Below are positions 1 through 64,000 of a DNA stretch of 64,000 nucleotides, one piece after another. This stretch comes from Shewanella dokdonensis. GTDB lineage: Bacteria > Pseudomonadota > Gammaproteobacteria > Enterobacterales > Shewanellaceae. The stretch is taken from contig NZ_CP074572.1 of NCBI RefSeq assembly GCF_018394335.1, positions 2,790,001 through 2,854,000 of the forward strand, in the 5' to 3' direction. The notes beneath the pieces are model-generated. The model saw only the letters and a program-made list of their open reading frames with translations. It made no database searches and had not been told where the DNA came from. Position 1 is the first letter of the stretch. Each line of letters begins with the position of its first letter. The translations under genes and the position numbers were made by a program.

Positions 1-1
1 G

Positions 2-778
2 AGCAAAGCCATTGCCCAGCAGCTGTTTAACCACAATCAGGAAACCGATCAAGTGGTGACGGCGATTACCGAAATGTCCTCTACTGCGCAGGAAGTTGCC
101 AGCAATACCAATCAGGTTGCTGAAGCTACTCATGAAGCAACTGCTGAGGTGGCGAAAGCTCAGGATTGTGTCGATACCTCGTTGACAGAAGTGTCGAGCT
201 TAATGAGCGAGATTGATAACGCGGCGGCGCATATTCAGGCACTGAATGAGCAATCACAGAAAATCAACAGCGTATTGACCGTTATCGGCGGCATTGCCGA
301 GCAGACTAACTTGCTGGCACTTAACGCCGCTATCGAAGCTGCGCGCGCCGGTGAACAGGGGCGTGGTTTTGCGGTGGTGGCCGACGAAGTGCGTAATCTG
401 GCCAGCCGTACTCAATCCAGCACGCTAGAGATCAATGAAATGCTCAGTGAACTGCATACACTGGTTGGTCAGGCGGTTGCCGCGATGGATCAAAGCCAGC
501 AGAACTGTAAACGCAGCGTTGAGTCTTCACGGTTAATTTCCGAAAGTCTGGGAGCGGTAACTTCATCGGTCACGGCGATTAACGATATGAGTACCCAGAT
601 TGCCACTGCGGCTACTGAGCAGAGCTCGGTAACTGAGGAAATCAATCACAATATCTATAAGATCCAAGAGATTGTCTCTGAACTGACCCAGTCCAGCGAA
701 GAAGCTTCCCACATGAGTGAGATGGTGTCTGGCAGCGGCGAACGTCTTGGCAAGTTGGTCGGGCAGTTCCGCGTCTAA
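2..778 (+). CDS. methyl-accepting chemotaxis protein, C-terminal part
   Basis: The reading frame is open from the window edge, so the N-terminal sensor, membrane and HAMP parts lie outside. What is visible (about 258 residues) is the cytoplasmic signalling domain: a long heptad-rich coiled coil with the conserved hairpin tip around [19 protein letters not shown] and [15 protein letters not shown], where CheA and CheW bind. The second arm holds Ala/Ser/Glu-rich stretches typical of methylation helices. The protein ends in GQFRV without a CheR-tethering pentapeptide. Ligand specificity cannot be judged. A hairpin terminator follows 20 bases after the stop. Confidence 0.95.
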
Positions 779-798
779 CCGGTTAATCCAGCTATTCA

Positions 799-823
799 CA
801 GCGCCTGCGGGCGCTGTTTTTTT
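799..823 (+). terminator. Rho-independent terminator after the MCP gene
   Basis: CAGCGCC/GGGCGCTG stem with a TGC loop, followed by seven T. It separates the chemoreceptor gene from prfB. Confidence 0.85.
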
Positions 824-964
824 GTATTGCTGAGCTTGTCCCAGCTAAAGAGTGGGATTTTTTCGGCAATCTGGATTGTCGTGATAGGTTTCAGCGGACG
901 CTTGGGTTAAAATGCGCGGCTTGCATATAGTGTTAACGTTAAAATTAAGCAAAGTAGAGTCTAC

Positions 965-2062
965 ATGTTTGAAGTAAATCCGGTAAAAAACAAAATCAAG
1001 GAACTGGCGGAACGTACCGACCTCCTTAGGGGTATCTTTGACTATGACGCCAAGAAAGAGCGTCTAGAAGAAGTTGTCCGCGAGCTAGAAAGCGCCGATG
1101 TCTGGAATGACCCGGAACGGGCACAGACCTTGGGTAAAGAGCGTGTGTCCCTCGAAAAGGTGGTCGAAACTATCGATGATCTGGATCAGGGCCTTGACGA
1201 TGTGGGAGAGCTGCTGGCACTGGCGGTTGAAGAAGATGACGAAGACACCTTCAACGAGACTGGCCATGAGCTGGACAAACTGGAAAAGGAACTGGCAGAA
1301 CTGGAGTTCCGCCGGATGTTTTCTGGTGACAGCGATGCTTCCGATTGTTACCTGGATATTCAGTCCGGCTCCGGTGGCACCGAAGCGCAGGACTGGGCCG
1401 AAATGGTTTTACGTATGTACTTGCGCTGGGGTGAAGAACACCAATTCAGTCCAGAACTGATTGAAGTCTCGGACGGTGAAGTCGCCGGTATCAAGAGCGC
1501 GACTATCAAGTTCAGCGGTGAATATGCTTACGGTTGGTTGCGTACCGAAACTGGGGTGCATAGGTTGGTGCGTAAGTCACCATTTGACTCAGGTGGTCGC
1601 CGTCATACCTCGTTCTGTTCGGTGTTTGTTTACCCCGAAATTGATGACTCGATTGATATTGATATTAATCCGGCCGATCTGCGGATTGACGTGTACCGTG
1701 CCTCTGGTGCCGGTGGTCAGCACGTAAACCGTACCGAATCCGCGGTGCGTATCACCCACATTCCTACTAATACCGTGACCCAGTGTCAGAATGACCGTTC
1801 CCAGCATAAAAACAAGGAAACGGCCATGAAACAGTTGAAAGCCAAGCTGTATGAGTTGGAGTTGAAAAAGAAAAACGCCGAAAAACAGGCCGCCGAAGAG
1901 CTGAAATCCGATATCGGCTGGGGCAGCCAGATCCGTTCCTATGTGCTGGATGATTCCCGCATCAAGGATTTGCGTACCGGTGTAGAAACCCGTAACACCC
2001 AAGCGGTGCTTGACGGTGATTTAGACAGATTTATTGAAGCCAGCCTTAAATCCGGGCTGTAA
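965..2062 (+). CDS. prfB: peptide chain release factor 2 (RF2)
   Basis: RF2 reads UGA and UAA stop codons and triggers peptide release on the ribosome. The 365-residue product has the full family length. The central domain carries the GGQ motif ([19 protein letters not shown]), which catalyses peptidyl-tRNA hydrolysis, and an upstream [13 protein letters not shown] region. The anticodon-like SPF tripeptide is present. lysS follows 17 bases downstream, the usual prfB-lysS arrangement. Oddly, the gene is read in one frame: the usual in-frame UGA near codon 26 is bypassed because the internal AGGGGG motif has only four G here (see the separate entry at 1025). The true gene probably needs a +1 frameshift. 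Confidence 0.95.
1025..1042 (+). promoter_or_regulatory. prfB autoregulatory frameshift site, apparently lacking one G
   Basis: The sequence CTTAGGGGTATCTTTGAC matches the classical RF2 recoding element: a Shine-Dalgarno-like AGGGG (1028-1032), a short spacer and the CTTTGAC slip site (1036-1042). In enterobacteria the run has five G, so that TGA falls in frame and RF2 shortage promotes +1 slippage on CTT. With four G the TGA is out of frame and no recoding is needed. All other parts are intact. This fits a one-base sequencing deletion better than a real loss of autoregulation. Confidence 0.8.
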
Positions 2063-2079
2063 GTAGAGAAGAAACTGAA

Positions 2080-3578
2080 ATGACTGAACAACTGGATGAA
2101 AACAAGCTGATTGCCGAGCGTCGTGCCAAGCTGGAACATTATCGTGAAACCGGCCCGGCCAATGGTCACCCTAACACCTTCCGTCGTACGCACAAATCCG
2201 GCGAGCTGGAAAGCCAGTTCGGCGATAAGAGCAAGGAAGAATTGAAGCCTTGGGCTTTCACACCGCTATTGCAGGGCGGGTGATGGCCAAACGCGGCCCG
2301 TTCATGGTGTTGCAGGACGTTTCCGGTCGCATCCAAGTTTACGCTGATAAAGCGGTTCAGGCAGATCTGAAAGAGAAATATCAGGGGCTGGATCTCGGCG
2401 ATATCATTGGTGTTAAAGGTGAACTGCACCGTTCCAATAAAGGCGACCTATTCGTCAATATGGAAGAGTACCAACTGCTGACCAAAGCCCTGCGGCCGCT
2501 GCCAGAAAAATTCCACGGCCTGACCGATCAGGAAACCCGTTATCGCCAGCGTTATGTGGATCTGATCGTTAACGAAGAATCTCGCAACACCTTCAAAATG
2601 CGCTCTAAAGTGGTGGGTGCTATCCGCAGCTTTATGGAAAGCAAAGAGTTCATGGAAGTGGAAACCCCCATGATGCACGTGATCCCCGGTGGCGCATCTG
2701 CCCGGCCGTTTATCACCCATCACAATGCGCTGGATATCGATATGTACCTGCGTATTGCCCCAGAACTGTACCTGAAACGTCTGGTGGTGGGCGGTTTTGA
2801 GCGGGTGTTCGAAATCAACCGTAACTTCCGTAACGAAGGCTTGTCACCACGCCATAACCCAGAATTCACCATGATGGAATTCTATATGGCGTACGCTGAT
2901 TTCCGCGATCTGATGGATTTCACCGAAGAGATGCTGTCATCCATTGCACGTAAACTGCTGGGTGACACCAAAGTGGCTTATGGCGAACACACCATTGATT
3001 TTGGTGGCCCCTATGCGCGCATGAGCATGCTGGAAGCGATTCAGCACTACAACCCAAATAACGCCACCATTCAGGCGATGACTTACGAAAACGTCAAAGA
3101 CTTAGCCTTTATGCGGCAGTTGGCGAAAGATGTGGGTGTGGAACTGGAATCTTTCTGGACTTGTGGTCAACTGCTGGAAGAGATCTTTGGTGAAACTGCT
3201 GAACCAAAACTGATGCAGCCAACCTTTATCACTGGTTATCCGGCAGATATTTCACCGCTGGCGCGCCGTAGCGATGACAACGATTTCATCACCGACCGTT
3301 TTGAATTTTTCATCGGTGGTCGTGAAGTGGCGAACGGCTTTAGCGAGCTGAACGATGCCGAAGATCAAGACCGACGTTTTAAAGCGCAGGTAGAGGCCAA
3401 GGATGCGGGTGACGATGAAGCGATGTTCTATGACGGTGATTATATCCGCGCACTGGAACACGGCTTGCCACCAACCGCAGGTCAAGGCATTGGTATCGAC
3501 CGCTTGGTAATGCTGTTCACCAACAGCCACACCATCCGCGACGTGATCTTGTTTCCGGCAATGCGCCCAGAAGCCTGA
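2080..3578 (+). CDS. lysS: lysyl-tRNA synthetase, class II (one-base frameshift)
   Basis: LysRS charges tRNA-Lys. Residues from [18 protein letters not shown] to SKEELK form the start of the N-terminal helix and OB-fold anticodon-binding domain. After the break the frame continues with [15 protein letters not shown] and the class II catalytic core: motif 2 [21 protein letters not shown] and motif 3 [12 protein letters not shown] near the end. Around position 2244 the sequence TTGAAG should be TTGGAAG, giving EELEALGFHT; one G is missing. The combined length of about 499 residues is normal for the family. A housekeeping gene is unlikely to be dead, so the break is probably a sequencing error. 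Confidence 0.93.
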
Positions 3579-3595
3579 TGAACTGATTGCCACAG

Positions 3596-3620
3596 AAGCC
3601 GACGATATGTCGGCTTTTTT
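3596..3620. terminator. bidirectional terminator between lysS and the GGDEF gene
   Basis: AAGCCGAC/GTCGGCTT stem with GATAT loop, T-run on the plus strand and A-run on its left side, so it can serve the two convergent genes. Confidence 0.85.
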
Positions 3621-3630
3621 GTGGCTGAAT

Positions 3631-4538
3631 TTAGTCGGGATGCTCACAACAGATGCGGTTGCGTCCCAGATTCTTCGCCATGTACAGCCCGCGATCTGCC
3701 CGTTGAACGAGGGCTTCAACTTTGTCATCCAGTGGCAGAAATTCACTGATCCCCCACTGATGCTGGTACAGATCTGCGGTAGATCCATCTGCAACAACAC
3801 CTGCTGGATTTTTCGGCGCAAGCGATCTGCCAGACACCAGGCTTGTTGGGTATCGGTATGTGGCATCAGTACCGCAAATTCATCACCACCGTAGCGGGCC
3901 GCGAGATCTTCTTCGCGTACTGTTTGTAGGCAGATACGGCCAACGGTTTCAATTACACTATCACCCGTTGGGTGACCGCAGGCATCATTGAGTTGCTTGA
4001 AAAAGTCGAGATCGAATACCAATAAACTACAGCGGGTGTGGTGACGGTGGAACAGACTGAGCTGACGATTAAGCTGGCTGCGTAGCTTGCGGCGGTTGTA
4101 CAGGTGGGACAGCTCATCGACTTCACTTAAGTGTTGCAGCCGTTGCTGCAACATATGCCGCGCGCTGATGTTACTGGCCACCCATAACACCGCGTCTTCG
4201 CCGTCTATCTGAAATCCCAGCGGTTGTACCCGACCTTCAAACCAAATTGCGTCATCGGGCCCATCTTCTAACCCCAGCACATCAGCACCCGCCAGTTGGT
4301 ATTCCACGATCATCATCTTGCCAGATTGCAACACCTGCGCTATCTGCTGCATAAACCAATCGGCTTTTTCAGCGACTAATACTTCTGAGAAAAAACGGCC
4401 AATCAGGCAGGCGCCATTGTGGTAGTAACGCTGATCTGTTCCGCCAAAAATATAGGCATATTTACCACTGCGGGTGAGAATGAATACAGGATCTGGCAAT
4501 GCTGCCAGCATTGCTTGCATCTGCATCAACGAAAACAT
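3631..4538 (-). CDS. PAS-like sensor diguanylate cyclase (one-base frameshift)
   Basis: The product would be about 302 residues. Residues 1-125 form a PAS-like sensor (starts LAALPDPVFILTRSGKYAYIFGG, ends in a PAC-like ASNISARH). Next come a short linker and a GGDEF domain with FDLDFFKQLND and an intact YGGDEFAVLMPH active-site loop. This predicts synthesis of cyclic di-GMP. No RxxD inhibitory site was seen five residues before the motif. The C-terminus (GISEFLPLDDKVEALVQRADRGLYMAKNLGRNRI, the conserved last helix) lies in another frame. One G is missing from the run at 3751-3755 (a C-run on the plus strand). The start is supported by GGGGAG five bases upstream of ATG. Confidence 0.87.
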
Positions 4539-4659
4539 TGCATCTCCCCATCGTTGGCTGTTATTACCAGTCTAATGCACTCCTACACAGTTGCTAGGGA
4601 AATGTGTTAAGTATCAGCCACTACTATTGGAAATGTCGCTATCACTGAGAGTTGTGAGA

Positions 4660-5544
4660 TCAACTGAACAGCTTGAGTTGTGGTCGGGTGGTATGGGTGA
4701 GAGTCAGTGCTTCGAGCGTGGATAAGCCGTGAGCCATACGGTAATCGATTAAACGCTGCCATAAACGGGCGGCCAGTTGCGGTGCCGCAATATTATCCGG
4801 GGTATGTACAAACAAGTAGGGTGTACGACCTTCATCCAGCCACTGACTGAGTTTTGCCAGCCAGGGCGTGAATAGTTGTTCACTGTTATCCAGATCCAGT
4901 TGCCCAATAAATCGCACTACGGGTTGCTGGGCTGTGGCAATGGCATGTACTGGCACTCTGGGCTTTTTGCGCTGTGCGTCCAGGATCACTGGGTTATCTG
5001 CCTTGGCGGCAAATAGCGGACGGCTGTCCATGATGATACGGTTTACGCCTTCGCTGAGTAACCAGCGGTTTAACTGGGTTTCTGCCGTGCCCTTGGCAAA
5101 AAATGCCGGGTGGCGCACCTCTACGCCTAGCGTCAAACCTTGTGGCAACCACGGCAAAAAAGCTTGCAGTTGTGGCAGCGCTTCTGGGCCAAAAGCCGCC
5201 GGTAGTTGAATTTGCCACATCCCGGTGATTGGTATTAACGGCGCCATGGCGTCGAAAAAGGCGCGCAATTCATCACGGCAATGGCGTAACTGCAACTGAT
5301 GAGTAATGGTCTGGGGTAATTTAAAGGTAAACCTAAATGATGCGGGAACCGCTGCTGCCCAATCTGCGGCAACGGTTTTCAGTGGGGTGGCATAAAAGCT
5401 GGTGTTACCTTCAACGCTGTTAAACACTTGGGCATAACGTGCTAGTCGCTCAGTGGTGGCCGCATTACCGCCATAAACACTGTCTTGCCAGCGGTGGTGA
5501 GACCACATGGCCATACCAATATGTAGCGTTGGGGGCGTTGTCAT
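4660..5544 (-). CDS. DUF72 family protein (YecE-like)
   Basis: A 294-residue protein of the DUF72 TIM-barrel family, whose biochemical role is not established. It has the usual opening MHIG-like strand (LHIGMAMWSHHRW), YAQVFNSVEGNTSFYATP and SFRFTFKLPQTITH, and the C-terminal TPYLFVHTPDN strand. Its start overlaps the stop of the upstream LysR gene by four bases (ATGA), so the two are probably co-transcribed and translationally coupled. No signal peptide is visible; it is likely cytoplasmic. Confidence 0.88.
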   Translation of the reverse strand: MTTPPTLHIGMAMWSHHRWQDSVYGGNAATTERLARYAQVFNSVEGNTSFYATPLKTVAADWAAAVPASFRFTFKLPQTITHQLQLRHCRDELRAFFDAMAPLIPITGMWQIQLPAAFGPEALPQLQAFLPWLPQGLTLGVEVRHPAFFAKGTAETQLNRWLLSEGVNRIIMDSRPLFAAKADNPVILDAQRKKPRVPVHAIATAQQPVVRFIGQLDLDNSEQLFTPWLAKLSQWLDEGRTPYLFVHTPDNIAAPQLAARLWQRLIDYRMAHGLSTLEALTLTHTTRPQLKLFS

Positions 5545-6437
5545 ACGGGCTCGGCGGCTAACTGTTCACGGATCAGGGCTACCATCGCCTGTGCCGCAAA
5601 AGAGAGCGGATGCCCTTTGCGCCAGAACAATGACAGTTCCCAGATCAGGTCGTCTGTGGATAATGGTACGCGGCTGACACCGGCAACGGCATGTCGTTCC
5701 GCGATGAATCCCGGCATAATCATCACGCCAGTTCCCGCAGCCACCAGTGTTATCCCAAAATCTGGATGGCTGACCTTGGTGGCAACCTTAGGAATAAACC
5801 CGGCTTTAACACAACCGCTGAACACCAGTTCATGTAAGGCATACTCTTCATCAAACAGAATTTGTGGTGTGTCTTCCAACTGTTTCAGGGTCAGTTGTGG
5901 CTGGCTCGCTAGCGGATGCTGTTTGGGAACTACCACCACCATAGGATTACGGCGAATACAAAAACCTTCAAACTCTTCATCAAATGAGATGATGCCCGTT
6001 GCCAGCTCTACTTCGCGTTTCTTCAACGCTATTGTTTGCTCTATGCCACCACGCACGAACAGTTGCATGGCGATTTTAGGATATAGGCTGCGATAACGGG
6101 CGATTACTGGCGCAAAAATCTCGGCACTGCCCAGCGGTGCCAATCCCAGATGCAATTCTCCGGCGTTGAGGCTGCGCTGAGCTTCCAGCTCCTGGTGCAT
6201 CTCCTGTTTTACTTTTAATAGCTGCATTCCGTAGCGATATACCACTTCACCAGAGGCAGTAGGTTTCAGTTGGCTACCGCGTTTGCCGCGTTCCAATAGG
6301 ATTAAGTCCAGCTCGTCTTCCAGCTGATTGATCGCTTTAGACAAGGCCGGCTGGGTGATATGAATTGCCTCTGCGGCTTTGGCAAAACCACAGTGATCGA
6401 CAATTTCAATAAAATAGCGAATAACTTTGAGGTCCAT
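5541..6437 (-). CDS. LysR-family transcriptional regulator
   Basis: A 298-residue regulator with an N-terminal winged helix-turn-helix (FIEIVDHCGFAKAAEAIHITQPALSKAINQLE, residues 10-42) and a periplasmic-binding-protein-like effector domain from about residue 90. It is divergent from the LrgA/LrgB-type pair starting at 6534, with 96 bases between them. It also overlaps the DUF72 gene. By the usual LysR logic it may control both its own operon and the divergent membrane pair; this is inferred from position. Confidence 0.93.
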   Translation of the reverse strand: MDLKVIRYFIEIVDHCGFAKAAEAIHITQPALSKAINQLEDELDLILLERGKRGSQLKPTASGEVVYRYGMQLLKVKQEMHQELEAQRSLNAGELHLGLAPLGSAEIFAPVIARYRSLYPKIAMQLFVRGGIEQTIALKKREVELATGIISFDEEFEGFCIRRNPMVVVVPKQHPLASQPQLTLKQLEDTPQILFDEEYALHELVFSGCVKAGFIPKVATKVSHPDFGITLVAAGTGVMIMPGFIAERHAVAGVSRVPLSTDDLIWELSLFWRKGHPLSFAAQAMVALIREQLAAEPV

Positions 6438-6533
6438 ACAATAACCTACAGGAATTCTATCTATTATTAATATTCATTTTTTTATCTAAAATACCACCCT
6501 ACAATAACAGCCAATAAGGAATTTTTTGGTGGT

Positions 6534-7010
6534 GTGATGCAAAGCTATCTTCGTTCGTCCCACGGTCATCGCTGCCGTTTGTTGCTTGCTCAAAGCAAGC
6601 ACTACAGTGCGGCGTTATTGCAGATTGGTTTTATCTGCTTATTGGCCTGGGGTGCACATGCCGTTGCAACCGCGATCCACTCGCCAATCCCTGGCAGCGT
6701 GATCGGCTTATTTGTGGTGTTGCTGGCACTGGCACTTAAAATTATTCCGGAAAAAGCACTGCAACTCGGTGCCGCTTGGTTTATCGGTGACCTGTTGCTG
6801 TTCTTTATTCCACCTATGATTTCAGTGTTGAAGTACGAAAATCTGTTAGAGCAATACGGCCTGAACATTCTGTTCACCCTAGTGGTTGGCTCCGCCAGCG
6901 TGTTGCTCAGCACCGGTTTTGTGGTGGACAGGGTATTCCGTTTTGAACGGAAATTAAACCTTAAACGGCAGATGGCGCGGCAAAAAGCACGAGGTAACAT
7001 CAATTTATGA
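6534..7010 (+). CDS. CidA/LrgA-family membrane protein
   Basis: A 158-residue protein with about four hydrophobic segments (ALLQIGFICLLAWGAHAVA, IPGSVIGLFVVLLALALKI, LGAAWFIGDLLLFFIPPMI, NILFTLVVGSASVLLSTGFVV). SPIPGSVIGL and FIPPMISVL are typical of the LrgA/CidA holin-like family. The exact start is uncertain: the upstream GTG-ATG has only a distant AAGGA, and an internal start near the AQSKHYSAALLQ segment is possible. The stop overlaps the next gene by four bases. The pair may form a holin/antiholin-like or metabolite transport complex; the substrate is unknown. Confidence 0.85.
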   Translation: MMQSYLRSSHGHRCRLLLAQSKHYSAALLQIGFICLLAWGAHAVATAIHSPIPGSVIGLFVVLLALALKIIPEKALQLGAAWFIGDLLLFFIPPMISVLKYENLLEQYGLNILFTLVVGSASVLLSTGFVVDRVFRFERKLNLKRQMARQKARGNINL

Positions 7011-7698
7011 GCCAGTCGACATTGTTGGCGCTGTTAAGTTTGGCGGTAACTGTCGCCAGTTATTATTCAGCCAAGGCTCTGTATCGTCGTCATAAAACCT
7101 GGTGGTTACTGCCCAGTATTATGGCGCCAGTGGTAGTGATTGTGATGGTGGTAATGCTGTCTATTCCATTACCTACTTATTTTGAATATACCCATTGGTT
7201 GGTGACCTTACTGGCACCTGCCACCGTGGCTTTTGCCTTGCCTATCTACCGTGAGCGGCAATTGATCCGTAAGTACCCCATCACTATCAGTTTCGGAGTG
7301 CTGGCGGGGGTGATTTTGGGTTGACCTCGACTTGGTTATTGGTACAAGTGGTACCACTACCGGCCGAGTTAAGTCACAGCGTATTGGTACGTTCGGTGTC
7401 TACTCCGTTTGCCATGCAGGCGACCACATCTTTTGGTGGCGTACCCGAATTGACTGCTATGTTAGTGATGTTAACCGGGATTATCGGCATGGTAATCGGT
7501 GAGCCGCTGTTTCGTTTGGCGCATATCCACACCTCCTTGGGTAAAGGGGTGGCACTAGGCGCCTCGGCTCATGGTTCTGGCACTGCTAAGGCCACTGAAA
7601 TCGGCCAACAAGAAGGCGTGGTTGCCAGCCTGACTATGATATTTGCTGGCATCACCATGGTGATTGGTGCGCCAGTGTTTGCGTGGATTTTTTCATAA
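7007..7698 (+). CDS. LrgB-family membrane protein (one-base frameshift)
   Basis: The product would be about 230 residues, the normal length for LrgB/CidB proteins. The N-terminal half has PTYFEYTHWLVTLLAPATVAFALPIY. The C-terminal half has the family signature SVSTPFAMQATTSFGG, then GKGVALGASAHGSGTAKA. The two halves are separated by a missing base at about 7320-7323 (GGTTGACC where GGTTTGACC would keep the frame). It is translationally coupled to the LrgA-like gene and is followed by a strong terminator. Confidence 0.87.
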
Positions 7699-7830
7699 TG
7701 TTTTGCAGTCACTGCCAATGGTGGTGACTCACGGTTTGATTACCGTCCTCTGGGATTTGGTAATCGTCGCCTGAAACCCCAATCAGGCATATCAATCCTG
7801 AGTCTCTCAGGTTTTCATGTTGCGTTTACG

Positions 7831-7857
7831 CCGGTGGTTCCCCCACCGGTTTTTTTT
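7831..7857 (+). terminator. Rho-independent terminator after the lrgAB-like pair
   Basis: CCGGTGG/CCACCGG stem with a short TTCCC loop and eight T. Confidence 0.88.
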
Positions 7858-7859
7858 GT

Positions 7860-7878
7860 CTGAAATTTGGGATTTCAG
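7860..7878. repeat. isolated inverted repeat at island edge
   Basis: CTGAAAT/ATTTCAG arms around a TTGGG loop, directly after the terminator and before the repeat block. It could be a small hairpin in the same style as those that follow. No T-run. Confidence 0.4.
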
Positions 7879-7930
7879 CCGAAGGTTGGATTTGTAGGCC
7901 GCGCCCTGCCAACTGGTGCGCCTAAGATTT

Positions 7931-8313
7931 ATCACTGCGTGATTGCAACCTGCGGTTGCTGCATAAGCATGATGGCTTGCGCCATACCAAGCTGTGCTTG
8001 GTGAAGTCGTGAGCTGTCGCGCTCACACTGCGACCAAGGGGCGATGCTCGTCCATCAATAACATCCATGTTAAACGGCCAGCTCGCCATCCGTGGCTCGC
8101 GCTCATAAGCGCACTCATCGTAGATGAGTATTCGCCCTTATAAATCCCATACCGCCCCACGGCGCAAAACGCTGCGGTGCTTCTGGTTTGCCATTCTCGC
8201 AAATCGCCGCCAACTCGGGATCCATTCCTCGGCGCGGCTTCTTCGGCATCCATGCCTCGATTGATCAATGGCTGCCCAACGCACCTGCGCTGCGCCAAGG
8301 GGAATTGGTGTTG
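7931..8313 (+). repeat. island repeat, copy A (hairpin head plus 257-bp core)
   Basis: The first part, 7931-8026, is a chain of perfect small hairpins: ATCACTGCGTGAT, GCAACCTGCGGTTGC (7945-7959), ATGGCTTGCGCCAT (7972-7985), CCAAGCTGTGCTTGG (7987-8001) and GTGAGC/GCTCAC (8009-8026). The second part, 8057-8313, is nearly identical over its length to 9377-9632 (copy B). It contains the further hairpins GCGCTCATAAGCGC and ACTCATC/GATGAGT. Open frames here are short, conflict with one another and have no ribosome-binding sites, so I treat it as non-coding. Confidence 0.85.
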
Positions 8314-8328
8314 CCAGCTCGTTTAGCG

Positions 8329-8479
8329 TTTGAACGTTGCACTGTTCGAGCTTGATAAGCTTGATGGCTAGCGCCATTAGCGCACTCATCGTAGATGAGT
8401 ATTCACCCTTCTAAATCCCATACCGCCCCACGGCGCAAAATGCTACGGGAATTGGTGTCGTCCGAGAAGTCAGTGTGTT
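8329..8479 (+). repeat. island repeat, copy A' (internally deleted)
   Basis: A 151-bp shortened unit with the same ends as copy B: TTTGAACGTTGCAC at the left and TCAGTGTGTT at the right. Between them are the ATGGCTAGCGCCAT hairpin, the ACTCATC/GATGAGT hairpin with its TAAATCCCATACCGCCCC tail, and GGGAATTGGTGT. Compared with copy B two internal blocks are missing. Confidence 0.75.
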
Positions 8480-8588
8480 CGCTGATCTCAAATTAGTGAC
8501 TGTCTCCATTTTTACTGTATCGTTAAAGATATGTTATATAGTTGATGTCTACTACTCATATAGAATGTCATCTACAGTGGAGGTAAAT

Positions 8589-9242
8589 GTGCAAAATAGA
8601 ATATTTATTTTAGTATCCTTGATTCTTACACTTTTATTCAGTGTTAATAGTTCGGCAGCAACATTATCGTGCAAAGCCAATGCCTTAAATGAATTCAACA
8701 AAAATGTCAGATCTGACATTGCAGACTTCAAAAAAGGTGTTTCAGATATACAGCAAAAATCAATTGAAAAACTTGCCCCTCTTTATCAAAGGTTAGGACT
8801 GGATAATGGTATCTATCAAAATTATATGGATGCGTATTATAAAGCTCAGTCGGCTACTGATGAATACTTGAATGCGGCATGCAGTAAAGGCATTTCCAAT
8901 AATAAATTGAAGCAACTTTCAAATGAGATGAGTAAGAAGATATTCTCATTGCGTGGCCGATATCTGAAACTCTTTAGAGCATATGGAACACAGGAATTAA
9001 CCATTTATATTTGCTATGAAAGAATTAAAGATGGTTTATTAAAAGAAATAAGATCATCACAGCAACTAAATAAATCGCCTGAAGAGCTAGAAGATAAACT
9101 AGAGCAAAATAATGGTGATTTTAAGCGAATCTCATACCAAATTTGCGCCTTTAAAGCTTCAGAAAAAACAATTCCTTCAATTTACCAAACTGAATTAGAG
9201 GTTAGCAAAGTTACCATGTTTAATATTTTAACCGGCCAGTGA
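8589..9242 (+). CDS. secreted or periplasmic protein of unknown function
   Basis: I do not recognise the family. GTG at 8589 is the best start: GGAGG lies five bases upstream, and the product (about 217 residues) then opens with a clean signal peptide (QNRIFILVSLILTLLFSVNSSAA, cleavage probably after SSAA). The mature part is rich in helices and charged residues (SDIADFKKGVSDIQQKSIEK, NNKLKQLSNEMSKKIF) with four cysteines outside the signal (SCKA, ACSK, YICYE, QICAF), suggesting two disulphides. It is AT-rich against its surroundings and sits between direct repeats A' and B, so it was probably acquired. Confidence 0.75.
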   Translation: MQNRIFILVSLILTLLFSVNSSAATLSCKANALNEFNKNVRSDIADFKKGVSDIQQKSIEKLAPLYQRLGLDNGIYQNYMDAYYKAQSATDEYLNAACSKGISNNKLKQLSNEMSKKIFSLRGRYLKLFRAYGTQELTIYICYERIKDGLLKEIRSSQQLNKSPEELEDKLEQNNGDFKRISYQICAFKASEKTIPSIYQTELEVSKVTMFNILTGQ

Positions 9243-9263
9243 AGTCAAAAGGTATGAGTTTAG

Positions 9264-9651
9264 TTTGAACGTTGCACATTTGATAAGCTTGATGGCTGGT
9301 GCCATTACCAAGCTGCGCTTGGCAAAGTCGTGAGCTGTCGCGCTCACACTGCGAGATAAAGGGCTAGACGGCTTCGAATAACATCCATGTTAAACGGCCA
9401 GCTCGCCATCCGTGGCTCGCGCTCATAAGCGCACTCATCGTAGATGAGTATTCGCCCTTATAAATCCCATACCGCCCCACGGCGCAAAACACTACGGGCT
9501 TATGGTTGGCCATTTTCACAAATCGCCACCAACTCGGAATCCATTCCTCGGCGCGGCTTCTTCGGCATCCATGCCTCGATTGCTCAATGGCTGCCCAACG
9601 CACCTGCGCTGCGCCAAGGGGAATTGGTGTTGTCTGACAATTCAGTGTGTT
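9264..9651 (+). repeat. island repeat, copy B (complete unit)
   Basis: The most complete copy, 388 bp, from TTTGAACGTTGCAC to TCAGTGTGTT. Its hairpin head reads ATGGCTGGTGCCAT (9292-9305), CCAAGCTGCGCTTGG (9308-9322) and GTGAGC/GCTCAC (9330-9347). The core 9377-9632 matches copy A. It lies immediately downstream of the secreted-protein gene and 33 bases before the first attC-like site. Confidence 0.85.
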
Positions 9652-9684
9652 AAGCGCGGAAAAATAGGTGAATGTTTTCATTCC

Positions 9685-9782
9685 AATTAACGCCGCATTA
9701 AGGCGTGAGCGGCTATTGCCTATACTTTGAACGAAACGAAAATGGGGAGCGTTTCGAATCACTCTTAAATGCTTTGTTATAT
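9685..9782 (-). other. attC-like recombination site of cassette 1
   Basis: Read on the minus strand it starts ATATAACAAAGC, overlapping the stop codon of the cassette gene, and ends GCCTTAATGCGGCGTTAATT. The start resembles Vibrio-type repeats (TATAACAAACGCC) and the end has the G-TT core. The inner arms (GCATTTAAGAG... and ...CGCCTTAATGC) are imperfectly complementary, as expected for a folded bottom strand. Length 98 bp. Confidence 0.7.
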
Positions 9783-10419
9783 TTGTTTGTTTACGATGTT
9801 TACAAACTTAAGCCACTTTTCTCGGACTTCAACTAACCTGTACTCTTCATGTTGAATACTTGTTTCTACCATTTGATTAATGTGCACAGAGTTACGCTCT
9901 TGTCGCAACATATCAATCACTCGAATTAGGTCGGCTATATCTGAGTTTTCATTATTTTCATGCTTATTCCATGCTTTTAAACTATCTATGGCAGCTTTAA
10001 AGGTCATGGCTTGAACTCTACCACTATTATTTTTCTTGGCTAGTCGCTCACCATTGATAACCAATTCTTTAGCTTTTGATGAAGAAATCCAATTATTGTA
10101 CTTTTCTAGGGTGATTTTTTTATTTTTGTATAAATTAACCACCAACACCTCAAGCAACCCCTCAAAAACGCTACCGAAGTGTATTAACTCGGCTTTAATA
10201 TTCGCTTGCTTAAAGTCCATTGGAGGATGAAGATACTCATTAATGGCTTGTTCATCTATACCGAACAGCCACTATTGCATCAAATCTCTCTTTTGAACAA
10301 AGTTGGCGCTCTTGCAGAAACGATAACGATGCAACAATGTCTTCTTTATTTGGGCTAATATTCCGAGAAACTTCGCCTAAAAACAGCTCCCAGGTTGCAT
10401 ATTGATTGACACTACTCAT
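9777..10419 (-). CDS. gene-cassette protein, unknown function (one-base frameshift)
   Basis: The original product would be about 214 residues. It starts at ATG 10419 (GGTGGAA upstream) with MSSVNQYATWELFLGEVSRN. The frame breaks near 10265: removing one base joins KERFDAI to a WLFGIDEQAINEYLHPPMDFK continuation. The C-terminal half is helical with LRQERNSVHINQM, which loosely recalls the R-x(n)-H motif of HEPN RNases; this is weak evidence. Its stop codon lies inside the attC start, as is typical of integron cassettes. I cannot tell whether the break is real decay or sequencing error. Confidence 0.65.
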
Positions 10420-10443
10420 TAATTCCACCAAATCTGATTACAA

Positions 10444-10518
10444 ATATAACGACTGCGTACTAGACCAATTTGTGGCGCACAGAGGGACAAATCGATCCCG
10501 TTGTCGCATTTGTTAGAT
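10444..10518 (-). other. attC-like recombination site of cassette 2
   Basis: On the minus strand it runs from ATCTAACAAATGCGAC to ACGCAGTCGTTATAT. The outer ends carry the TAAC and GTTA cores and the inner TGCG/CGCA pair is complementary. The stop codon of the upstream cassette gene is the TAA of its first core. Length about 75 bp. Confidence 0.6.
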
Positions 10519-11639
10519 TGACACAAAAGCATAAGCAGCTTGTAGCTCGCGTTCAGCACCTTCTACCGTCAATGGGCCAGAAGACCTTTCCTCTAGGATA
10601 CCTTTTATATGCTCCCAACACTGATCTACGTCAGATAAATCTGTGTCGGTAAAAGTGACGGTTGTTATACCGTACTTTTCAAAATAAGCGTTGCGTTTAT
10701 CTGCTTCTTTACTCCACTTCACCGAAAGCTCTTCGTTGAATGTCTTTTGAGTTTTTTAGTACTCCCAGCAATCGACATATGCGAAGATGCCGGGCTTATT
10801 TCAAAAGCAACCATTCTCATAGTATACGAGTTAAGTACTGAAAAATCTAAGCGATAAAGGTGTTTGGCCTCTTTACCTGCGTACCGAAGCTCTGGAATTA
10901 ACAAAGGTACAGACTCTGGGGCGTCGCTTTCCCTGATGTAGTCCAGATATCGCGTTGAAATCGCTTGCTCATACTCCGAATTAGAGACACGAGCCAATAC
11001 CGTTTGGTAAAAGGTTAGGAACGCCTGAATATCTGGAAATATCACAGGCTCTTCACTTTCTGGGGCTATCAAGCCAGTCTCCAAAACATGTTCGATGGTC
11101 CAGTATGCATAATTTTCACGTCGCATCTGGCTCTTATCATTTGTCCATTCGCCAAATCGATGTGTCGGTGAGATCAAAAGCCCCCATACCAGCTTCCCCG
11201 AACCAAACCAGACTTGCCAAAGGTTTTGATCGGGTTTTGCTCTCACTCGTGCTTCAAAATTACGGTAGAAATTCCTCTCTAAAAATCGATGAATGTATTC
11301 ACGGAGAAGCTCGTTCTGAAGCATCTCTGGGATTATTTCTTCTGTTCGTTTGCGATCCCCGAAATGGCGACGACGGGCGATATCCTCTTTTCGCTCAATT
11401 ATTTGTTTTGTAAGCCCATTAAGCCACCGCGCGATAAAGTCTTCTGGAGAGTGAAATTGCATCCGCACACTGTCTACAAAGGTGTTGTTATTTCTACCAA
11501 TGTGAGCGTGCATTTGATGAACATTCGATTTGCAACCAACGATTTGGGAAAAGCGAACCAACGCTTCCTCGCGCATACATTCAAGCCGCGAAGAAAGCTC
11601 TTCTTCTTTCCTTTGAATGTCTTTAGTTAGTGTCATCAT
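10513..11639 (-). CDS. gene-cassette protein, possible PD-(D/E)XK nuclease (one-base frameshift)
   Basis: The two frames join at an A-run (minus strand, near 10760): six A where seven would give STKKTQKTFNEELSVKWSK. The product would be about 375 residues. The N-terminal 200 residues are helical and unrecognised. The C-terminal part reads HLYRLDFSVLN...MVAFEISP...WSKEADKRNAYFEKYGITTVTFTDTDL. The RxDF...vaiEi...yf.k.Gi.tv.F.d.dl pattern resembles the restriction-endonuclease-like fold of DUF559/Vsr-type proteins, but this assignment is by eye. The gene ends within the attC core. A slip on AAAAAA could in principle be programmed, but the other breaks in this window argue for sequence error. Confidence 0.6.
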
Positions 11640-11659
11640 ATTCTCATTGATTAAATTTG

Positions 11660-11736
11660 GTCTAACGACGCCAGCTCAGGCGAGCGCCATAGGTGCGAGT
11701 CCAGCTGGCTGGCGTTTGTAGCTGGTTTTGTTAGGC
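11660..11736 (-). other. attC-like recombination site of cassette 3
   Basis: The clearest site. On the minus strand it starts GCCTAACAAAACCAGC and ends GAGCTGGCGTCGTTAGAC, with canonical RYYYAAC and GTTRRRY cores and long complementary inner arms (ACGCCAGC with GCTGGCGT). It begins one base after the stop of the 11738-12151 gene. Length 77 bp. Confidence 0.85.
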
Positions 11737-11737
11737 T

Positions 11738-12151
11738 TTACAAAAATAGGTACGCACCTACTGAGATACATATAATTCCTATAATACGAGTAGACCAAAG
11801 TGATGACTGTAAAGAATTCGGCTCACGGCCAGCCTTTATTATTTCATTCATAGTGTCGTGAACGCGAAACGACTGGATAAAACCACTTACTCCGTATAAA
11901 CCGAAAAGTAACCCAAGAATGTTTAGCCAATTACCACTTTTAACAAAAGCCAAGTAGTAACCGGCTGGAACACAAACACTAGCTATCCAGAACATAGAGG
12001 CATTGTATTCGATGAATGGTGCGGAACCCTCAAAGGAATCACCGTCACTTTCTATGGCCTTCTTTATTTGACGAAATTTAAGATACGTATAACCGTTAAA
12101 AACGATGCCAATAACACCCGCCACTATTAAAAACAATCCAAATCTTGTCAT
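11738..12151 (-). CDS. gene-cassette membrane protein, unknown function
   Basis: A 137-residue protein with four predicted membrane segments: FGLFLIVAGVIGIVFNGYTYL (residues 4-24), MFWIASVCVPAGYYLAFV (about 53-70), WLNILGLLFGLYGVSGFIQSF (about 74-94) and IIGIICISVGAYLFL at the C-terminus. A charged segment (RQIKKAIESDGDSFEG) follows the first. Small multi-spanning proteins of this kind are common integron cassette products. I do not recognise a named family. The gene is bracketed by attC-like sites. Confidence 0.75.
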   Translation of the reverse strand: MTRFGLFLIVAGVIGIVFNGYTYLKFRQIKKAIESDGDSFEGSAPFIEYNASMFWIASVCVPAGYYLAFVKSGNWLNILGLLFGLYGVSGFIQSFRVHDTMNEIIKAGREPNSLQSSLWSTRIIGIICISVGAYLFL

Positions 12152-12167
12152 ATATTTTCTCGACTTA

Positions 12168-12230
12168 GCCTAACGCCCAATTAAGGGGTGAACAACGCTA
12201 CCACCTCACCTAAAGCATTGTGTCATAAAC
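12168..12230 (-). other. attC-like recombination site of cassette 4
   Basis: On the minus strand the site ends with CACCCCTTAATTGGGCGTTAGGC, a canonical right core. The left end is degenerate (TATGACACAATGC), but GTGAGGTGG and the CACCCC region leave short complementary arms. It follows the stop of the 12232-13368 gene directly. Length about 60 bp. Confidence 0.7.
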
Positions 12231-12231
12231 A

Positions 12232-13368
12232 CTAAATTTGAAGTAGAACCAAAAATGCCAAGCGTTGAGAATCCCTATTAAATTGATTGTTATAGCGAAT
12301 TTTGATGCATTCGCTTACTTTTATGTAATAAAGGGAAATCAAAAGGGGAATTCCATAAGTAAAGCTAGGTTCAATTTTGTGATTTTTCTTTGTTGGATTT
12401 ATATGCTGGTGATCTGGTCCAAATGGGATGTCAGGGTGATCTGGCGCAGAGTCGATTCTATGCAACTGTTTATTTGAGTCATCGAAAAGCATGTAAGCAT
12501 AACTTTTTAGATTGTTTAATCGAAGTAACCAATACCAACCGTCGTCCATAACAAAGCGTGATTCCCAACCATTATTACCTTTTTGGGGAGGTGTGAAAGT
12601 TGCTCCTAAGTTTGATGAAATGATAGAAAAAATGGGCTCTATAAGTTTATCAGGAATATGGTCCAACATTATGAGGTCAGGGATTTCCAAGTTTAAGAAA
12701 AATAGAGTACCGAAAAAGGCTAACACACACGAATGTTCGTTCACGTCATATTCATGAGATTTACACAATGAAATTTCAATCATTACAGCCGAATCATCAC
12801 CCATGGTAGTCGCAGCTCTATGTGTAGCTTTGTCTCCACATATTGCGCAACCATCCCCCTTGGAAGCAACAATTACTTGCTCAACACTAGTGTTGGCAAG
12901 TCTTCCTTCAGCAAATTTAGTGGGCTGTTCTAGTACTTTTAATTTGTGTTCTTTCCATGCATTAAATACATAACTTGCTTCTTGAGAGTCAATAAGATTA
13001 AAAAGCTCTCGTTCTGAGTTAAGCGTTATCCAATTACCTCTCGTCCATGGAGAGTCTCTACGGTGATCCATCTTAGGAGAAGGCTGCAGCCTGTATAGTC
13101 GAATATAACCACAGCCAACATTTTGCTTGTACATTGCCCAGCCATGACCTTTAGATTTGATCCAAAGAAGTGAATCTGCGCCGTCAATTAGCCTTTCCCA
13201 GTAGTCCATTCTATAGGTAATCAACTCTAAAACATGTTCAATCCTCTTCTCCACATCAAGCATGTTCATAGAGGTCATTTGAATATAGGAATCAATAACT
13301 TCTGATGTAACAGCCTCATTTTCTAAAACTTTGTAAGTTGAATCTATAGCAATATATGGTGGTTCCAT
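12232..13368 (-). CDS. gene-cassette protein with a Cys/His cluster, unknown function
   Basis: ATG at 13368 is preceded by AAGGAG at a good distance (six bases), which favours it over an in-frame ATG 78 bases upstream. The product has 378 residues and is not recognised. Around residues 175-205 it holds CAICGDKATHRAATTM and SLCKSHEYDVNEHSC, a C-x2-C...H...C-x2-H arrangement that could bind zinc. The N-terminal part has a WI/WxMYK aromatic patch (WIKSKGHGWAMYKQNVGCGY), and the C-terminal part a repeated WYWLLRL/YAYMLFDD pattern. AT-rich. It is the cassette nearest the IS element. Confidence 0.65.
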   Translation of the reverse strand: MEPPYIAIDSTYKVLENEAVTSEVIDSYIQMTSMNMLDVEKRIEHVLELITYRMDYWERLIDGADSLLWIKSKGHGWAMYKQNVGCGYIRLYRLQPSPKMDHRRDSPWTRGNWITLNSERELFNLIDSQEASYVFNAWKEHKLKVLEQPTKFAEGRLANTSVEQVIVASKGDGCAICGDKATHRAATTMGDDSAVMIEISLCKSHEYDVNEHSCVLAFFGTLFFLNLEIPDLIMLDHIPDKLIEPIFSIISSNLGATFTPPQKGNNGWESRFVMDDGWYWLLRLNNLKSYAYMLFDDSNKQLHRIDSAPDHPDIPFGPDHQHINPTKKNHKIEPSFTYGIPLLISLYYIKVSECIKIRYNNQFNRDSQRLAFLVLLQI

Positions 13369-13611
13369 AAGCTCTCCTTCGCTATAACAGTATTTAGACG
13401 ACATGCTGTCGGAATTAATCACGACACGATGTCGCATTTCACGCATCCATACCGCTCAACTTATGCGCATATCTCACTGAACACAATAGAAAAACGTATA
13501 AAAATTGATCTAGAAGACGGTGGAAAAGCGACTGTCTGATAGAAGCGCTGCAGAAAATACGACATTGAGCTAAGGCGGCAGCTGTGACGACAAGCAGTTA
13601 GAGCGTGGCGA

Positions 13612-13655
13612 GGGAGTGTTGGGCAGCCATTGAGCAATCGAGTCATGGATGACGT
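13612..13655 (-). repeat. fragment of the island repeat in inverted orientation
   Basis: On the minus strand CTCGATTGCTCAATGGC followed by TGCCCAAC matches the part of the repeat core at about 9576-9600. It directly abuts the left end of the IS. The stretch 13447-13611 between the cassette gene and this fragment shows no gene or recognisable element. Confidence 0.7.
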
Positions 13656-13658
13656 ATA

Positions 13659-14995
13659 GGGACTCCTCCCGTTTGTGAACAGCGATCTTTGATAAAAATA
13701 AGTCGAGCGTGCGTATAGTCGGTCTTTTATTGGAGTTGCGATCTCCTGACCCTAATGAATGGCGCGCTCCCATGTTCCTTAGCGAGAATTCGGCATTTCT
13801 TGCCACGTCATCCAACAGGTTTTACATGGGAAGGTCTAACCTATTTTCTCATCGATTGTTGCTCAACAACTTGGTTTGTCAGTATCTTATGCACCAACAG
13901 TTTCACGATAATGTGCATCGTAGGTTTCTTGCTTACTCATCAATGCCCAGGCTGTTCTAACTGTCTTATTTACCAAAGCAACCGCCGCTTTGTTCTTGCC
14001 AGCCCGAGCGATTAGCTCTCTTAGCCATTGGCTTTTTGCATCTTCTTTATCACCTAGCATTTTTATGACGGCTAATGCTCCCCGTACTAAAGCTGCTCGT
14101 AACGTCACATGCCGTGTTCGTCCAATCCCCATCAAGTTAGCTTTACCGCCACTGCTAAATTGTTTTGGCGTTACACCGATGTAGGCGGATGCTTCTCGGC
14201 CTCGCTTGAATGCTCTGCAATCACCTAATGCACTATAAAGCATGGTGGCTGTCACTGGACCAATACCTTCTAGCTCGGAGATCAAAGCACATGCACTAAT
14301 TGAGCGACTAAGCTGCGAGACCTGCAAGTCCATCTGTTTAAGTCGTTCGTTCAATACATTAATTTCCTGCATCTCTTCGCTTAGTAATGCTCGCATCACT
14401 GGCGACAACTCGTTTTCAGCATTCTCTAAAGCTAGCTGTACCGTTCTTCTCAGTGCTGGCTGACCTTTGGCACTAGCGATGCCAAATTCGAGCAATATGG
14501 CATGTGTCTGATTAATGATTTGCGTCCGTTGTTTTATCAGACGTTCTCGCACTCGATGAATAGCTTGAACATCTTGTTGTTCAAGGTTTTTTAACGGCAC
14601 AAAGCGCATATCGACACGCATACCAGCCTCAGCAATGGCTAACGCATCATTAGCATCTGTCTTATGGCCTTTTCTAAACGGTTTAACAAACTGTGGGGCA
14701 ATCATATGAACTTCATGCCCTAACAGTTGAATCTGTCGTGCCCAATAATGAGCACCACCACAGGCTTCCATAAATACTCGGCTTTTACGCTGGTTACGCA
14801 TAAAGTTGAGCAGGTCTTTTCGCTTAATGGCTTTGTTGAGAACTTCTGTTCGTTGAGTGCTGTCGACGCAGCTAATTTGGAAAATGTTCTTTGCCAAATC
14901 AATTCCAATGACATTAAGCTTACTCATGACTCCTCCTGCCCAATTTGGGTACTTAGATACCGTATCTGCTAGCTTAGCAGAGGGGGAGGAGTCCC
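13659..14995 (-). mobile_element. IS110 family, IS1111-group insertion sequence
   Basis: A DEDD transposase gene lies between perfect 12-bp inverted repeats, GGGACTCCTCCC at 13659-13670 and its complement at 14984-14995. Subterminal repeats with a few extra bases outside are typical of the IS1111 group, so the true ends may lie a few bases further out. No target duplication is visible, as expected for this family. The right side abuts a repeat copy just after GGCCAGCTC. IS1111-type elements are known to target attC sites; here it sits next to the cassette array but inside the repeat family. Confidence 0.85.
13887..14927 (-). CDS. IS110-family transposase (IS1111 group)
   Basis: Transposase of 346 residues starting MSKLNVIGIDLAKN (GGAGGAGTCATG context supports this start over one 93 bases upstream). 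The N-terminal DEDD RuvC-like domain carries GIDLAKNIFQI, VFMEACGGAHYWAR and FRKGHKTDANDALAIAEA. The C-terminal Tnp_20 domain has ELEGIGPVTATMLYSALGD, the AYIGVTPKQFSSGGK signature with the catalytic serine region, and GIGRTRHVTLRAALV. The length is normal and the frame intact, so the element may be active. Confidence 0.95.
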   Translation of the reverse strand: MSKLNVIGIDLAKNIFQISCVDSTQRTEVLNKAIKRKDLLNFMRNQRKSRVFMEACGGAHYWARQIQLLGHEVHMIAPQFVKPFRKGHKTDANDALAIAEAGMRVDMRFVPLKNLEQQDVQAIHRVRERLIKQRTQIINQTHAILLEFGIASAKGQPALRRTVQLALENAENELSPVMRALLSEEMQEINVLNERLKQMDLQVSQLSRSISACALISELEGIGPVTATMLYSALGDCRAFKRGREASAYIGVTPKQFSSGGKANLMGIGRTRHVTLRAALVRGALAVIKMLGDKEDAKSQWLRELIARAGKNKAAVALVNKTVRTAWALMSKQETYDAHYRETVGA

Positions 14996-15001
14996 TTTCA
15001 T

Positions 15002-15152
15002 TGAGCTGGCCGTTAAACATGGATGTTATTCGAGGCTGATCAGCCCCCTTGTCTCGTAGTGTGAGCGCGACAGCTCACGACTTTCGCAAACGCAGTTTGC
15101 AATCACGCAGTGATAGCTTCTGCCAAGCGCAGCTTGGTATGGCGTAAGCCAT
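15002..15152 (-). repeat. island repeat, copy D, inverted (hairpin head)
   Basis: On the minus strand the hairpins are ATGGCTTACGCCAT (15139-15152), CCAAGCTGCGCTTGG (15123-15137), ATCACTGCGTGAT (15102-15114), GCAAACTGCGTTTGC (15086-15100) and GTGAGC/GCTCAC (15061-15078). The shared AATAACATCCATGTTtAACGGCCAGCTC segment follows. The hairpin order differs from copy A, and one stem differs by paired substitutions. Beyond GGCCAGCTC the sequence enters the IS. Confidence 0.85.
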
Positions 15153-15173
15153 TGCCGTTAGTCTACAAAAACA

Positions 15174-15198
15174 AAAAAGCCCGCAAGGCGGGCTTTTT
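15174..15198 (-). terminator. Rho-independent terminator after ppa
   Basis: Minus strand AAAAAGCCCGCC/TTGCGGGCTTTTTT hairpin between ppa and the island edge. Confidence 0.85.
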
Positions 15199-15224
15199 CC
15201 AGCGAACGGCCAACCAAAGGTAAA

Positions 15225-15758
15225 TTACTTACCTTGATTGTAACGTTCGGCACTGGTGAGAATTTCCGCACGGGCAGAAGCGGCATCTTCCCAGCCGTCA
15301 ACTTTTACCCATTTGCCTTCTTCCAGATCTTTGTAGTGTTCAAAGAACTGTTTGATCTGGGCTTTCAGCAGTGCTGGCAGATCGTTCACATCTTGGATGT
15401 GTTTGTATTCTTTAGAGACTTTGTCGTGTGGTACGGCCACGATTTTGGCATCTTCGCCAGATTCGTCGGTCATCTTCAACACGCCAACCGGGCGGCAACG
15501 GATCACGCTGCCGGGTTGCAGTGGGTACTGGGTTGGCACCAGTACGTCAACTGGGTCACCGTCCAGGCTCAGGGTCTGGTTCACGTAGCCGTAGTTGCAT
15601 GGGTAAAACATGGGTGCAGTCATCATGCGGTCTACAAACAGGGCACCAGTGTCTTTGTCTACTTCATACTTGATGGGATCGTGGTTCTGAGGAATTTCGA
15701 TCACGACATAGATATCGTCTGGCAGGGATTTGCCCGCAGGCACAGCAAGTAAGCTCAT
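15225..15758 (-). CDS. ppa: inorganic pyrophosphatase, family I
   Basis: Cytoplasmic Mg-dependent enzyme that hydrolyses pyrophosphate to phosphate, pulling biosynthetic reactions forward. The 177-residue length is standard for the bacterial hexameric enzyme. The active site is visible in [25 protein letters not shown] (signature D-G-D-P-x-D) with later acidic residues ([30 protein letters not shown]). Single gene with its own terminator; it marks the right border of the accessory island. Confidence 0.97.
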
Positions 15759-15879
15759 TTATTTGTCCTTTCACTCTCAGTGGAATCTTGGCGATATCGC
15801 CGCGATTAGCGTCATGTGGCGGCTATTATAACGCGATTTGACGGCTTGCCAACGCTGGCAAACCGCCAGAGTTTACCGA

Positions 15880-16869
15880 TTACAGCGCGGGTTCTTCGCT
15901 GTAGTCGACTGCATGGTATTCCAGGCAGGTCGCCACTTCGTTAGCAGAACCTAGGATAACCGCCACCCGTTGATGAATCGCTTGTGGTTGGATGTCGAGA
16001 ATATCCTGATAGCCGGTACTGGATTTACCACCCGCCTGTTCCACCAGCAATGACATAGGATTGGCTTCGTACATCAAACGCAGTTTGTAAGGTTTTTGCG
16101 GATTTTTGTTGTCGGTGGGGTAGGTAAAAATACCACCGCGACTCAGCACCCGGTGCACATCTCCCACCATGGCGGCAATCCAGCGCATATTGAAAGATTT
16201 TTCACGTGGGCCGATTTTACCCAGCAGCAGGTCGCCAATGTATGTCTGCATTGGGGCTTCCCAGAACTGCTGATTAGACATGTTAATGGCAAATTCGGCG
16301 GTGTCTTTAGGGATGCTGACCGCTGGATTGGTCAGCAGATATTCACCGTTTTGTGGGTCGAGGGTATACAGCTGCACACCGTGGCCTGTGGTCAGTGCCA
16401 GCATGGTTGCCGGGCCATACAATACATAACCGGCGGCCACTTGATGGCGACCACTTTGCAGGAAACTCTGCTCGCTCACCTCACCTTGTGGTGCTGGCAA
16501 TACTGAAAAAATAGTGCCGACCAGCGAGTTGATGTCGATATTGGACGAACCATCCAGTGGGTCAAAACACACCAGATAATCACCGTGATCGCCAAGCACT
16601 ACCGGGAAATCTTCCTCTTCAGACGCCAATGCCCGCACCGTACCGTCGGCACGCAATGCCTCTTTGAGCATTTCATTGGTGATCACGTCCAGTTTCTTCT
16701 GGGTTTCACCCTGCACGTTTTCGTGGTCAGTGCTGCCGAGCACTCCAGCCAATGCACCACGGCGCACGGCGTTGCTGATAGCGACAGAGGTCGAGGCGAG
16801 GGTCTGGAGCAGTTGCGCCAGCGATGCCGGAATAGCTTGATTGGCTAGGGTTTGAGCCAGGGTTTGCAT
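15880..16869 (-). CDS. fbp: fructose-1,6-bisphosphatase, class 1
   Basis: Gluconeogenic enzyme converting fructose-1,6-bisphosphate to fructose-6-phosphate. Length 329 residues. Metal and substrate motifs are in place: [10 protein letters not shown] (acidic metal ligands), [21 protein letters not shown], and the sugar-binding RYIA-like region with [10 protein letters not shown] and [17 protein letters not shown]. It lies in the same direction as ppa with 121 bases between them, so a separate promoter is likely. Confidence 0.97.
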
Positions 16870-17041
16870 GCTGTTTCCTTATGTGAATTCGGGAGCCGAT
16901 CCTGGGTGGCAATCATAGCGCAAAAATCCACAGTTTTCAGCGGTTACATGGCGGGTTTGTCCAACCGGGAAAAATAAGGCAGAATGGAGCCCTGAAGTTA
17001 TCAGGCGGTTTCTGATACATAGCTGATGGAATAACAATAAC

Positions 17042-19282
17042 ATGACCCGACACTGGATTTATTCGGTACTTATGGCAATCCCATTTTCACTTGGCAGCGC
17101 GGCCAGCAGCGCGCAAACCCTTAGCGGTGGTAGCGAACCACTCACCGTTGATAGACTTTACGATTCACCGGATTTGGCAGGCAGTAGTCCGCGGCAACTG
17201 AAGTTGTCACCGGATGGCGCGCGCGCGACTTTTTTGGTGGGGCGTAAGGATAATCTGCATTTTTACGATTTATGGCAGATGGATGTCGCCAGCGGCAAGG
17301 TTAGTATGTTGCTGGATGCTTCCAAACTGCAACAGGGCGAATTATCCGATGAGGAAAAAGCCCGCCGCGAACGGCAACGGATTTATGGTGAAGGCATCAT
17401 GGAATATGCCTGGGCCGATGATGGTAAGGCACTGCTGATCCCGTCATCCGGTAAACTCTATTATTACACGCTGGCCGATGGCAAAGTGCGGTTATTGCCA
17501 ACTGGCGATGGTTTTGCCACCGATGCCAAATTGTCACCCAAGGGGCACTATGTCACTTTTGTTGCCGGGCAGAATCTATGGCTACTGACACTGGCGAACG
17601 ACAAGCTCACGCAACTGACTAAAGACGGTGGCGGCGTGATTAAAAACGCTATGGCCGAATTTGTGGCGCAGGAAGAGATGGGGCGCATGACCGGCTACTG
17701 GTGGGCGCCGGATGAATCGGCAATTGCCTTTAACCGGGTGGATGAATCACCGGTAGAAGAAGTCACCCGTAATGAAATCTATGCCGATGGAATCAAGCTG
17801 ACTCAGCAACGTTACCCGGCAGCGGGCACTGCAAACGTGCAGATAAAATTGGGCGTGATTGCACTGCCGCAGCAAACGGTGACATGGATTGATTTGGGCC
17901 AAGACACTGACTTTTACCTGCCGCGAGTAAAATGGCTGCCCGACAGCCGTCATCTGTCATTCCAGTGGCAAAGTCGTAATCAGCAGCAGTTAGACCTGCG
18001 CGTTGTGGATGTGCACTCAAACCAAGCGCCGCAAACGCTGGTCGCTGAACGCAATAACATCTGGATTAATCTCAATGACGATCTGCATTTCCTCAAGCAG
18101 GGCGGCTTCCTGTGGACGTCTGAGCGCAGCGGCTTTAAGCATATTTATCTGTTTGCCGCCGACGGCAAGGTAACACAGCAACTGACTCACGGAGACTGGG
18201 CAGTCGATAGTATTAGCCATGTGGATGAAAAACAGGGCTGGGTGTATTTCACCGGCCGTAAAGACAGTGATGTCGAGAAGCAGCTGTATAAAGTGCGTTT
18301 TGATGGCAGTGATTTGACCCGTTTATCAACCCAACATGGGATGCACCAAGCGGTATTTGCCGATAATAAAGCCGTCTATCTGGATTACTTTGACTCGCTA
18401 TCACAGCCGCCGCAGGTGAGTTTGCATGATGCTGAGGGTAAGCGTCTGGCGTGGGTGGAACAAAATGCCGTCAAACCAGGGCACCCCTTATATCAATATG
18501 CTGGCCTGTGGCAGTTGCCCGAGTTCGGCACATTGACGGCTGAAGATGGGCAGACCTTGCACTATCGGTTGTTCAAGCCCGTTAATTTTGATGCGCACAA
18601 GCAATATCCGGTGTTAGTGCGGGTGTATGGTGGTCCACATGCACAGATGGTGGTGAACAGCTGGAGCAGTCAGGATTACTTCACCCAATATCTGTTGCAA
18701 CAGGGCATTGCCGTGTTCCAGTTGGATAATCGGGGTTCTGGCCATCACGGTCTGCGCTTTGAACAGGTGATCTATCAACACTTGGCGGTTGCCGAAGTGG
18801 CCGATCAAAAGCAAGGCGTTGATTATCTGCGGACTTTGCCATGGGTGGATGCTAACAAGATTGCCGTATATGGTCACAGTTATGGTGGTTACATGGCGCT
18901 GATGTGTAAGTTGAAGGCACCGGATTACTTCAAGGTGGCGATCAGCGGCGCACCAGTGACCGACTGGTCGCTGTACGATACCCACTACACTGAACGGTAT
19001 CTGGGCAATCCCCATGATAATGCCGAAGGCTATCGCTTAAGCAGTGTGCTGCCATATATCGGCAGTTATCAAAGTGGTTTATTGATGTATCACGGCATGG
19101 CGGATGACAACGTGCTGTTTGAAAACAGCACTCGCGTATACAAGGCGTTGCAAGATGACGGTAAGCTGTTTGAAATGATCAACTATCCGGGCGCCAAGCA
19201 TTCCATGCGTGGCAATAAGGTCAAAACGCATCTGTATAAATCGCTGACCGATTTTCTGGAGCGGCAGTTCAAGCGGCAATAA
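17042..19282 (+). CDS. S9 family prolyl oligopeptidase / dipeptidyl peptidase IV
   Basis: A 746-residue periplasmic or outer serine peptidase. Residues 1-25 form a signal peptide (MTRHWIYSVLMAIPFSLGSAASSA). The first 490 residues are the DPP IV-type beta-propeller, including MAEFVAQEEMGR with the paired glutamates that bind the substrate N-terminus. The C-terminal hydrolase domain holds the catalytic serine in GHSYGGYMAL, aspartate in GMADDNVLFENS and histidine in PGAKHSMRG. It probably removes N-terminal Xaa-Pro dipeptides, useful for peptide nutrition. Convergent with the antiporter gene; a shared terminator lies between. Confidence 0.93.
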   Translation: MTRHWIYSVLMAIPFSLGSAASSAQTLSGGSEPLTVDRLYDSPDLAGSSPRQLKLSPDGARATFLVGRKDNLHFYDLWQMDVASGKVSMLLDASKLQQGELSDEEKARRERQRIYGEGIMEYAWADDGKALLIPSSGKLYYYTLADGKVRLLPTGDGFATDAKLSPKGHYVTFVAGQNLWLLTLANDKLTQLTKDGGGVIKNAMAEFVAQEEMGRMTGYWWAPDESAIAFNRVDESPVEEVTRNEIYADGIKLTQQRYPAAGTANVQIKLGVIALPQQTVTWIDLGQDTDFYLPRVKWLPDSRHLSFQWQSRNQQQLDLRVVDVHSNQAPQTLVAERNNIWINLNDDLHFLKQGGFLWTSERSGFKHIYLFAADGKVTQQLTHGDWAVDSISHVDEKQGWVYFTGRKDSDVEKQLYKVRFDGSDLTRLSTQHGMHQAVFADNKAVYLDYFDSLSQPPQVSLHDAEGKRLAWVEQNAVKPGHPLYQYAGLWQLPEFGTLTAEDGQTLHYRLFKPVNFDAHKQYPVLVRVYGGPHAQMVVNSWSSQDYFTQYLLQQGIAVFQLDNRGSGHHGLRFEQVIYQHLAVAEVADQKQGVDYLRTLPWVDANKIAVYGHSYGGYMALMCKLKAPDYFKVAISGAPVTDWSLYDTHYTERYLGNPHDNAEGYRLSSVLPYIGSYQSGLLMYHGMADDNVLFENSTRVYKALQDDGKLFEMINYPGAKHSMRGNKVKTHLYKSLTDFLERQFKRQ

Positions 19283-19298
19283 CCACAAGGTCAGTCAC

Positions 19299-19326
19299 CA
19301 AAAACGCCGCTACTGCGGCGTTTTTT
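19299..19326. terminator. bidirectional terminator between S9 peptidase and antiporter
   Basis: AAAAACGCCGC/GCGGCGTTTTTT with a TACT loop. The antiporter reading frame ends inside the stem. Confidence 0.88.
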
Positions 19327-20518
19327 GTACGTGGTTATGGGGCAGCAAGGCTTTTAACAGCAGCGGCCCCAACAAGGTGGTGGTTGCAATCACCAATACC
19401 AGTCCGGTAAAAATATCGGTGGTGATAATCTGTAATTGCAAGCCGAGTTGGGCAAATACCAGCCCAACTTCGCCGCGCGGGATCATGGCACAGCCCACTA
19501 ACCACTTATCGCGCCACGGGCCTTGTACTGCCAAGCCCGCCAGTAGTTTACCTGCCAGTGCCAACAATACTATGCCAGCTAACCACAGTAAGTCGGTGCT
19601 GCTGAGTTGCAGTTGGCTGACATCAATACTAATGCCCACATAAACAAAAAATACTGGCGCAAACACCTCAGTGAGCGGTTGCATGGCATGTTCCAGCTTA
19701 TTGGTGAAGGCAAACGGGTTTTGCAGATAACGTTGCCAAGGCCAGACAAACTGTCGCGATAATGCCAGGCCAGCAGAAAAACCACCGAGCAGCGCTGGCG
19801 CCCCCGCATGATGCGCCAGCCAGGCAAACAAACAGATCAGCGCCAGCATCACCACGGCTTCATAACCTTCATTGCGGGCATGACCACTGGCAAAACGTAG
19901 CAGATAGATCAACAAGCGGCCTAGCGGCGGGGCAAATACCAGAAATACCAACAAGGTCAGCACCAGTTTGAGCAGTGGCAGTGGCGCAAAGCCTGCGCCA
20001 GTGGCACTGCTAAACAGTAGACTCAGCAAGATCACCCCGGCGATATCATCCGCCACCGCCGCGCCGAGAATAATCTGGCTGCTGTGTTGCTGTTGTTGCC
20101 CGGCATCTTTCAACACTCGTAGCGAAATGCCAATACTGGTGGCGGTCAGCGCACAGCCGTAAAACAGTGCGGCAAACGGGGGCAGTGACAGCCAATAAAA
20201 CGCTGCCAGTCCGGTGAACAACAGTGGTAAGACAATGCCACTTAAGGCGACCAGCAGAACCTGTGTCCCCGCATGATATAGCCGTTTGATGGAGGTCTCA
20301 GTGCCGATGCTGAACAACAGCAGAATGATCCCCAGCTCGGCAATATTGGCGAGTAATGGATTTGGCGCGAGCCAACCTAACACCGATGGCCCGAGCAATA
20401 CTCCAGCGGCAATTTCACCGACCACTCCCGGCCAGCCAAAGCGCTGACAGGTTTCTCCCAGTAACCGGGACAGTAGCAAGATCAAAAACAACGCGATTAG
20501 CAGGTCATCTATCGGCAC
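19310..20518 (-). CDS. CPA2-family monovalent cation:proton antiporter (KefB-like membrane domain)
   Basis: A 402-residue membrane protein with about 12 hydrophobic segments. FGWPGVVGEIAAGVLLGPSVLGWL, LLLFSIGTETS and LGAAVADDIAGVILLSLL match the family; the VADD aspartates fit ion binding. It ends after the membrane domain, without the RCK/TrkA-N domain of KefB/KefC, so regulation by nucleotide or glutathione adduct through that domain is not expected. The ion (K or Na) cannot be decided. Divergent from the universal stress protein gene at 20629. Confidence 0.88.
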   Translation of the reverse strand: MPIDDLLIALFLILLLSRLLGETCQRFGWPGVVGEIAAGVLLGPSVLGWLAPNPLLANIAELGIILLLFSIGTETSIKRLYHAGTQVLLVALSGIVLPLLFTGLAAFYWLSLPPFAALFYGCALTATSIGISLRVLKDAGQQQQHSSQIILGAAVADDIAGVILLSLLFSSATGAGFAPLPLLKLVLTLLVFLVFAPPLGRLLIYLLRFASGHARNEGYEAVVMLALICLFAWLAHHAGAPALLGGFSAGLALSRQFVWPWQRYLQNPFAFTNKLEHAMQPLTEVFAPVFFVYVGISIDVSQLQLSSTDLLWLAGIVLLALAGKLLAGLAVQGPWRDKWLVGCAMIPRGEVGLVFAQLGLQLQIITTDIFTGLVLVIATTTLLGPLLLKALLPHNHVQKTPQ

Positions 20519-20628
20519 GTTTTGCCCCCGCTTTGATACACTTATTAACAGGGTTTTCGTTAGTCCCCTACCTATTGAGTAGAGTCCAATTTCTGCCTAA
20601 ACACCAGTAGAAATACGGGAGAAATCAG

Positions 20629-21474
20629 ATGGGTAAACTATTTATTGTCGAACCGCACGAATCTGCGCACACCGATGTCATCACCGAGGGGCTGCAACTG
20701 GCAAATATGTTGGGTAAAACTCCCGAAATTTTTGCCTACTGCTATGAGTATTTTTCAGGTGATCCGATCATCTATGAAGAGGTCAAACAACAACTGCTGC
20801 AACACAAGCAGCAGCAATTGATGGAACGCTTGCAGCAACTGGAGGCTGGCGATGTGCCCGTGCATGTGGTGTGGTGTAAATACCTGTATGAACATGCTTG
20901 TGAATATGCCGCCAATGAAGGCTTTGATCTGGTGGTGAAGGGCATCCACCCCAGCGAGCATATGCTGCCGACCGATTGGCAATTATTGCGTACCACTAAA
21001 GTGCCGGTGATGCTACTGACGCAGAATCCGTTACAACGGGGCAATAGCGTGTTGATGGCGCTGGATCTGGATACCGATAATCTGCACAAACAGCAATTAA
21101 ATCGGCAGGTGCTGCAACATGCTAAAACCCTCGCTGCGGCCACCAGAGGCAAACTGCATCTTGCTTATATATTGCGGGTGCCCAGATTGATCCGCGATCT
21201 GGAAGTATTAAATATTCAGCAGTTGGTGAAGAATGCTTATCGGCGTCATCAACAACTACTCACCGAGATCGGCTTGCCCAAAGAACAGATCCACATTCTC
21301 AGCGGTGAGCCAGACTTGTGTCTGTATCAATTGGCTTGTCGGCTCAAGAGCGATTATCTGGTCATGGGGGCTCGGCAACGTCAGGGACTGATGGGCTGGA
21401 TGCTTGGGAATACTGCCGAACAAATTTTACAGCGTAGCCGTAGTAATGTGTTGGTGATCCCAAGCAGTAGCTGA
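20629..21474 (+). CDS. tandem universal stress protein, UspE-like
   Basis: A 281-residue protein with two Usp folds. The first (residues 1-130) ends in FDLVVKGIHPSEHMLPTDWQLLRTTKVPVML. The second (about 140-281) carries the nucleotide-binding pattern DYLVMGARQRQGLMGWMLGNTAEQILQRSRSNVLVI, close to the classic G-x2-G-x9-G-S/T motif. Tandem architecture fits UspE. GGGAGAA lies upstream of ATG. Likely cytoplasmic; the precise role in stress survival is not defined. Confidence 0.88.
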   Translation: MGKLFIVEPHESAHTDVITEGLQLANMLGKTPEIFAYCYEYFSGDPIIYEEVKQQLLQHKQQQLMERLQQLEAGDVPVHVVWCKYLYEHACEYAANEGFDLVVKGIHPSEHMLPTDWQLLRTTKVPVMLLTQNPLQRGNSVLMALDLDTDNLHKQQLNRQVLQHAKTLAAATRGKLHLAYILRVPRLIRDLEVLNIQQLVKNAYRRHQQLLTEIGLPKEQIHILSGEPDLCLYQLACRLKSDYLVMGARQRQGLMGWMLGNTAEQILQRSRSNVLVIPSSS

Positions 21475-21481
21475 TGTCAGT

Positions 21482-22363
21482 TTAAGGTCGGTGACGACTC
21501 AGTGCCAGCAGCGCTTCTGCTGCGGGGGTTAGTGGCAGGTTATTGCGCCAAATAAGTCCAATCTGCCAGAACAGCTCTTTTTCCATCGGCCGGAATACCA
21601 GTCGTGTTTTGTCGAGCTTGTTACAGATGGGTTCTGGCAAAATAGCTAGGCCCATGCCTTCTTCCACCATTGCGCCGAGAAAATCCCATTGACCACTGCG
21701 AAAGGCGATGTTGAGGGTAACTCCGGCTTCTTTCGTCAGGCGGGCAAACAACTTGGCCAGCGAGAAATCTTCGTTGTACAGAATGAACGGATATTGCGCC
21801 AGATCCTGCCAGTTAATGCGCTCTTTTGCCGTCAAGGGGTGCTCATTCGGCAGGCATACTTTGAGTGGATATCCCTGTAGCGGTGACGCTGAAAGCTGTT
21901 CAGAATTGGTCACGGGTAGGGCGGTAAACGCGATGTCCAGTGAGTCGGCCAGCAGCGCTTGCTCGCAACCAAAACCGCCGTATTCCTGCATATGCAATTC
22001 AACACCGGGATAGGTCTGACGGAACTTGGTCAGCAGATCTATCGTCAGCGTGCTCATCATCGGACATACGCCCAAACGTAGATGGCCTGACTTCAACCCC
22101 GATAGATTTGCCAGATCCTGTTCCATTCGATGCCATTGCCCGATGATCTGGCTGGCACTGGCGTGAAAGATCTGCCCGGCCTGGGTCAGCTCCACTTTCT
22201 GGTTGCTACGGATCAACAACTGCTGATCCAGGGTTTCTTCCAGTCGCTGGATCATTTTGCTCAGTGTTGGCTGGGTCAGATACAGCTGTTCAGCGGCGCG
22301 GGTAAAGTTGCCGATCTCCACCAGTCGTAAAAAGCAATGCAATGTCTTGATTGGGATATTCAT
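21482..22363 (-). CDS. LysR-family transcriptional regulator
   Basis: A 293-residue regulator. HTH at residues 10-42 (LRLVEIGNFTRAAEQLYLTQPTLSKMIQRLEE), effector domain from about residue 90 (GHLRLGVCPMMSTLTIDLLTKF). The ending overlaps nothing; the convergent usp gene stops eight bases away. Its target is not evident. The divergent neighbour is the 49-residue protein gene at 22459. Confidence 0.93.
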   Translation of the reverse strand: MNIPIKTLHCFLRLVEIGNFTRAAEQLYLTQPTLSKMIQRLEETLDQQLLIRSNQKVELTQAGQIFHASASQIIGQWHRMEQDLANLSGLKSGHLRLGVCPMMSTLTIDLLTKFRQTYPGVELHMQEYGGFGCEQALLADSLDIAFTALPVTNSEQLSASPLQGYPLKVCLPNEHPLTAKERINWQDLAQYPFILYNEDFSLAKLFARLTKEAGVTLNIAFRSGQWDFLGAMVEEGMGLAILPEPICNKLDKTRLVFRPMEKELFWQIGLIWRNNLPLTPAAEALLALSRHRP

Positions 22364-22458
22364 TCTTCTATGGAATCCTACCTATGGAATTAATTCATTT
22401 TACCTATAGCTGTTCTAATACTAAAGTCGTATACAGATAAAGAACAGAGGAATTTGCC

Positions 22459-22608
22459 ATGAAATCCGCACAGTGTGGTTGGGTAAGCGCCCTTTACGAA
22501 GCTGCGACTACTGCAGTCCCTGAAACCAAGGCTAAAACCGCCAAGGTCAATAACCAGGGTTCGTGGAAAGGCAGTTTCCATTTCCACAAAAAAGCTAAAG
22601 CAGCTTAA
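22459..22608 (+). CDS. small basic protein of 49 residues, unknown function
   Basis: ATG at 22459 is preceded by AGAGGAA at ribosome-binding distance and the frame is closed by TAA just before a terminator, which supports a real transcript. The product starts MKSAQCGWVSALYEAAT, has a Lys/Thr-rich middle (ETKAKTAKVNN), and ends SWKGSFHFHKKAKAA. It is basic, has one cysteine, no signal peptide and no membrane segment. Divergent from the LysR gene, which could regulate it. I cannot assign a family. Confidence 0.65.
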   Translation: MKSAQCGWVSALYEAATTAVPETKAKTAKVNNQGSWKGSFHFHKKAKAA

Positions 22609-22632
22609 TCCATCCAGTTACAAAAGCCCAGA

Positions 22633-22661
22633 ATCGCTCGCCTATCGCGGGCGATTTTTTT
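22633..22661 (+). terminator. Rho-independent terminator after the 49-residue gene
   Basis: ATCGCTCGC/GCGGGCGAT stem with one T-G pair, loop CTATC, followed by seven T. Confidence 0.8.
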
Positions 22662-22801
22662 AGCCACTCTAATCTATAAATTCTTTTACGTAATATATTC
22701 TTAATTATTAAAACTGTATTGTGTCTTGAGATAGCTGGGGAGATCCCATATGCTGGAAACACCATGAGGATTCAGACGAACTCAACTCAGGGAGAGTAGT
22801 A

Positions 22802-25468
22802 ATGTCCAAACTCAAGTTTCAGGCACAAGCCAAACGCCAGTTGCACGTCGGCGCTAACACCTACCTGTATTATTCTGTTACCGATGGCCCGCTAGCGGCT
22901 TATCACGATGTCGCGAGGCTACCCGTTAGCAGCAAAATCCTATTGGAAAACATTTTGCGACATCTGCATACCGAACATTGTGAGCTGACGGCATTGGAAG
23001 CTGTCGCCAACAGTCATGGCAAGGGCAGCTCCCAGGAGATTGCTTATCATCCAGCGCGAGTATTGATGCAGGATTTCACTGGCGTGCCGGCTATTGTCGA
23101 TCTGGCGGCAATGCGCGCGGCCTTGGTGGCCCGTGGTGGCGATCCGCAAAAAATCAATCCTCTGTCGAAAGTGGACTTGGTGATTGACCATTCCGTCAGT
23201 ATTGAAAAGTTTGCCAGCAGCAGCGCCTATCAGGAGAACGTCGCAATTGAGATGCAACGCAATCAAGAGCGCTATCAATTTCTGAAATGGGGCCAAGGTG
23301 CTTTTGATAATTTTTCGGTAGTACCGCCGGGCACCGGCATCTGCCATCAGGTGAATCTGGAATATCTGGCGAAAGGTGTCTGGAGCCAGACAACCGATGC
23401 TGGCACCCTGGTTTATCCTGATACGCTGGTGGGCACGGATAGTCACACCACTATGATCAATGCGCTTGGCGTTTTGGGCTGGGGCGTGGGGGGATTGAAG
23501 CCGAAGCCGCGATGCTGGGACAGCCGATCTCCATGCAGTTGCCGGATGTGGTGGGGTTTGAACTTAAAGGCAAACTTAATGAAGGCATTACCGCTACCGA
23601 CTTAGTGTTACGTGTGGTGCAGATGCTGCGTCAACACGGGGTAGTGGGTAAGTTTGTCGAGTTCTATGGTGACGGTCTGGATCAACTTCCACTGGCGGAT
23701 CGGGCAACCATTGCCAATATGGCGCCAGAATATGGTGCCACCTGTGGTTTCTTCCCTGTTGATGCTAACACCTTGGAATATCTGCGTTTAAGCGGTCGCG
23801 ATGAAACCACCATTGCCTTGGTGGAAGCCTATACCAAAGCGCAGGGATTGTGGCGTGAAAGCGGGGCGCCAGCACCGCAGTTCTCGGCAACTTTGAGTCT
23901 GGATCTGGCATCGGTTGACCCAAGCCTGGCGGGGCCGAAACGGCCGCAGGATCGGGTGCCATTATCGGCCATGAAACAGGCCGCCGAAGATGCCATTAAA
24001 CTTTCTGGGCGTGATGATCTGTCACAGCCCTTTACCTTAGCAGGCACTGATTTGCCGATGCACCACGGTGATGTGGTGATTGCTGCCATCACCTCCTGTA
24101 CCAACACCTCTAATCCGGCGGTAATGCTGGCGGCCGGGTTACTGGCGCAAAAGCTCTCGCGAAAGGTTTGACACGTAAACCTTGGGTGAAATCATCATTA
24201 GCTCCTGGCTCCAAAGTGGTGACTCAGTATCTGGCAAAAGCGGGACTGCAACCGGCACTGGATGCGCTGGGCTTCAATCTGGTGGGTTATGGCTGTACCA
24301 CCTGTATCGGTAACTCGGGGCCGCTGCCGGAGAAGGTGACTCAGGCGGTCAGCGAGCAGAAAATTCATGTATCTTCAGTGTTGTCTGGCAATCGCAACTT
24401 TGAAGGCCGTATTCATCCGCTAGTGGAATCCAACTGGTTGTGTTCGCCGCCACTGGTGGTGGCATTTGCGCTGGCGGGTACCACCCGCATTGATCTGTCG
24501 CAGGAAGCTATCGGCCAGGATCCTGCGGGTAATCCGGTGTACCTCAAAGATATCTGGCCATCGAATGCCGAGATTGCGGCATTGCTGGCAGATATCACTC
24601 GGCAACAGTTCCGCGAGCAATACGCCGATGTGTTCCATGGTGATGATAATTGGCGCGCGATTGATGCCGGGGCTGGCAGTACCTACCAGTTTGATGTGAA
24701 TTCCACCTATATTCAGCAGCCGCCGTTTTTTGACGCCGCATATGCCGGTAATCGGGCCGATATTAACGGTGCCGCTATTCTGGCGCTGCTAGGGGATTCA
24801 GTGACCACAGATCATATCTCCCCGCGGGCGTGATCCCTAAGGACAGTCCGGCGGCGCAGTATTTGCGCAGTCACGGTGTCGCGGAGCAGGACTTTAACTC
24901 CTACGGTTCTCGCCGTGGTAATCATGAAGTGATGATGCGCGGCACTTTTGGCAATATTCGTATCCGCAACGAGATGGTGCCTGGGCACACAGGTGGGGTA
25001 ACCCGCATGAGTGGTGAGCAGCAAGTGCGGTTTATCTACGATGCGGCTATGGCTTACCAACAAGCGCAAATACCCACAGTGGTAGTTGCCGGTAAAGAGT
25101 ATGGCACCGGCTCTAGCCGTGACTGGGCTGCCAAAGGCACCTTGCTGTTGGGGGTAAAAGCGGTAATCGTCGAAAGTTTTGAGCGTATTCACCGCTCCAA
25201 TCTGGTGGGCATGGGGGTATTGCCATTGCAGTTTAAAGACGGTGACAACCGCCAGTCGCTGCAACTCAGTGGCGATGAACATTTCGATATTCTCGGCTTG
25301 GCAGAACCGCTTAAACCCAATCAGGATATCCAGGCGGTAATTCACTATGCCGCTGGCAGCAGCAAGCAGATCAGTTTGTTGTGTCGTCTGGATACCGAGA
25401 TGGAAATCGCTTATTACCATGCTGGCGGCGTGCTGACCTATGTATTGAATCGGTTGGCGCAACCGTAA
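22802..25468 (+). CDS. acnA: aconitate hydratase A (three one-base frameshifts)
   Basis: Aconitase interconverts citrate and isocitrate with a 4Fe-4S cluster. Joined over all frames the product has about 889 residues, the AcnA length. Family marks: NILLEN-like [44 protein letters not shown], cluster ligands in [14 protein letters not shown] and [14 protein letters not shown], and the swivel domain with [15 protein letters not shown] and [15 protein letters not shown]. Breaks: near 23493 (a C lost after the G-run), 24149-24152 (A-run short by one) and near 24824 (one G lost). All are repaired by one base each, so sequencing error is favoured. GGGAGAG precedes the ATG. It stands alone, not in a prp operon. 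Confidence 0.93.
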
Positions 25469-25484
25469 CAACGTGAGACATAAG

Positions 25485-25513
25485 AAAATGGCGCGGTGAT
25501 AGCGCCATTTTTT
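25485..25513 (+). terminator. Rho-independent terminator after acnA
   Basis: ATGGCGC/GCGCCAT stem, GGTGATA loop, flanked by A and T runs. It also lies near the end of the convergent kinase gene. Confidence 0.85.
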
Positions 25514-25537
25514 ATGCAAGAAGCTAAATGCTAGGAC

Positions 25538-26812
25538 TCATTGCCGCAGACGGCGTTCACCTTGCAATGGCAGTCTCACCACAAATTCAGTGCCTTCGCC
25601 GACTTTGCTGTTGACACTGATTTTACCGTGCTGTTTTTGGATGATGCTGTAAGACAGTGACAGTCCTAAGCCAGTGCCGCTACCAACGGGTTTAGTGGTA
25701 TAAAAGGGTTCAAATATCTTATGGAGGTTTTGCGGCTCAATACCACAGCCGTTATCCTTGATGCGGATTTCCATGCCTTGATCTTGCGGCATGGTATGGA
25801 TGGAGATCCAGATATCACCATCGCCTTCAATCGCTTGCGCTGCGTTCATTAACAGGTTCATAAATACCTGATTTAACTGCATTGGTTGGCAATAAAGCAG
25901 TGGTAACCCTTCTTGATAATCCTTGTGCAGTTGTATCCGGTACTTCAACTGGTTATGGATAATTTTCAGGGTGTTTTCCATCCCATCAATCAGATCAGCA
26001 TACTGCCAATCACTGTTATCCACATGGGAGAAGGATTTCAGACTGTTGACTATGGTGGCCACGCGGTTGACACCATCGAGGGATTCTTCCAGTAACTCTT
26101 TGATATCTTCACGAATAAAACCGAACTGCTGTTGTTCCATCAATTGCTGCAACTGTTGCCGTTGCTGTTCATTGAGCAGACTTTCGCTATCGTGAATTAT
26201 GCTCAGTAACCGGCCAACATAGTCTTGCAGGCTTTGCAGGTTTGAGCTGATAAAACCGATAGGATTGTTAATCTCATGGGCAATGCCGGCAGCCAGTTGG
26301 CCGATGGACGCCATTTTTTCGGCCTGTACCAGCTGGCCTCTGGCGGTTTCCAGCTTGTCCAGCAATTGCTGTTGCTGTTCATGTTCAGCGGCCAGTTCCT
26401 GCGCCATCTTCTGTTTCGCCTGCGTATAACTGCTCCCCGCATCCAGCAGCAGGCATAGCGTTTTGACCTCACCATCATTGATGGACAGCGGGACTATCTC
26501 CATATGCAGTATTGCATAGACCCCAGGTACTGTCGTGTCGGTTTCAGGGATAAACTCAAATGTTTCTGGTGGATGGATGTCAGATGGAAAGGTGTCACCG
26601 GTGCGGCCAGCAACATTGTCCAGATGCTGCTGTAACAAAGGTGCCTGTGCTTGGCATAGCTGTAATAGTGAGGCGCCTAGACGGATTTCCGCCGGCAGTT
26701 GCAGTTCTTTGATGAAGCGCAGATTGATGTAAAGGATGCGGTATTTGCGGTCAACAATGCAGATCCCTAATGGCAGTTTATCCAGCAGTGACGCCAGCGA
26801 ATGATTATTCAT
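25538..26812 (-). CDS. soluble PAS-domain sensor histidine kinase
   Basis: A 424-residue kinase without membrane segments. Residues 1-125 form a PAS-like domain (LDKLPLGICIVDRKYRILYINLRFIKEL). A coiled coil (QAKQKMAQELAAEHEQQQQLLDKLE) leads into the H-box MASIGQLAAGIAHEINNPIGF with the phosphoacceptor histidine. The ATPase domain has MNLLMNAAQAI (N box), IRIKDNGCGI (G1), FEPFYTTK (F) and SGTGLGLSLSY (G2). It probably autophosphorylates and passes phosphate to the response regulator encoded just downstream of its likely promoter region at 26846. Confidence 0.93.
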   Translation of the reverse strand: MNNHSLASLLDKLPLGICIVDRKYRILYINLRFIKELQLPAEIRLGASLLQLCQAQAPLLQQHLDNVAGRTGDTFPSDIHPPETFEFIPETDTTVPGVYAILHMEIVPLSINDGEVKTLCLLLDAGSSYTQAKQKMAQELAAEHEQQQQLLDKLETARGQLVQAEKMASIGQLAAGIAHEINNPIGFISSNLQSLQDYVGRLLSIIHDSESLLNEQQRQQLQQLMEQQQFGFIREDIKELLEESLDGVNRVATIVNSLKSFSHVDNSDWQYADLIDGMENTLKIIHNQLKYRIQLHKDYQEGLPLLYCQPMQLNQVFMNLLMNAAQAIEGDGDIWISIHTMPQDQGMEIRIKDNGCGIEPQNLHKIFEPFYTTKPVGSGTGLGLSLSYSIIQKQHGKISVNSKVGEGTEFVVRLPLQGERRLRQ

Positions 26813-26845
26813 AGTTGCTCCTGCCTGTTGCCGTTGCTAACGGCT

Positions 26846-28183
26846 TCAGGCATTGGCTGATTTGGCTTTGTCAGCGGATTCCAGTTGCAGCCGTAGCACG
26901 GTTTTGTGCTTGGTCTGGTATTCCCGCAGTTTGTCCAGCGATTGTTGGGTCAACACATGGCCTTTGGGCAGTAACAGCATCTGATTACGATTGTACAAAT
27001 TATGGCTTAATTGCATCCCAGGTTGCAGTTGATCTATGGTCACGCCTTGCACGTCATCGACGGTAGGGTTATCCAGTTGTTGCTGCCGCAGCAGTGTTTC
27101 CATGGTGCCGATAAGTTGGGGATCGTAAACCGAGCCTTGTTGCCGTTGCAGCCATGCAATGGCTTCTTCATGCGTATGTACGTTTTCACTGAGGCGCTTG
27201 AACATCAGCGCCCAGAAGTCGCGGGCAACCGCCAATATGCGTGAGCCTAAAGGAATGTTCTGCCCGCTCTGCATATCAGGTACCCCAGTTCCATTATAGT
27301 GCTCATATTGATGCAGGATGATCTCAACCATAGGTTGCAGGTGCAGCGCGGGAGCCATAATCTCTTCGGCGAGTTGTGGGTGAAACAGGTACAGCCGATG
27401 ATCGGTAGATCCCAGCGTGTGAAAGGGTTTATCCAGCAAAGAAGCATTGAAACCGAGCTTGCCTACCTCACTGTACAACCCTGCATTGCTGATCAACTGT
27501 TGTTGTTCATGGCTTAAGCCCAATGCCTGTGCCAGATCGCCACAGGTTTGGCTAACACGCCGGGCATAGTCGCCACTCAGGTAAGGATTGATGGAGATGA
27601 TGTTATACAACAACTGCAAAATGGCATCGTTTTCACTTTCTCTTTGCGCCAGCAAAGACTTTAACTGTTGCAGGCTTTGCCGCAGTTGCCGAGTACGTTG
27701 CTGCACCTGTTCTTCTAGCGACAGATTCAGTTGTTTCAGTTGCTTATTTTGTTGCTCAACTTGGGCGGTCAGCTGTTTGTTGGCTTGCAGTAAACGGTGG
27801 TAATCCAGCCCCTCATCTACGGCGGCTAGCAGTTCGGCATTATCCCAGGGTTTCTGGATGTAGCGGTGGATCCGGCCAATATTGACGGCGGCAATAGTTG
27901 ATGCCAAATCGGCGTAGCCCGTCATTAGAATACGGTAAGCATTGGGTTGCAGCTTGGCGGCCTGTTGCAGAAATTCAGCACCGTTCATTTGCGGCATGCG
28001 CATATCACAGATAATAATTTCCACGGTATGCTGCTGCATCAGTGCCAGTGCGGTCTCACCACTTTCGGCCAACAGCAGGGTGCAGGGTTGACCCAGGAAT
28101 AACCTTTGCAGTGCTTTAAGGATACAGGGTTCATCGTCAACACACAGAATGGTCGCTGGGGCATCATCAGCCAGTTCTATCAT
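26846..28183 (-). CDS. response regulator with a degenerate HD-GYP-like output domain
   Basis: ATG at 28183 is chosen because AAGGAG lies seven bases upstream. The receiver domain (residues 8-125) has the acidic pair VDDE, phosphoacceptor in IIICDMRMPQMNG, T in ILMTGY and K in IQKPW. A coiled coil follows (LTAQVEQQNKQLKQLNLSLEEQ). The output domain aligns with HD-GYP in pattern (ISNAGLYSEVGKLGF where HDIGK is expected; HQYEHYNGTGVP where DGxGYP is expected) but lacks the metal-binding HD and the GYP. Cyclic di-GMP hydrolysis is therefore unlikely; a binding or scaffold role is possible. The kinase gene follows 33 bases downstream on the same strand. Confidence 0.85.
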   Translation of the reverse strand: MIELADDAPATILCVDDEPCILKALQRLFLGQPCTLLLAESGETALALMQQHTVEIIICDMRMPQMNGAEFLQQAAKLQPNAYRILMTGYADLASTIAAVNIGRIHRYIQKPWDNAELLAAVDEGLDYHRLLQANKQLTAQVEQQNKQLKQLNLSLEEQVQQRTRQLRQSLQQLKSLLAQRESENDAILQLLYNIISINPYLSGDYARRVSQTCGDLAQALGLSHEQQQLISNAGLYSEVGKLGFNASLLDKPFHTLGSTDHRLYLFHPQLAEEIMAPALHLQPMVEIILHQYEHYNGTGVPDMQSGQNIPLGSRILAVARDFWALMFKRLSENVHTHEEAIAWLQRQQGSVYDPQLIGTMETLLRQQQLDNPTVDDVQGVTIDQLQPGMQLSHNLYNRNQMLLLPKGHVLTQQSLDKLREYQTKHKTVLRLQLESADKAKSANA

Positions 28184-28380
28184 CAGCAGGCTCCTTACTC
28201 CCGGTCGCTGGTACACATGTTTGTTGCCAGTTAAATTTATGATCTAAAATGAATACTAGCAAGTTGGTCAGGCGCTGATAAAACTAAAGTGTGATATGAG
28301 CATCTGACAATATAGGCGACAGATAGTGTCGTAACCTTTATGGTAGTCGAGTGACTTACGCTGCAGGAGGGAAACCGCAC

Positions 28381-29526
28381 ATGAGTCAACTCAAAGTCGT
28401 TTTTATCGACGATGATATGCTGATGCTCAAAGCATTGCTGCGGGTGGCCAGACGGTTGCGACCCGAGTGGGATTTTATTCTGTGTGATCAGCCTAGCCGT
28501 TGGTTGGAATTCTGTAGTGCTGGCGGCCAAGAGCTGAGCGCTGATATTGTGATCAGTGACTACGTGATGCCCGGCATTAACGGCAATCAGATCCTCCAAC
28601 AGGCCAGCCATAAATTGCCGGTGGCCATTCGCGTGTTACTGACGGCAGATGCCTCTTCCGAGGTGTTCCAGCAGTTAGAGTCTTATAGCCATTTTGTGTT
28701 CTCCAAACCGTTTCGTGAAGCGGATCTGGAACATCTGTTCAATTGTGCGGAACGGTTGCAGAAACTGCCGTTTACGCTGGAGGATCGACGGCGGGTAGGG
28801 CGCATCAATCAGTTGCCAATTATGCCGCAACTGATCATGCAGCTGCGGCAGGTGCTGGCCGATCCAGAATCAGATCTCAGTGATTGTGCTGAACTGGTGG
28901 TGCATGACCCGGTGGTCAGTGGCAAGCTGATCCAAAGTGCTAACTCGGCGTTGCTGGGCTATACGCGCCAGACCTCCTCATTGCAAGAAGCCATTGTGCG
29001 TCTGGGCGCCAAACTGACAGAATCGATCATCACCACTTTGCTGATAGGTGAAGATATCAAACATCGTTTGCCAGCATCGGTGCACAACCATATCAATGAT
29101 CAGGCGTTTATCCATGCCAACTACTGTCGCCGTTTGGCACAGTATGCCGGTATGTCGGTGGGGCAACGGGACATGTTGTTTTCGGCGGCCTTGCTCAGTG
29201 CTATCGGTCAGCTGTTGCTGGAAACCTTGAAACTGACCGCAACCGAAGAACTGCCCGAAAGCCGCAGTGACTTTGAAGACTCCACCCTGCTGAGTGCTTA
29301 TATTCTGACGTTATGGGGCTATCCACAGGCGTTTTGCCAGACGTTAATGATGCAGGATCTGCCCACCAATGAAGATTCTGAAGAAGGAAAAATGGCCTTC
29401 ATGCTGTTTTTGGGAAAACGACTGATGCTGGATGGTGCCAAAGCCGCCGAGGTGCTGTTGGCGATGATTGAAAGCAAGGAGGTTGCCGAGGGATTCAGTC
29501 GCCTTTGTCAGGAGCTGGGTTACTGA
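28381..29526 (+). CDS. response regulator with HDOD output domain
   Basis: Start at ATG 28381, with GGAGGG at a good distance. Receiver domain residues 1-125: VVFIDDD, IVISDYVMPGINGN with the phosphoacceptor aspartate, VLLTADAS, FVFSKPF. The HDOD domain covers about residues 135-330 (INQLPIMPQLIMQLRQVLADPESDLSDCAELVVHDPVVSGKLIQSANSALLG). HDOD proteins lack catalytic HD residues and often act in signalling cascades. Divergent from the degenerate HD-GYP regulator gene, with a gap of about 200 bases. Confidence 0.9.
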   Translation: MSQLKVVFIDDDMLMLKALLRVARRLRPEWDFILCDQPSRWLEFCSAGGQELSADIVISDYVMPGINGNQILQQASHKLPVAIRVLLTADASSEVFQQLESYSHFVFSKPFREADLEHLFNCAERLQKLPFTLEDRRRVGRINQLPIMPQLIMQLRQVLADPESDLSDCAELVVHDPVVSGKLIQSANSALLGYTRQTSSLQEAIVRLGAKLTESIITTLLIGEDIKHRLPASVHNHINDQAFIHANYCRRLAQYAGMSVGQRDMLFSAALLSAIGQLLLETLKLTATEELPESRSDFEDSTLLSAYILTLWGYPQAFCQTLMMQDLPTNEDSEEGKMAFMLFLGKRLMLDGAKAAEVLLAMIESKEVAEGFSRLCQELGY

Positions 29527-29606
29527 AATGGCGCTGACAGGCAGAATCGTTGCGTAAAAGCGTTTGCCAATATGGTAAAGTGTCGCCTTTTCTCAGGTGA
29601 AGCGGA

Positions 29607-30260
29607 GTGATATTGTCAGCGCAGATTTGCCCTCTTTGTGGTGCGAGTGAGCAGCAACAGCCGATTGCCGCGCGGGTTGGCCGGCGCTATCAGTGCTGTG
29701 CCCACTGCAGGTTGATCTCGCTACTCGCTACCGATAGATTGACGCTGGTGGACGAGCGCGCTTATTACGCCACCCATGAAAATAGCATCCATGATGCGGG
29801 TTATGTGGCGTTTCTTATGCGCCTGTTGCAGCCCGTTTTGCCATGGCTGTCACCTGCCATGCACGGACTCGACTTTGGCTGTGGCCCTGGGCCCACTATG
29901 TCGCAGTTACTGGCACGTCAAGGCATTGCCTGTGATGACTATGATCCGGCGTTTTTTCCTATCGCTTTACAAACTCAGTATGATTTTATTCTGGCGAGTG
30001 AATGCTTTGAACATTTTCACCAGCCCGCCATCGAATTACAGCGCTTATGTAATCTTCTGCCTGCTGGTGGAATTCTTGGAATAATGACAGACCGTTGGCA
30101 GACGCCTGAACAGTTTTATGACTGGCACTACACCCGCGACCCTACCCATTGCAGTTTTTTCCATCTCGACACGTTTCAATGGATCTGTGAACACTTTGGC
30201 CTGACCTTGCTATTTCATGATGAACGGCGGGTGGTGATATTGCAGAAACATAGCGACTGA
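29607..30260 (+). CDS. class I SAM-dependent methyltransferase with N-terminal Cys cluster
   Basis: GTG start at 29607 with AAGCGGAG upstream. The 217-residue product starts with a zinc-ribbon-like C-x2-C...C-x2-C (ICPLCGAS...YQCCAHCRL). The methyltransferase fold follows: GLDFGCGPGPTMSQLL (motif I), CDDYDP and FILASECFEHFHQP. The substrate is unknown; relatives are often listed as methyltransferases of small molecules or sugars. Confidence 0.85.
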   Translation: MILSAQICPLCGASEQQQPIAARVGRRYQCCAHCRLISLLATDRLTLVDERAYYATHENSIHDAGYVAFLMRLLQPVLPWLSPAMHGLDFGCGPGPTMSQLLARQGIACDDYDPAFFPIALQTQYDFILASECFEHFHQPAIELQRLCNLLPAGGILGIMTDRWQTPEQFYDWHYTRDPTHCSFFHLDTFQWICEHFGLTLLFHDERRVVILQKHSD

Positions 30261-30299
30261 TGCGGTGATAACAATGCTTTCCTAGATTGCAAAAGACGT

Positions 30300-30320
30300 G
30301 GCTCCCAATCCGTGGGAGCC
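30300..30320 (-). terminator. stem-loop downstream of the nap operon
   Basis: GGCTCCCA/TGGGAGCC arms with ATCCG loop. On the minus strand, ACGTCTTTTG follows, a weak T-run, so it could end the nap transcript. Confidence 0.5.
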
Positions 30321-30371
30321 CTGCCTGATCACTTTATCCCAGGAACACCAGATAAGGTGATTCTTGCCTAG

Positions 30372-30801
30372 TTACTGCTGGCTGAAACTGTTGCCAACCA
30401 ACGGTTGTTTGTTGTCTGCCTGTGGTACGTGACATTGGGTACAGAAGTAATTCTCGCCTTTCAATGTGCCTTTAGCATCAAGCACATGAGATTTTGCCAC
30501 CGGAGTGGCCTTCATTTTAGCGGCTCTATCCCAACTATGGCAACCAAGACAACTATTGTGTTTTAGGGTGATGGGGTAATTAGCGTTGTGGGGGATCAGT
30601 GGCGGCTGCTCAGCAAAATTCCGCTGGATGGCACTACCTTTTGCTGGAAATTGTGCTTCGCTGTCAGCGGCAGCGTTGCTGGTTACTGGGGCTTTGCCGC
30701 CAAGTGAGGCAACATTAACAGGTTTGGCTGCGCTGGCAGCTTGTTGGCCGCTACAACCGGCGATAACCACCAATAGTGCAGCTAAGGTGAGGTTTTTTCA
30801 T
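30372..30801 (-). CDS. napB: periplasmic nitrate reductase, diheme cytochrome c subunit (indel at start)
   Basis: NapB passes electrons to NapA in the periplasm. The mature part has two CxxCH haem motifs, CLGCHSWDR and CTQCHVPQA. The ATG at 30801 overlaps the napH stop (ATGA). However, the A-run after it (30793-30798) puts the ATG out of frame: one A fewer gives MKNLTLAALLVVIAGCSG, two more give MKKNLTLAALLV. Either yields a lipoprotein-like signal ending in LVVIAGC. The internal TTG at 30773 is not a credible start. Last gene of napDAGHB. Confidence 0.88.
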
Positions 30802-31681
30802 TGCTCGTTCTCCGCCTTGTGGGCAAATCGTTGGAACTCTTTGTTAAATCGGTTTTTATATTGAAAGACTTCAACCGCGCAGACATCGATACAACGTCCA
30901 CACAGGGTGCAATCAGCATCGTTGATCAGCAGTTGTTGGCCTTTGAGTGCCGGTTTTAGCAGCTGTCGTTCTGGGCAAACGCTGAAACAATCCATACAGT
31001 TGTTACAGGCTTGCCGTTTGACGGCGGCAATTTTCACGGGTGCTAGTTTTCCTAGCAGGCCATATAGCGCGCCGGTGGGGCAGACATGGGAACACCATAA
31101 CCGTTCGGCTAGCAGCAGATCGGCCAGAAAGATGGCAACAATAATGCTGATACCAGTGACATTACCGAACAGTAAGGCGCGGTAGAGGATCGGCACTGGA
31201 TTGAGCCATTCCCAGACACTCAGGCCTGTTAGCAGCGGAAGCAGCAGTACCAGTGCCAGCATAAAGTAGCGGAACTTCCCCGGTAGTTCTGGCGTGCGCG
31301 GCAGCTTGAAACGCCGCCGCAACCAGGCGGCAAAATCCGTGACCATATTGACCGGACAAACCCAACTGCAAAACACCCGTCCTCCCAGCAGACCATAGAA
31401 CAGCCCAATCAACACCGCCCCCAGCAATAAGTGTGGTTGTGGCAGGTGACCGGCCAGCAATACCTGCAAGGTGGTGAGAGGATCTGCCAAGGGCACGCTA
31501 TCGAGCAGCAGACTGGCAGAAAGATTACCGCGTAGCAGCCAAATCCCGGCCCACGGCCCGATGGCAAACAGCGTCAGCACTGTGAGTTGGCTGGCTCGGC
31601 GCAGCAGCAAAAACGGTGCGCTTTCCAGAATCCCAGACGGGCAATCGCCGCTGCGGCAAAACGGTTAGACGGATGGCTCAT
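30798..31681 (-). CDS. napH: quinol dehydrogenase membrane component NapH (one-base frameshift)
   Basis: Membrane iron-sulphur protein that helps move electrons from quinol to NapG. It opens MSHPSNRFAAAAIARLGFWKAH (ATG at 31681). After one missing C near 31615 it continues PFLLLRRASQL. It has four to five membrane segments, the two CxxxCP motifs (FCSWVCPVN and WCSHVCPTGALYG) and two C-terminal 4Fe-4S clusters (CNNCMDCFSVCPE and CTLCGRCIDVCAVEVF). Total about 294 residues, as in other NapH proteins. Confidence 0.93.
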
Positions 31682-31712
31682 GGCTTGAATCCTCCATTCA
31701 ACATCTCTAACG

Positions 31713-32397
31713 TCACGCTACCTGTATCCTGATACGCGTCGTGAGCGGCGGCTTTCCCTTGGCCAGTGCGGGCGGTAATACCTTGATGGCTGGCACATCC
31801 AGTACACAAGCATGTTCACATTTACCACAACCGGTACACTTGTCACTGTGCACGACTGGAATAAACATGGCGTGATGATCACTGTGATGGTTGCGGCTCA
31901 TTTCGATACTGATAGCCTGATCCAGCAACGGGCAAACGCGGTAGCACACATCACAGCGCAGCCCCTTGAAATTCAGGCATTCTTGTTCGTCGATCAGGAC
32001 CGCAACCCCCATTTTCGCGTCATTGATATCATGCAGCGAAGGATCTAGTGCGCCAGATGGACAGGCTTTGACACAGGGGATGTCATCACACATTTCGCAA
32101 GGGATTGCGCGCGCACTAAACCAAGGCGTGCCCATGGGCACTGGCGTAAACCAGCGCGCCAGTTGCAAGGTGTCATAGGGGCACGCTTCAACACACAGGC
32201 CGCAACGCACACAGGCTGACAGAAAATCTGCTTCAGCCAAGGCCGCGGGGGCGCAATGCCTGCGGCCCCAATTGCTGGGCGCGGGCAATGGCCACCAGAC
32301 CACTGCCAACCAATCCGGCAGCACAGGCATAACGGGCGGTCGTTGCCAGAAACTGGCGGCGATTTACCCCTTTAAGCTGTGACGACTGCGTGGACAT
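31713..32397 (-). CDS. napG: ferredoxin-type protein NapG (indel)
   Basis: Periplasmic polyferredoxin of the nap electron path. ATG at 32397 follows AGGAG. The twin-arginine signal reads [17 protein letters not shown]. Four 4Fe-4S clusters are visible: [45 protein letters not shown] and [14 protein letters not shown]. The frame breaks in the C-run at 32247-32251. Adding two C gives [21 protein letters not shown], matching the usual LRPPG-type linker; removing one C also restores the frame. Confidence 0.92.
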
Positions 32398-32429
32398 TTT
32401 CGGTCTCCTGTTATTGACGGTACTGTCAT

Positions 32430-34912
32430 TCAAGCTTTCATGACTTTAACCGGACACTTTTTAAAGTCGGTTTCTTTGGACAGTGGATCGGTGGCATCCA
32501 GCATCAACTTATTCACCAACTGCCGTGCGTCAAAGAACGGCATAAACACCACCCCACGAGGCGGTTTATTACGGCCTTTCGTTTCAACGCGGGTTTTCAG
32601 TTGACCGCGAGGCGAGGCGACCATGACTTCATCGCCGCGTTTCAGTCCGCGGGCGCTGGCATCTTCCGGGTGCATGAAAATCTGTGCATCTGGGTAGGCG
32701 CGATATAGCTCAGGTACTCGGGCAGTCATGGTGGCGGTGTGCCAGTGTTCCAGCACGCGGCCGGTACTCATCCACAGATCGTATTCAGCGTTTGGTTCTT
32801 CTGCCGCAGGTTCATAAGGCAGGGCGAAGATCACCGCTTTGCCATCCGGCTTGCCGTAGAACTGGTAGCCACTGCCGGCTTTAACATAAGGATCTGCGCC
32901 TTCCACAAAGCGGCGCAGGGTTTCCTTGCCATTAACCACCGGCCAACGCAGACCGCGGCTGGCGTGGTAAGCATCAAAGTCGGCCAGGTCATGACCATGA
33001 CCACGACCGAAACTGGCGTATTCTTCAAACAGGCCTTTTTGCACGTAAAAACCAAAGTGCTGTGATTCATCATTGAGTGATACTTTGCAGTCACTGACCG
33101 GGAATTTATTGACCACGCCGTTAGCGAACAGTACATCGAACAGGGTTTTGTCAGCATATTCTGGTTTCTTTGCCACCAGTTCGGCTGGCCACACTTCGGT
33201 CACTTTGAAACGTTTGGCAAATTCCATCAGTTGCCACAGATCGGACTGGGCACCTTGTGGCGCTTTTACCTGCTGGTGCCACATGTGCGTGCGGCGTTCG
33301 GCATTGCCGTAGGCACCTTCTTTTTCCACCCACATAGCGGTTGGCAGGATCAGATCGGCGGTCATGGCGGTCACGGTCGGATATGGATCGGACACTACGA
33401 TGAAGTTTTCCGGATTGCGGAAACCGGGGTAAATCTCTTCGTTGATATTAGGGCCCGCCTGCATATTGTTGGTACACATGGTCCAGTAGCAGTTGAGTTT
33501 GCCATCTTTCAACATGCGGCTTTGCAGCACTGCGTGGTAACCCGGTTTGGCGGGGATTGTGCCTTCTGGTAATTGCCAAATTTTTTCAGCAATGGCGCGG
33601 TGTTTGTCATTGGCAACCACCATATCGGCGGGCAGGCGGTGGGCAAAGGTGCCCACTTCGCGCGCGGTGCCACAGGCAGAAGGCTGACCAGTAAGGGAGT
33701 AAGGACTGTTGCCGGGAGTGGAGATTTTGCCAGTCAGCAGATGCAGGTTGTACAGCATATTGTTTGCCCATACGCCACGCACATGCTGGTTGATGCCCAT
33801 GGTCCACAGGCTGATCACCTTGATGTTAGGATCGGCATAAGCTTTTGCCAGTTGCAACAGTTTTTCTGGCTCAACGCCACTCATCTTGGCGGCATACTCT
33901 AGTGTGTAGCTGCTAACAAACTTGGCATATTCTTCAAAGCTTATTGGGCTGGATTTGCCGCTGCCTGGGTTTTTCGCTTTTTGTTCCAGCGGATGATTTG
34001 GCCGCAACCCGTAACCAATATCAGTCACACCTTTGGCAAACTTGGTGTGTTTGCTGACAAAATCTTGGTTAACCGCGCCATTCTGAATAATGTAGTTGGC
34101 GATAAAATTGAGGATGATAAGGTCAGTCTGCGGCTTAAATACAATCGGGTTATCCGCCAGATCGAAGGAACGATTTTGGAAAGTTGACAGCACATGTACT
34201 CGGCTGTTGGGATTGCTCAGTCGCCGGTCAGATAAGCGCGCCCACAGTACCGGGTGCATCTCGGCCATATTGGCGCCCCACAGCACAAAGTGGTCAGCGG
34301 CTTCCAGATCGTCATAGCACCCCATGGGTTCATCAATACCGAAAGTACGCATAAATCCCCCACCGCCGAGGCCATGCAGTGGCGGGCGTTAGGGTCGATA
34401 TTATTGGTCAGAAAACCCGCTTTATGCAGTTTGACGGCCGCATAACCTTCCCAAACGGTCCACTGGCCAGAGCCGAACATACCCACACTGGTTGGGCCTT
34501 TGGTGTTGATTGCATGTTTCCACTTTTCAGCCATGACATCAAAGGCTTTATCCCAACTGATAGGGGTAAATTCGCCTTCTTTGTCGTACTTGCCATCTTT
34601 CATTCGCAGCAATGGCGTGGTCAGCCGATCTTTACCGTACATAATTTTTGATAGGAAATAGCCCTTGATGCAGTTCAACCCACGGTTGACTGGGCTTTCA
34701 GGGTCCCCTTTGGTAGCGACAACTTTGCCATCACGGGTGCCTACCAGTACTGAGCAACCGGTACCACAGAAGCGGCAGGGGGCTTTATCCCATTTGATGT
34801 CGTCACCGTGTTCCGCGGCTTCAACAATTTTCACTGGCAGTGTGGCGCCAATGGCCGAAGCCGCCGCTACAGCGGCATTGGCTTTCAGAAACTCGCGGCG
34901 ACTAATGCTCAT
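32430..34912 (-). CDS. napA: periplasmic nitrate reductase catalytic subunit (one-base frameshift)
   Basis: NapA reduces nitrate to nitrite with a molybdopterin guanine dinucleotide cofactor. About 828 residues. It starts with a Tat signal ([20 protein letters not shown]), followed by the 4Fe-4S motif [13 protein letters not shown]...GLNCIKG. The molybdenum-ligand cysteine lies in [12 protein letters not shown]. Further marks are [55 protein letters not shown] and the terminal [20 protein letters not shown] is missing from the run at 34357-34361 (needed to give [15 protein letters not shown]). Overlap or close spacing with napD and napG shows one operon. Confidence 0.96.
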
Positions 34913-34939
34913 AGTGTTTCCTCGTTTTTATGATCGTTA

Positions 34940-35203
34940 TTAATGGCTGAAGGTTTCAACCTGGTGATAGACAAGGCTGCTGGACAACACGCCCGGCAGT
35001 CGGTTAATGGTTTCCACGCGATCCAGCACGGTTTTTTGGTCATCCCCTTCAATGGTGATCACCAGCTTGCCTTCATGAGTACAGGCATGGATTTCGGTGC
35101 CAGATAATAGCGATATATCAGTGCTAACCTGGCGGACATGACCGGGTTCGGCGTGGATCACCAGGCTGGTGATGTGGTATTCCTGCGGTGTTGCTTGCTG
35201 CAT
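34940..35203 (-). CDS. napD: NapD, chaperone for NapA signal peptide
   Basis: An 87-residue cytoplasmic chaperone that binds the Tat signal of NapA before export. Start ATG 35203 (MQQATPQEYHITSLVIHAEPG) is preferred over an upstream in-frame ATG without family similarity. The ferredoxin-like fold pattern is seen in HITSLVIHAEPG, EIHACTHEGKLVITIEGDD and VLDRVETINRLPGVLSSSLVYHQVE. First gene of the napDAGHB operon. Confidence 0.93.
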   Translation of the reverse strand: MQQATPQEYHITSLVIHAEPGHVRQVSTDISLLSGTEIHACTHEGKLVITIEGDDQKTVLDRVETINRLPGVLSSSLVYHQVETFSH

Positions 35204-35705
35204 ATTCGACCTGCTTTGAATGTAGCGCCGTGGCTTGCCGATGTTGGTATTTGCCAGAGGGTCGGTATTTGCAAAAAGTCTAGAACTTAGCAAAGTTAGG
35301 GCGATATACCCCGCAAGAGGTAATCCAGAGGATAGGCGATCAGGATCATAGTTTTCATAGTGATCTTGTTCGCAATTTCGGTAATTACCGCTGCGTTAAA
35401 GTTGCTATGGCGCAAGCCGGGTGTTAACGCCAGCAACTGACATCAGAGCATCATCGCGGTGGTTTATTGTCGATAAGACAGGGCAACGGTTTGCGCGTCA
35501 AGGCTGCGAGATGCGCCTGTGCCTGGCTGATGAGATATTGTGGAAATTAACAACGTAAGTTTATTACTTTTTAAGCTTGGATTAAGGCGTAATGTCTGGG
35601 TTGATGCGTGAAATTTACGTATTTATATTACATATATCGTTCTAGTGTGATGCAGTTGGCGGTAATTTAGGCACAGGTTCTGTAGCATCAAGTTAATTAA
35701 AAATC
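35204..35705. promoter_or_regulatory. divergent nap/nqr intergenic region
   Basis: A 502-bp gap between napD and nqrA must hold both promoters. The clearest landmark is the perfect 12-bp palindrome CGGTAATTACCG at 35379-35390. A second imperfect one, CGTGAAATTTACG, is at about 35610. I could not find a convincing FNR/EtrA (TTGAT-N4-ATCAA) or full CRP site by eye. No small gene is evident. Confidence 0.5.
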
Positions 35706-37083
<1,378 letters not shown>

Positions 37084-37084
<1 letters not shown>

Positions 37085-38291
37085 TGAAAAAATCCAAGCC
37101 GGGAATTCAGGAAGCCTATTATGCCCCGGGCTCAACCATCCGCGACTTTTTCCGCTCGTTATTCATCGGTCATGGTGGCAGCACCCAGGATACTGTCCAT
37201 GTGCGGGACGCCATCGATGTCAAACGTACCATGACGCTGGTGGGAATGTGTCTGTTGCCCGCTATTCTGTTTGGTATTTATAACACCGGCTTGCAAGCCA
37301 AGCTGGCGTTAATTGCCGGAGCCAGCGCCGCTAGCGGCTGGCCAGGCATCGCTGTTTACATCAATGTTTGGCCCTTTGAATGTAGCGTCTGGTTTTTTAG
37401 TACCTTCACCTATGGCTTGATTTTTTCCTACCGATTTATTTCAGTGCCTTGCTGACCACCTTGCTATGGGAAATGGTGTTTGCCAAGGTGCGAAGACAAG
37501 AACTGCATGAAGGTTTTTTCGTTACTGCCTTGCTGTTTAGCCTGTGTATGCCCGCGCACATTGCGCTGTGGTTGGTGGTGCTGGGCGTCAGTTTTGGGGT
37601 GGTGGTGGCCAAAGAGTTATTTGGCGGCATGGGCTACAACTTTCTCAATCCGGCCCTAGCGGGACTGGCATTTATCTACTTTGCCTATCCTTCTGAAGTT
37701 ACGACTAGCGCGCAGTTGGTGGCGGTTGATGGTTATTCTGGCGCTACCACGCTAGCACAGGTGGCGGCCAATAAACTGCATTTCAGCGATTATGCTTGGT
37801 ATCAGGCGTTTAGCGATAGCAACTGGTGGCAGGCATTTCTCGGTTTCGAAATCGGTGCCATCGGTGAGACTAGCACGCTGGCAATCTTGTTAGGTGGTGG
37901 TCTGTTGCTGCTGACCCGGCTGGCGGATTGGCGCATTGTGGCCGGGGTGATGCTGGGCATGATCGTCACTAGCTTACTGTTCAATTACTTTGGCAACAGT
38001 CGCAGTGCTTGGAGCGCCATGCCCTGGACTTGGCATCTGGTCACTGGCGGTTTTGCCTTAGGGATGATGTTTATGGCGACGGATCCGGTTACCACGGCTT
38101 ACACCCGCCCCGGGAAATTGCTATTTGGCTTACTGGTAGGCGCTATGACCGTAGTGATCCGCGTTGCCAACGTCAAAATGCCGGAAGGTATTATGCTGGC
38201 AATCCTGTTTGCCAATCTGTGGGCGCCGTTGATGGACTCGCTGGTGGCGCGTTTTAACATCAGACGGAGGAGCAAGCGCAATGGCCTTTAA
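37084..38291 (+). CDS. nqrB: Na-translocating NADH:quinone reductase subunit B (one-base frameshift)
   Basis: Membrane subunit with covalent FMN, central to sodium translocation. VRDAIDVKRTMTLVG opens the first membrane part. A missing T in the run at 37421-37426 breaks YGLIFFLPIYF. The rest has HEGFFVTALLF, VVVAKELFGGMGYNFLNPALAGLAF and the FMN-attachment motif DGYSGATTLA, followed by several membrane helices and MATDPVTTAYT. The segment around residues 85-110 (AVYINVWPFECSVWFF) fits the family poorly and may hide a further compensated indel. Confidence 0.93.
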
Positions 38292-39054
38292 TAAAGACAG
38301 TGTTGCCGGTACCTTCCTGTTTACCATCGTACTGTGTCTGCTGTGCTCTTTTATGATCACTGGCACCGCGGGCGTGCTGAAAGAACGCAAGCTGGCAAAG
38401 CAGCGCAATGAGCTGATGCAGAATGTACTGCTGGCCGCCGATATTCCGAGTGATAACAGCAACTTTAAAACCCTGTTCAGCACCCGGGTGACACCCATGC
38501 TGGTAACGCTGGCGGATGGACAGACGATTCCCCAAGATGATCTGCTGGACTATGACGAGCGCATGGCCGCTATCAATCCGGAGCATTCCAGCAAGATTGC
38601 CAAAGATACCGCCCGTATCAAGACCCGCGCCAATCAGATCCGCATCTTTCGGGTACATGATGCACAGGGCAAGTTACAGAGCTGGGTACTGCCGATTTAT
38701 GGCAAAGGTTTGTGGTCAATTATCTACGGTTTTATTGGCTTAACGCCGGATCTCAATACCATCGAAGCTGTAGTGTTTTATGAACACGGTGAAACGCCGG
38801 GGATTGGTGATTTCATTAGCCACCAAGACTGGCGTCAGAAATGGCACGGTAAGCAGCTGTTTGATGCTGATGGCAAGGTCGCGCTGAAAATTGTTAAGGG
38901 TGGTGCGAAGCCAGGCGATCTCAATGGCATAGATGGTGTTAGCGGTGCCACCCGAACGGGTGCCGGGGTACAGAATATGATCAGTTTCTGGTTTGGTGAT
39001 GAAGGGTTTGCGCCACTGCTTAACCAGTTAAAAACGATGGAGGCCGCCAAATGA
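38281..39054 (+). CDS. nqrC: Na-translocating NADH:quinone reductase subunit C
   Basis: A 257-residue subunit with one N-terminal membrane anchor ([20 protein letters not shown]) and a periplasmic FMN domain. The covalent FMN threonine is in [16 protein letters not shown]. Other marks: [18 protein letters not shown] and [13 protein letters not shown]. The start overlaps the nqrB stop by 11 bases; the stop overlaps the nqrD start. Confidence 0.97.
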
Positions 39055-39671
39055 GTGCAACATTAACCCCGCGGGAACTGCTGTGGCAGCCGGTGTTTGC
39101 CAATAATCCGGTGGCGATGCAGGTATTAGGCGTTTGTTCGGCGCTGGCGGTAAGCAACTCGATGCAGACGGCCTTGGTGATGACCTTGGCGGTGACCTTC
39201 GTGGTGGTCTGCTCCAACCTGTTTATTTCACTTATCCGCCACCTTATTCCCAACAGCGTGCGCATTATTGCGCAGATGACCATCATCGCCTCGCTGGTGA
39301 TTGTAGTGGATATGGTGCTGCAAGATTTAGCCCCTGAGCTGTCAAAACAGCTGTCGGTGTTTGTCGGGCTGATCATTACCAACTGTATTGTGATGGGGCG
39401 CGCCGAAGCCTTCGCCATGAAGGAACCGCCGCACCTAGCGGTGCTGGATGCACTCGGCAACTCGGCCGGTTACGGTTTTATTTTGTTGTCGGTGGCCTTT
39501 GTCCGCGAACTCTTGAGTGCGGGCACATTGTTTGGCAAACAACTGCTGCAAACCGTGGCTGATGGTGGCTGGTACTTGCCAAACGAGATGTTTAAGTTGC
39601 CTCCGAGTGCATTTTTTCTGATCGGCGTGATCATCTGGTTGATCAACATCGCCCGCAATCGGCAGCGTTAA
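39051..39671 (+). CDS. nqrD: Na-translocating NADH:quinone reductase subunit D
   Basis: A 206-residue integral membrane protein with six hydrophobic stretches. Family marks: [41 protein letters not shown] and [20 protein letters not shown]. The conserved cysteines (GVCSAL and TNCIVMG) fit ligands of the intramembrane iron centre shared with NqrE. Coupled to nqrC by ATGA. Confidence 0.97.
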
Positions 39672-39680
39672 GGAGGCGTT

Positions 39681-40289
39681 ATGGAACACTATCTCAATCT
39701 GTTTATTCAGGCGACCTTCATCGACAACATGGCGCTGTCGTTTTTCCTCGGCATGTGTACCTTTCTGGCGGTATCGAAAAAGGTGTCGACCGCTTTTGGC
39801 CTTGGCATCGCAGTGATTGTGGTGATGGTGTTAGCGGTGCCGCTGAACCAACTGATCTACAGCTATGTACTAAAACCGGGCGCGTTAGCCTGGGCCGGAT
39901 TACCCAATCTGGACTTGAGCTATCTGCAACTGATCACCTTTATCGGCGTGATAGCGGCGTTGGTGCAGATCCTCGAAATGGTGCTGGATCGCTATGTGCC
40001 GGTACTGTATCAGACCTTGGGGATTTTTCTGCCACTGCTGACGGTGAACTGCGCTATTTTTGCCGGGGTGATTTTTATGGCTAACCGCGATTACGACTTT
40101 GGCGAATCCATTGTGTTTGGTGTTGGGGCCGGTAGTGGTTGGGCGCTGGCGATTGTACTGCTGGCAGGCATCCGCGAACGATTGAAATTCAATGCTATCC
40201 CTAAGAATCTGCAAGGCATTGGCATCACATTTATCACTACTGGCTTGATGGCATTAGGCTTTATGGCCTTTGCTGGCATCACGCTGTAA
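39681..40289 (+). CDS. nqrE: Na-translocating NADH:quinone reductase subunit E
   Basis: A 202-residue homologue of NqrD in inverted topology. Marks: [39 protein letters not shown] and [16 protein letters not shown]. Cysteines in GMCTFL and VNCAIF supply the shared iron centre. AAGGAGG precedes the ATG. Confidence 0.97.
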
Positions 40290-40307
40290 CCGCAAAGGAG
40301 CATACAG

Positions 40308-41525
40308 ATGGAAATGTTAATTGGCATCGGCATGTTTACCTTGGTGGTGTGTTTGCTGGTGGCGTTGATCCTATTTGCCAAAAGCCGTTTGGTACAAAGC
40401 GGCGATGTGCAGTTGACCATTAATGATGATGCCAGCAAAAGCGTTACCGTGGCGGCGGGCGGTAAGCTGTTAGCGGCGCTGGCATCCAAGGAGATTTTTG
40501 TGCCGTCAGCCTGTGGTGGCGGTGGTACTTGCGGCCAGTGCCGGGTGATTATCAAGTCTGGTGGCGGCGATATTTTGCCAACAGAGATGGAGCATATCAG
40601 CAAAAAAGACGCCAAACTGGGCTGTCGCCTTGCTTGTCAGGTGGCCGTGAAAAACGATATGGAACTGGAGCTGGAAGAAGAGATCTTCGGTGTCCGTAAA
40701 TGGCAATGCCAGGTGCTGTCTAACCGTAATACAGCCACCTATATCAAAGAGTTGTTGCTGAAATTACCGGAAGGTGAAGAGGTGAACTTCAAAGCCGGTG
40801 GTTATATTCAGATTGAAGCGCCTGTCCACGAAATACATTACCGCGATTTTGATATTGATGAAAAATACCGTGATGAGTGGCTGAAGCATGGATTGTTTGA
40901 ACTGGTATCTAAGGTCGATGCTCCGGTGATGCGCGCCTACTCGATGGCGAATTACCCAGCAGAAAAAGGTCGCATCATGCTCAATGTTCGCATTGCGACA
41001 CCGCCTAAGCCTGAAATTCCTCCAGGGCAGATGTCGTCTTACATCTTTAATCTGAAGCCGGGGGATAGCGTGACTATCTCGGGGCCATTCGGTGAATTTT
41101 TCGTCAAAGACACTCAGGCGGAAATGGTCTTTATTGGCGGTGGTGCAGGCATGGCTCCCATGCGTTCGCATATCTTTGACCAACTGAAATCGCGGCAAAC
41201 TCAACGCAAGATGACCTTCTGGTACGGCGCGCGCTCGCTGCGCGAAGTGTTTTATCAGGAAGATTTTGATGAACTGGCGAGTACCCATCCTAACTTTGAA
41301 TGGCATATCGCCTTGTCGGAACCCTTGCCGGAAGATAACTGGCAGGGCTATACCGGCTTTATCCATAACGTGGTGTATGAACATTTCCTCAAACAGCACA
41401 AAGCGCCAGAAGATTGCGAATATTACATGTGTGGCCCGCCCATTATGAATAGCTCGGTGATCTCCATGCTGGAAGGTCTAGGGGTGGAGCGTGACAACAT
41501 CTTACTGGACGATTTTGGCGGCTAA
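40308..41525 (+). CDS. nqrF: Na-translocating NADH:quinone reductase subunit F
   Basis: NADH-oxidising subunit, 405 residues. An N-terminal membrane helix ([21 protein letters not shown]) is followed by a 2Fe-2S ferredoxin domain ([13 protein letters not shown] and GCRLACQ), the FAD-binding motif RAYSMANYP, and the NADH domain with [22 protein letters not shown] and [10 protein letters not shown]. Last gene of the operon. No apbE or nqrM gene, often found next to nqr, is seen in the window. Confidence 0.97.
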
Positions 41526-41535
41526 GCGCTGCCAT

Positions 41536-41573
41536 CCCAGTCGTTACGGCGGCGGTTAACCGTAACTACTGGG
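41536..41573 (+). terminator. large stem-loop after nqrF
   Basis: CCCAGT-C-GTTACGG and CCGTAAC-T-ACTGGG pair with one internal mismatch. A classical T-run is missing (CTTGTGTTTTA follows), so it may stabilise the mRNA end as much as terminate. Confidence 0.6.
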
Positions 41574-41660
41574 CTTGTGTTTTAAGTGATTTCCCGGAAA
41601 ATAGTGGCATGGGCAACGCCTTAGAAGGCTGATAGATGTTTCAGACAAAAGGAATTGTGG

Positions 41661-42287
41661 ATGAAACCGTTTAACGATCTTACTTATATCGCTATCGCCT
41701 TGTTACTCATAGTGGTATTAATCAAGGTGAAAAACGGCGATAGGGTTCCTTGGTTCCATCACAGCGAACCGCCCGCCATTGAATCGGCTAACACTCAGAA
41801 GATGAATGAGCCGCCACTCACACCTGTGACAGATGCGGCCGAGCGTGCTCGAGAGATCAATCCTTGGCGCTTCAACTTTGCCAAACTGGTTCATCGTGGG
41901 CAGCGAGTTGATAGCCGCCTGATGCAGCGGGTGCTGCTATCGTCAGGTTACAGCGAACTGGTCATGCATCTGGCTGATACACATAAATCCGTTACTGCTG
42001 GAGCTTTTGAAGCACAACTTCATGAGTTTGTGCAGCAACGGCCTCAGAGCCTTTATCTCAGCGATTATCAATTGGCATGCAATGACGATCTGTGTATGGG
42101 ATATTTTGAATCCCACAATAAAGAGCAATTACAGCAGTTTATGGATGATTTTGGCCGTGGCCCTGAGGTCTCTGCACCCGAACAGGGATTCTGGTTCCGC
42201 ATACCGGCTGACAATAGTGAACGTGGTCTGTTTGGTTACCGGATTGCATTTAATGCGAGTGGACAGCCAAGCCCAACTGCGCGTTAG
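41661..42287 (+). CDS. single-pass membrane protein of unknown function
   Basis: ATG at 41661 with AAAGGA upstream. The 208-residue product has one N-terminal membrane helix (DLTYIAIALLLIVVLIKV), a Pro/Thr-rich linker (SEPPAIESANTQKMNEPPLTP) and a periplasmic or cytoplasmic domain from about residue 70 (NPWRFNFAKLVHRGQRVDSR). Two cysteines lie close together (LACNDDLCMGYF). I do not recognise the family. It starts about 135 bases after nqrF behind a stem-loop, so co-transcription is doubtful. Confidence 0.75.
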   Translation: MKPFNDLTYIAIALLLIVVLIKVKNGDRVPWFHHSEPPAIESANTQKMNEPPLTPVTDAAERAREINPWRFNFAKLVHRGQRVDSRLMQRVLLSSGYSELVMHLADTHKSVTAGAFEAQLHEFVQQRPQSLYLSDYQLACNDDLCMGYFESHNKEQLQQFMDDFGRGPEVSAPEQGFWFRIPADNSERGLFGYRIAFNASGQPSPTAR

Positions 42288-42454
42288 TGTTTAATGCAGT
42301 GTTGTTCAGTCGCAACAATTTCCTTCTGGCCAACCGTGATGGCTCCCACCATTTGCAGTGATTGTCACAAAAGCATCAAGCCCCGGTAACAAGCGCGTCA
42401 AACCCAGTGACTAATCTGTGCCCGTTGAATTTCAGTCAGGTACAGGACCTAGCC

Positions 42455-43270
42455 ATGACCTCAGCCGCAACTTCAACCAACCGCTATTGCCGGGCTATCT
42501 GGCTGTCGGATCTTCATCTTGGTGAAAAACACTGCCGCGCCGATTATCTATTGACCTTCCTCAAACAGCATCAAAGTGACTTTTTGTTTTTAGTCGGAGA
42601 TGTTGTGGATATGCAGGCGCTTAACCGTCGTTGGTACTGGCCAGCAGCCCATCAACAGGTGTTTCAATTGCTGGTGGATAAGGCCCGCAGCGGTACACGA
42701 GTGATTTATGTACCAGGCAATCACGATGCCACGATGCGGCGATTTGATGGCGGCTTGGTAGACAAAATAGAAGTCCACCGTGAATACATTTACGACAGTC
42801 CCTCTCACGGTAAATTACTGCTGATCCACGGTGATGAATTTGATCGCCAACTGTGTGCCAGCCGTTTTGATGCTTGGTTAGGTGATAATGCTTACGACTT
42901 GGTGCTATTGCTGAATCGCGTGTGGAATGCTGGACGTCGATTATTTGGACTGCCTTACCAGTCGGTAGCGCGTACCTTAAAGTTGTGCTCTAGCAAAGCG
43001 GAGTCAGCCATGCAGCGTTTTCGTACTGCGGCACTGCAACGGGCCGCTCAGGCGCAGGTGGCCGGAGTGGTATGTGGTCATATTCATCATCCAGAACTGC
43101 AATACCTGCAAGGGCAACTGTATATCAATACTGGCGATTGGGTTGAGAATTGCACGGCGGTACTGGAACATCGTGATGGACGGTTGGAGCTGTGCCATTA
43201 CAGTGAAGTAGAAAAAGCCTTGTCACGCTTAGTGCCGCAGCAAACAGTGCCGCAGCAAACCGTCGCCTGA
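42455..43270 (+). CDS. metallophosphoesterase, LpxH-like (UDP-2,3-diacylglucosamine hydrolase family)
   Basis: ATG at 42455 follows AGGACC; an upstream TTG in frame is less likely. The 271-residue enzyme carries the dimetal set IWLSDLHLGEKH, FLVGDVVDMQ, YVPGNHDATM, LIHGDEFDR and VCGHIHHPE. It belongs with soluble LpxH-like phosphoesterases, often found outside the lipid A gene cluster; the actual substrate is uncertain. The C-terminus contains a tandem VPQQT-VPQQT caused by a 15-bp direct repeat (GTGCCGCAGCAAAC). Confidence 0.88.
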   Translation: MTSAATSTNRYCRAIWLSDLHLGEKHCRADYLLTFLKQHQSDFLFLVGDVVDMQALNRRWYWPAAHQQVFQLLVDKARSGTRVIYVPGNHDATMRRFDGGLVDKIEVHREYIYDSPSHGKLLLIHGDEFDRQLCASRFDAWLGDNAYDLVLLLNRVWNAGRRLFGLPYQSVARTLKLCSSKAESAMQRFRTAALQRAAQAQVAGVVCGHIHHPELQYLQGQLYINTGDWVENCTAVLEHRDGRLELCHYSEVEKALSRLVPQQTVPQQTVA

Positions 43271-43534
43271 GGCGGGTTGGCAACAGGGGCTATGCTGATG
43301 AGTGCCTGCCAACCGCTTTGATTTGGCGGCTTTGCGGATAATGCTGCTGATGGGAAAGATAGCAATATCCACAGCCTGGTTGTTTCCTAAAGCTATGAGC
43401 CGGAAAGCGATAAGCGTAAACGGCGGCAATCAGCATGGGTAGAGATGAGCACTGCCGTAAACTGCCGACAATGGCTGCCCAAACCCTAGCAAACGCATCA
43501 ATTTAGGGTAAACAATCAAACCCATCTAAACATC

Positions 43535-44167
43535 CTAAGCACCGGGCTGTTCCGTGGGGTGGCATGCGTGTGGCAGCAAAATTCGTGCTAAGGCTGCCTG
43601 GCTAAGCTCAAGTAACATCGCTTCTGGGATGCCGGCCCGCGCACGTAAAGACAGCGTATGCTGCAATCCGACCAACAATTGCGCTGTAACTGGATCGGTT
43701 TTATCACCGCCACCCTCTTGTGCAAGCCGAGCCAAAAACATGGATTCGAGTTTATTCTGGTTTTCCAGAAAAACATCTTTAAATGCTGGTTCGTTTCGGA
43801 CAATACAAGGTAAGGATGTACTGAAAAAACATCCCTGACCCTCATCTTGACAGTAAATCTCGAGCAACTTGGCGAAGTAGTTTCGCAATGAGGTCTGCAA
43901 CCCATTACCGTCAAAGAGACTTTGCTCTAGCTGTGCGCCCATGCGCTGTTCATAGAATGCCAAAGTCTGTTGATACAATTCTGATTTACTACCAAAAGTA
44001 TTGTTCAGACTGGAGCGCTTAATCCCCATGACATTGGCGAGTTCATCCAGCGATGTACCGCTATAACCCTGTTCTTGAAAAAGGCGCGTAGCCGCTTGCA
44101 AAGCTTGTTCTTTATCGAACGCTCTTGGCCTACCTCGGGTGGATTTTGTTTTTGTACGATCTTGCAT
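43535..44167 (-). CDS. TetR-family transcriptional regulator
   Basis: Start at MQDRTKTKSTRGRPRAF (ATG 44167). Residues 17-60 form the TetR HTH (ALQAATRLFQEQGYSGTSLDELANVMGIKRSSLNNTFGSKSELYQQTL). The C-terminal domain has CFFSTSLPCIVRNEPAFKDVF, as in AcrR/YxaF-like regulators. About 210 residues. Divergent from the HD-domain gene at 44229, with a perfect 14-bp-arm palindrome between them, which is its likely operator. Confidence 0.92.
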   Translation of the reverse strand: MQDRTKTKSTRGRPRAFDKEQALQAATRLFQEQGYSGTSLDELANVMGIKRSSLNNTFGSKSELYQQTLAFYEQRMGAQLEQSLFDGNGLQTSLRNYFAKLLEIYCQDEGQGCFFSTSLPCIVRNEPAFKDVFLENQNKLESMFLARLAQEGGGDKTDPVTAQLLVGLQHTLSLRARAGIPEAMLLELSQAALARILLPHACHPTEQPGA

Positions 44168-44180
44168 AAAATTACGCTGT

Positions 44181-44214
44181 AGTATATTTTGTACTGGCAT
44201 GTACAAAATATACT
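44181..44214. promoter_or_regulatory. palindromic operator in the TetR/HD-protein divergent promoter
   Basis: Arms AGTATATTTTGTAC (44181-44194) and GTACAAAATATACT (44201-44214) are exact complements around a TGGCAT spacer. The site fills more than half of the 61-bp gap between the two start codons. Size and symmetry suit a TetR dimer or pair of dimers repressing both genes. Confidence 0.8.
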
Positions 44215-44228
44215 TTAGTAGGAAACTC

Positions 44229-44942
44229 ATGTCATTAACAAATACGAAATCACCACCATCCAAGCTGTGTTTATTGCATCATATGGTCAAAGGGGAAATC
44301 TATGATGGTTTAGCAAGGGTTAAGCGTCGGCTGGATGGAAAAACGTTACAGTACGTCGCAAAGAAGAATTATGCGGTTCCAGATACGCCTGCATGTATGA
44401 AGGCCATCGAGTTAGTACGGGACTGTAGTCCAGAGTTCCTTCTGAACCATGGTTTTCGCAGCTACGCCTTTGGTGTCGCCATGTCACATAAGGTGAAGAA
44501 AAACTATGACAAGGAAGTCTTATTCCTCGGTTCGATAATGCATGACCTTGGATTGACCAAAGAACATGATCATGGCGGCACGTTTGAATGTGACGGTGCC
44601 AAAAGCGCCTATAACTTTGCCATCAGTCAAGGTATCGAGATCCCCAAAGCCGAACTCATTCACGAGATGGTCGCCTTACATGACTCTATCGGCGTTGCTC
44701 AAGCTCACGAACCCGAAGTGGCGCTAATCCACTATGGCGCGGGGCTAGATGTGGCGGCTTTGTGGCACAAAGATATACATCCAAAGACACTCACTGAAAT
44801 TGTCACAACTTACCCGCGACTAGATTTCGCTGAAGCGTTTATTTTATTGTTAAAAGATCAACTGAAGCGTAAGCCAGAGAGTTATATGAAAACGCTTATT
44901 GAGTTAGGGTTTTACGAGAAAATGCTGGCAGTTAATTTCTAA
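44229..44942 (+). CDS. HD-domain hydrolase (cyanamide-hydratase-like)
   Basis: ATG at 44229 with TAGGAAA upstream. The 237-residue product has an HD domain with HGFRSYAFGVAMS (first His), SIMHDLGLTKEHD (HD pair), and later metal-ligand candidates ELIHEMVALHDS. The pattern recalls cyanamide hydratase / HD phosphohydrolase proteins; the substrate is unknown. Regulated in all likelihood by the divergent TetR protein. The LysE-type exporter gene follows 200 bases downstream. Confidence 0.85.
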   Translation: MSLTNTKSPPSKLCLLHHMVKGEIYDGLARVKRRLDGKTLQYVAKKNYAVPDTPACMKAIELVRDCSPEFLLNHGFRSYAFGVAMSHKVKKNYDKEVLFLGSIMHDLGLTKEHDHGGTFECDGAKSAYNFAISQGIEIPKAELIHEMVALHDSIGVAQAHEPEVALIHYGAGLDVAALWHKDIHPKTLTEIVTTYPRLDFAEAFILLLKDQLKRKPESYMKTLIELGFYEKMLAVNF

Positions 44943-45144
44943 CTATCTTTACGGGAAGCGGTTATAACCAGTCGCTCCAAGCCTGACACCTCTAGTGAGT
45001 GTGTTGATGGTATGCGCATACAAACAAGCGGTAGCAGCCGTTATTATCGGTTTCTGTGACATCAAAAGCAGTGCTTATTTAGTTGCTACAGTGTACGGTG
45101 TTATTCTTTCTTAAACTATCTATGTGTTATTGAAAGAGGAAATT

Positions 45145-45801
45145 ATGGAGATCGGTTTAGTCAGCATTTTTGCAGCGGTTGCTATCGCTCATTTTTTAGC
45201 CTTACTCAGCCCCGGGCCGGATTTTATACTCGTTGTAAAAAGTGCACTTAAAGGTAATCGTAAAAATGCAATCGGTGTTGCATTGGGCATTGCAACCGCA
45301 AATGCGGTTTACATCGGTTTATGCTTGATTGGTGTTGGCGCTATTCTGGCATCGTCAGTTTCGTTAATGATTGCGCTTAAAGTGATTGGCGGTTTATTCC
45401 TCATCTACCTAGCCTTTCACGCGGTAAAAGCACCTAAAAATGCCTACCAAAACTTAATCGTAGACTCAGAAAATGTGCCTATACTTTCATCGTTCTCTTT
45501 TCTAAAAGAGTTTGTGACAGGATTTTTATCTGGCATTTTAAACCCCAAAAATCTGCTGTTTTATCTTAGCTTATTCACAGTTGCGCTGACGCCAGAAATC
45601 AATTTTCAATTTAAACTGATACTGGGTGTATGGATGACATTAGTAGTCTTTTTATGGGACGTTACTATTATTTATTTGTTATCTAGAGATAGTGTGCGTA
45701 AAAAATTCACCAAAGTTGCTTTTTACATCGATAAAATAACTGGGGTGATTTTAGGTGCTATTGGTTTTAGCGTTGTGAAATCTGCATTGGCCAGGCAATA
45801 A
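45145..45801 (+). CDS. LysE/RhtB-family amino-acid exporter
   Basis: Start ATG 45145 after GAGGAAATT. A 218-residue membrane protein with about six helices. Family signature: FLALLSPGPDFILVVKSALKGNRKNAIGVALGIATANAVYIGL, GGLFLIYLAFHAVKA and GFLSGILNPKNLLFYLSLF. Probably exports an amino acid or related small metabolite. More AT-rich than the core genes. Confidence 0.92.
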   Translation: MEIGLVSIFAAVAIAHFLALLSPGPDFILVVKSALKGNRKNAIGVALGIATANAVYIGLCLIGVGAILASSVSLMIALKVIGGLFLIYLAFHAVKAPKNAYQNLIVDSENVPILSSFSFLKEFVTGFLSGILNPKNLLFYLSLFTVALTPEINFQFKLILGVWMTLVVFLWDVTIIYLLSRDSVRKKFTKVAFYIDKITGVILGAIGFSVVKSALARQ

Positions 45802-46024
45802 CCGATAACAAGCGGTAGTATGTAAAATAGCAACTATATATTTAATATAATGTTGATATTTTATGAAAATTTACAATGTGACGGTGAGTTCTACATGAGT
45901 TAGCTCTATTGCGAGTGGAAACCTCGCTAGATTTCAGTGAAACATTTCTGTATTGGTGAGTAACTGAGCCCATTACCCAATACAGATTTTTTACCTACTG
46001 ATAGATGTTAATTGGAAGGAATAA

Positions 46025-46633
46025 ATGTTTAAAATAGATCATCTTATGATTGAAGTTGATGACCCCTTAGAAACTGCTAATAATGTCGTAGCTCGGCTAG
46101 CTTTACCCTTGGCTTGGCCTTTGGTTGAAAAAGATGAATACACTAGTATAGGTGTTAATTTTGGCGATATTAATATAGAATTCATAAAGTTTAAACTTAG
46201 ATTTGGCATTAAAAATACAAAATTTAAGGGGTTTAGTGGTATTGCCTATAAAACCATGGACTCTTTAGAAGAGATCATAAAAAGGTTGAATGTGGCGAAA
46301 ATAAATCACCGTGTTGGTGAAGCATGTGAGGCTCACACAACTTTGCCAATAGCAGAAAATGATGTATTTCCTACAATTTTCATTGTTAAATATCATTTTG
46401 ATACTAGCGGTTGGGTTGAACGTCTTAAAAATGAATTCGCTGAGTATGCTGGTGGTAATTACCACATCGGGAATTTTAAAAGTATGGTAATTGCAACTGA
46501 GGTTTCAGAAAGTTTAAAGAAAGAATTTAACATTAATAGTGGCGCTAAAAATAAAGTATTCTTTTCGTCAGCGAATGGTGAAAATATAGTGATTTCTGAT
46601 TTAATAGAAAATTTAGAAATAGTTATCTCATAA
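46025..46633 (+). CDS. glyoxalase/VOC-like protein
   Basis: A 202-residue protein starting FKIDHLMIEVDDPLETANNVVARL, the opening strand and helix of a VOC domain with the metal-type histidine, and GVNFGDINIEFIKFK. The second half looks like another, weaker repeat. AT-rich, between intergenic gaps of about 220 and 470 bases. The substrate is unknown. Confidence 0.75.
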   Translation: MFKIDHLMIEVDDPLETANNVVARLALPLAWPLVEKDEYTSIGVNFGDINIEFIKFKLRFGIKNTKFKGFSGIAYKTMDSLEEIIKRLNVAKINHRVGEACEAHTTLPIAENDVFPTIFIVKYHFDTSGWVERLKNEFAEYAGGNYHIGNFKSMVIATEVSESLKKEFNINSGAKNKVFFSSANGENIVISDLIENLEIVIS

Positions 46634-46717
46634 TATTTCATGCTGTTAAAAGTCGCAAATGATATTTAATGAGTAGATTTGAAAAAATTGGAATCTTCCT
46701 TACTTATTTGAGTTTTA

Positions 46718-46929
46718 TGGCAGAAAGTCAAATATGCTATTAAAGGGAAGGGCGACCCCTTGGTTTTAGTACATGGTACTCTTTGGGATAGCATGTGAGC
46801 AGGCTTATATGTTCAAAGTAAAATCACAGAGGCTAAACTGATACTAAGATTCCTAATACCGATCATCTCGTGATTGAAGAGGAACCGGCAGCTCAGGTGA
46901 AAGAGATTCTGTCTTTTATTGAAGTTTAA
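46718..46929 (+). pseudogene. remnant of an alpha/beta-hydrolase gene
   Basis: The first piece reads VKYAIKGKGDPLVLVHGTLWDSM then stops: this is the typical N-terminal strand and HG oxyanion loop of an alpha/beta hydrolase. The second piece, in frame to TAA at 46929, reads IPNTDHLVIEEEPAAQVKEILSFIEV: the end of such a protein with the catalytic histidine region. The whole middle (about 180 residues, including the nucleophile elbow) is missing, and no start codon is evident. Confidence 0.65.
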
Positions 46930-47101
46930 GCATAATTGAACTGCTCACTTTTAATGCTTTTCCAAAAACAGTTATAGCTACACAGTAAGGTATATTCTTA
47001 CAAGAATAAATTGCGAATCTTGAGTATTATGACACAGTAACTTAAAGAAGACTGAATTAAAGTATAATAGTGAGTATATGAAAAATAAGTGATGTATTTG
47101 T

Positions 47102-47659
47102 ATGAATAATGAACATTTCAATGGAAAGTATGAAGTAGAGTTGAAGTTTAGATTAAAATCAAAAGCAAGATTCATGGAATACCTTCAACGCATAACTTAT
47201 GAGATTATGCTTGAAGAAAATACAGAGTCAGATTGGTATTTTGATACAGAGAATAATGCGTTATCAGCTCAAAATAAAAGTTTATGCATTCGCACAATGG
47301 AACCCTCTGGGATTAAGTTGTGGATAGTAAAGGGGCCAGAGCATGATAGATGTGAAGCAACAAATATCACTGATGCAGCAAAGGCTGAAAGCATGTTGGA
47401 AACGCTTGGCTATCATAAAGTTCTCCAAGTAAAAAAGATTCGGAGTATTTACTTTATAGATAAATACCATCTCACTGTTGATACGTTAGTCGGAATTGGT
47501 CATTTTGCTGAGTTTGCAATAATGACAGATGATAAAAGCAAGTTATCCCTATATAGAAAAGAGTTGGAAGAGTTATCAGCTAAATTTGGCTTATCAACAT
47601 CTGACGTAGAAGATTGTTCCTATAAGAAAATATGTGAAAGGCATTATATCAATGGGTAG
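47102..47659 (+). CDS. CYTH-domain protein, class IV adenylyl cyclase (CyaB-like)
   Basis: A 185-residue triphosphate-tunnel protein. Signature YEVELKFRL at the N-terminus (the EXEXK-type motif), DWYFDTENNAL, SLCIRTM, IKLWIVKGPEHDRCEATN and KIRSIYFIDKYHLTVDTLVGIGHFAEFA. The length and motifs fit CyaB class IV adenylyl cyclases, though thiamine triphosphatase activity is also found in the superfamily. AT-rich relative to the core. Confidence 0.85.
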   Translation: MNNEHFNGKYEVELKFRLKSKARFMEYLQRITYEIMLEENTESDWYFDTENNALSAQNKSLCIRTMEPSGIKLWIVKGPEHDRCEATNITDAAKAESMLETLGYHKVLQVKKIRSIYFIDKYHLTVDTLVGIGHFAEFAIMTDDKSKLSLYRKELEELSAKFGLSTSDVEDCSYKKICERHYING

Positions 47660-47692
47660 CGCTTAGTGAGTGATTTTTATATGTAAAAGAGT

Positions 47693-47722
47693 AGAGAATG
47701 CTTAATTAAGCATTCTCTTTTA
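47693..47722 (+). terminator. terminator between the CYTH gene and the convergent small gene
   Basis: AGAGAATGCTTAA is followed immediately by its complement TTAAGCATTCTCT, then TTTTAAA. The perfect palindrome serves both convergent genes. Confidence 0.8.
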
Positions 47723-47745
47723 AAGACCAGGTTAACTAATATCGA

Positions 47746-48096
47746 TCACCAATTACATGTGTCTGTTCTGGTAGTGTCTTTAGTTAATGAGGAAGAGGTA
47801 AACCAGTCTTTAGTAAAACTATCGGCAGGTAATAATTTGTCCCCATTATCTGTCACAATGAAATGAAATTTCCCGTTGGATGATAATTCTACAATCTGCT
47901 GACCATCTTTAGTTTCAATAGTATATTGGCGGTGGGCCATGCCCGCATATGCTTTACCTGCATCACAAAAGATAACTTCATCCATGCCACTATTTTTATC
48001 ATTATTGATGTAAACACCTTGTAACCAATCCGATGCAACTGCCGAGTATGAACATAACAAACTAACTACAAGTAAAACTTTATTGCTTATTTTCAT
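47746..48096 (-). CDS. small secreted protein of unknown function
   Basis: A 116-residue protein with a signal peptide (MKISNKVLLVVSLLCSYSAVAS) and a mature part of about 94 residues rich in beta-type sequence (WLQGVYINNDKNSGMDEVIFCDAG, GQQIVELSSNGKFHFIVTDNG). Two cysteines (FCDAG and DTCNW) could form a disulphide. AGGGATAT lies upstream of the ATG. No family recognised. Confidence 0.72.
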   Translation of the reverse strand: MKISNKVLLVVSLLCSYSAVASDWLQGVYINNDKNSGMDEVIFCDAGKAYAGMAHRQYTIETKDGQQIVELSSNGKFHFIVTDNGDKLLPADSFTKDWFTSSSLTKDTTRTDTCNW

Positions 48097-48548
48097 GGAT
48101 GTATATCCCTTTAATATCTGTGAATTTAAGTCTTGCGAATTATATAATAATTTAAATATACCGTCTATGTGCTTTCAGGTGATTATTTTATATAAAGTGA
48201 GATAGCAGATCTATTGGATAGTGATCTATTTAATACACTGTTGTAGCTGATTATTTAATGGCATCTTATTGGTAGCACAGTGATAGCTAAAGTAGATGAA
48301 TATCGGATAATCACTGAGGTGATAACTTGTCAAATACATCTGAGACAGAAATGATGGGATGCTAAAATTCACGGCAGTCTTCGTTGAAATTTTCACCGAG
48401 CATATGATTACTGGATGTAACAGGGTAACTATGATGGCTCATCCATAGTATGGTTCACAGTGATTATCGTTGTTGAAAGGTGTACTGCTGGGAAATGCTG
48501 TACAATAACTGCTGTAACTAATAGCCCCTTACTCAGTATTCAGCAGGT
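48097..48548. other. intergenic region upstream of dbpA
   Basis: A 452-bp AT-rich stretch. I see no convincing gene, RNA or repeat. It should carry the promoters of dbpA and of the divergent small gene. Confidence 0.5.
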
Positions 48549-48554
48549 TTGATT

Positions 48555-49934
48555 TTGACAACTATTGCCACCAATTTTGACGCTCTGCCACTTAATGATT
48601 CACTCATTGCCACGATGGCCGACTTGGGGTTTGTACAAATGACTCCTATTCAGGCGCGCAGTTTGCCCGCCATTTTACAAGGCCGGGATGTGCTGGCGCA
48701 GGCAAAAACTGGCTCTGGTAAAACCTGTGCCTTTGGCTTGGGGATTTTACAGCAGCTACAGGTGAGCCGTTTCCGGGTACAATCGCTAGTGTTGTGTCCT
48801 ACCCGCGAACTGGCGGATCAAGTGGCGAGTGAACTGCGTAAATTTGCGCGTGGTATTCATAACATCAAAATTCTGACCTTGTGTGGTGGTACACCGGTTG
48901 GCCCGCAAATTGGCTCCTTGGAACACGGTGCCCATATTATTGTCGGCACCCCAGGACGGGTGCTGGAACATCTGCAACAGGGGCGCTTAAATCTCGATGA
49001 AGTAAAACAGTGGGTGCTGGATGAAGCTGATCGCATGCTGGAAATGGGCTTTACTGAGGCCTTAGACCAGATCCGCAGTTACTTGCCAAAACAGCGGCAA
49101 AATCTGTTGTTTAGCGCCACTTTCCCAGACGCTATTCTGGCGTTAGCGAAACAAACGTTGCAGCAGCCAGTGGAAGTTAAGGTAGATGACGTTGATGACC
49201 ATAGCCATATCCTGCAACGTTTTTACCGCATTACTAATGCCGAAAGCCGCCGCCAAGCGGTATATCTATTACTGTTGCAACAGCGGCCACAAAGCGCGGT
49301 GGTGTTCTGTAATACCAAACAGGAAACGCAGGATGTGGCCGATCTGCTGCGTGATAAAGGCTTTGATGCAGTAGCGCTACATGGTGACTTGGATCAGCGT
49401 CAACGCGATCAGGCGCTGGTGGCCTTTGCGCTGAAAAGTGCAGTGGTGATGGTGGCAACCGATGTGGCGGCGCGGGGGCTGGATATCGATGCATTGGATC
49501 TGGTGATCAACTATCAACTGGCGTTTGAAGCGGAAGCTCATGTTCACCGTATTGGTCGCACCGGCCGTGCCGGAGCCAAGGGGATGGCGCTGAGCTTGGT
49601 GGCTGCCAACGATGATATGCGTCTGGCACTATTAGAAGACAGATACGGTCAACTGACTTTTGCCGAATTACCCGAGGTTAGCGACCGCACGCCATTGACA
49701 GCCAACATGAGTTGCATTCGTATCGAAGGCGGCAAAAAACATAAGCTGCGACCCGGTGACATTCTTGGCGCGCTAACCGCTGGCAACGATATCAGTGGCA
49801 GTGATGTGGGTAAAATTCAGGTGCATGATATCTGGTCCTATGTGGCTGTAACACGCCAATTGGGCAAAGCAGCAGCGGCAAAATTGTCCAAAGGTAAGCT
49901 TAAGGGCAAGTCTTTTCGCGCTTGGGTGCTGTGA
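48555..49934 (+). CDS. dbpA: DEAD-box ATP-dependent RNA helicase DbpA
   Basis: DbpA acts in assembly of the 50S ribosomal subunit, binding hairpin 92 of 23S rRNA. Helicase motifs: MTPIQARSLPAI (Q), AQAKTGSGKT (I), PTRELADQ (Ia), TPGRVLEH (Ib), LDEADRML (II), FSATF (III), VVFCNTK (IV), ATDVAARGLDID (V) and HRIGRTGRAG (VI). The C-terminal RNA-recognition domain reads IRIEGGKKHKLRPGDILGALT...GSDVGKIQVHDIWSYVAV, diagnostic for DbpA. A TTG start at 48555 (AGCAGG upstream) fits best; TTG at 48549 is an alternative. Confidence 0.95.
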   Translation: MTTIATNFDALPLNDSLIATMADLGFVQMTPIQARSLPAILQGRDVLAQAKTGSGKTCAFGLGILQQLQVSRFRVQSLVLCPTRELADQVASELRKFARGIHNIKILTLCGGTPVGPQIGSLEHGAHIIVGTPGRVLEHLQQGRLNLDEVKQWVLDEADRMLEMGFTEALDQIRSYLPKQRQNLLFSATFPDAILALAKQTLQQPVEVKVDDVDDHSHILQRFYRITNAESRRQAVYLLLLQQRPQSAVVFCNTKQETQDVADLLRDKGFDAVALHGDLDQRQRDQALVAFALKSAVVMVATDVAARGLDIDALDLVINYQLAFEAEAHVHRIGRTGRAGAKGMALSLVAANDDMRLALLEDRYGQLTFAELPEVSDRTPLTANMSCIRIEGGKKHKLRPGDILGALTAGNDISGSDVGKIQVHDIWSYVAVTRQLGKAAAAKLSKGKLKGKSFRAWVL

Positions 49935-50119
49935 GATTACCGTGGCGCGTGAGCTATCCCCGAGGCGTTTTGTCTTGAGCTAGCGGTTTTTGGGCATGAT
50001 GCTAGGCAGTGTTCACGCCATGTAACATTTTTGTTTTTTGCTGTTGCTAAATTATCGCGCTACTGTAGGCGTATGCTTGATTCCCTACACTTAATCTAAT
50101 AAAAACAATGAGGTTATTA

Positions 50120-52018
50120 ATGAGATTGCATCCCCTGATGCTGGCACTTGCTGCAAGCACAGTATTTCCCGTGGCTTTTGCTGCTGATAAGGTCACGCCG
50201 ATGACACCCGATGGTGTTGCCAGTTATGAGAAAATCCGTCCGCAAGCCGATTTTATCAAGCGGGTAGAGATGGTACCGATGCGTGATGGCACTAAGCTCT
50301 ATACCGTTATCTTGATGAAAAAAGGCACCAAGAACGCGCCTATTTTACTGAGCCGTACGCCGTATGATGCCAAAGGCGCTTTTGAGCGCAGCGGTAGCCA
50401 GTCTATGCATGAAGTAGTGGATGTCATGGATGTAGAGTTTGTGGAAGATAACTACATTCGGGTGTATCAGGATATTCGTGGTCTGCACAATTCTGAGGGT
50501 GATTATGTGACTAACCGCCCTTTGGTTGGCCCGCTGAATAATACCGGCATTGATGAATCTACCGATGCTTATGACACCATCGACTGGCTGGTAAAACATG
50601 TGCCTGAAGCTAATGGCAATGTTGGCATTGTCGGCTCGTCTTATTTGGGATTTACTGCGTTGATGGCGGAAATCAACCCACATCCAGCGCTGAAGGCTGC
50701 GGTTCCTCAGAGCCCGATGGTGGATGGCTGGATCGGCGATGACTGGTTCCACAACGGGGCTTTTCGTAACGTTAATATTGGCTACTCAGTCGAGCAGGGC
50801 ACTGCCAAAGCGGAAAGTAGCGGCATTGCGGTAGGCGCAGGTGATGATTACAGCCGTTTCCTGGAAGCTGGCTCTACCGGTGACTATCTGAAAAAGTGGG
50901 GCTTTGAACACTATCCGTTTATTCAAAAAATGGTGCAGAACCCGGCTTATAGTGATTTTTGGTCGTTGCAGGCCGTTGACAAAATCATGGCGCAGCAGCC
51001 TTTAAAAGTGCCGACTATGCTGGTTGTTGGACAGTGGGATCAAGAAGATTCATACGGCGCCCCAGCGGTATATAAGGTGATGGAACCTAAAGATAAACAC
51101 AACGATAAGGTGTCTCTGGTGATTGGCCCGTGGCGCCACTCTGGCGTGAATCATTATGGTTATAATCTTGGCGCTTTGACCTTCACTGGCGATACCGCCC
51201 GCGAGTTCCGGGTGAAATACATGAAGCCATTTTTTGATCACTATCTGAAAGGCGCGCCAGATCCAAAAACGCCACCAGTGCTGACCTATGCCACAGGTGA
51301 AAACCATTGGAACGTATCACCGAAATGGCCGATGGGAACCCCCAAAAAGCTTTATATGACCGCCAATATGGGCTTGTCATTTAGCGCATCTGCCGATACC
51401 AAGGCACACGATGATTATGTTTCTGACCCGGCCAAACCTGTGCCGTTTATTCCTCGGCCGATCAATATGGAAGACCCATTCCAATGGAAGCCTTGGTTGG
51501 TGCAGGATCAGCGTTTTGCCTCCAGCCGTCCGGATGTGCTGGTGTATAGCAGTGATGTGCTAGACAAGCCAGTGCATATCATGGGCGCACCTATGGTGAA
51601 CCTATTTGCCGCTACCTCTGGCACCGATGCTGACTGGGTAGTGAAGCTGGTGGATGTGTATCCCAACAGCACGACTGAAGGTGCAGCACAAGGCGCGGTT
51701 GGCCCAGAAATGACCGGCTTTGAATTACCAATAGGCATTGAGATTTTCCGCGGTCGTTATGTGCATGGTTTTGACAAACCGGCGGCGCTGACGCCAGGCA
51801 AGGTGGAACACTACCGTTTTGGCTTGCCGAATGTGGATCATGTATTCCTGCCAGGGCATAAGATTATGGTGCAGGTGCAGTCAACCCTGTTCCCGCTGTA
51901 TGACCGTAACCCGCAGACGTTTGTCGATAATATCTTCTATGCCAAGCCAGCGGATTATCAAAAGGCGACCATGAGTGTATTCCACTCTTCTAATCTTGAG
52001 TTGCCAATAGCTAACTAG
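50120..52018 (+). CDS. CocE/NonD family hydrolase (X-Pro dipeptidyl-peptidase-like)
   Basis: ATG at 50120 with GAGGT upstream. The 632-residue product has a signal peptide (MRLHPLMLALAASTVFPVAFA). The alpha/beta-hydrolase domain carries GNVGIVGSSYLGF (nucleophile elbow, GxSYxG), TMLVVGQWDQED with the catalytic aspartate and GPWRHSGVN with the histidine. The C-terminal jelly-roll PepX_C domain runs from about residue 430 (PVHIMGAPMVNLFAATSGTDADWVVKLVDVYP). It is close to glutaryl-7-ACA acylase/alpha-amino-acid ester hydrolase types; the natural substrate is unknown. Confidence 0.93.
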   Translation: MRLHPLMLALAASTVFPVAFAADKVTPMTPDGVASYEKIRPQADFIKRVEMVPMRDGTKLYTVILMKKGTKNAPILLSRTPYDAKGAFERSGSQSMHEVVDVMDVEFVEDNYIRVYQDIRGLHNSEGDYVTNRPLVGPLNNTGIDESTDAYDTIDWLVKHVPEANGNVGIVGSSYLGFTALMAEINPHPALKAAVPQSPMVDGWIGDDWFHNGAFRNVNIGYSVEQGTAKAESSGIAVGAGDDYSRFLEAGSTGDYLKKWGFEHYPFIQKMVQNPAYSDFWSLQAVDKIMAQQPLKVPTMLVVGQWDQEDSYGAPAVYKVMEPKDKHNDKVSLVIGPWRHSGVNHYGYNLGALTFTGDTAREFRVKYMKPFFDHYLKGAPDPKTPPVLTYATGENHWNVSPKWPMGTPKKLYMTANMGLSFSASADTKAHDDYVSDPAKPVPFIPRPINMEDPFQWKPWLVQDQRFASSRPDVLVYSSDVLDKPVHIMGAPMVNLFAATSGTDADWVVKLVDVYPNSTTEGAAQGAVGPEMTGFELPIGIEIFRGRYVHGFDKPAALTPGKVEHYRFGLPNVDHVFLPGHKIMVQVQSTLFPLYDRNPQTFVDNIFYAKPADYQKATMSVFHSSNLELPIAN

Positions 52019-52032
52019 TTGATAGTAAATTA

Positions 52033-52059
52033 AAAAGCCGCTGAATTTCAGCGGCTTTT
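52033..52059. terminator. terminator between the CocE-type and PLD genes
   Basis: AAAAGCCGCTGAA/TTTCAGCGGCTTTT, perfect arms with A and T flanks; bidirectional. Confidence 0.88.
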
Positions 52060-52073
52060 GTGTTATCGCTTGG

Positions 52074-53288
52074 CTATTTTGCCGTTGCCGGATGTGGCTT
52101 CGGATATGTTTTGTTGATATCCAGTGCCGCAGCGTAAGGGCTATTCCACAGTTGCCGTTGCAACTCGCCCAAGCGTTTCGCCATCGCTGGATTTTGAATG
52201 ACTAATTCCAGATTCCGAGACGTATTCATGTAACCGCCTTCCCAGTTGCTGGTACCAATCCAGGCTATCTTGCCGTCAATTTCCATCGTTTTACTGTGCA
52301 AGGTGCGGGCAAACGGAATAAAGCCTTGCTTGGCTTCTGGTATGGTCACCACTTTCACGTCAATGTTAGGCAGCACTTGCAGGCTCTTTAGGTAATCAAT
52401 ATAAGGTTTGCCAGTATTCCAGGCGGAGATCATCAGGTGAATTTTCACCCCACGTTGGGCGGCGGCGCGTAGCGCATCATCGATGACCGCATAGTAGGGC
52501 GCGGGTTTTTTAACACTGTAAGACAGCGGTGCATAGGTCATTACAGTGATATAGACTTCCTGCTGCGCTTTCGCCAAAAGTTTTGGTAACTCAGTTTCAG
52601 AATCGCCGACTCCTGCTGGATTGTAGGCATTGGGGCTAGATACCAAATAGGCACTTTGGGATTCATCGGCCGCTACCACTTGCTGATTCAACACAGGTAC
52701 TGGCTTACCTTCGGCCAGCAGTTGCTGCGCTTGCCAATCCACATTAAAAATGGCTTGTACCTGAGCTGCGACTTTGCTGTCGCTGATCAGCAGTCCAGTT
52801 TCATGGATGTGTTTCAGCGCGCGCCAGTCGAAGTTCTGGCTGCCAACAAAAGCACTCTTGCCATCAACCACAATATATTTTGCATGGATAATGCCGCCGC
52901 CGATTTTGCCAAAATCAATCAGTTGAAAGTTCAGATTGGGGATGCTTTTGATGGCAGTTAAGGTCGCTTCATTGGACATTCGCAGACCATGTTGATCCAT
53001 CAGAAAACGAATTTTTACTCCGCGTTCACCCGCTTTGCGCAAATGCTCAAGGACAGGCTCTAACGGTTCACCGGCTTCACCCGTCACATAAAACTGGGCA
53101 ATATCAATAGTCGTTTTGGCCGCATCGAACTGTTGGCACCAGATAGTCACGGGATCTGCCAGATCGGGATTATTCAGTGAGGTCTCCACTGGCGCAGTTT
53201 GCACTAGCTCAAATCCGGGAATGGAAAAGGCGGCATGGGCATTAAGGCTGAGCCCGAGCATACACAGACATAAAAAACGAAAACGCAT
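52074..53288 (-). CDS. secreted phospholipase D-like protein
   Basis: A 404-residue protein with a signal peptide (MRFRFLCLCMLGLSLNAHA). Two PLD catalytic motifs: HAKYIVVDGKSAFVGSQNFD (about residues 135-155) and HSKTMEIDGKIAWIGTSNWEGG (about 335-357), each HxKx4D followed by GSxN/GTSN. Together they form one active site for phosphodiester cleavage or transfer. Periplasmic or secreted. The true substrate (phospholipid, cardiolipin or nucleic acid) is undecided. Confidence 0.92.
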   Translation of the reverse strand: MRFRFLCLCMLGLSLNAHAAFSIPGFELVQTAPVETSLNNPDLADPVTIWCQQFDAAKTTIDIAQFYVTGEAGEPLEPVLEHLRKAGERGVKIRFLMDQHGLRMSNEATLTAIKSIPNLNFQLIDFGKIGGGIIHAKYIVVDGKSAFVGSQNFDWRALKHIHETGLLISDSKVAAQVQAIFNVDWQAQQLLAEGKPVPVLNQQVVAADESQSAYLVSSPNAYNPAGVGDSETELPKLLAKAQQEVYITVMTYAPLSYSVKKPAPYYAVIDDALRAAAQRGVKIHLMISAWNTGKPYIDYLKSLQVLPNIDVKVVTIPEAKQGFIPFARTLHSKTMEIDGKIAWIGTSNWEGGYMNTSRNLELVIQNPAMAKRLGELQRQLWNSPYAAALDINKTYPKPHPATAK

Positions 53289-53429
53289 TACGACTCCAAT
53301 CGGGTATAAGTTCGTGGGCCATTATAATGGCTTGCATGACGATATTACTGCCACCTTTGTGACAGAGTGTTTCTATGGTGGGGAGTTTCGAACCATCACT
53401 ATGATAAAAGCTCTTTGTGAAACAAGCTG

Positions 53430-54800
53430 TTAAATTGTCCAGTCGGCGTGTTTGCGTTGTTGTTTTGCTTGATACATGGCTTCGTCAGCAGCTGTAAGTA
53501 GCTGCTTAACCGTGATTTTTTGCCCAAGATAAATGGCTTTGCCAATACTGAGCGAGGGGAAAATCTGGTCGTTTTGCCATTGCATGGCTGTGGCTTCTAC
53601 CCGATTGCGTAATTTCTGCACGATATGCGTTGCTAGCGTGTCATCAGTAATGCCGTTCAGGATCACTAAAAACTCGTCACCACCAATGCGGGCGACCGTG
53701 TCTGTGGCTCGGATATTATCGGAAAGTTTATCAGCAACATGGCGCAATAACTCATCACCGGCTTCATGTCCGAGTTCGTCATTGACTCGTTTGAAATCAT
53801 TAAGATCGATATTAAGCAGGGTAAAACCAGCATCATTGTCTCGTTTGTTGATGGCTCGTTTTAACTGTTCCATAACAAAACGGCGATTGGGCAGTTTGGT
53901 GAGTTCATCCTGTAATGATGCAGTGTGGGCATATTGATAGTTTCGATAGAGCAGCACCACCGAAAGATATGCCAAGATAGCGGTAATCGTGCCCAGAGCA
54001 TTAAGTATGCGGCGGTGGAGCGTTAGATCGCCAATGCTGTTCAGATCTATTTTGGCCGCCATCAACCACTTGCCGTTAGGTAGATTAATCGGATACAGCG
54101 CATCCGCCTGTTGGAATATTTCGCTAGTGCCATAAAATACTTTATCTAATGTGTCAGGGGTGAGTGACTGTTTTTTTATAGCAATATCAGCGCCTTGAAA
54201 ATCACTGATACCGGATTTTTGCAACAGCAGATGATAATCTATCACCACGCTGACGGTACCCCAGTAATCCTTGTTAAGCGGATAATCAGAGAAAATTGGG
54301 TAACGTGCAATAAGAGCAATACCGCCTTGTACTAGCTCTAGCGGCCCGGCAATATAAACGCCCTGCAACTCTTCGGCTAGCTGTACGGTTTTGAGTTGTT
54401 CTGGATGGGTACGAAAGTCAAAACCAATGGCACTTTCGTTACCTTTGATTGGGTAAATGTGGGTAATAACATTATTAGGAGCTAAGCCAACGTTACGCAC
54501 ATATAACGCCTTTTTCAGCAGTTTTTCTGCAATCATTGACCAGTTCTTGGTAGCAAAAGTATGATCGAGAGTCACAACTGTTGCGAGGCTGTCGGCCAGA
54601 TAGGTATCTTTATAGATAATCGTTTCAATGTTGGAGCGTACCAGTGCGAGATGGTTTCTCACTTCCTCTTTTTTAAAGCCAATTTCCTTATCAATAAATA
54701 GCTGGGTCATGGTGCGGACAATAACTATTGATGTCAGCGCAAATATGAGGCTGAAGAGCAAAAAGAACAGCTTCTCTTTACGACTGAGTCTCGATGACAT
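53430..54800 (-). CDS. membrane sensor diguanylate cyclase
   Basis: A 456-residue protein: membrane helix (residues 10-32, LFFLLFSLIFALTSIVIVR), a periplasmic Cache-like sensor of about 225 residues (NHLALVRSNIETIIYKDTY, VIDYHLLLQKSGI), a second helix (ALGTITAILAYLSVVLLYR) and a GGDEF domain with NIDLNDFKRVNDELGHEAGDELL and an intact ARIGGDEFLVIL loop. Predicted to make cyclic di-GMP in response to an external ligand. No EAL domain. Confidence 0.93.
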   Translation of the reverse strand: MSSRLSRKEKLFFLLFSLIFALTSIVIVRTMTQLFIDKEIGFKKEEVRNHLALVRSNIETIIYKDTYLADSLATVVTLDHTFATKNWSMIAEKLLKKALYVRNVGLAPNNVITHIYPIKGNESAIGFDFRTHPEQLKTVQLAEELQGVYIAGPLELVQGGIALIARYPIFSDYPLNKDYWGTVSVVIDYHLLLQKSGISDFQGADIAIKKQSLTPDTLDKVFYGTSEIFQQADALYPINLPNGKWLMAAKIDLNSIGDLTLHRRILNALGTITAILAYLSVVLLYRNYQYAHTASLQDELTKLPNRRFVMEQLKRAINKRDNDAGFTLLNIDLNDFKRVNDELGHEAGDELLRHVADKLSDNIRATDTVARIGGDEFLVILNGITDDTLATHIVQKLRNRVEATAMQWQNDQIFPSLSIGKAIYLGQKITVKQLLTAADEAMYQAKQQRKHADWTI

Positions 54801-55396
54801 AGCGTACCTGTTAACAGCATTTAATTGAACAGTATTCGCTCAGGCTGACATGATCTCCCAGAAGCCATCTGAGTGATTAACCTATTGAAACATAATATAG
54901 TATATGGGAAATCACCAGTAGCTGCTGCAAAATTATTTTAATCTGTTTAACTGCAGATGTTATTTCATCACGTAGAAATAATTCTGCCACTCAGTAATGT
55001 GGTGCGCAGGGACTGTAACAGACAATAATGTTTGCTTGATAAAGTTTAGACGACTGTGTGATTGGCAATGTTCGCTGCGGCACTTTAATTTCCGAAAAAT
55101 CAGTCAGTGAAAAGGCATTTCATCATGGTGAGTGCCAATGTTTGCCTAATCTAATCCTGTCAAAGGCAATGATTGGCAATGTTATTGTCACGAGAACCAG
55201 CTAGTTAGTTCTTGGCATTCTAGCGATAACAATTTTCTATTTTATTGTTGCACCTGTTTAGGCATGTGTAGTCTTTGATGGTATATATGATTAGGAAATC
55301 GTTAACTAACAGATTTTAACTCTATAACCAGCTACTATATCGCGAACGCTTATTGTCGCCGAGTGTGGTGGCGTAGACACAGAGAAATTGATATTG
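54801..55396. other. intergenic region, no gene seen
   Basis: 596 bp. Two copies of TGATTGGCAATGTT are present (55059-55072 and 55170-55183), and a related GTGCCAATGTTTGCC lies between them. No open frame with a ribosome-binding site was found. Confidence 0.5.
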
Positions 55397-56302
55397 ATGG
55401 AAGTGACAGCTTTTTTGGTTAATTCTTTTACTGTAAATGGTACTGGAGGAAATCCTGCTGGCGTAGTGTTGCACGCAGATAATCTGTCTGATGAGGACAA
55501 ATTAGCAATCGCTCAAGCGGTGGGATACTCTGAAACTGCATTTGTGTCTCAAGATGATGAAGTCGACTTTGCCTTGTCTTTTTTTACTATCACGGGGGAA
55601 GTGGATTTCTGTGGTCACGCAACATTAGCAGCATTTTCCATAATGTATCAGCAGGGAATTGTTACTGAAGGGCAATATGTTCAAAGGACGAAAGCTGGTG
55701 TACTTGCCGTAACTGTAGGGGCTAACGGTCAAGTTGTTATGGAGCAGCGGTTACCTGAACACTGTGGAAGGTTTAATTACCAAGAGATAGCAGCATTAAT
55801 TGGAATTGAGCCGACCATTCTGGCACTGACTCAGTTACCTATTGAGGCTATTTCAACAGGCTTGCCTGATCTCATAGTTCCCGTGCCATATGGGTATCTA
55901 GATAAACTCAACGTTAATGAATATTTGCTCAGTGACTTCTGTAAAAAACATGCGGTTGTGGGTCTTCATGCATTTGAGTTGTGTGAGGGCAACCATGAAC
56001 TGACAGCAAGTTGCCGAAATTTTGCTCCCTTGGTTGGTATTCCCGAAGAGTCTGCAACCGGCAGTGCCAGTGGTGCATTAGCATGTTATTTAACCAAATA
56101 TCTTGCTGGTATGCATTCAAGTAATTTTATTTTTGAACAAGGACGAGCAATGGCTTGTATTTCAAGAATTACTGCATCGATTGAATCAAATGCACGGGCT
56201 ATTCTTTCCGTTAAAGTGGGCGGTTTTGCTCAGCAGATCGGACTACAGAAAATTTCTTTACCATTAGGCAAAGGCAATAAAGAAACTATACGGTTAATTT
56301 AA
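55397..56302 (+). CDS. PhzF family isomerase/epimerase-like protein
   Basis: A 301-residue PhzF-fold protein. Marks: TAFLVNSFTVNGTGGNPAGVVLHADNL, AVGYSETAFVSQ with the catalytic glutamate, FFTITGEVDFCGHATLAA, and the second-half signature PEESATGSASGALACYLTKYL. Starts at ATG 55397; the ribosome-binding site is weak. The family includes isomerases of amino-acid-like compounds; the substrate is unknown. Confidence 0.9.
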   Translation: MEVTAFLVNSFTVNGTGGNPAGVVLHADNLSDEDKLAIAQAVGYSETAFVSQDDEVDFALSFFTITGEVDFCGHATLAAFSIMYQQGIVTEGQYVQRTKAGVLAVTVGANGQVVMEQRLPEHCGRFNYQEIAALIGIEPTILALTQLPIEAISTGLPDLIVPVPYGYLDKLNVNEYLLSDFCKKHAVVGLHAFELCEGNHELTASCRNFAPLVGIPEESATGSASGALACYLTKYLAGMHSSNFIFEQGRAMACISRITASIESNARAILSVKVGGFAQQIGLQKISLPLGKGNKETIRLI

Positions 56303-56665
56303 CGCTTGGGTTGACCGTTGAACGGTATCTTATCTTCACGCATGGATATTGCGTTAATTAGCTATCACTTGTATCAGAATTATCTTTGAAGTTTTTACAG
56401 AATTTAGATTAGTGAAATTTTGTATAAATCTGAATGCCCTCGAATTGTGAAACTAGCGGTTCTGTATTCGTTCAGACTAGCACTGGCGATCCTTTGGATA
56501 ACACCATAACGTAACCTGGCTCGACAACATCCTAGAACCTAGAAAATGTGGTCGTTGCTCGCTTGGTTAAAGCTGTTTGCCGTGGTGTCGCTATTTGCTA
56601 CTGGCAGCTCAATTTCTGCCTGTGGTAGCATCAAGCTTCTATAAGACTTTCATCAACTTCCTATT
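56303..56665. other. intergenic region, no gene seen
   Basis: 363 bp between phzF-like and MFS genes. No recognisable gene, RNA or repeat. Confidence 0.5.
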
Positions 56666-57895
56666 ATGAGTGCTCCCTCTACGGCCGATGCCTTGCAGTC
56701 GCTACGTGCTTATCCGGCCTTCATGCGTTACTGGTGCGCGCGATTGGCGTCATCTTTTGGATTTCAGGTGTTATCGGTTGCCGTGGGGTGGCAGGTGTAT
56801 GACATCACCCGTGATCCGCTGGATCTCGGGCTGATTGGTCTGGCACAGTTTGTTCCTTCAGTGTTGTTGGCATTGCCTGCTGGGCATGTGGCGGACCAAT
56901 TCCCACGGCGAAAAATTGTGTTAATAACACAAAGCTGCCAATGGTTGGCGCTGCTGTTATTGGTGATTGGCAGTTGGCAGGGGTTTCTTAATGAAGGATT
57001 GATCCTGACACTGATATTTATCATCGGTGCTTTTAAGGCGTTTGAATTCCCGGCGTTAAAATCTATGGTGCCATCGCTGGTACCTGAAAGTTTGCTGCCT
57101 AGAGCCTTGGCGCTGGATGCTTCTGGCATGCAGATGGCCAGTATCGCCGGCCCGGCACTCGGCGGGCTGCTATATATTGGTGGCCCGGTACTGACTTATG
57201 GACTTTCGGCACTGCTGTATCTGGTATCGTTATCTGTGCTGCTGAAACTGCAATATCACTATGTGCCGGCCGTGCGTCAGCCCATGACGTTAAATACCCT
57301 GTTTGCCGGTGTGAGTTTTATCCGGGCGCGGCCGGTGATCCTCGGGGTCATCTCACTCGATCTGTTTGCTGTGTTGCTCGGTGGTGCCACGGCATTATTA
57401 CCTGTATTTGCGCGCGACATACTGCATACCGGCCCTTGGGGCCTGGGGTTATTGCGTGCTGCTCCTGCCGTTGGTGCATTGTTGATGTCGTTCTGGTTGG
57501 CGCGACATACGCTGCAACAGCGGGTGGGCATGACCATGTTTGGTGCGGTTGCCGGATTTGGGGTGGCGACGCTGGTGTTTGCCTTGTCAACTAACTTGTG
57601 GTTGTCTCTGGTAGCATTGGCGGCACTGGGCGCCTTTGATATGGTCAGTATGGTGATCCGCGGCGCATTGGTGCAATTGGAAACGCCAGATGAGATGCGT
57701 GGCCGTGTGACCGCCGTTAATTCGATATTTATCAATACTTCTAATCAACTGGGTGAATTTGAATCCGGGGTATTGGCGGCACTGGTGGGGGCTGTTGGTG
57801 CCACCGTCATTGGGGGTGTGGGAACTCTGGTCGTGGTGGCCGCCTGGATGGTGATGTTCCCGCAGATACGCAACCGACAAAAGTTGAAAGAATAG
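56666..57895 (+). CDS. major facilitator superfamily transporter (EntS-like)
   Basis: A 409-residue transporter with about 12 hydrophobic segments. It carries GWQVYDITRDPLDLGLIGLAQFVPSVLLALPAGHVADQFPRRKIVL, where the GHVADQFPRR loop is the MFS motif A, as in EntS/MFS_3 exporters, and a second half starting at FIRARPVILGVISLDLFAV. Substrate unknown; drug or siderophore-type export is typical for the subgroup. Confidence 0.9.
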   Translation: MSAPSTADALQSLRAYPAFMRYWCARLASSFGFQVLSVAVGWQVYDITRDPLDLGLIGLAQFVPSVLLALPAGHVADQFPRRKIVLITQSCQWLALLLLVIGSWQGFLNEGLILTLIFIIGAFKAFEFPALKSMVPSLVPESLLPRALALDASGMQMASIAGPALGGLLYIGGPVLTYGLSALLYLVSLSVLLKLQYHYVPAVRQPMTLNTLFAGVSFIRARPVILGVISLDLFAVLLGGATALLPVFARDILHTGPWGLGLLRAAPAVGALLMSFWLARHTLQQRVGMTMFGAVAGFGVATLVFALSTNLWLSLVALAALGAFDMVSMVIRGALVQLETPDEMRGRVTAVNSIFINTSNQLGEFESGVLAALVGAVGATVIGGVGTLVVVAAWMVMFPQIRNRQKLKE

Positions 57896-58131
57896 TAAAA
57901 ACGATTCTGTCACAGGCTTCTTGGGGGAAAGGGGTTACTCCCCAAGCATGATTACTTTCCCTTCGTAGATCATTCCTTCTGATGGCTCATTACGCGGCCA
58001 TCCTGGCGTTTCTTCCTGTTACTCCTGCCATTCGCTATTGCGGCATTAATAATACGGTTTTGAGTTTTGACTTCGGTTGGCTGGTCTACACTGATTGTAT
58101 GTACATGCTGAAGCTGAGTGGCGAGGTGAAA

Positions 58132-59289
58132 ATGCCGTTGTATGAGATGCGAAAGTTTGTGGCACCTGAATTTATTTTCGGGGTGGGGGCGCGACACCGC
58201 GTTGGTTTTTATGCACGTATTATGCAGGCGCAGCGCGTGCTTATTGTGACTGATGCGGGGGTTATCGCTGCTGGATGGTTGCAGGATATTGAGCAGGACT
58301 TGCAGGAAGTCGGGATTGAGTATGCGGTGTTCAGTCAACTGACATCCAATCCAAAAGACGTTGAAGTCATGGCGGGGGCCCGCTTTTACGAAGAAAATGC
58401 CTGTGATGTGATTGTGGCATTAGGCGGCGGTAGCGTTATCGACTGTGCCAAAGCTATCGGCATTGTGCATGCCAACAACTGCGAGGTACATGTTTTTGAA
58501 GGGGTCGATAATGTGGATATTCCCGGCCCGCCGCTCATCTGTATTCCCACAACTGCTGGTACATCGGCAGATATCTCGCAGTTCTGTATCATAGTTAATT
58601 CGGTAGAACGCTACAAAATGGCAATTATCAGTAAGAGTGTGGTGCCGGATGTCGCCTTAGTTGACCCCGAAACCACAGTGACGCTGGATCCTTGCCTGAC
58701 GGCCTGTACGGGTATCGATGCACTGACTCATGCTATTGAAGCCTTTGTTTCTACTGCAAATTCACCAATAGTTGATGTTCATGCCTTAGCGGCGATTGAA
58801 CTGCTGTGGCGTAATTTAGACACCGCCGTCATGTTACCCACGGATTTATCTGCCCGTGAAAGCATGTTGCTTGGCAGTTTGCAGGCGGGGCTAGCATTTT
58901 CTAACGCCAGTCTGGGGGCGGTGCATGCGATGGCGCATTCACTGGGCGGGTATCTGGACTTGCCGCATGGCGCTTGTAACGCCTTACTGCTCGATCATGT
59001 CATCCGCTTCAATATCCGAGCTGCCCCAGACCGTTATCAACGTATTGCAGCGGCCATGGGATTGAATGTACAGGATCTTAATGAGCCGCAACGTGCTGTG
59101 CTGATAACCAATGCGCTGGCAGCTAAACGCAAAATGCTCGGGCTTACTGAGAAGATGAGTCACTGGGGCGTAAAATATGGCGATATCCCAGATCTGGCCC
59201 ATCATGCGGTACGCGATGCCTGTTTGGTTACCAATCCTCGTCACGCTTCTGTTCACGATCTCAAGGTAATTTATGGCGAAGCGCTCTGA
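58132..59289 (+). CDS. iron-containing alcohol dehydrogenase
   Basis: Start at MPLYEMRKFVAPEFIFGVGAR (ATG 58132, GAGGTGAA upstream). The 385-residue enzyme has NAD-binding VIVALGGGSVIDCAKAIGI, family signature ICIPTTAGTSAD, metal ligands in GIDALTHAIEAFVS and ASLGAVHAMAHSLGGYLDLPHGACNAL. It oxidises or reduces an alcohol/aldehyde pair. The last 17 bases overlap the start of the PAS-GGDEF-EAL gene, implying translational coupling. This recalls the ErcA-type dehydrogenases of pseudomonads, which take part in signalling around alcohol metabolism (analogy only). Confidence 0.92.
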   Translation: MPLYEMRKFVAPEFIFGVGARHRVGFYARIMQAQRVLIVTDAGVIAAGWLQDIEQDLQEVGIEYAVFSQLTSNPKDVEVMAGARFYEENACDVIVALGGGSVIDCAKAIGIVHANNCEVHVFEGVDNVDIPGPPLICIPTTAGTSADISQFCIIVNSVERYKMAIISKSVVPDVALVDPETTVTLDPCLTACTGIDALTHAIEAFVSTANSPIVDVHALAAIELLWRNLDTAVMLPTDLSARESMLLGSLQAGLAFSNASLGAVHAMAHSLGGYLDLPHGACNALLLDHVIRFNIRAAPDRYQRIAAAMGLNVQDLNEPQRAVLITNALAAKRKMLGLTEKMSHWGVKYGDIPDLAHHAVRDACLVTNPRHASVHDLKVIYGEAL

Positions 59290-61441
59290 AGAAGAACGGC
59301 TACGAGAACAACGCAAGGCCAGCATTATCGGGCTAGGGGATCGTTCGGTTCGCAAAAGTTATTATCCGCAGTTACGGCAGAACATGGAGCGTTTGCAGCG
59401 GTTTCATACCTTATTGAACTATACCTCGGATTTTGTGGTGTTGATCAGTATGCCTGATGGCTTAATTTCTGATGCTAATGCCGCTTTTGCCCAGTTACTG
59501 GCGATGAGCCTTGATGACATCATCGGTACTCCCTTTAAGTCGCTGTCATTTTGCAAAGATTGCCAGCGCGTTGTGGCATTACTACAAGGGGATATGGACA
59601 GCCACGCCTACTTCAACCACCGCAACCATTCGTTGATTTCGCAAGGTGGCGATGCCAATAGCCCGAAATGGCTAGAGCTGAGTTTCAAAATGGCCAGCGT
59701 TGATCGGCAAAGTTACGGTGTGTTGGTTGGCCGTGATGTGACGGAACGTAAGCGTAATGACGAACTGATGAACAAGTTGCTGTCAGAAAAGGCGGCATTG
59801 TTGGACAACGCCTTAGTGGGCATTGTGAGTGTTCGCAACCGCTTGTTTGAGTCCTGTAATCGCCGTTTTGAAGAGATGTTGGGTTATCCGTCAGGGAGCT
59901 TAATTGGCAAAAGTACACGCATTATGTACCAGGAAGAAGACACCTATACGGCGCTTGGCGATGATGCGTATCGCACCATGAAAGACGGTGCCAAATATAC
60001 CGCCAGGGTGATGCTACGGCGCGCCGATGGTTCAGAATTTCTCTGTGAGTTAACGGGGCAGCTTTATGAACCTAAACACCCAGAACGTGGCAGTATTTGG
60101 ATGTTTAACGATGTCAACGAGCTGAAACTCGCGGAAGACAAAGCCCTGTTTCTTTCCCACCATGACTCACTCACTAAGTTACCCAATTATCAGTTACTCA
60201 GAGATCGACTATCGCAGGCGATATTTTTAGCCAATCTCAGCCATCAACAGGTGGCATTGGTGGTGATCGATATCGACCGTTTTAAAACCATCAATGACTC
60301 TCTAGGCTATGGTGTTGGTAATCAACTTTTGGTGCAGGCCGCCGCACGTATTCTTGAAGAAATCAGTGATGTTGATACGGTCAGTCGCCAGGGCGGCGAT
60401 GAATTTTTGCTGTTGTTGCCTGGAATATCCCATGCGGATGACTGTATTTCAGTGGTCAGCCGACTGATGGCCAAGCTGGCTGAACCTTACTTTGTGGCCG
60501 ATACCGAATTGCGGCTGTCGGTGTCAGTGGGCATCGCCCTTAGTCCTGCGGATGGTGATGAATTTGAAACGCTACTGAAAAAGGCCGATATGGCGATGTA
60601 TCGTGCCAAATCGGAAGGGCGTGATACTTATCGTTTTTTTAACGAAGAGATGAACTACGAAGCCACCGAACAACTCAATATCCGAGTGGGGCTGCGTAAG
60701 GCATTGGAGTTGGATCAATTTCAACTGTTCTATCAGCCGCAACTGGATATTATCAGTGGCAAACTGGTGGGGGCTGAGGCACTGATCCGTTGGCAGCATC
60801 CCGAATTTGGCATGGTATCACCTGCGCATTTCATTCCGGTAGCAGAGGCATCGGGGTTAATTGTTCCCATTGGTGACTGGGTGTTGCAAGAGGCTTGTCG
60901 GGAGGTCGCGCGGTGGCGAGATGCTGGCATGCATCATCCGGTTGTGGCAGTAAATCTATCGGCGCTACAGTTTGCTCGCGGTAACATTGAACAGACCATT
61001 AGCAACGCGGTGGCTGATGCTGGGATTTTGCCACAGATGTTGGAGCTTGAGCTGACAGAGTCAATCATGATCCACAATACCGAACGGGTATTGGCGACAG
61101 TTAAGCGGTTAAAACAAAAAGGTTTTATATTCACCATCGATGATTTTGGTACGGGCTATTCCAGTCTACAGTACCTTAAACAGTTCGATGTCGATAAACT
61201 CAAAATCGATCAATCGTTTATACGTGATATTTGCGAAGATGAAGACGATGCTGCCATTGTGCGGGCGATAGTACAGATTGCTAAAAGCCTAGGGCTGAAA
61301 ACCATTGCCGAAGGCGTGGAAACTGCTGCGGCAATGGCATTGTTGCAGCAATATCAGTGCGATGAGGTGCAAGGCTATTATGTGGCTAGACCCATGCCTG
61401 CAGCGCAGTTTATGCAGTTTTTGCAGCAACACAGCCGCTAA
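59273..61441 (+). CDS. PAS-PAS-GGDEF-EAL cyclic di-GMP protein
   Basis: A 722-residue cytoplasmic protein. An N-terminal PAS (about 45-165, YTSDFVVLISMPDGLISDANAAFAQLL) and a second PAS (about 170-290, LVGIVSVRNRLFESCNRRFEEML) are followed by GGDEF (about 295-455) with VVIDIDRFKTINDS and an intact SRQGGDEFLLLLP, then EAL (about 470-720) with GAEALIRWQHPE, AVNLSALQF, ELELTESIMI, IDDFGTGYSSLQYLKQFDVDKLKID and IAEGVET. Both catalytic motifs look complete, so net activity cannot be told. It overlaps the alcohol dehydrogenase gene by 17 bases. Confidence 0.94.
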   Translation: MAKRSEEERLREQRKASIIGLGDRSVRKSYYPQLRQNMERLQRFHTLLNYTSDFVVLISMPDGLISDANAAFAQLLAMSLDDIIGTPFKSLSFCKDCQRVVALLQGDMDSHAYFNHRNHSLISQGGDANSPKWLELSFKMASVDRQSYGVLVGRDVTERKRNDELMNKLLSEKAALLDNALVGIVSVRNRLFESCNRRFEEMLGYPSGSLIGKSTRIMYQEEDTYTALGDDAYRTMKDGAKYTARVMLRRADGSEFLCELTGQLYEPKHPERGSIWMFNDVNELKLAEDKALFLSHHDSLTKLPNYQLLRDRLSQAIFLANLSHQQVALVVIDIDRFKTINDSLGYGVGNQLLVQAAARILEEISDVDTVSRQGGDEFLLLLPGISHADDCISVVSRLMAKLAEPYFVADTELRLSVSVGIALSPADGDEFETLLKKADMAMYRAKSEGRDTYRFFNEEMNYEATEQLNIRVGLRKALELDQFQLFYQPQLDIISGKLVGAEALIRWQHPEFGMVSPAHFIPVAEASGLIVPIGDWVLQEACREVARWRDAGMHHPVVAVNLSALQFARGNIEQTISNAVADAGILPQMLELELTESIMIHNTERVLATVKRLKQKGFIFTIDDFGTGYSSLQYLKQFDVDKLKIDQSFIRDICEDEDDAAIVRAIVQIAKSLGLKTIAEGVETAAAMALLQQYQCDEVQGYYVARPMPAAQFMQFLQQHSR

Positions 61442-61453
61442 ATGGTTGCTTGG

Positions 61454-61485
61454 CCAAGTAACAGCGTATGGGCGCCGTTACTTGG
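61454..61485. terminator. inverted repeat between convergent genes
   Basis: CCAAGTAAC and GTTACTTGG, perfect 9-bp arms with a 14-base loop. There is no proper T-run, so function as terminator is tentative. Confidence 0.5.
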
Positions 61486-61504
61486 TATTTAATACGGTTG
61501 AGCG

Positions 61505-62914
61505 TTACGGTTTTAGCTCCAGAGCCCGGGCAATAGTAAAGTGCAGATCGGTTTGATCTGTTAGCCCGGTGACATTTGCGGCTTGCGGGCCATAGGCCGC
61601 AATGCGCAGTTGGGTGCCAGTGTGGCCCATGGTCTTTTCTTCTGAATTGCCATAACTGACACTCATCACCGCGCCATCTTTGGTAAGCAATGCCTCGGTA
61701 AGACCGGGTGCTTTGGCATCTGGATAGATGATTTGTGATGAATGCGCATGGTCGGCCGTTACAATCACTAGCGTATGACCATCGGCTTTGGCAAAGGCCA
61801 ACGCCTGCTGCACCGCTTCGTCCAAATCCACGGTTTCACCGATCTGTCCGCAAGGATTGGCGGCATGATCTTGTTTATCGATAGAAGCCCCTTCTACTTG
61901 CAGGAAAAACCCTTTGGGGTTCACCTGTAGCAGTTCAATGGCTTTTTGCGTCATCTGTGCCAGCGTCGGTAGTGCAGCGCTACGCTCTGGGTTGGCTTTG
62001 CAGGTGACTGGCGGTTGCGTGATATTGCCATGATAGGAGGCTTTGGGCCCCTGCCAGCGCACCGGCATGTTGCCCGGGCTGAACAACCCCAACAAGGGTT
62101 GTTGTTGATTGGCCTGTGGTACCTGTTGCAGCGCCGCCAGGTTCTCGACCACGGTAAAGCCTCGGGCATTGGCCTGTTGCAGCAGCGTTTTACCCTGCCA
62201 GTCACCACTGGTGGCTAGCTCATCAAAGCTAGCTCGGCCGCCACCCAGTGTGACATCCGGTCTGGCATTCAGTAACTGCTCGGTGATGGAACCCAAACCG
62301 CTATTGGCTGCTAATGCTTCTGGACATTTCTCCGCTGTTACCTTGGGGCCGTAGCATTTGCGATAAGAGATATGTGCATATTGTGCGGCTGGGGTGGCAT
62401 CCTGAATTTCGGCTGTTGACACATCACCGGTCGCCAGCCCCGCCATTTTAGCGAGTTCCAGCAGTGTGACATGGGCATCCCCAAAGACATCAACACTCAG
62501 CGCACCGTTGTAAGTTTTCGTCCCTGTACTCCAAGCGCTAGCAGAAGCCGCTGAATCTGTTACGTAATTGGGTTTATGGGTCTGCCTGTCCAGCGAATAA
62601 TGGGTGTATTGTCCGGTGAGTGGCAGCGCATCAATACCTTTGAAAAAACCGCCAGCACCTTGCGCATAGTTACGGGCGATGGTGATTTCTGAATCGCCCA
62701 TGCCATCACCAATCAGCAGAATGACATTTTTTACCTTAGCATCACTGAGCGAGGCTTTAAGATTGGCCGTAATATCTTGTTGTAAGCGCCGGGCTCCACC
62801 CGTTTGCGTCAAGTCACCATTGGCTGTGCGATTTAGCCAGTCGGAGTTGTTGGCTGCCGAGGCCAAAAGCGGCAGTAATAATGCTGTTAACAGCGTGTAT
62901 TTCACTGAGTTCAC
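61505..62914 (-). CDS. phoA: alkaline phosphatase (PhoA family)
   Basis: Periplasmic phosphomonoesterase of 469 residues with a signal peptide ([20 protein letters not shown]). Active-site marks: [15 protein letters not shown] (metal aspartate), [16 protein letters not shown] with the serine nucleophile, [28 protein letters not shown] and [15 protein letters not shown]. The gene stands alone. I did not find a convincing Pho box upstream by eye. Confidence 0.95.
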
Positions 62915-63109
62915 CTTTTATCGAATCGATATTGCTAACGGGCGATGGTAGGCAAGATTTATGACAATGAGGTTACTCAGCACGGTTGTCCGCAGTATTT
63001 CCCAATGGCTAAAAAGCGACTGATGATCTCGAAATCTTTGTTGATTGTGTTATTGTCAACAGCGGTAACTTATTGCAGTAACTGGCAAAAGTATAAGGAT
63101 TTCACTGCC

Positions 63110-63577
63110 ATGACTCTCTCGATCCCATCGTTGCTGTCGTCATTATCCAGCGCGGGTAAAGCGATTAAATCCATCACCGATTGGTGGAAAAAATCCCGTG
63201 GTGATACGCGTGCCTTGCTCGGTGAACTAAAAGACAATCTGATTTATCTGGAAATGGTGGGGCGTGATGGGGTTCCTTTGGCAGCGGTGATCGACCAGCT
63301 GTCGCTCAAGGAATACCAACGGCTGAGGAAAGAAGGCTTTGATTTCAATCAGCTAAAAAGAGAGATTATTATTGCGGATCCCTCGCTGACTGGCACCGAC
63401 TTACAATTCTGGGCCGGCAAAGATACTGCTGCATTGCTTGAGTCAATTTGCAGTAAAATCAATGAACTAAAATTACGTTATCCGCTACAAAAGGACGATG
63501 GACGGCAACGTTGGGGTGTGCGGGTCAACAATATCCGCAAGAAAATCTGGCTGCTGTTAAAACATACCCGTGACTGA
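63110..63577 (+). CDS. cytoplasmic protein of unknown function
   Basis: ATG at 63110, with AAGGA ten bases upstream, gives 155 residues beginning TLSIPSLLSSLSSAGKAIKSI. Longer in-frame starts exist upstream (from 62945) but lack a clear ribosome-binding site. The middle (SRGDTRALLGELKDNLIYLEMVGRDGVPLAAVIDQLSL) and the basic end (RWGVRVNNIRKKIWLLLKHT) look mostly helical. No family recognised. Confidence 0.7.
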   Translation: MTLSIPSLLSSLSSAGKAIKSITDWWKKSRGDTRALLGELKDNLIYLEMVGRDGVPLAAVIDQLSLKEYQRLRKEGFDFNQLKREIIIADPSLTGTDLQFWAGKDTAALLESICSKINELKLRYPLQKDDGRQRWGVRVNNIRKKIWLLLKHTRD

Positions 63578-63910
63578 GCAAGGCAGCTACGCAACGCGGT
63601 TGAAATATATTGTGGGTGAGGGATGAAGTCTCTTATTGGGGATTAAACTCTCATACTCAAAGGTGGATATCGGCGATATCATGGTCACTAATTACAAATT
63701 AAATTTTGCCCTATTCTGCTTAATTTGTGTGACTGGTAACCCACTCTGTAAGCAACAAGTTGCTCAACTTTTTGTAATGATACAAAGTCGTTATGGAATC
63801 GGCGGCAGTTCAAAGAATTATCCTTTGATGAACTGAATAGTGTATCAAGTGACATGGTTCAAGATCTTTATACTGGATTTATTGAAAGGACTTAGCTTCA
63901 AGGTAAAGGA
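63578..63910 (+). other. gap with a possible broken small gene
   Basis: An ATG at 63681 opens VTNYKLNFALFCLICVTGNPLC, which looks like a signal peptide. Another frame downstream reads SLWNRRQFKELSFDELNSVSSDMVQDLYTGFIERT and ends at about 63895. A single indel would join the two into a small secreted protein, but the evidence is thin. Confidence 0.3.
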
Positions 63911-64000
63911 ATGCGTAATATCAATAATTATATGCTTTGTGGATATTTGTTTTTTGTTGTTTTGCTGTTGTTACCTATTGATGGTGGTTTTAGGGCATTG
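63911..64000 (+). CDS. 5' end of a membrane or exported protein gene
   Basis: ATG at 63911 with AAGGTAAAGGA upstream opens 30 codons to the window edge: MRNINNYMLCGYLFFVVLLLLPIDGGFRAL. The hydrophobic stretch suggests a signal anchor or first membrane helix. Too short to identify. Confidence 0.5.
   Translation, partial: MRNINNYMLCGYLFFVVLLLLPIDGGFRAL

Follow-up and report, generated by a model that had tools for sequence, protein, structure and literature searches.

The chain of mini-hairpins found in the analysed window (64,000 nucleotides of Shewanella dokdonensis DNA) belongs to a repeat of about 400 bases, which carries the hairpin row at one end and is followed by two further copies. 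On the RNA strand the repeat is ordered as a TwoAYGGAY-like module A, a sister module B and a mini-hairpin tail. Judged from its sequence, it is predicted to be a dispersed CsrA-binding decoy RNA, a reading held with slightly better than even confidence. CsrA is a master regulator of metabolism and lifestyle in bacteria, and its tuning is usually ascribed to one or a few dedicated small RNAs. The initial annotation had suggested that an RNA form would fold up as a series of short stems and might serve as a protein-binding array; this is the part of it that fits best, with the binding being predicted.

Copies 1 and 2 are located on the minus strand. In copy 1, module A (8201..8320, the 5' part of the RNA) contains the hairpin GGCAUGGAUGCC at 8245-8256 and an imperfect hairpin, GGAAUGGAUCCC, at 8217-8228, and reaches only 11.3 bits (E 0.39) with our model R1. 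Module B (8046..8147), in which covariation was found, includes a tandem-GA arm with a hairpin at 8113-8129 and two CsrA-type hairpins, GCCACGGAUGGC at 8085-8096 and UAACAUGGAUGUUA at 8059-8072; its R1 score of 75.6 bits (E 4.3e-18) is that of a row which also sat in R1's own alignment. The 3' tail (7931..8026) is formed by five mini-hairpins with the RNA-sense loops GCGACA, ACA, GCAA, GCA and GCA. The initial annotation had overlooked that the chain forms the end of a longer element, which extends to about 8320. On the same strand, a remnant of a further copy (8321..8518) shows hairpins at 8349-8361, 8364-8377 and 8384-8400 and a conserved end sequence at 8494-8513. Copy 2 comprises module A (9520..9653; R1 17.8 bits, E 0.0075) with hairpins GGCAUGGAUGCC at 9564-9575 and GGAAUGGAUUCC at 9536-9547, module B (9366..9467; R1 76.8 bits, E 2.1e-18) with CsrA-type hairpins at 9405-9416 and 9379-9392, and a tail of three mini-hairpins (9292..9347). 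Copy 3 is inverted and split by an IS110-family transposase gene (13887..15020, minus strand; PF01548, PF02371), an arrangement that had also been missed. Its plus-strand module A remnant (13596..13700), supported by the inverted repeats of the window and carrying the hairpin GUCAUGGAUGAC at 13642-13653, scores 10.2 bits with R1 (E 0.78), which alone is not significant; the module B remnant (14961..15041, plus strand) carries AACAUGGAUGUU at 15016-15027 and scores 23.8 bits (E 2e-4), and a plus-strand tail of five mini-hairpins is found at 15055..15152. Open reading frames cross the element, yet protein coding is unlikely because the variable loop base N of hp2, one of the two module hairpins, is missing from 14 of the 84 aligned copies and because stems change on both sides.

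The five hairpins quoted in the initial annotation were all recovered, at 7931-7943, 7945-7959, 7972-7985, 7986-8002 and 8009-8026. With a stem of at least 5 and a loop of 2-6 as the criterion, perfect mini-hairpins cover 77 of the 96 bases at 7931-8026 (shuffle mean 7.9, maximum 52; 0/1000 reach 77), 47 of the 66 bases at 9285-9350 and 75 of the 98 bases at 15055-15152 (0/1000 shuffles in each case). When hairpin density was calculated for 96-base segments over the whole 64 kb in 48-base steps, the top seven overlapped the noted chain region, and the eighth was situated elsewhere, at 22561. The common centre CTGCG held as well; on the opposite strand the loops read GCA, GAA, GCAA, GUAA, GAGCA and GCGACA. 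Among the 69 loops of 13 tails, taken from this genome and related ones, 51 have G first and A last, and GNA accounts for 34 of 41 triloops. Over a wider genus set, GNA was found in 35 of 91 triloops within 300 bases downstream of the core, a share below that in the 13 tails, as compared with 11/81 upstream of the core and 26/316 in the far background. The hairpin family is a real repeat, with hairpins kept in other copies and other species.

Module B combines covarying stems, the tandem-GA arm and two hairpins with ANGGAX loops (hp1 and hp2). The fold was studied in an alignment of 84 rows (A1) and in one of 58 rows that was also trimmed (A2), from which 26 A1 rows had been dropped: one window row and 25 locus rows that were near-duplicates or outliers (L147, L150, L140 and L160, among others). 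Five measures were compared with shuffles and two do not exceed them. In the model fold 83.8% of cells are paired versus 62.2% in shuffled and 33-52% in slid alignments, and both-side pair changes amount to 293 cells versus 109.5 in shuffles (0/500). The number of pairs showing both-side change was not in excess (17 vs 16.5 shuffled; 274/500 shuffles reached it), and the count of further pair types did not beat the shuffles either (55 vs 51.2, 48/500). Both anchors of the tandem-GA arm are present in 74 of 84 rows, and in the 73 used its y-r pair is C-G in 36, U-A in 32 and U-G in 5. The outer helix, whose anchor is present in 76 of 84 rows, reaches at least 6 bp in 42 of these 76 (shuffled-partner mean 17.4, maximum 27), and is paired in just 57.5% of cells, with a G-U to A-C ratio of 27:15. 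For the 14 pairs of helices 2-5, a count that excludes pair 79-92, lost pairs were G-U in 27 cases and A-C in 2 (binomial 8e-7, assuming independent cells). This points to RNA sense on the strand opposite to that on which the chain was first read, where the conserved fold had gone unnoticed. Folding energy showed no strand preference (z -3.85 for the RNA strand vs -3.72 for the other), and the minimum-energy fold lacks hp2.

The first search pattern required GGATG at both sites and R1 was built from the rows found in this way; loop composition was taken from the 70 R1 matches outside this pattern. In hp1 the A is present in 68/68 and the GGA positions in 65/67, 65/67 and 66/67, with N being A10 G19 T35 C3 and X being T35 C19 A8 G4. 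In hp2 the values are 59/69 for A and 66/69, 65/68 and 65/67 for GGA, while N is free, or absent in 4, and X is mainly T (53/65). Because A and GGA are near-fixed while N and X drift, the module hairpins fit the CsrA/RsmE recognition rule, the ANGGAX hexaloop (PMC4005645). SELEX yielded RUACARGGAUGU, mostly on stems of no more than 4 pairs (PMC7652899). Several ANGGAX loops on short stems are present per element, a feature of CsrB-type decoy RNA, and the GGA-to-GGA spacing of the two module hairpins is 22 nt. Up to 300 nt from the core, 83 CsrA-type hairpins lie in sense and 71 in antisense orientation; across the whole window there are 16, no more than the shuffle maximum (mean 7.6, maximum 16).

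The S. dokdonensis genome encodes CsrA, with residues 1-52 identical to the PDB 1y00 chain, and one CsrB-like RNA, which carries CAGGATG, CAAGGATG and CATGGATG and shares the same CANGGATG words with the modules. The repeat resembles CsrB, CsrC and RsmX-Y-Z in its multiple A(N)GGA hairpins per RNA, but differs from them in being dispersed in many copies, and it has 2-4 sites, compared with approximately 18 in E. coli CsrB and 9 in CsrC according to PMC8144298. No match to the CsrB model was obtained in the window. The CsrB-like locus has a UvrY box with 1 mismatch, whereas no box (TGTAAGN6CTTACA) was found near the repeat elements; at up to 3 mismatches the window holds 13 matches versus a chance mean of 24.5, and the sole one within 7925-15152, at 12492, falls in an ORF.

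Module A relates the repeat to TwoAYGGAY (RF01731, clan CL00106), a tandem pair of stem-loops with A-Y-GGA-Y loops. Such a loop pair is present as GGCAUGGAUGCC and GGAAUGGAUUCC in module A of copy 2, and as GCCACGGAUGGC and AACAUGGAUGUU in module B. The copies in the window stay below the cut-off, with no RF01731 match in the window, none in 7850-9700 at E <=5 and a count of zero for the S. dokdonensis genome in the genus scan. The orthologous copy in a close relative (G061:C4:95007-95132) scores 43.3 bits versus the gathering score of 43, and sits within a stretch 88% identical to window positions 8034-8315. At genus level, 13 of 60 genomes have RF01731 above the cut-off and 35 of 60 at E <=0.001; out of 28 genus loci, only two attain it, one in S. 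corallii (L120, with two matches) and one in S. electrodiphila (L129). For module B, no overlapping Rfam match was found in 20/20 R1 loci at E <=5, and 3 of the 20 have a sub-threshold RF01731 match elsewhere in the locus. The view of the chain as a distinct element was to fall if it proved part of a known named one; this applies to the 5' module, whose orthologue in a close relative just passes the TwoAYGGAY threshold, and not to module B, for which the 20 loci gave no Rfam family. Neither the tail of GNA hairpins nor the location in islands belongs to the Rfam model. PMC4333381 predicts CsrA binding of TwoAYGGAY and mentions its tandem GAs.

As a decoy, the element would be transcribed from a promoter that is not visible or by read-through, and each module would hold one CsrA dimer on its two hairpins, with module A adding up to two more ANGGAX-type loops in the window copies. 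The compact 3' tail may slow RNA decay, and many copies would jointly lower free CsrA on top of the single CsrB-like RNA. A more speculative extension, which we consider rather doubtful, is a distributed CsrB, in which dozens of two-site CsrA-binding repeats jointly set free CsrA, and the islands of toxin-antitoxin and defence-like genes bordered by them couple cargo carriage to the carbon and lifestyle switch of the host. If the decoy reading holds, CsrA activity would be set by the copy number of a genus-wide repeat, with up to tens of two-site modules per genome, and would vary between strains, and the unexplained Rfam motif TwoAYGGAY would gain a function in Gammaproteobacteria, with module B as a sister motif without an Rfam model match in the loci tested. 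The published CsrA-binding prediction would become directly testable in genetically tractable Shewanella.

The main rival is a dispersed repeat that works at the DNA level, in the manner of a REP/BIME or MITE; its palindromes would serve mobility as cruciforms or in single-stranded form, without any RNA role. This reading is unlikely on balance, and is the main rival because of the missing sigma-70 promoter, the wrong-strand read-through and the invertible neighbouring modules. Sigma-70-like promoters numbered 0 in 7600-9800 (4.5 in shuffles), and locus L096 had 2 promoter-like sites (2.2 expected). For copies 1 and 3, read-through from host genes would yield the wrong strand, as the lrgB-like and pyrophosphatase genes oppose the element, and a same-strand upstream ORF (9777-10220) exists for copy 2 only. 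The gene context is neutral (11/11/9/9 for 40 loci in 11 genomes); among draft loci, 24 of 58 were convergent, and no fixed orientation relative to genes was seen, which speaks against a 5'-leader (cis-regulatory) role. In one subtype, a AAATCGAAGA block is conserved some 92 nt upstream of the core, without a clear -35/-10; TCGAAGM matches in 22 of 83 upstream stretches. Copies are tandem and dispersed, some with equal top R1 scores at different places within one genome, and among 56 matches the close neighbouring pairs are 4 in opposite and 5 in the same orientation, the inverted ones as in BIMEs. Islands that occupy one site can differ in sequence. Synteny is broken where elements lie, which is compatible with recombination between copies. 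As in REP, BIME and REPIN families, palindromes are dispersed between genes, at times in inverted pairs, but the repeat is much longer and RNA-like. The bias of G-U over A-C losses on one strand only stands against a DNA role, although single-stranded DNA of the same strand might account for it too, and tandem G.A pairs and ANGGAX variability make RNA-protein sense without an obvious DNA reason. The claim that this is not a REP was upheld for RAYT-linked REPs: PF01797 occurs in 32 of 60 genus genomes and not in that of S. dokdonensis, which has no Y1 transposase, and among 30 PF01797 loci of relatives, where the hairpins are different ones, just one locus matches R1, and weakly so (25.1 bits). 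For the 3' end motif GGTGGCTGTCC..ATTTTT a place beside Y1/RAYT transposase genes was considered; the motif occurs (1 mismatch allowed) in 2 of 60 genomes, and such a link was rejected. For a MITE, the only inverted pair seen in copy 1 is weak (14 nt, 79%) and does not occupy both ends.

A second rival, a structured RNA that serves a different partner or function (such as 3'-end protection, control of transcription termination or binding of some other GGA-reading protein), is improbable, but would explain the invariant GAACUGGC-type linker, the tandem-GA arm and the GNA-loop tail, which CsrA binding does not require; two adjacent hairpins in which A and GGA are fixed and N and X are free point instead to a specific CsrA/RsmE fit. 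Relics of a gene-cassette system, with hairpin arrays as recombination sites, are very improbable. Single genes (an SDR, an FRG-domain gene and a HipBA-like pair) do lie between copies or fragments, but no integrase was found beside elements among the few cargo proteins searched, modules are intergenic without fixed orientation in 40 loci of other species, and covariation bears on RNA-type features. The homing or recombination substrate proposed initially was likewise not supported, although elements sit at synteny breaks; no clean empty site was found, so no target duplication could be read.

The decoy-RNA reading concerns a family found throughout the genus. The model search detected R1 modules in 53 of 60 genus genomes, with 0-55 copies per genome as lower bounds; outside the genus, only 2 weak carriers turned up among 119 genomes drawn from the order. 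No match was found in plasmids, phages or viral contigs, and an origin from these was discarded. In an R1 scan of 75 chosen loci, weak relatives were located directly behind a 5S rRNA gene, on its downstream side, in one genome (G161). The E. coli RNAs RrA, RrB and RrF, likewise multi-copy, are made by rRNA read-through and bind CsrA in vitro, as given in PMC8144298; they differ in not being a repeat family, and a sequence relation to the module is not claimed. Read-through from 5S would not make the G161 modules because they lie on the opposite strand, and the parallel to the Rr RNAs was rejected. Downstream of the pyrophosphatase gene, the site is occupied in this genome, G061 and G005 and diverged in G030, the only further genome compared on that side; in three species the element follows this gene and is itself followed by different sequence, a point in favour of cassette relics. 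In the window, a perfect inverted repeat (15174-15198) after the copy 3 tail adjoins the same gene.

The hairpins quoted in the initial annotation are present in the window, and 77 of the 96 bases of the chain (7931-8026) lie within perfect hairpins, against a mean of 7.9 and a maximum of 52 in shuffled sequences, 0 of 1000 being as high. For each of the two further copies of the element in the window, hairpin coverage of the tail was likewise reached by 0 of 1000 shuffles. The island (7931-15152) is flanked by LrgA/LrgB-family genes on one side and by a gene for an inorganic pyrophosphatase on the other, and contains cargo ORFs without confident family assignment. It carries two direct copies (in RNA sense, copy 1 at 8320-7931 and copy 2 at 9653-9292), a remnant of a further copy (8321-8518) and the inverted copy 3 (13596-15152), whose halves lie on either side of a gene (13887-15020) for a transposase of the IS110 family, an enzyme that may target the hairpin element. 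The tail of copy 3 is followed by an inverted repeat beside the pyrophosphatase gene. No Rfam match was obtained in a scan of the whole window, nor for 7850-9700 at E up to 5. The LrgB-family protein appears split into two overlapping ORFs in different frames (7007-7324 and 7321-7698, covering 1-90 and 92-212 of the PF04172 profile), possibly through disruption or a sequencing error.

While the hairpin repeat itself proved real, its conserved fold reads on the strand opposite to the one used in the initial annotation. On this strand, the core alignment of module B (84 copies, comprising 82 loci collected by pattern and two window rows) showed an outer stem enclosing three arms. The outer stem is swapped wholesale among copies (CCATGAC/GTCATGG, CCAAAAC/GTTTTGG, CGAAAACA/TGTTTTCG and TGTGGGGC/GCTCCACG), and its helix reaches at least 6 bp in 42 of 76 rows, compared with 17.4 (maximum 27) for shuffled partners. 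The first arm starts with GyGA and ends with GArC, forming a tandem G.A/A.G; its anchors required GA on both sides but no y-r match, and the y-r pair is C-G in 36, U-A in 32 and U-G in 5 of 73 rows, with an adjoining G-C (39) or A-U (32) pair. Hairpins hp2 and hp1 follow the first arm.

In a reduced alignment of 58 rows, 83.8% of cells pair, versus 62.2% after shuffling (0/500 as high) and 33-52% for slid structures; helices 2 to 5 pair in 86-99% and the outer helix in 57.5%. Both-side changes numbered 293 against 109.5 in shuffles (reached by 0/500), while two stricter measures, the pairs with a both-side change (17 versus 16.5; 274/500 as high) and the further types of pair (55 versus 51.2; 48/500 as high), were not above the shuffles, which leave the relatedness of rows in place. 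The slid structures and the pair types point in one direction. Among lost pairs in helices 2-5, G-U occurs 27 times and A-C twice (binomial 8e-7, assuming independent cells), versus 27 and 15 in the outer stem. Because of this imbalance the conserved structure looks like the RNA of one strand, or possibly its single-stranded DNA, rather than a symmetric cruciform.

The chain of small hairpins comes after module B in RNA sense. In 13 chosen tails from the same genome, close genomes and genome G023, 51 of 69 hairpin loops begin with G and finish with A. Across a wider genus set, the GNA type made up 35 of 91 triloops in the 300 bases downstream, compared with 11 of 81 on the upstream side and 26 of 316 at distant positions. 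At 49 of 151 sites of its motif (GTG..CACGAY), the first hairpin of the tail has a stem of 6 bp or more, whereas reversed sequence gave 10 of 114; 38 of these 49 have G..A loops. Because loops of the GNA and GNRA types are stable, protection of the 3' end from decay is a plausible role for the tail.

Since the collecting pattern required GGATG at both sites, the loops were rechecked with R1, a covariance model of the module B core. In 75 loci R1 gave 107 matches, 70 of which fail the pattern. In these, hp1 has A in 68/68 and GGA in 65/67, 65/67 and 66/67, with N being A10 G19 T35 C3 and X being T35 C19 A8 G4, although X is always T in the alignment behind R1. For hp2, A is found in 59/69 and GGA in 66/69, 65/68 and 65/67, with N free or absent and X largely T. 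CsrA/RsmE prefers an ANGGAX hexaloop directly on a stem and tolerates an absent N at a cost, according to PMC4005645; judged by sequence, the loop rule of hp1 and hp2 is this rule. The SELEX consensus reported in PMC7652899 is RUACARGGAUGU, largely on stems of at most 4 pairs, and the CsrA dimer is described there as bridging sites 10-63 nt apart, best above 18. The GGA-to-GGA distance in the window copies is 22 nt, which in the core alignment is imposed by the pattern itself. The genome encodes CsrA, residues 1-52 of which are identical to the chain of PDB 1y00, and has a single CsrB-like RNA locus (L254, about 1400-1790; RF00018 31.8 bits, cut-off 71), where AGGA words are numerous and a terminator-like hairpin occurs together with a UvrY-type box (1208-1225). 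The words CAGGATG, CAAGGATG and CATGGATG are common to this RNA and the repeats.

We lean slightly towards the repeat being a CsrA-decoy RNA, both transcript and binding being predicted. The two neutral covariation measures and the strand of read-through weaken this reading: host genes flanking copies 1 and 3 oppose the RNA sense, so that read-through would give antisense, and copy 2 alone is preceded by an ORF on its own strand. The main rival is a repeat dispersed at the DNA level. Against the decoy reading stand the search for sigma-70-like promoters, which found none in 7600-9800, a neutral gene context, the inverted pairs that occur among close neighbouring modules, and folding energies that are equal on both strands. 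For the CsrA-decoy reading, rRNA operons of E. coli offer a precedent of multi-copy CsrA-binding RNAs, with in vivo effects described as modest in PMC8144298, a caution for the Shewanella repeats too.

With copy 1 as blastn query, 16 pieces were found in its own genome; of 60 genomes, 23 matched, i.e. its own and 22 of 35 same-genus relatives, with 0 of 24 others. A degenerate 30-base pattern for the core occurred in 103 stretches of named genomes, all 80 matches listed being from Shewanella, and in none of the viral contigs. R1 matched in 53 of 60 same-genus genomes, with 0 to at least 55 copies per genome (at least 55 in G027, 45 in G014 and 6 in the genome studied); these are lower bounds, as 69 candidates per genome were scored. 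In an order-wide draw of 119 genomes, R1 matched eight, six within the genus and two outside, the latter weakly (about 30-35 bits). One of these two, G161, from another family, matches six times, and two of its weak R1-like modules (L250, 1501-1583 and 1750-1840, minus strand) lie just 3' of a gene for 5S rRNA on the opposite strand (1263-1378, plus). Among the papers listed by literature searches, none dealt with these Shewanella repeats.

The initial annotation proposed a distinct element, provided the repeats were not fragments of a known named one. Module A of an orthologous copy matches TwoAYGGAY: RF01731 scores above cut-off at G061:C4:95007-95132, spanning module A inside a copy aligned to window 8034-8315 (88%). 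Module B was overlapped by no Rfam match at E up to 5 in any of 20 R1 loci, three of which have a sub-threshold RF01731 match away from it. RF01731 was above cut-off in 2 of the 28 loci scanned within the genus, in elements of S. corallii and of S. electrodiphila, and in 13 of 60 genus genomes, 35 of 60 at E up to 0.001. Among the RF01731 matches listed, at least 11 have an R1 match no more than 260 nt away, in the same orientation (G026 C64 and C71) or divergent (G026 C35, G020, G028, G008, G062 twice, G076 twice and G077). TwoAYGGAY is predicted to bind CsrA (PMC4333381) and listed in PMC2864571 as probably an RNA and unlikely to be cis-regulatory; its Rfam class is Cis-reg.

Where close relatives differ in synteny, the breaks fall at element islands (window 4750-8038 and 15031-17256 versus L092, L094 and L103). 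Three species carry the element 3' of the pyrophosphatase gene, with differing sequence beyond, and in G005 the flanks of the window island are 0.3 Mb apart, each beside elements of its own. Between element copies or fragments at locus L019 are an FRG-domain protein (3091-4023), a strong match to the PADLOC candidate-defence system PDC-S15, and a HipA-like toxin module (8209-9873); an SDR is further cargo elsewhere in the S. dokdonensis genome. A second related unit type, seen by eye, surrounds single genes with recurring ends TTTAGTGATGCTACAGAGTAACGGTG.. and CAGACAACGCCATTTCCCC (L018 1860-2340, L020 1740-1990, L021 1560-2160 and L022 1370-1530). In one element subtype (L118-L189) a conserved block, AAATCGAAGA, lies about 92 nt 5' of the core in RNA sense and is possibly the 5' boundary of that subtype.
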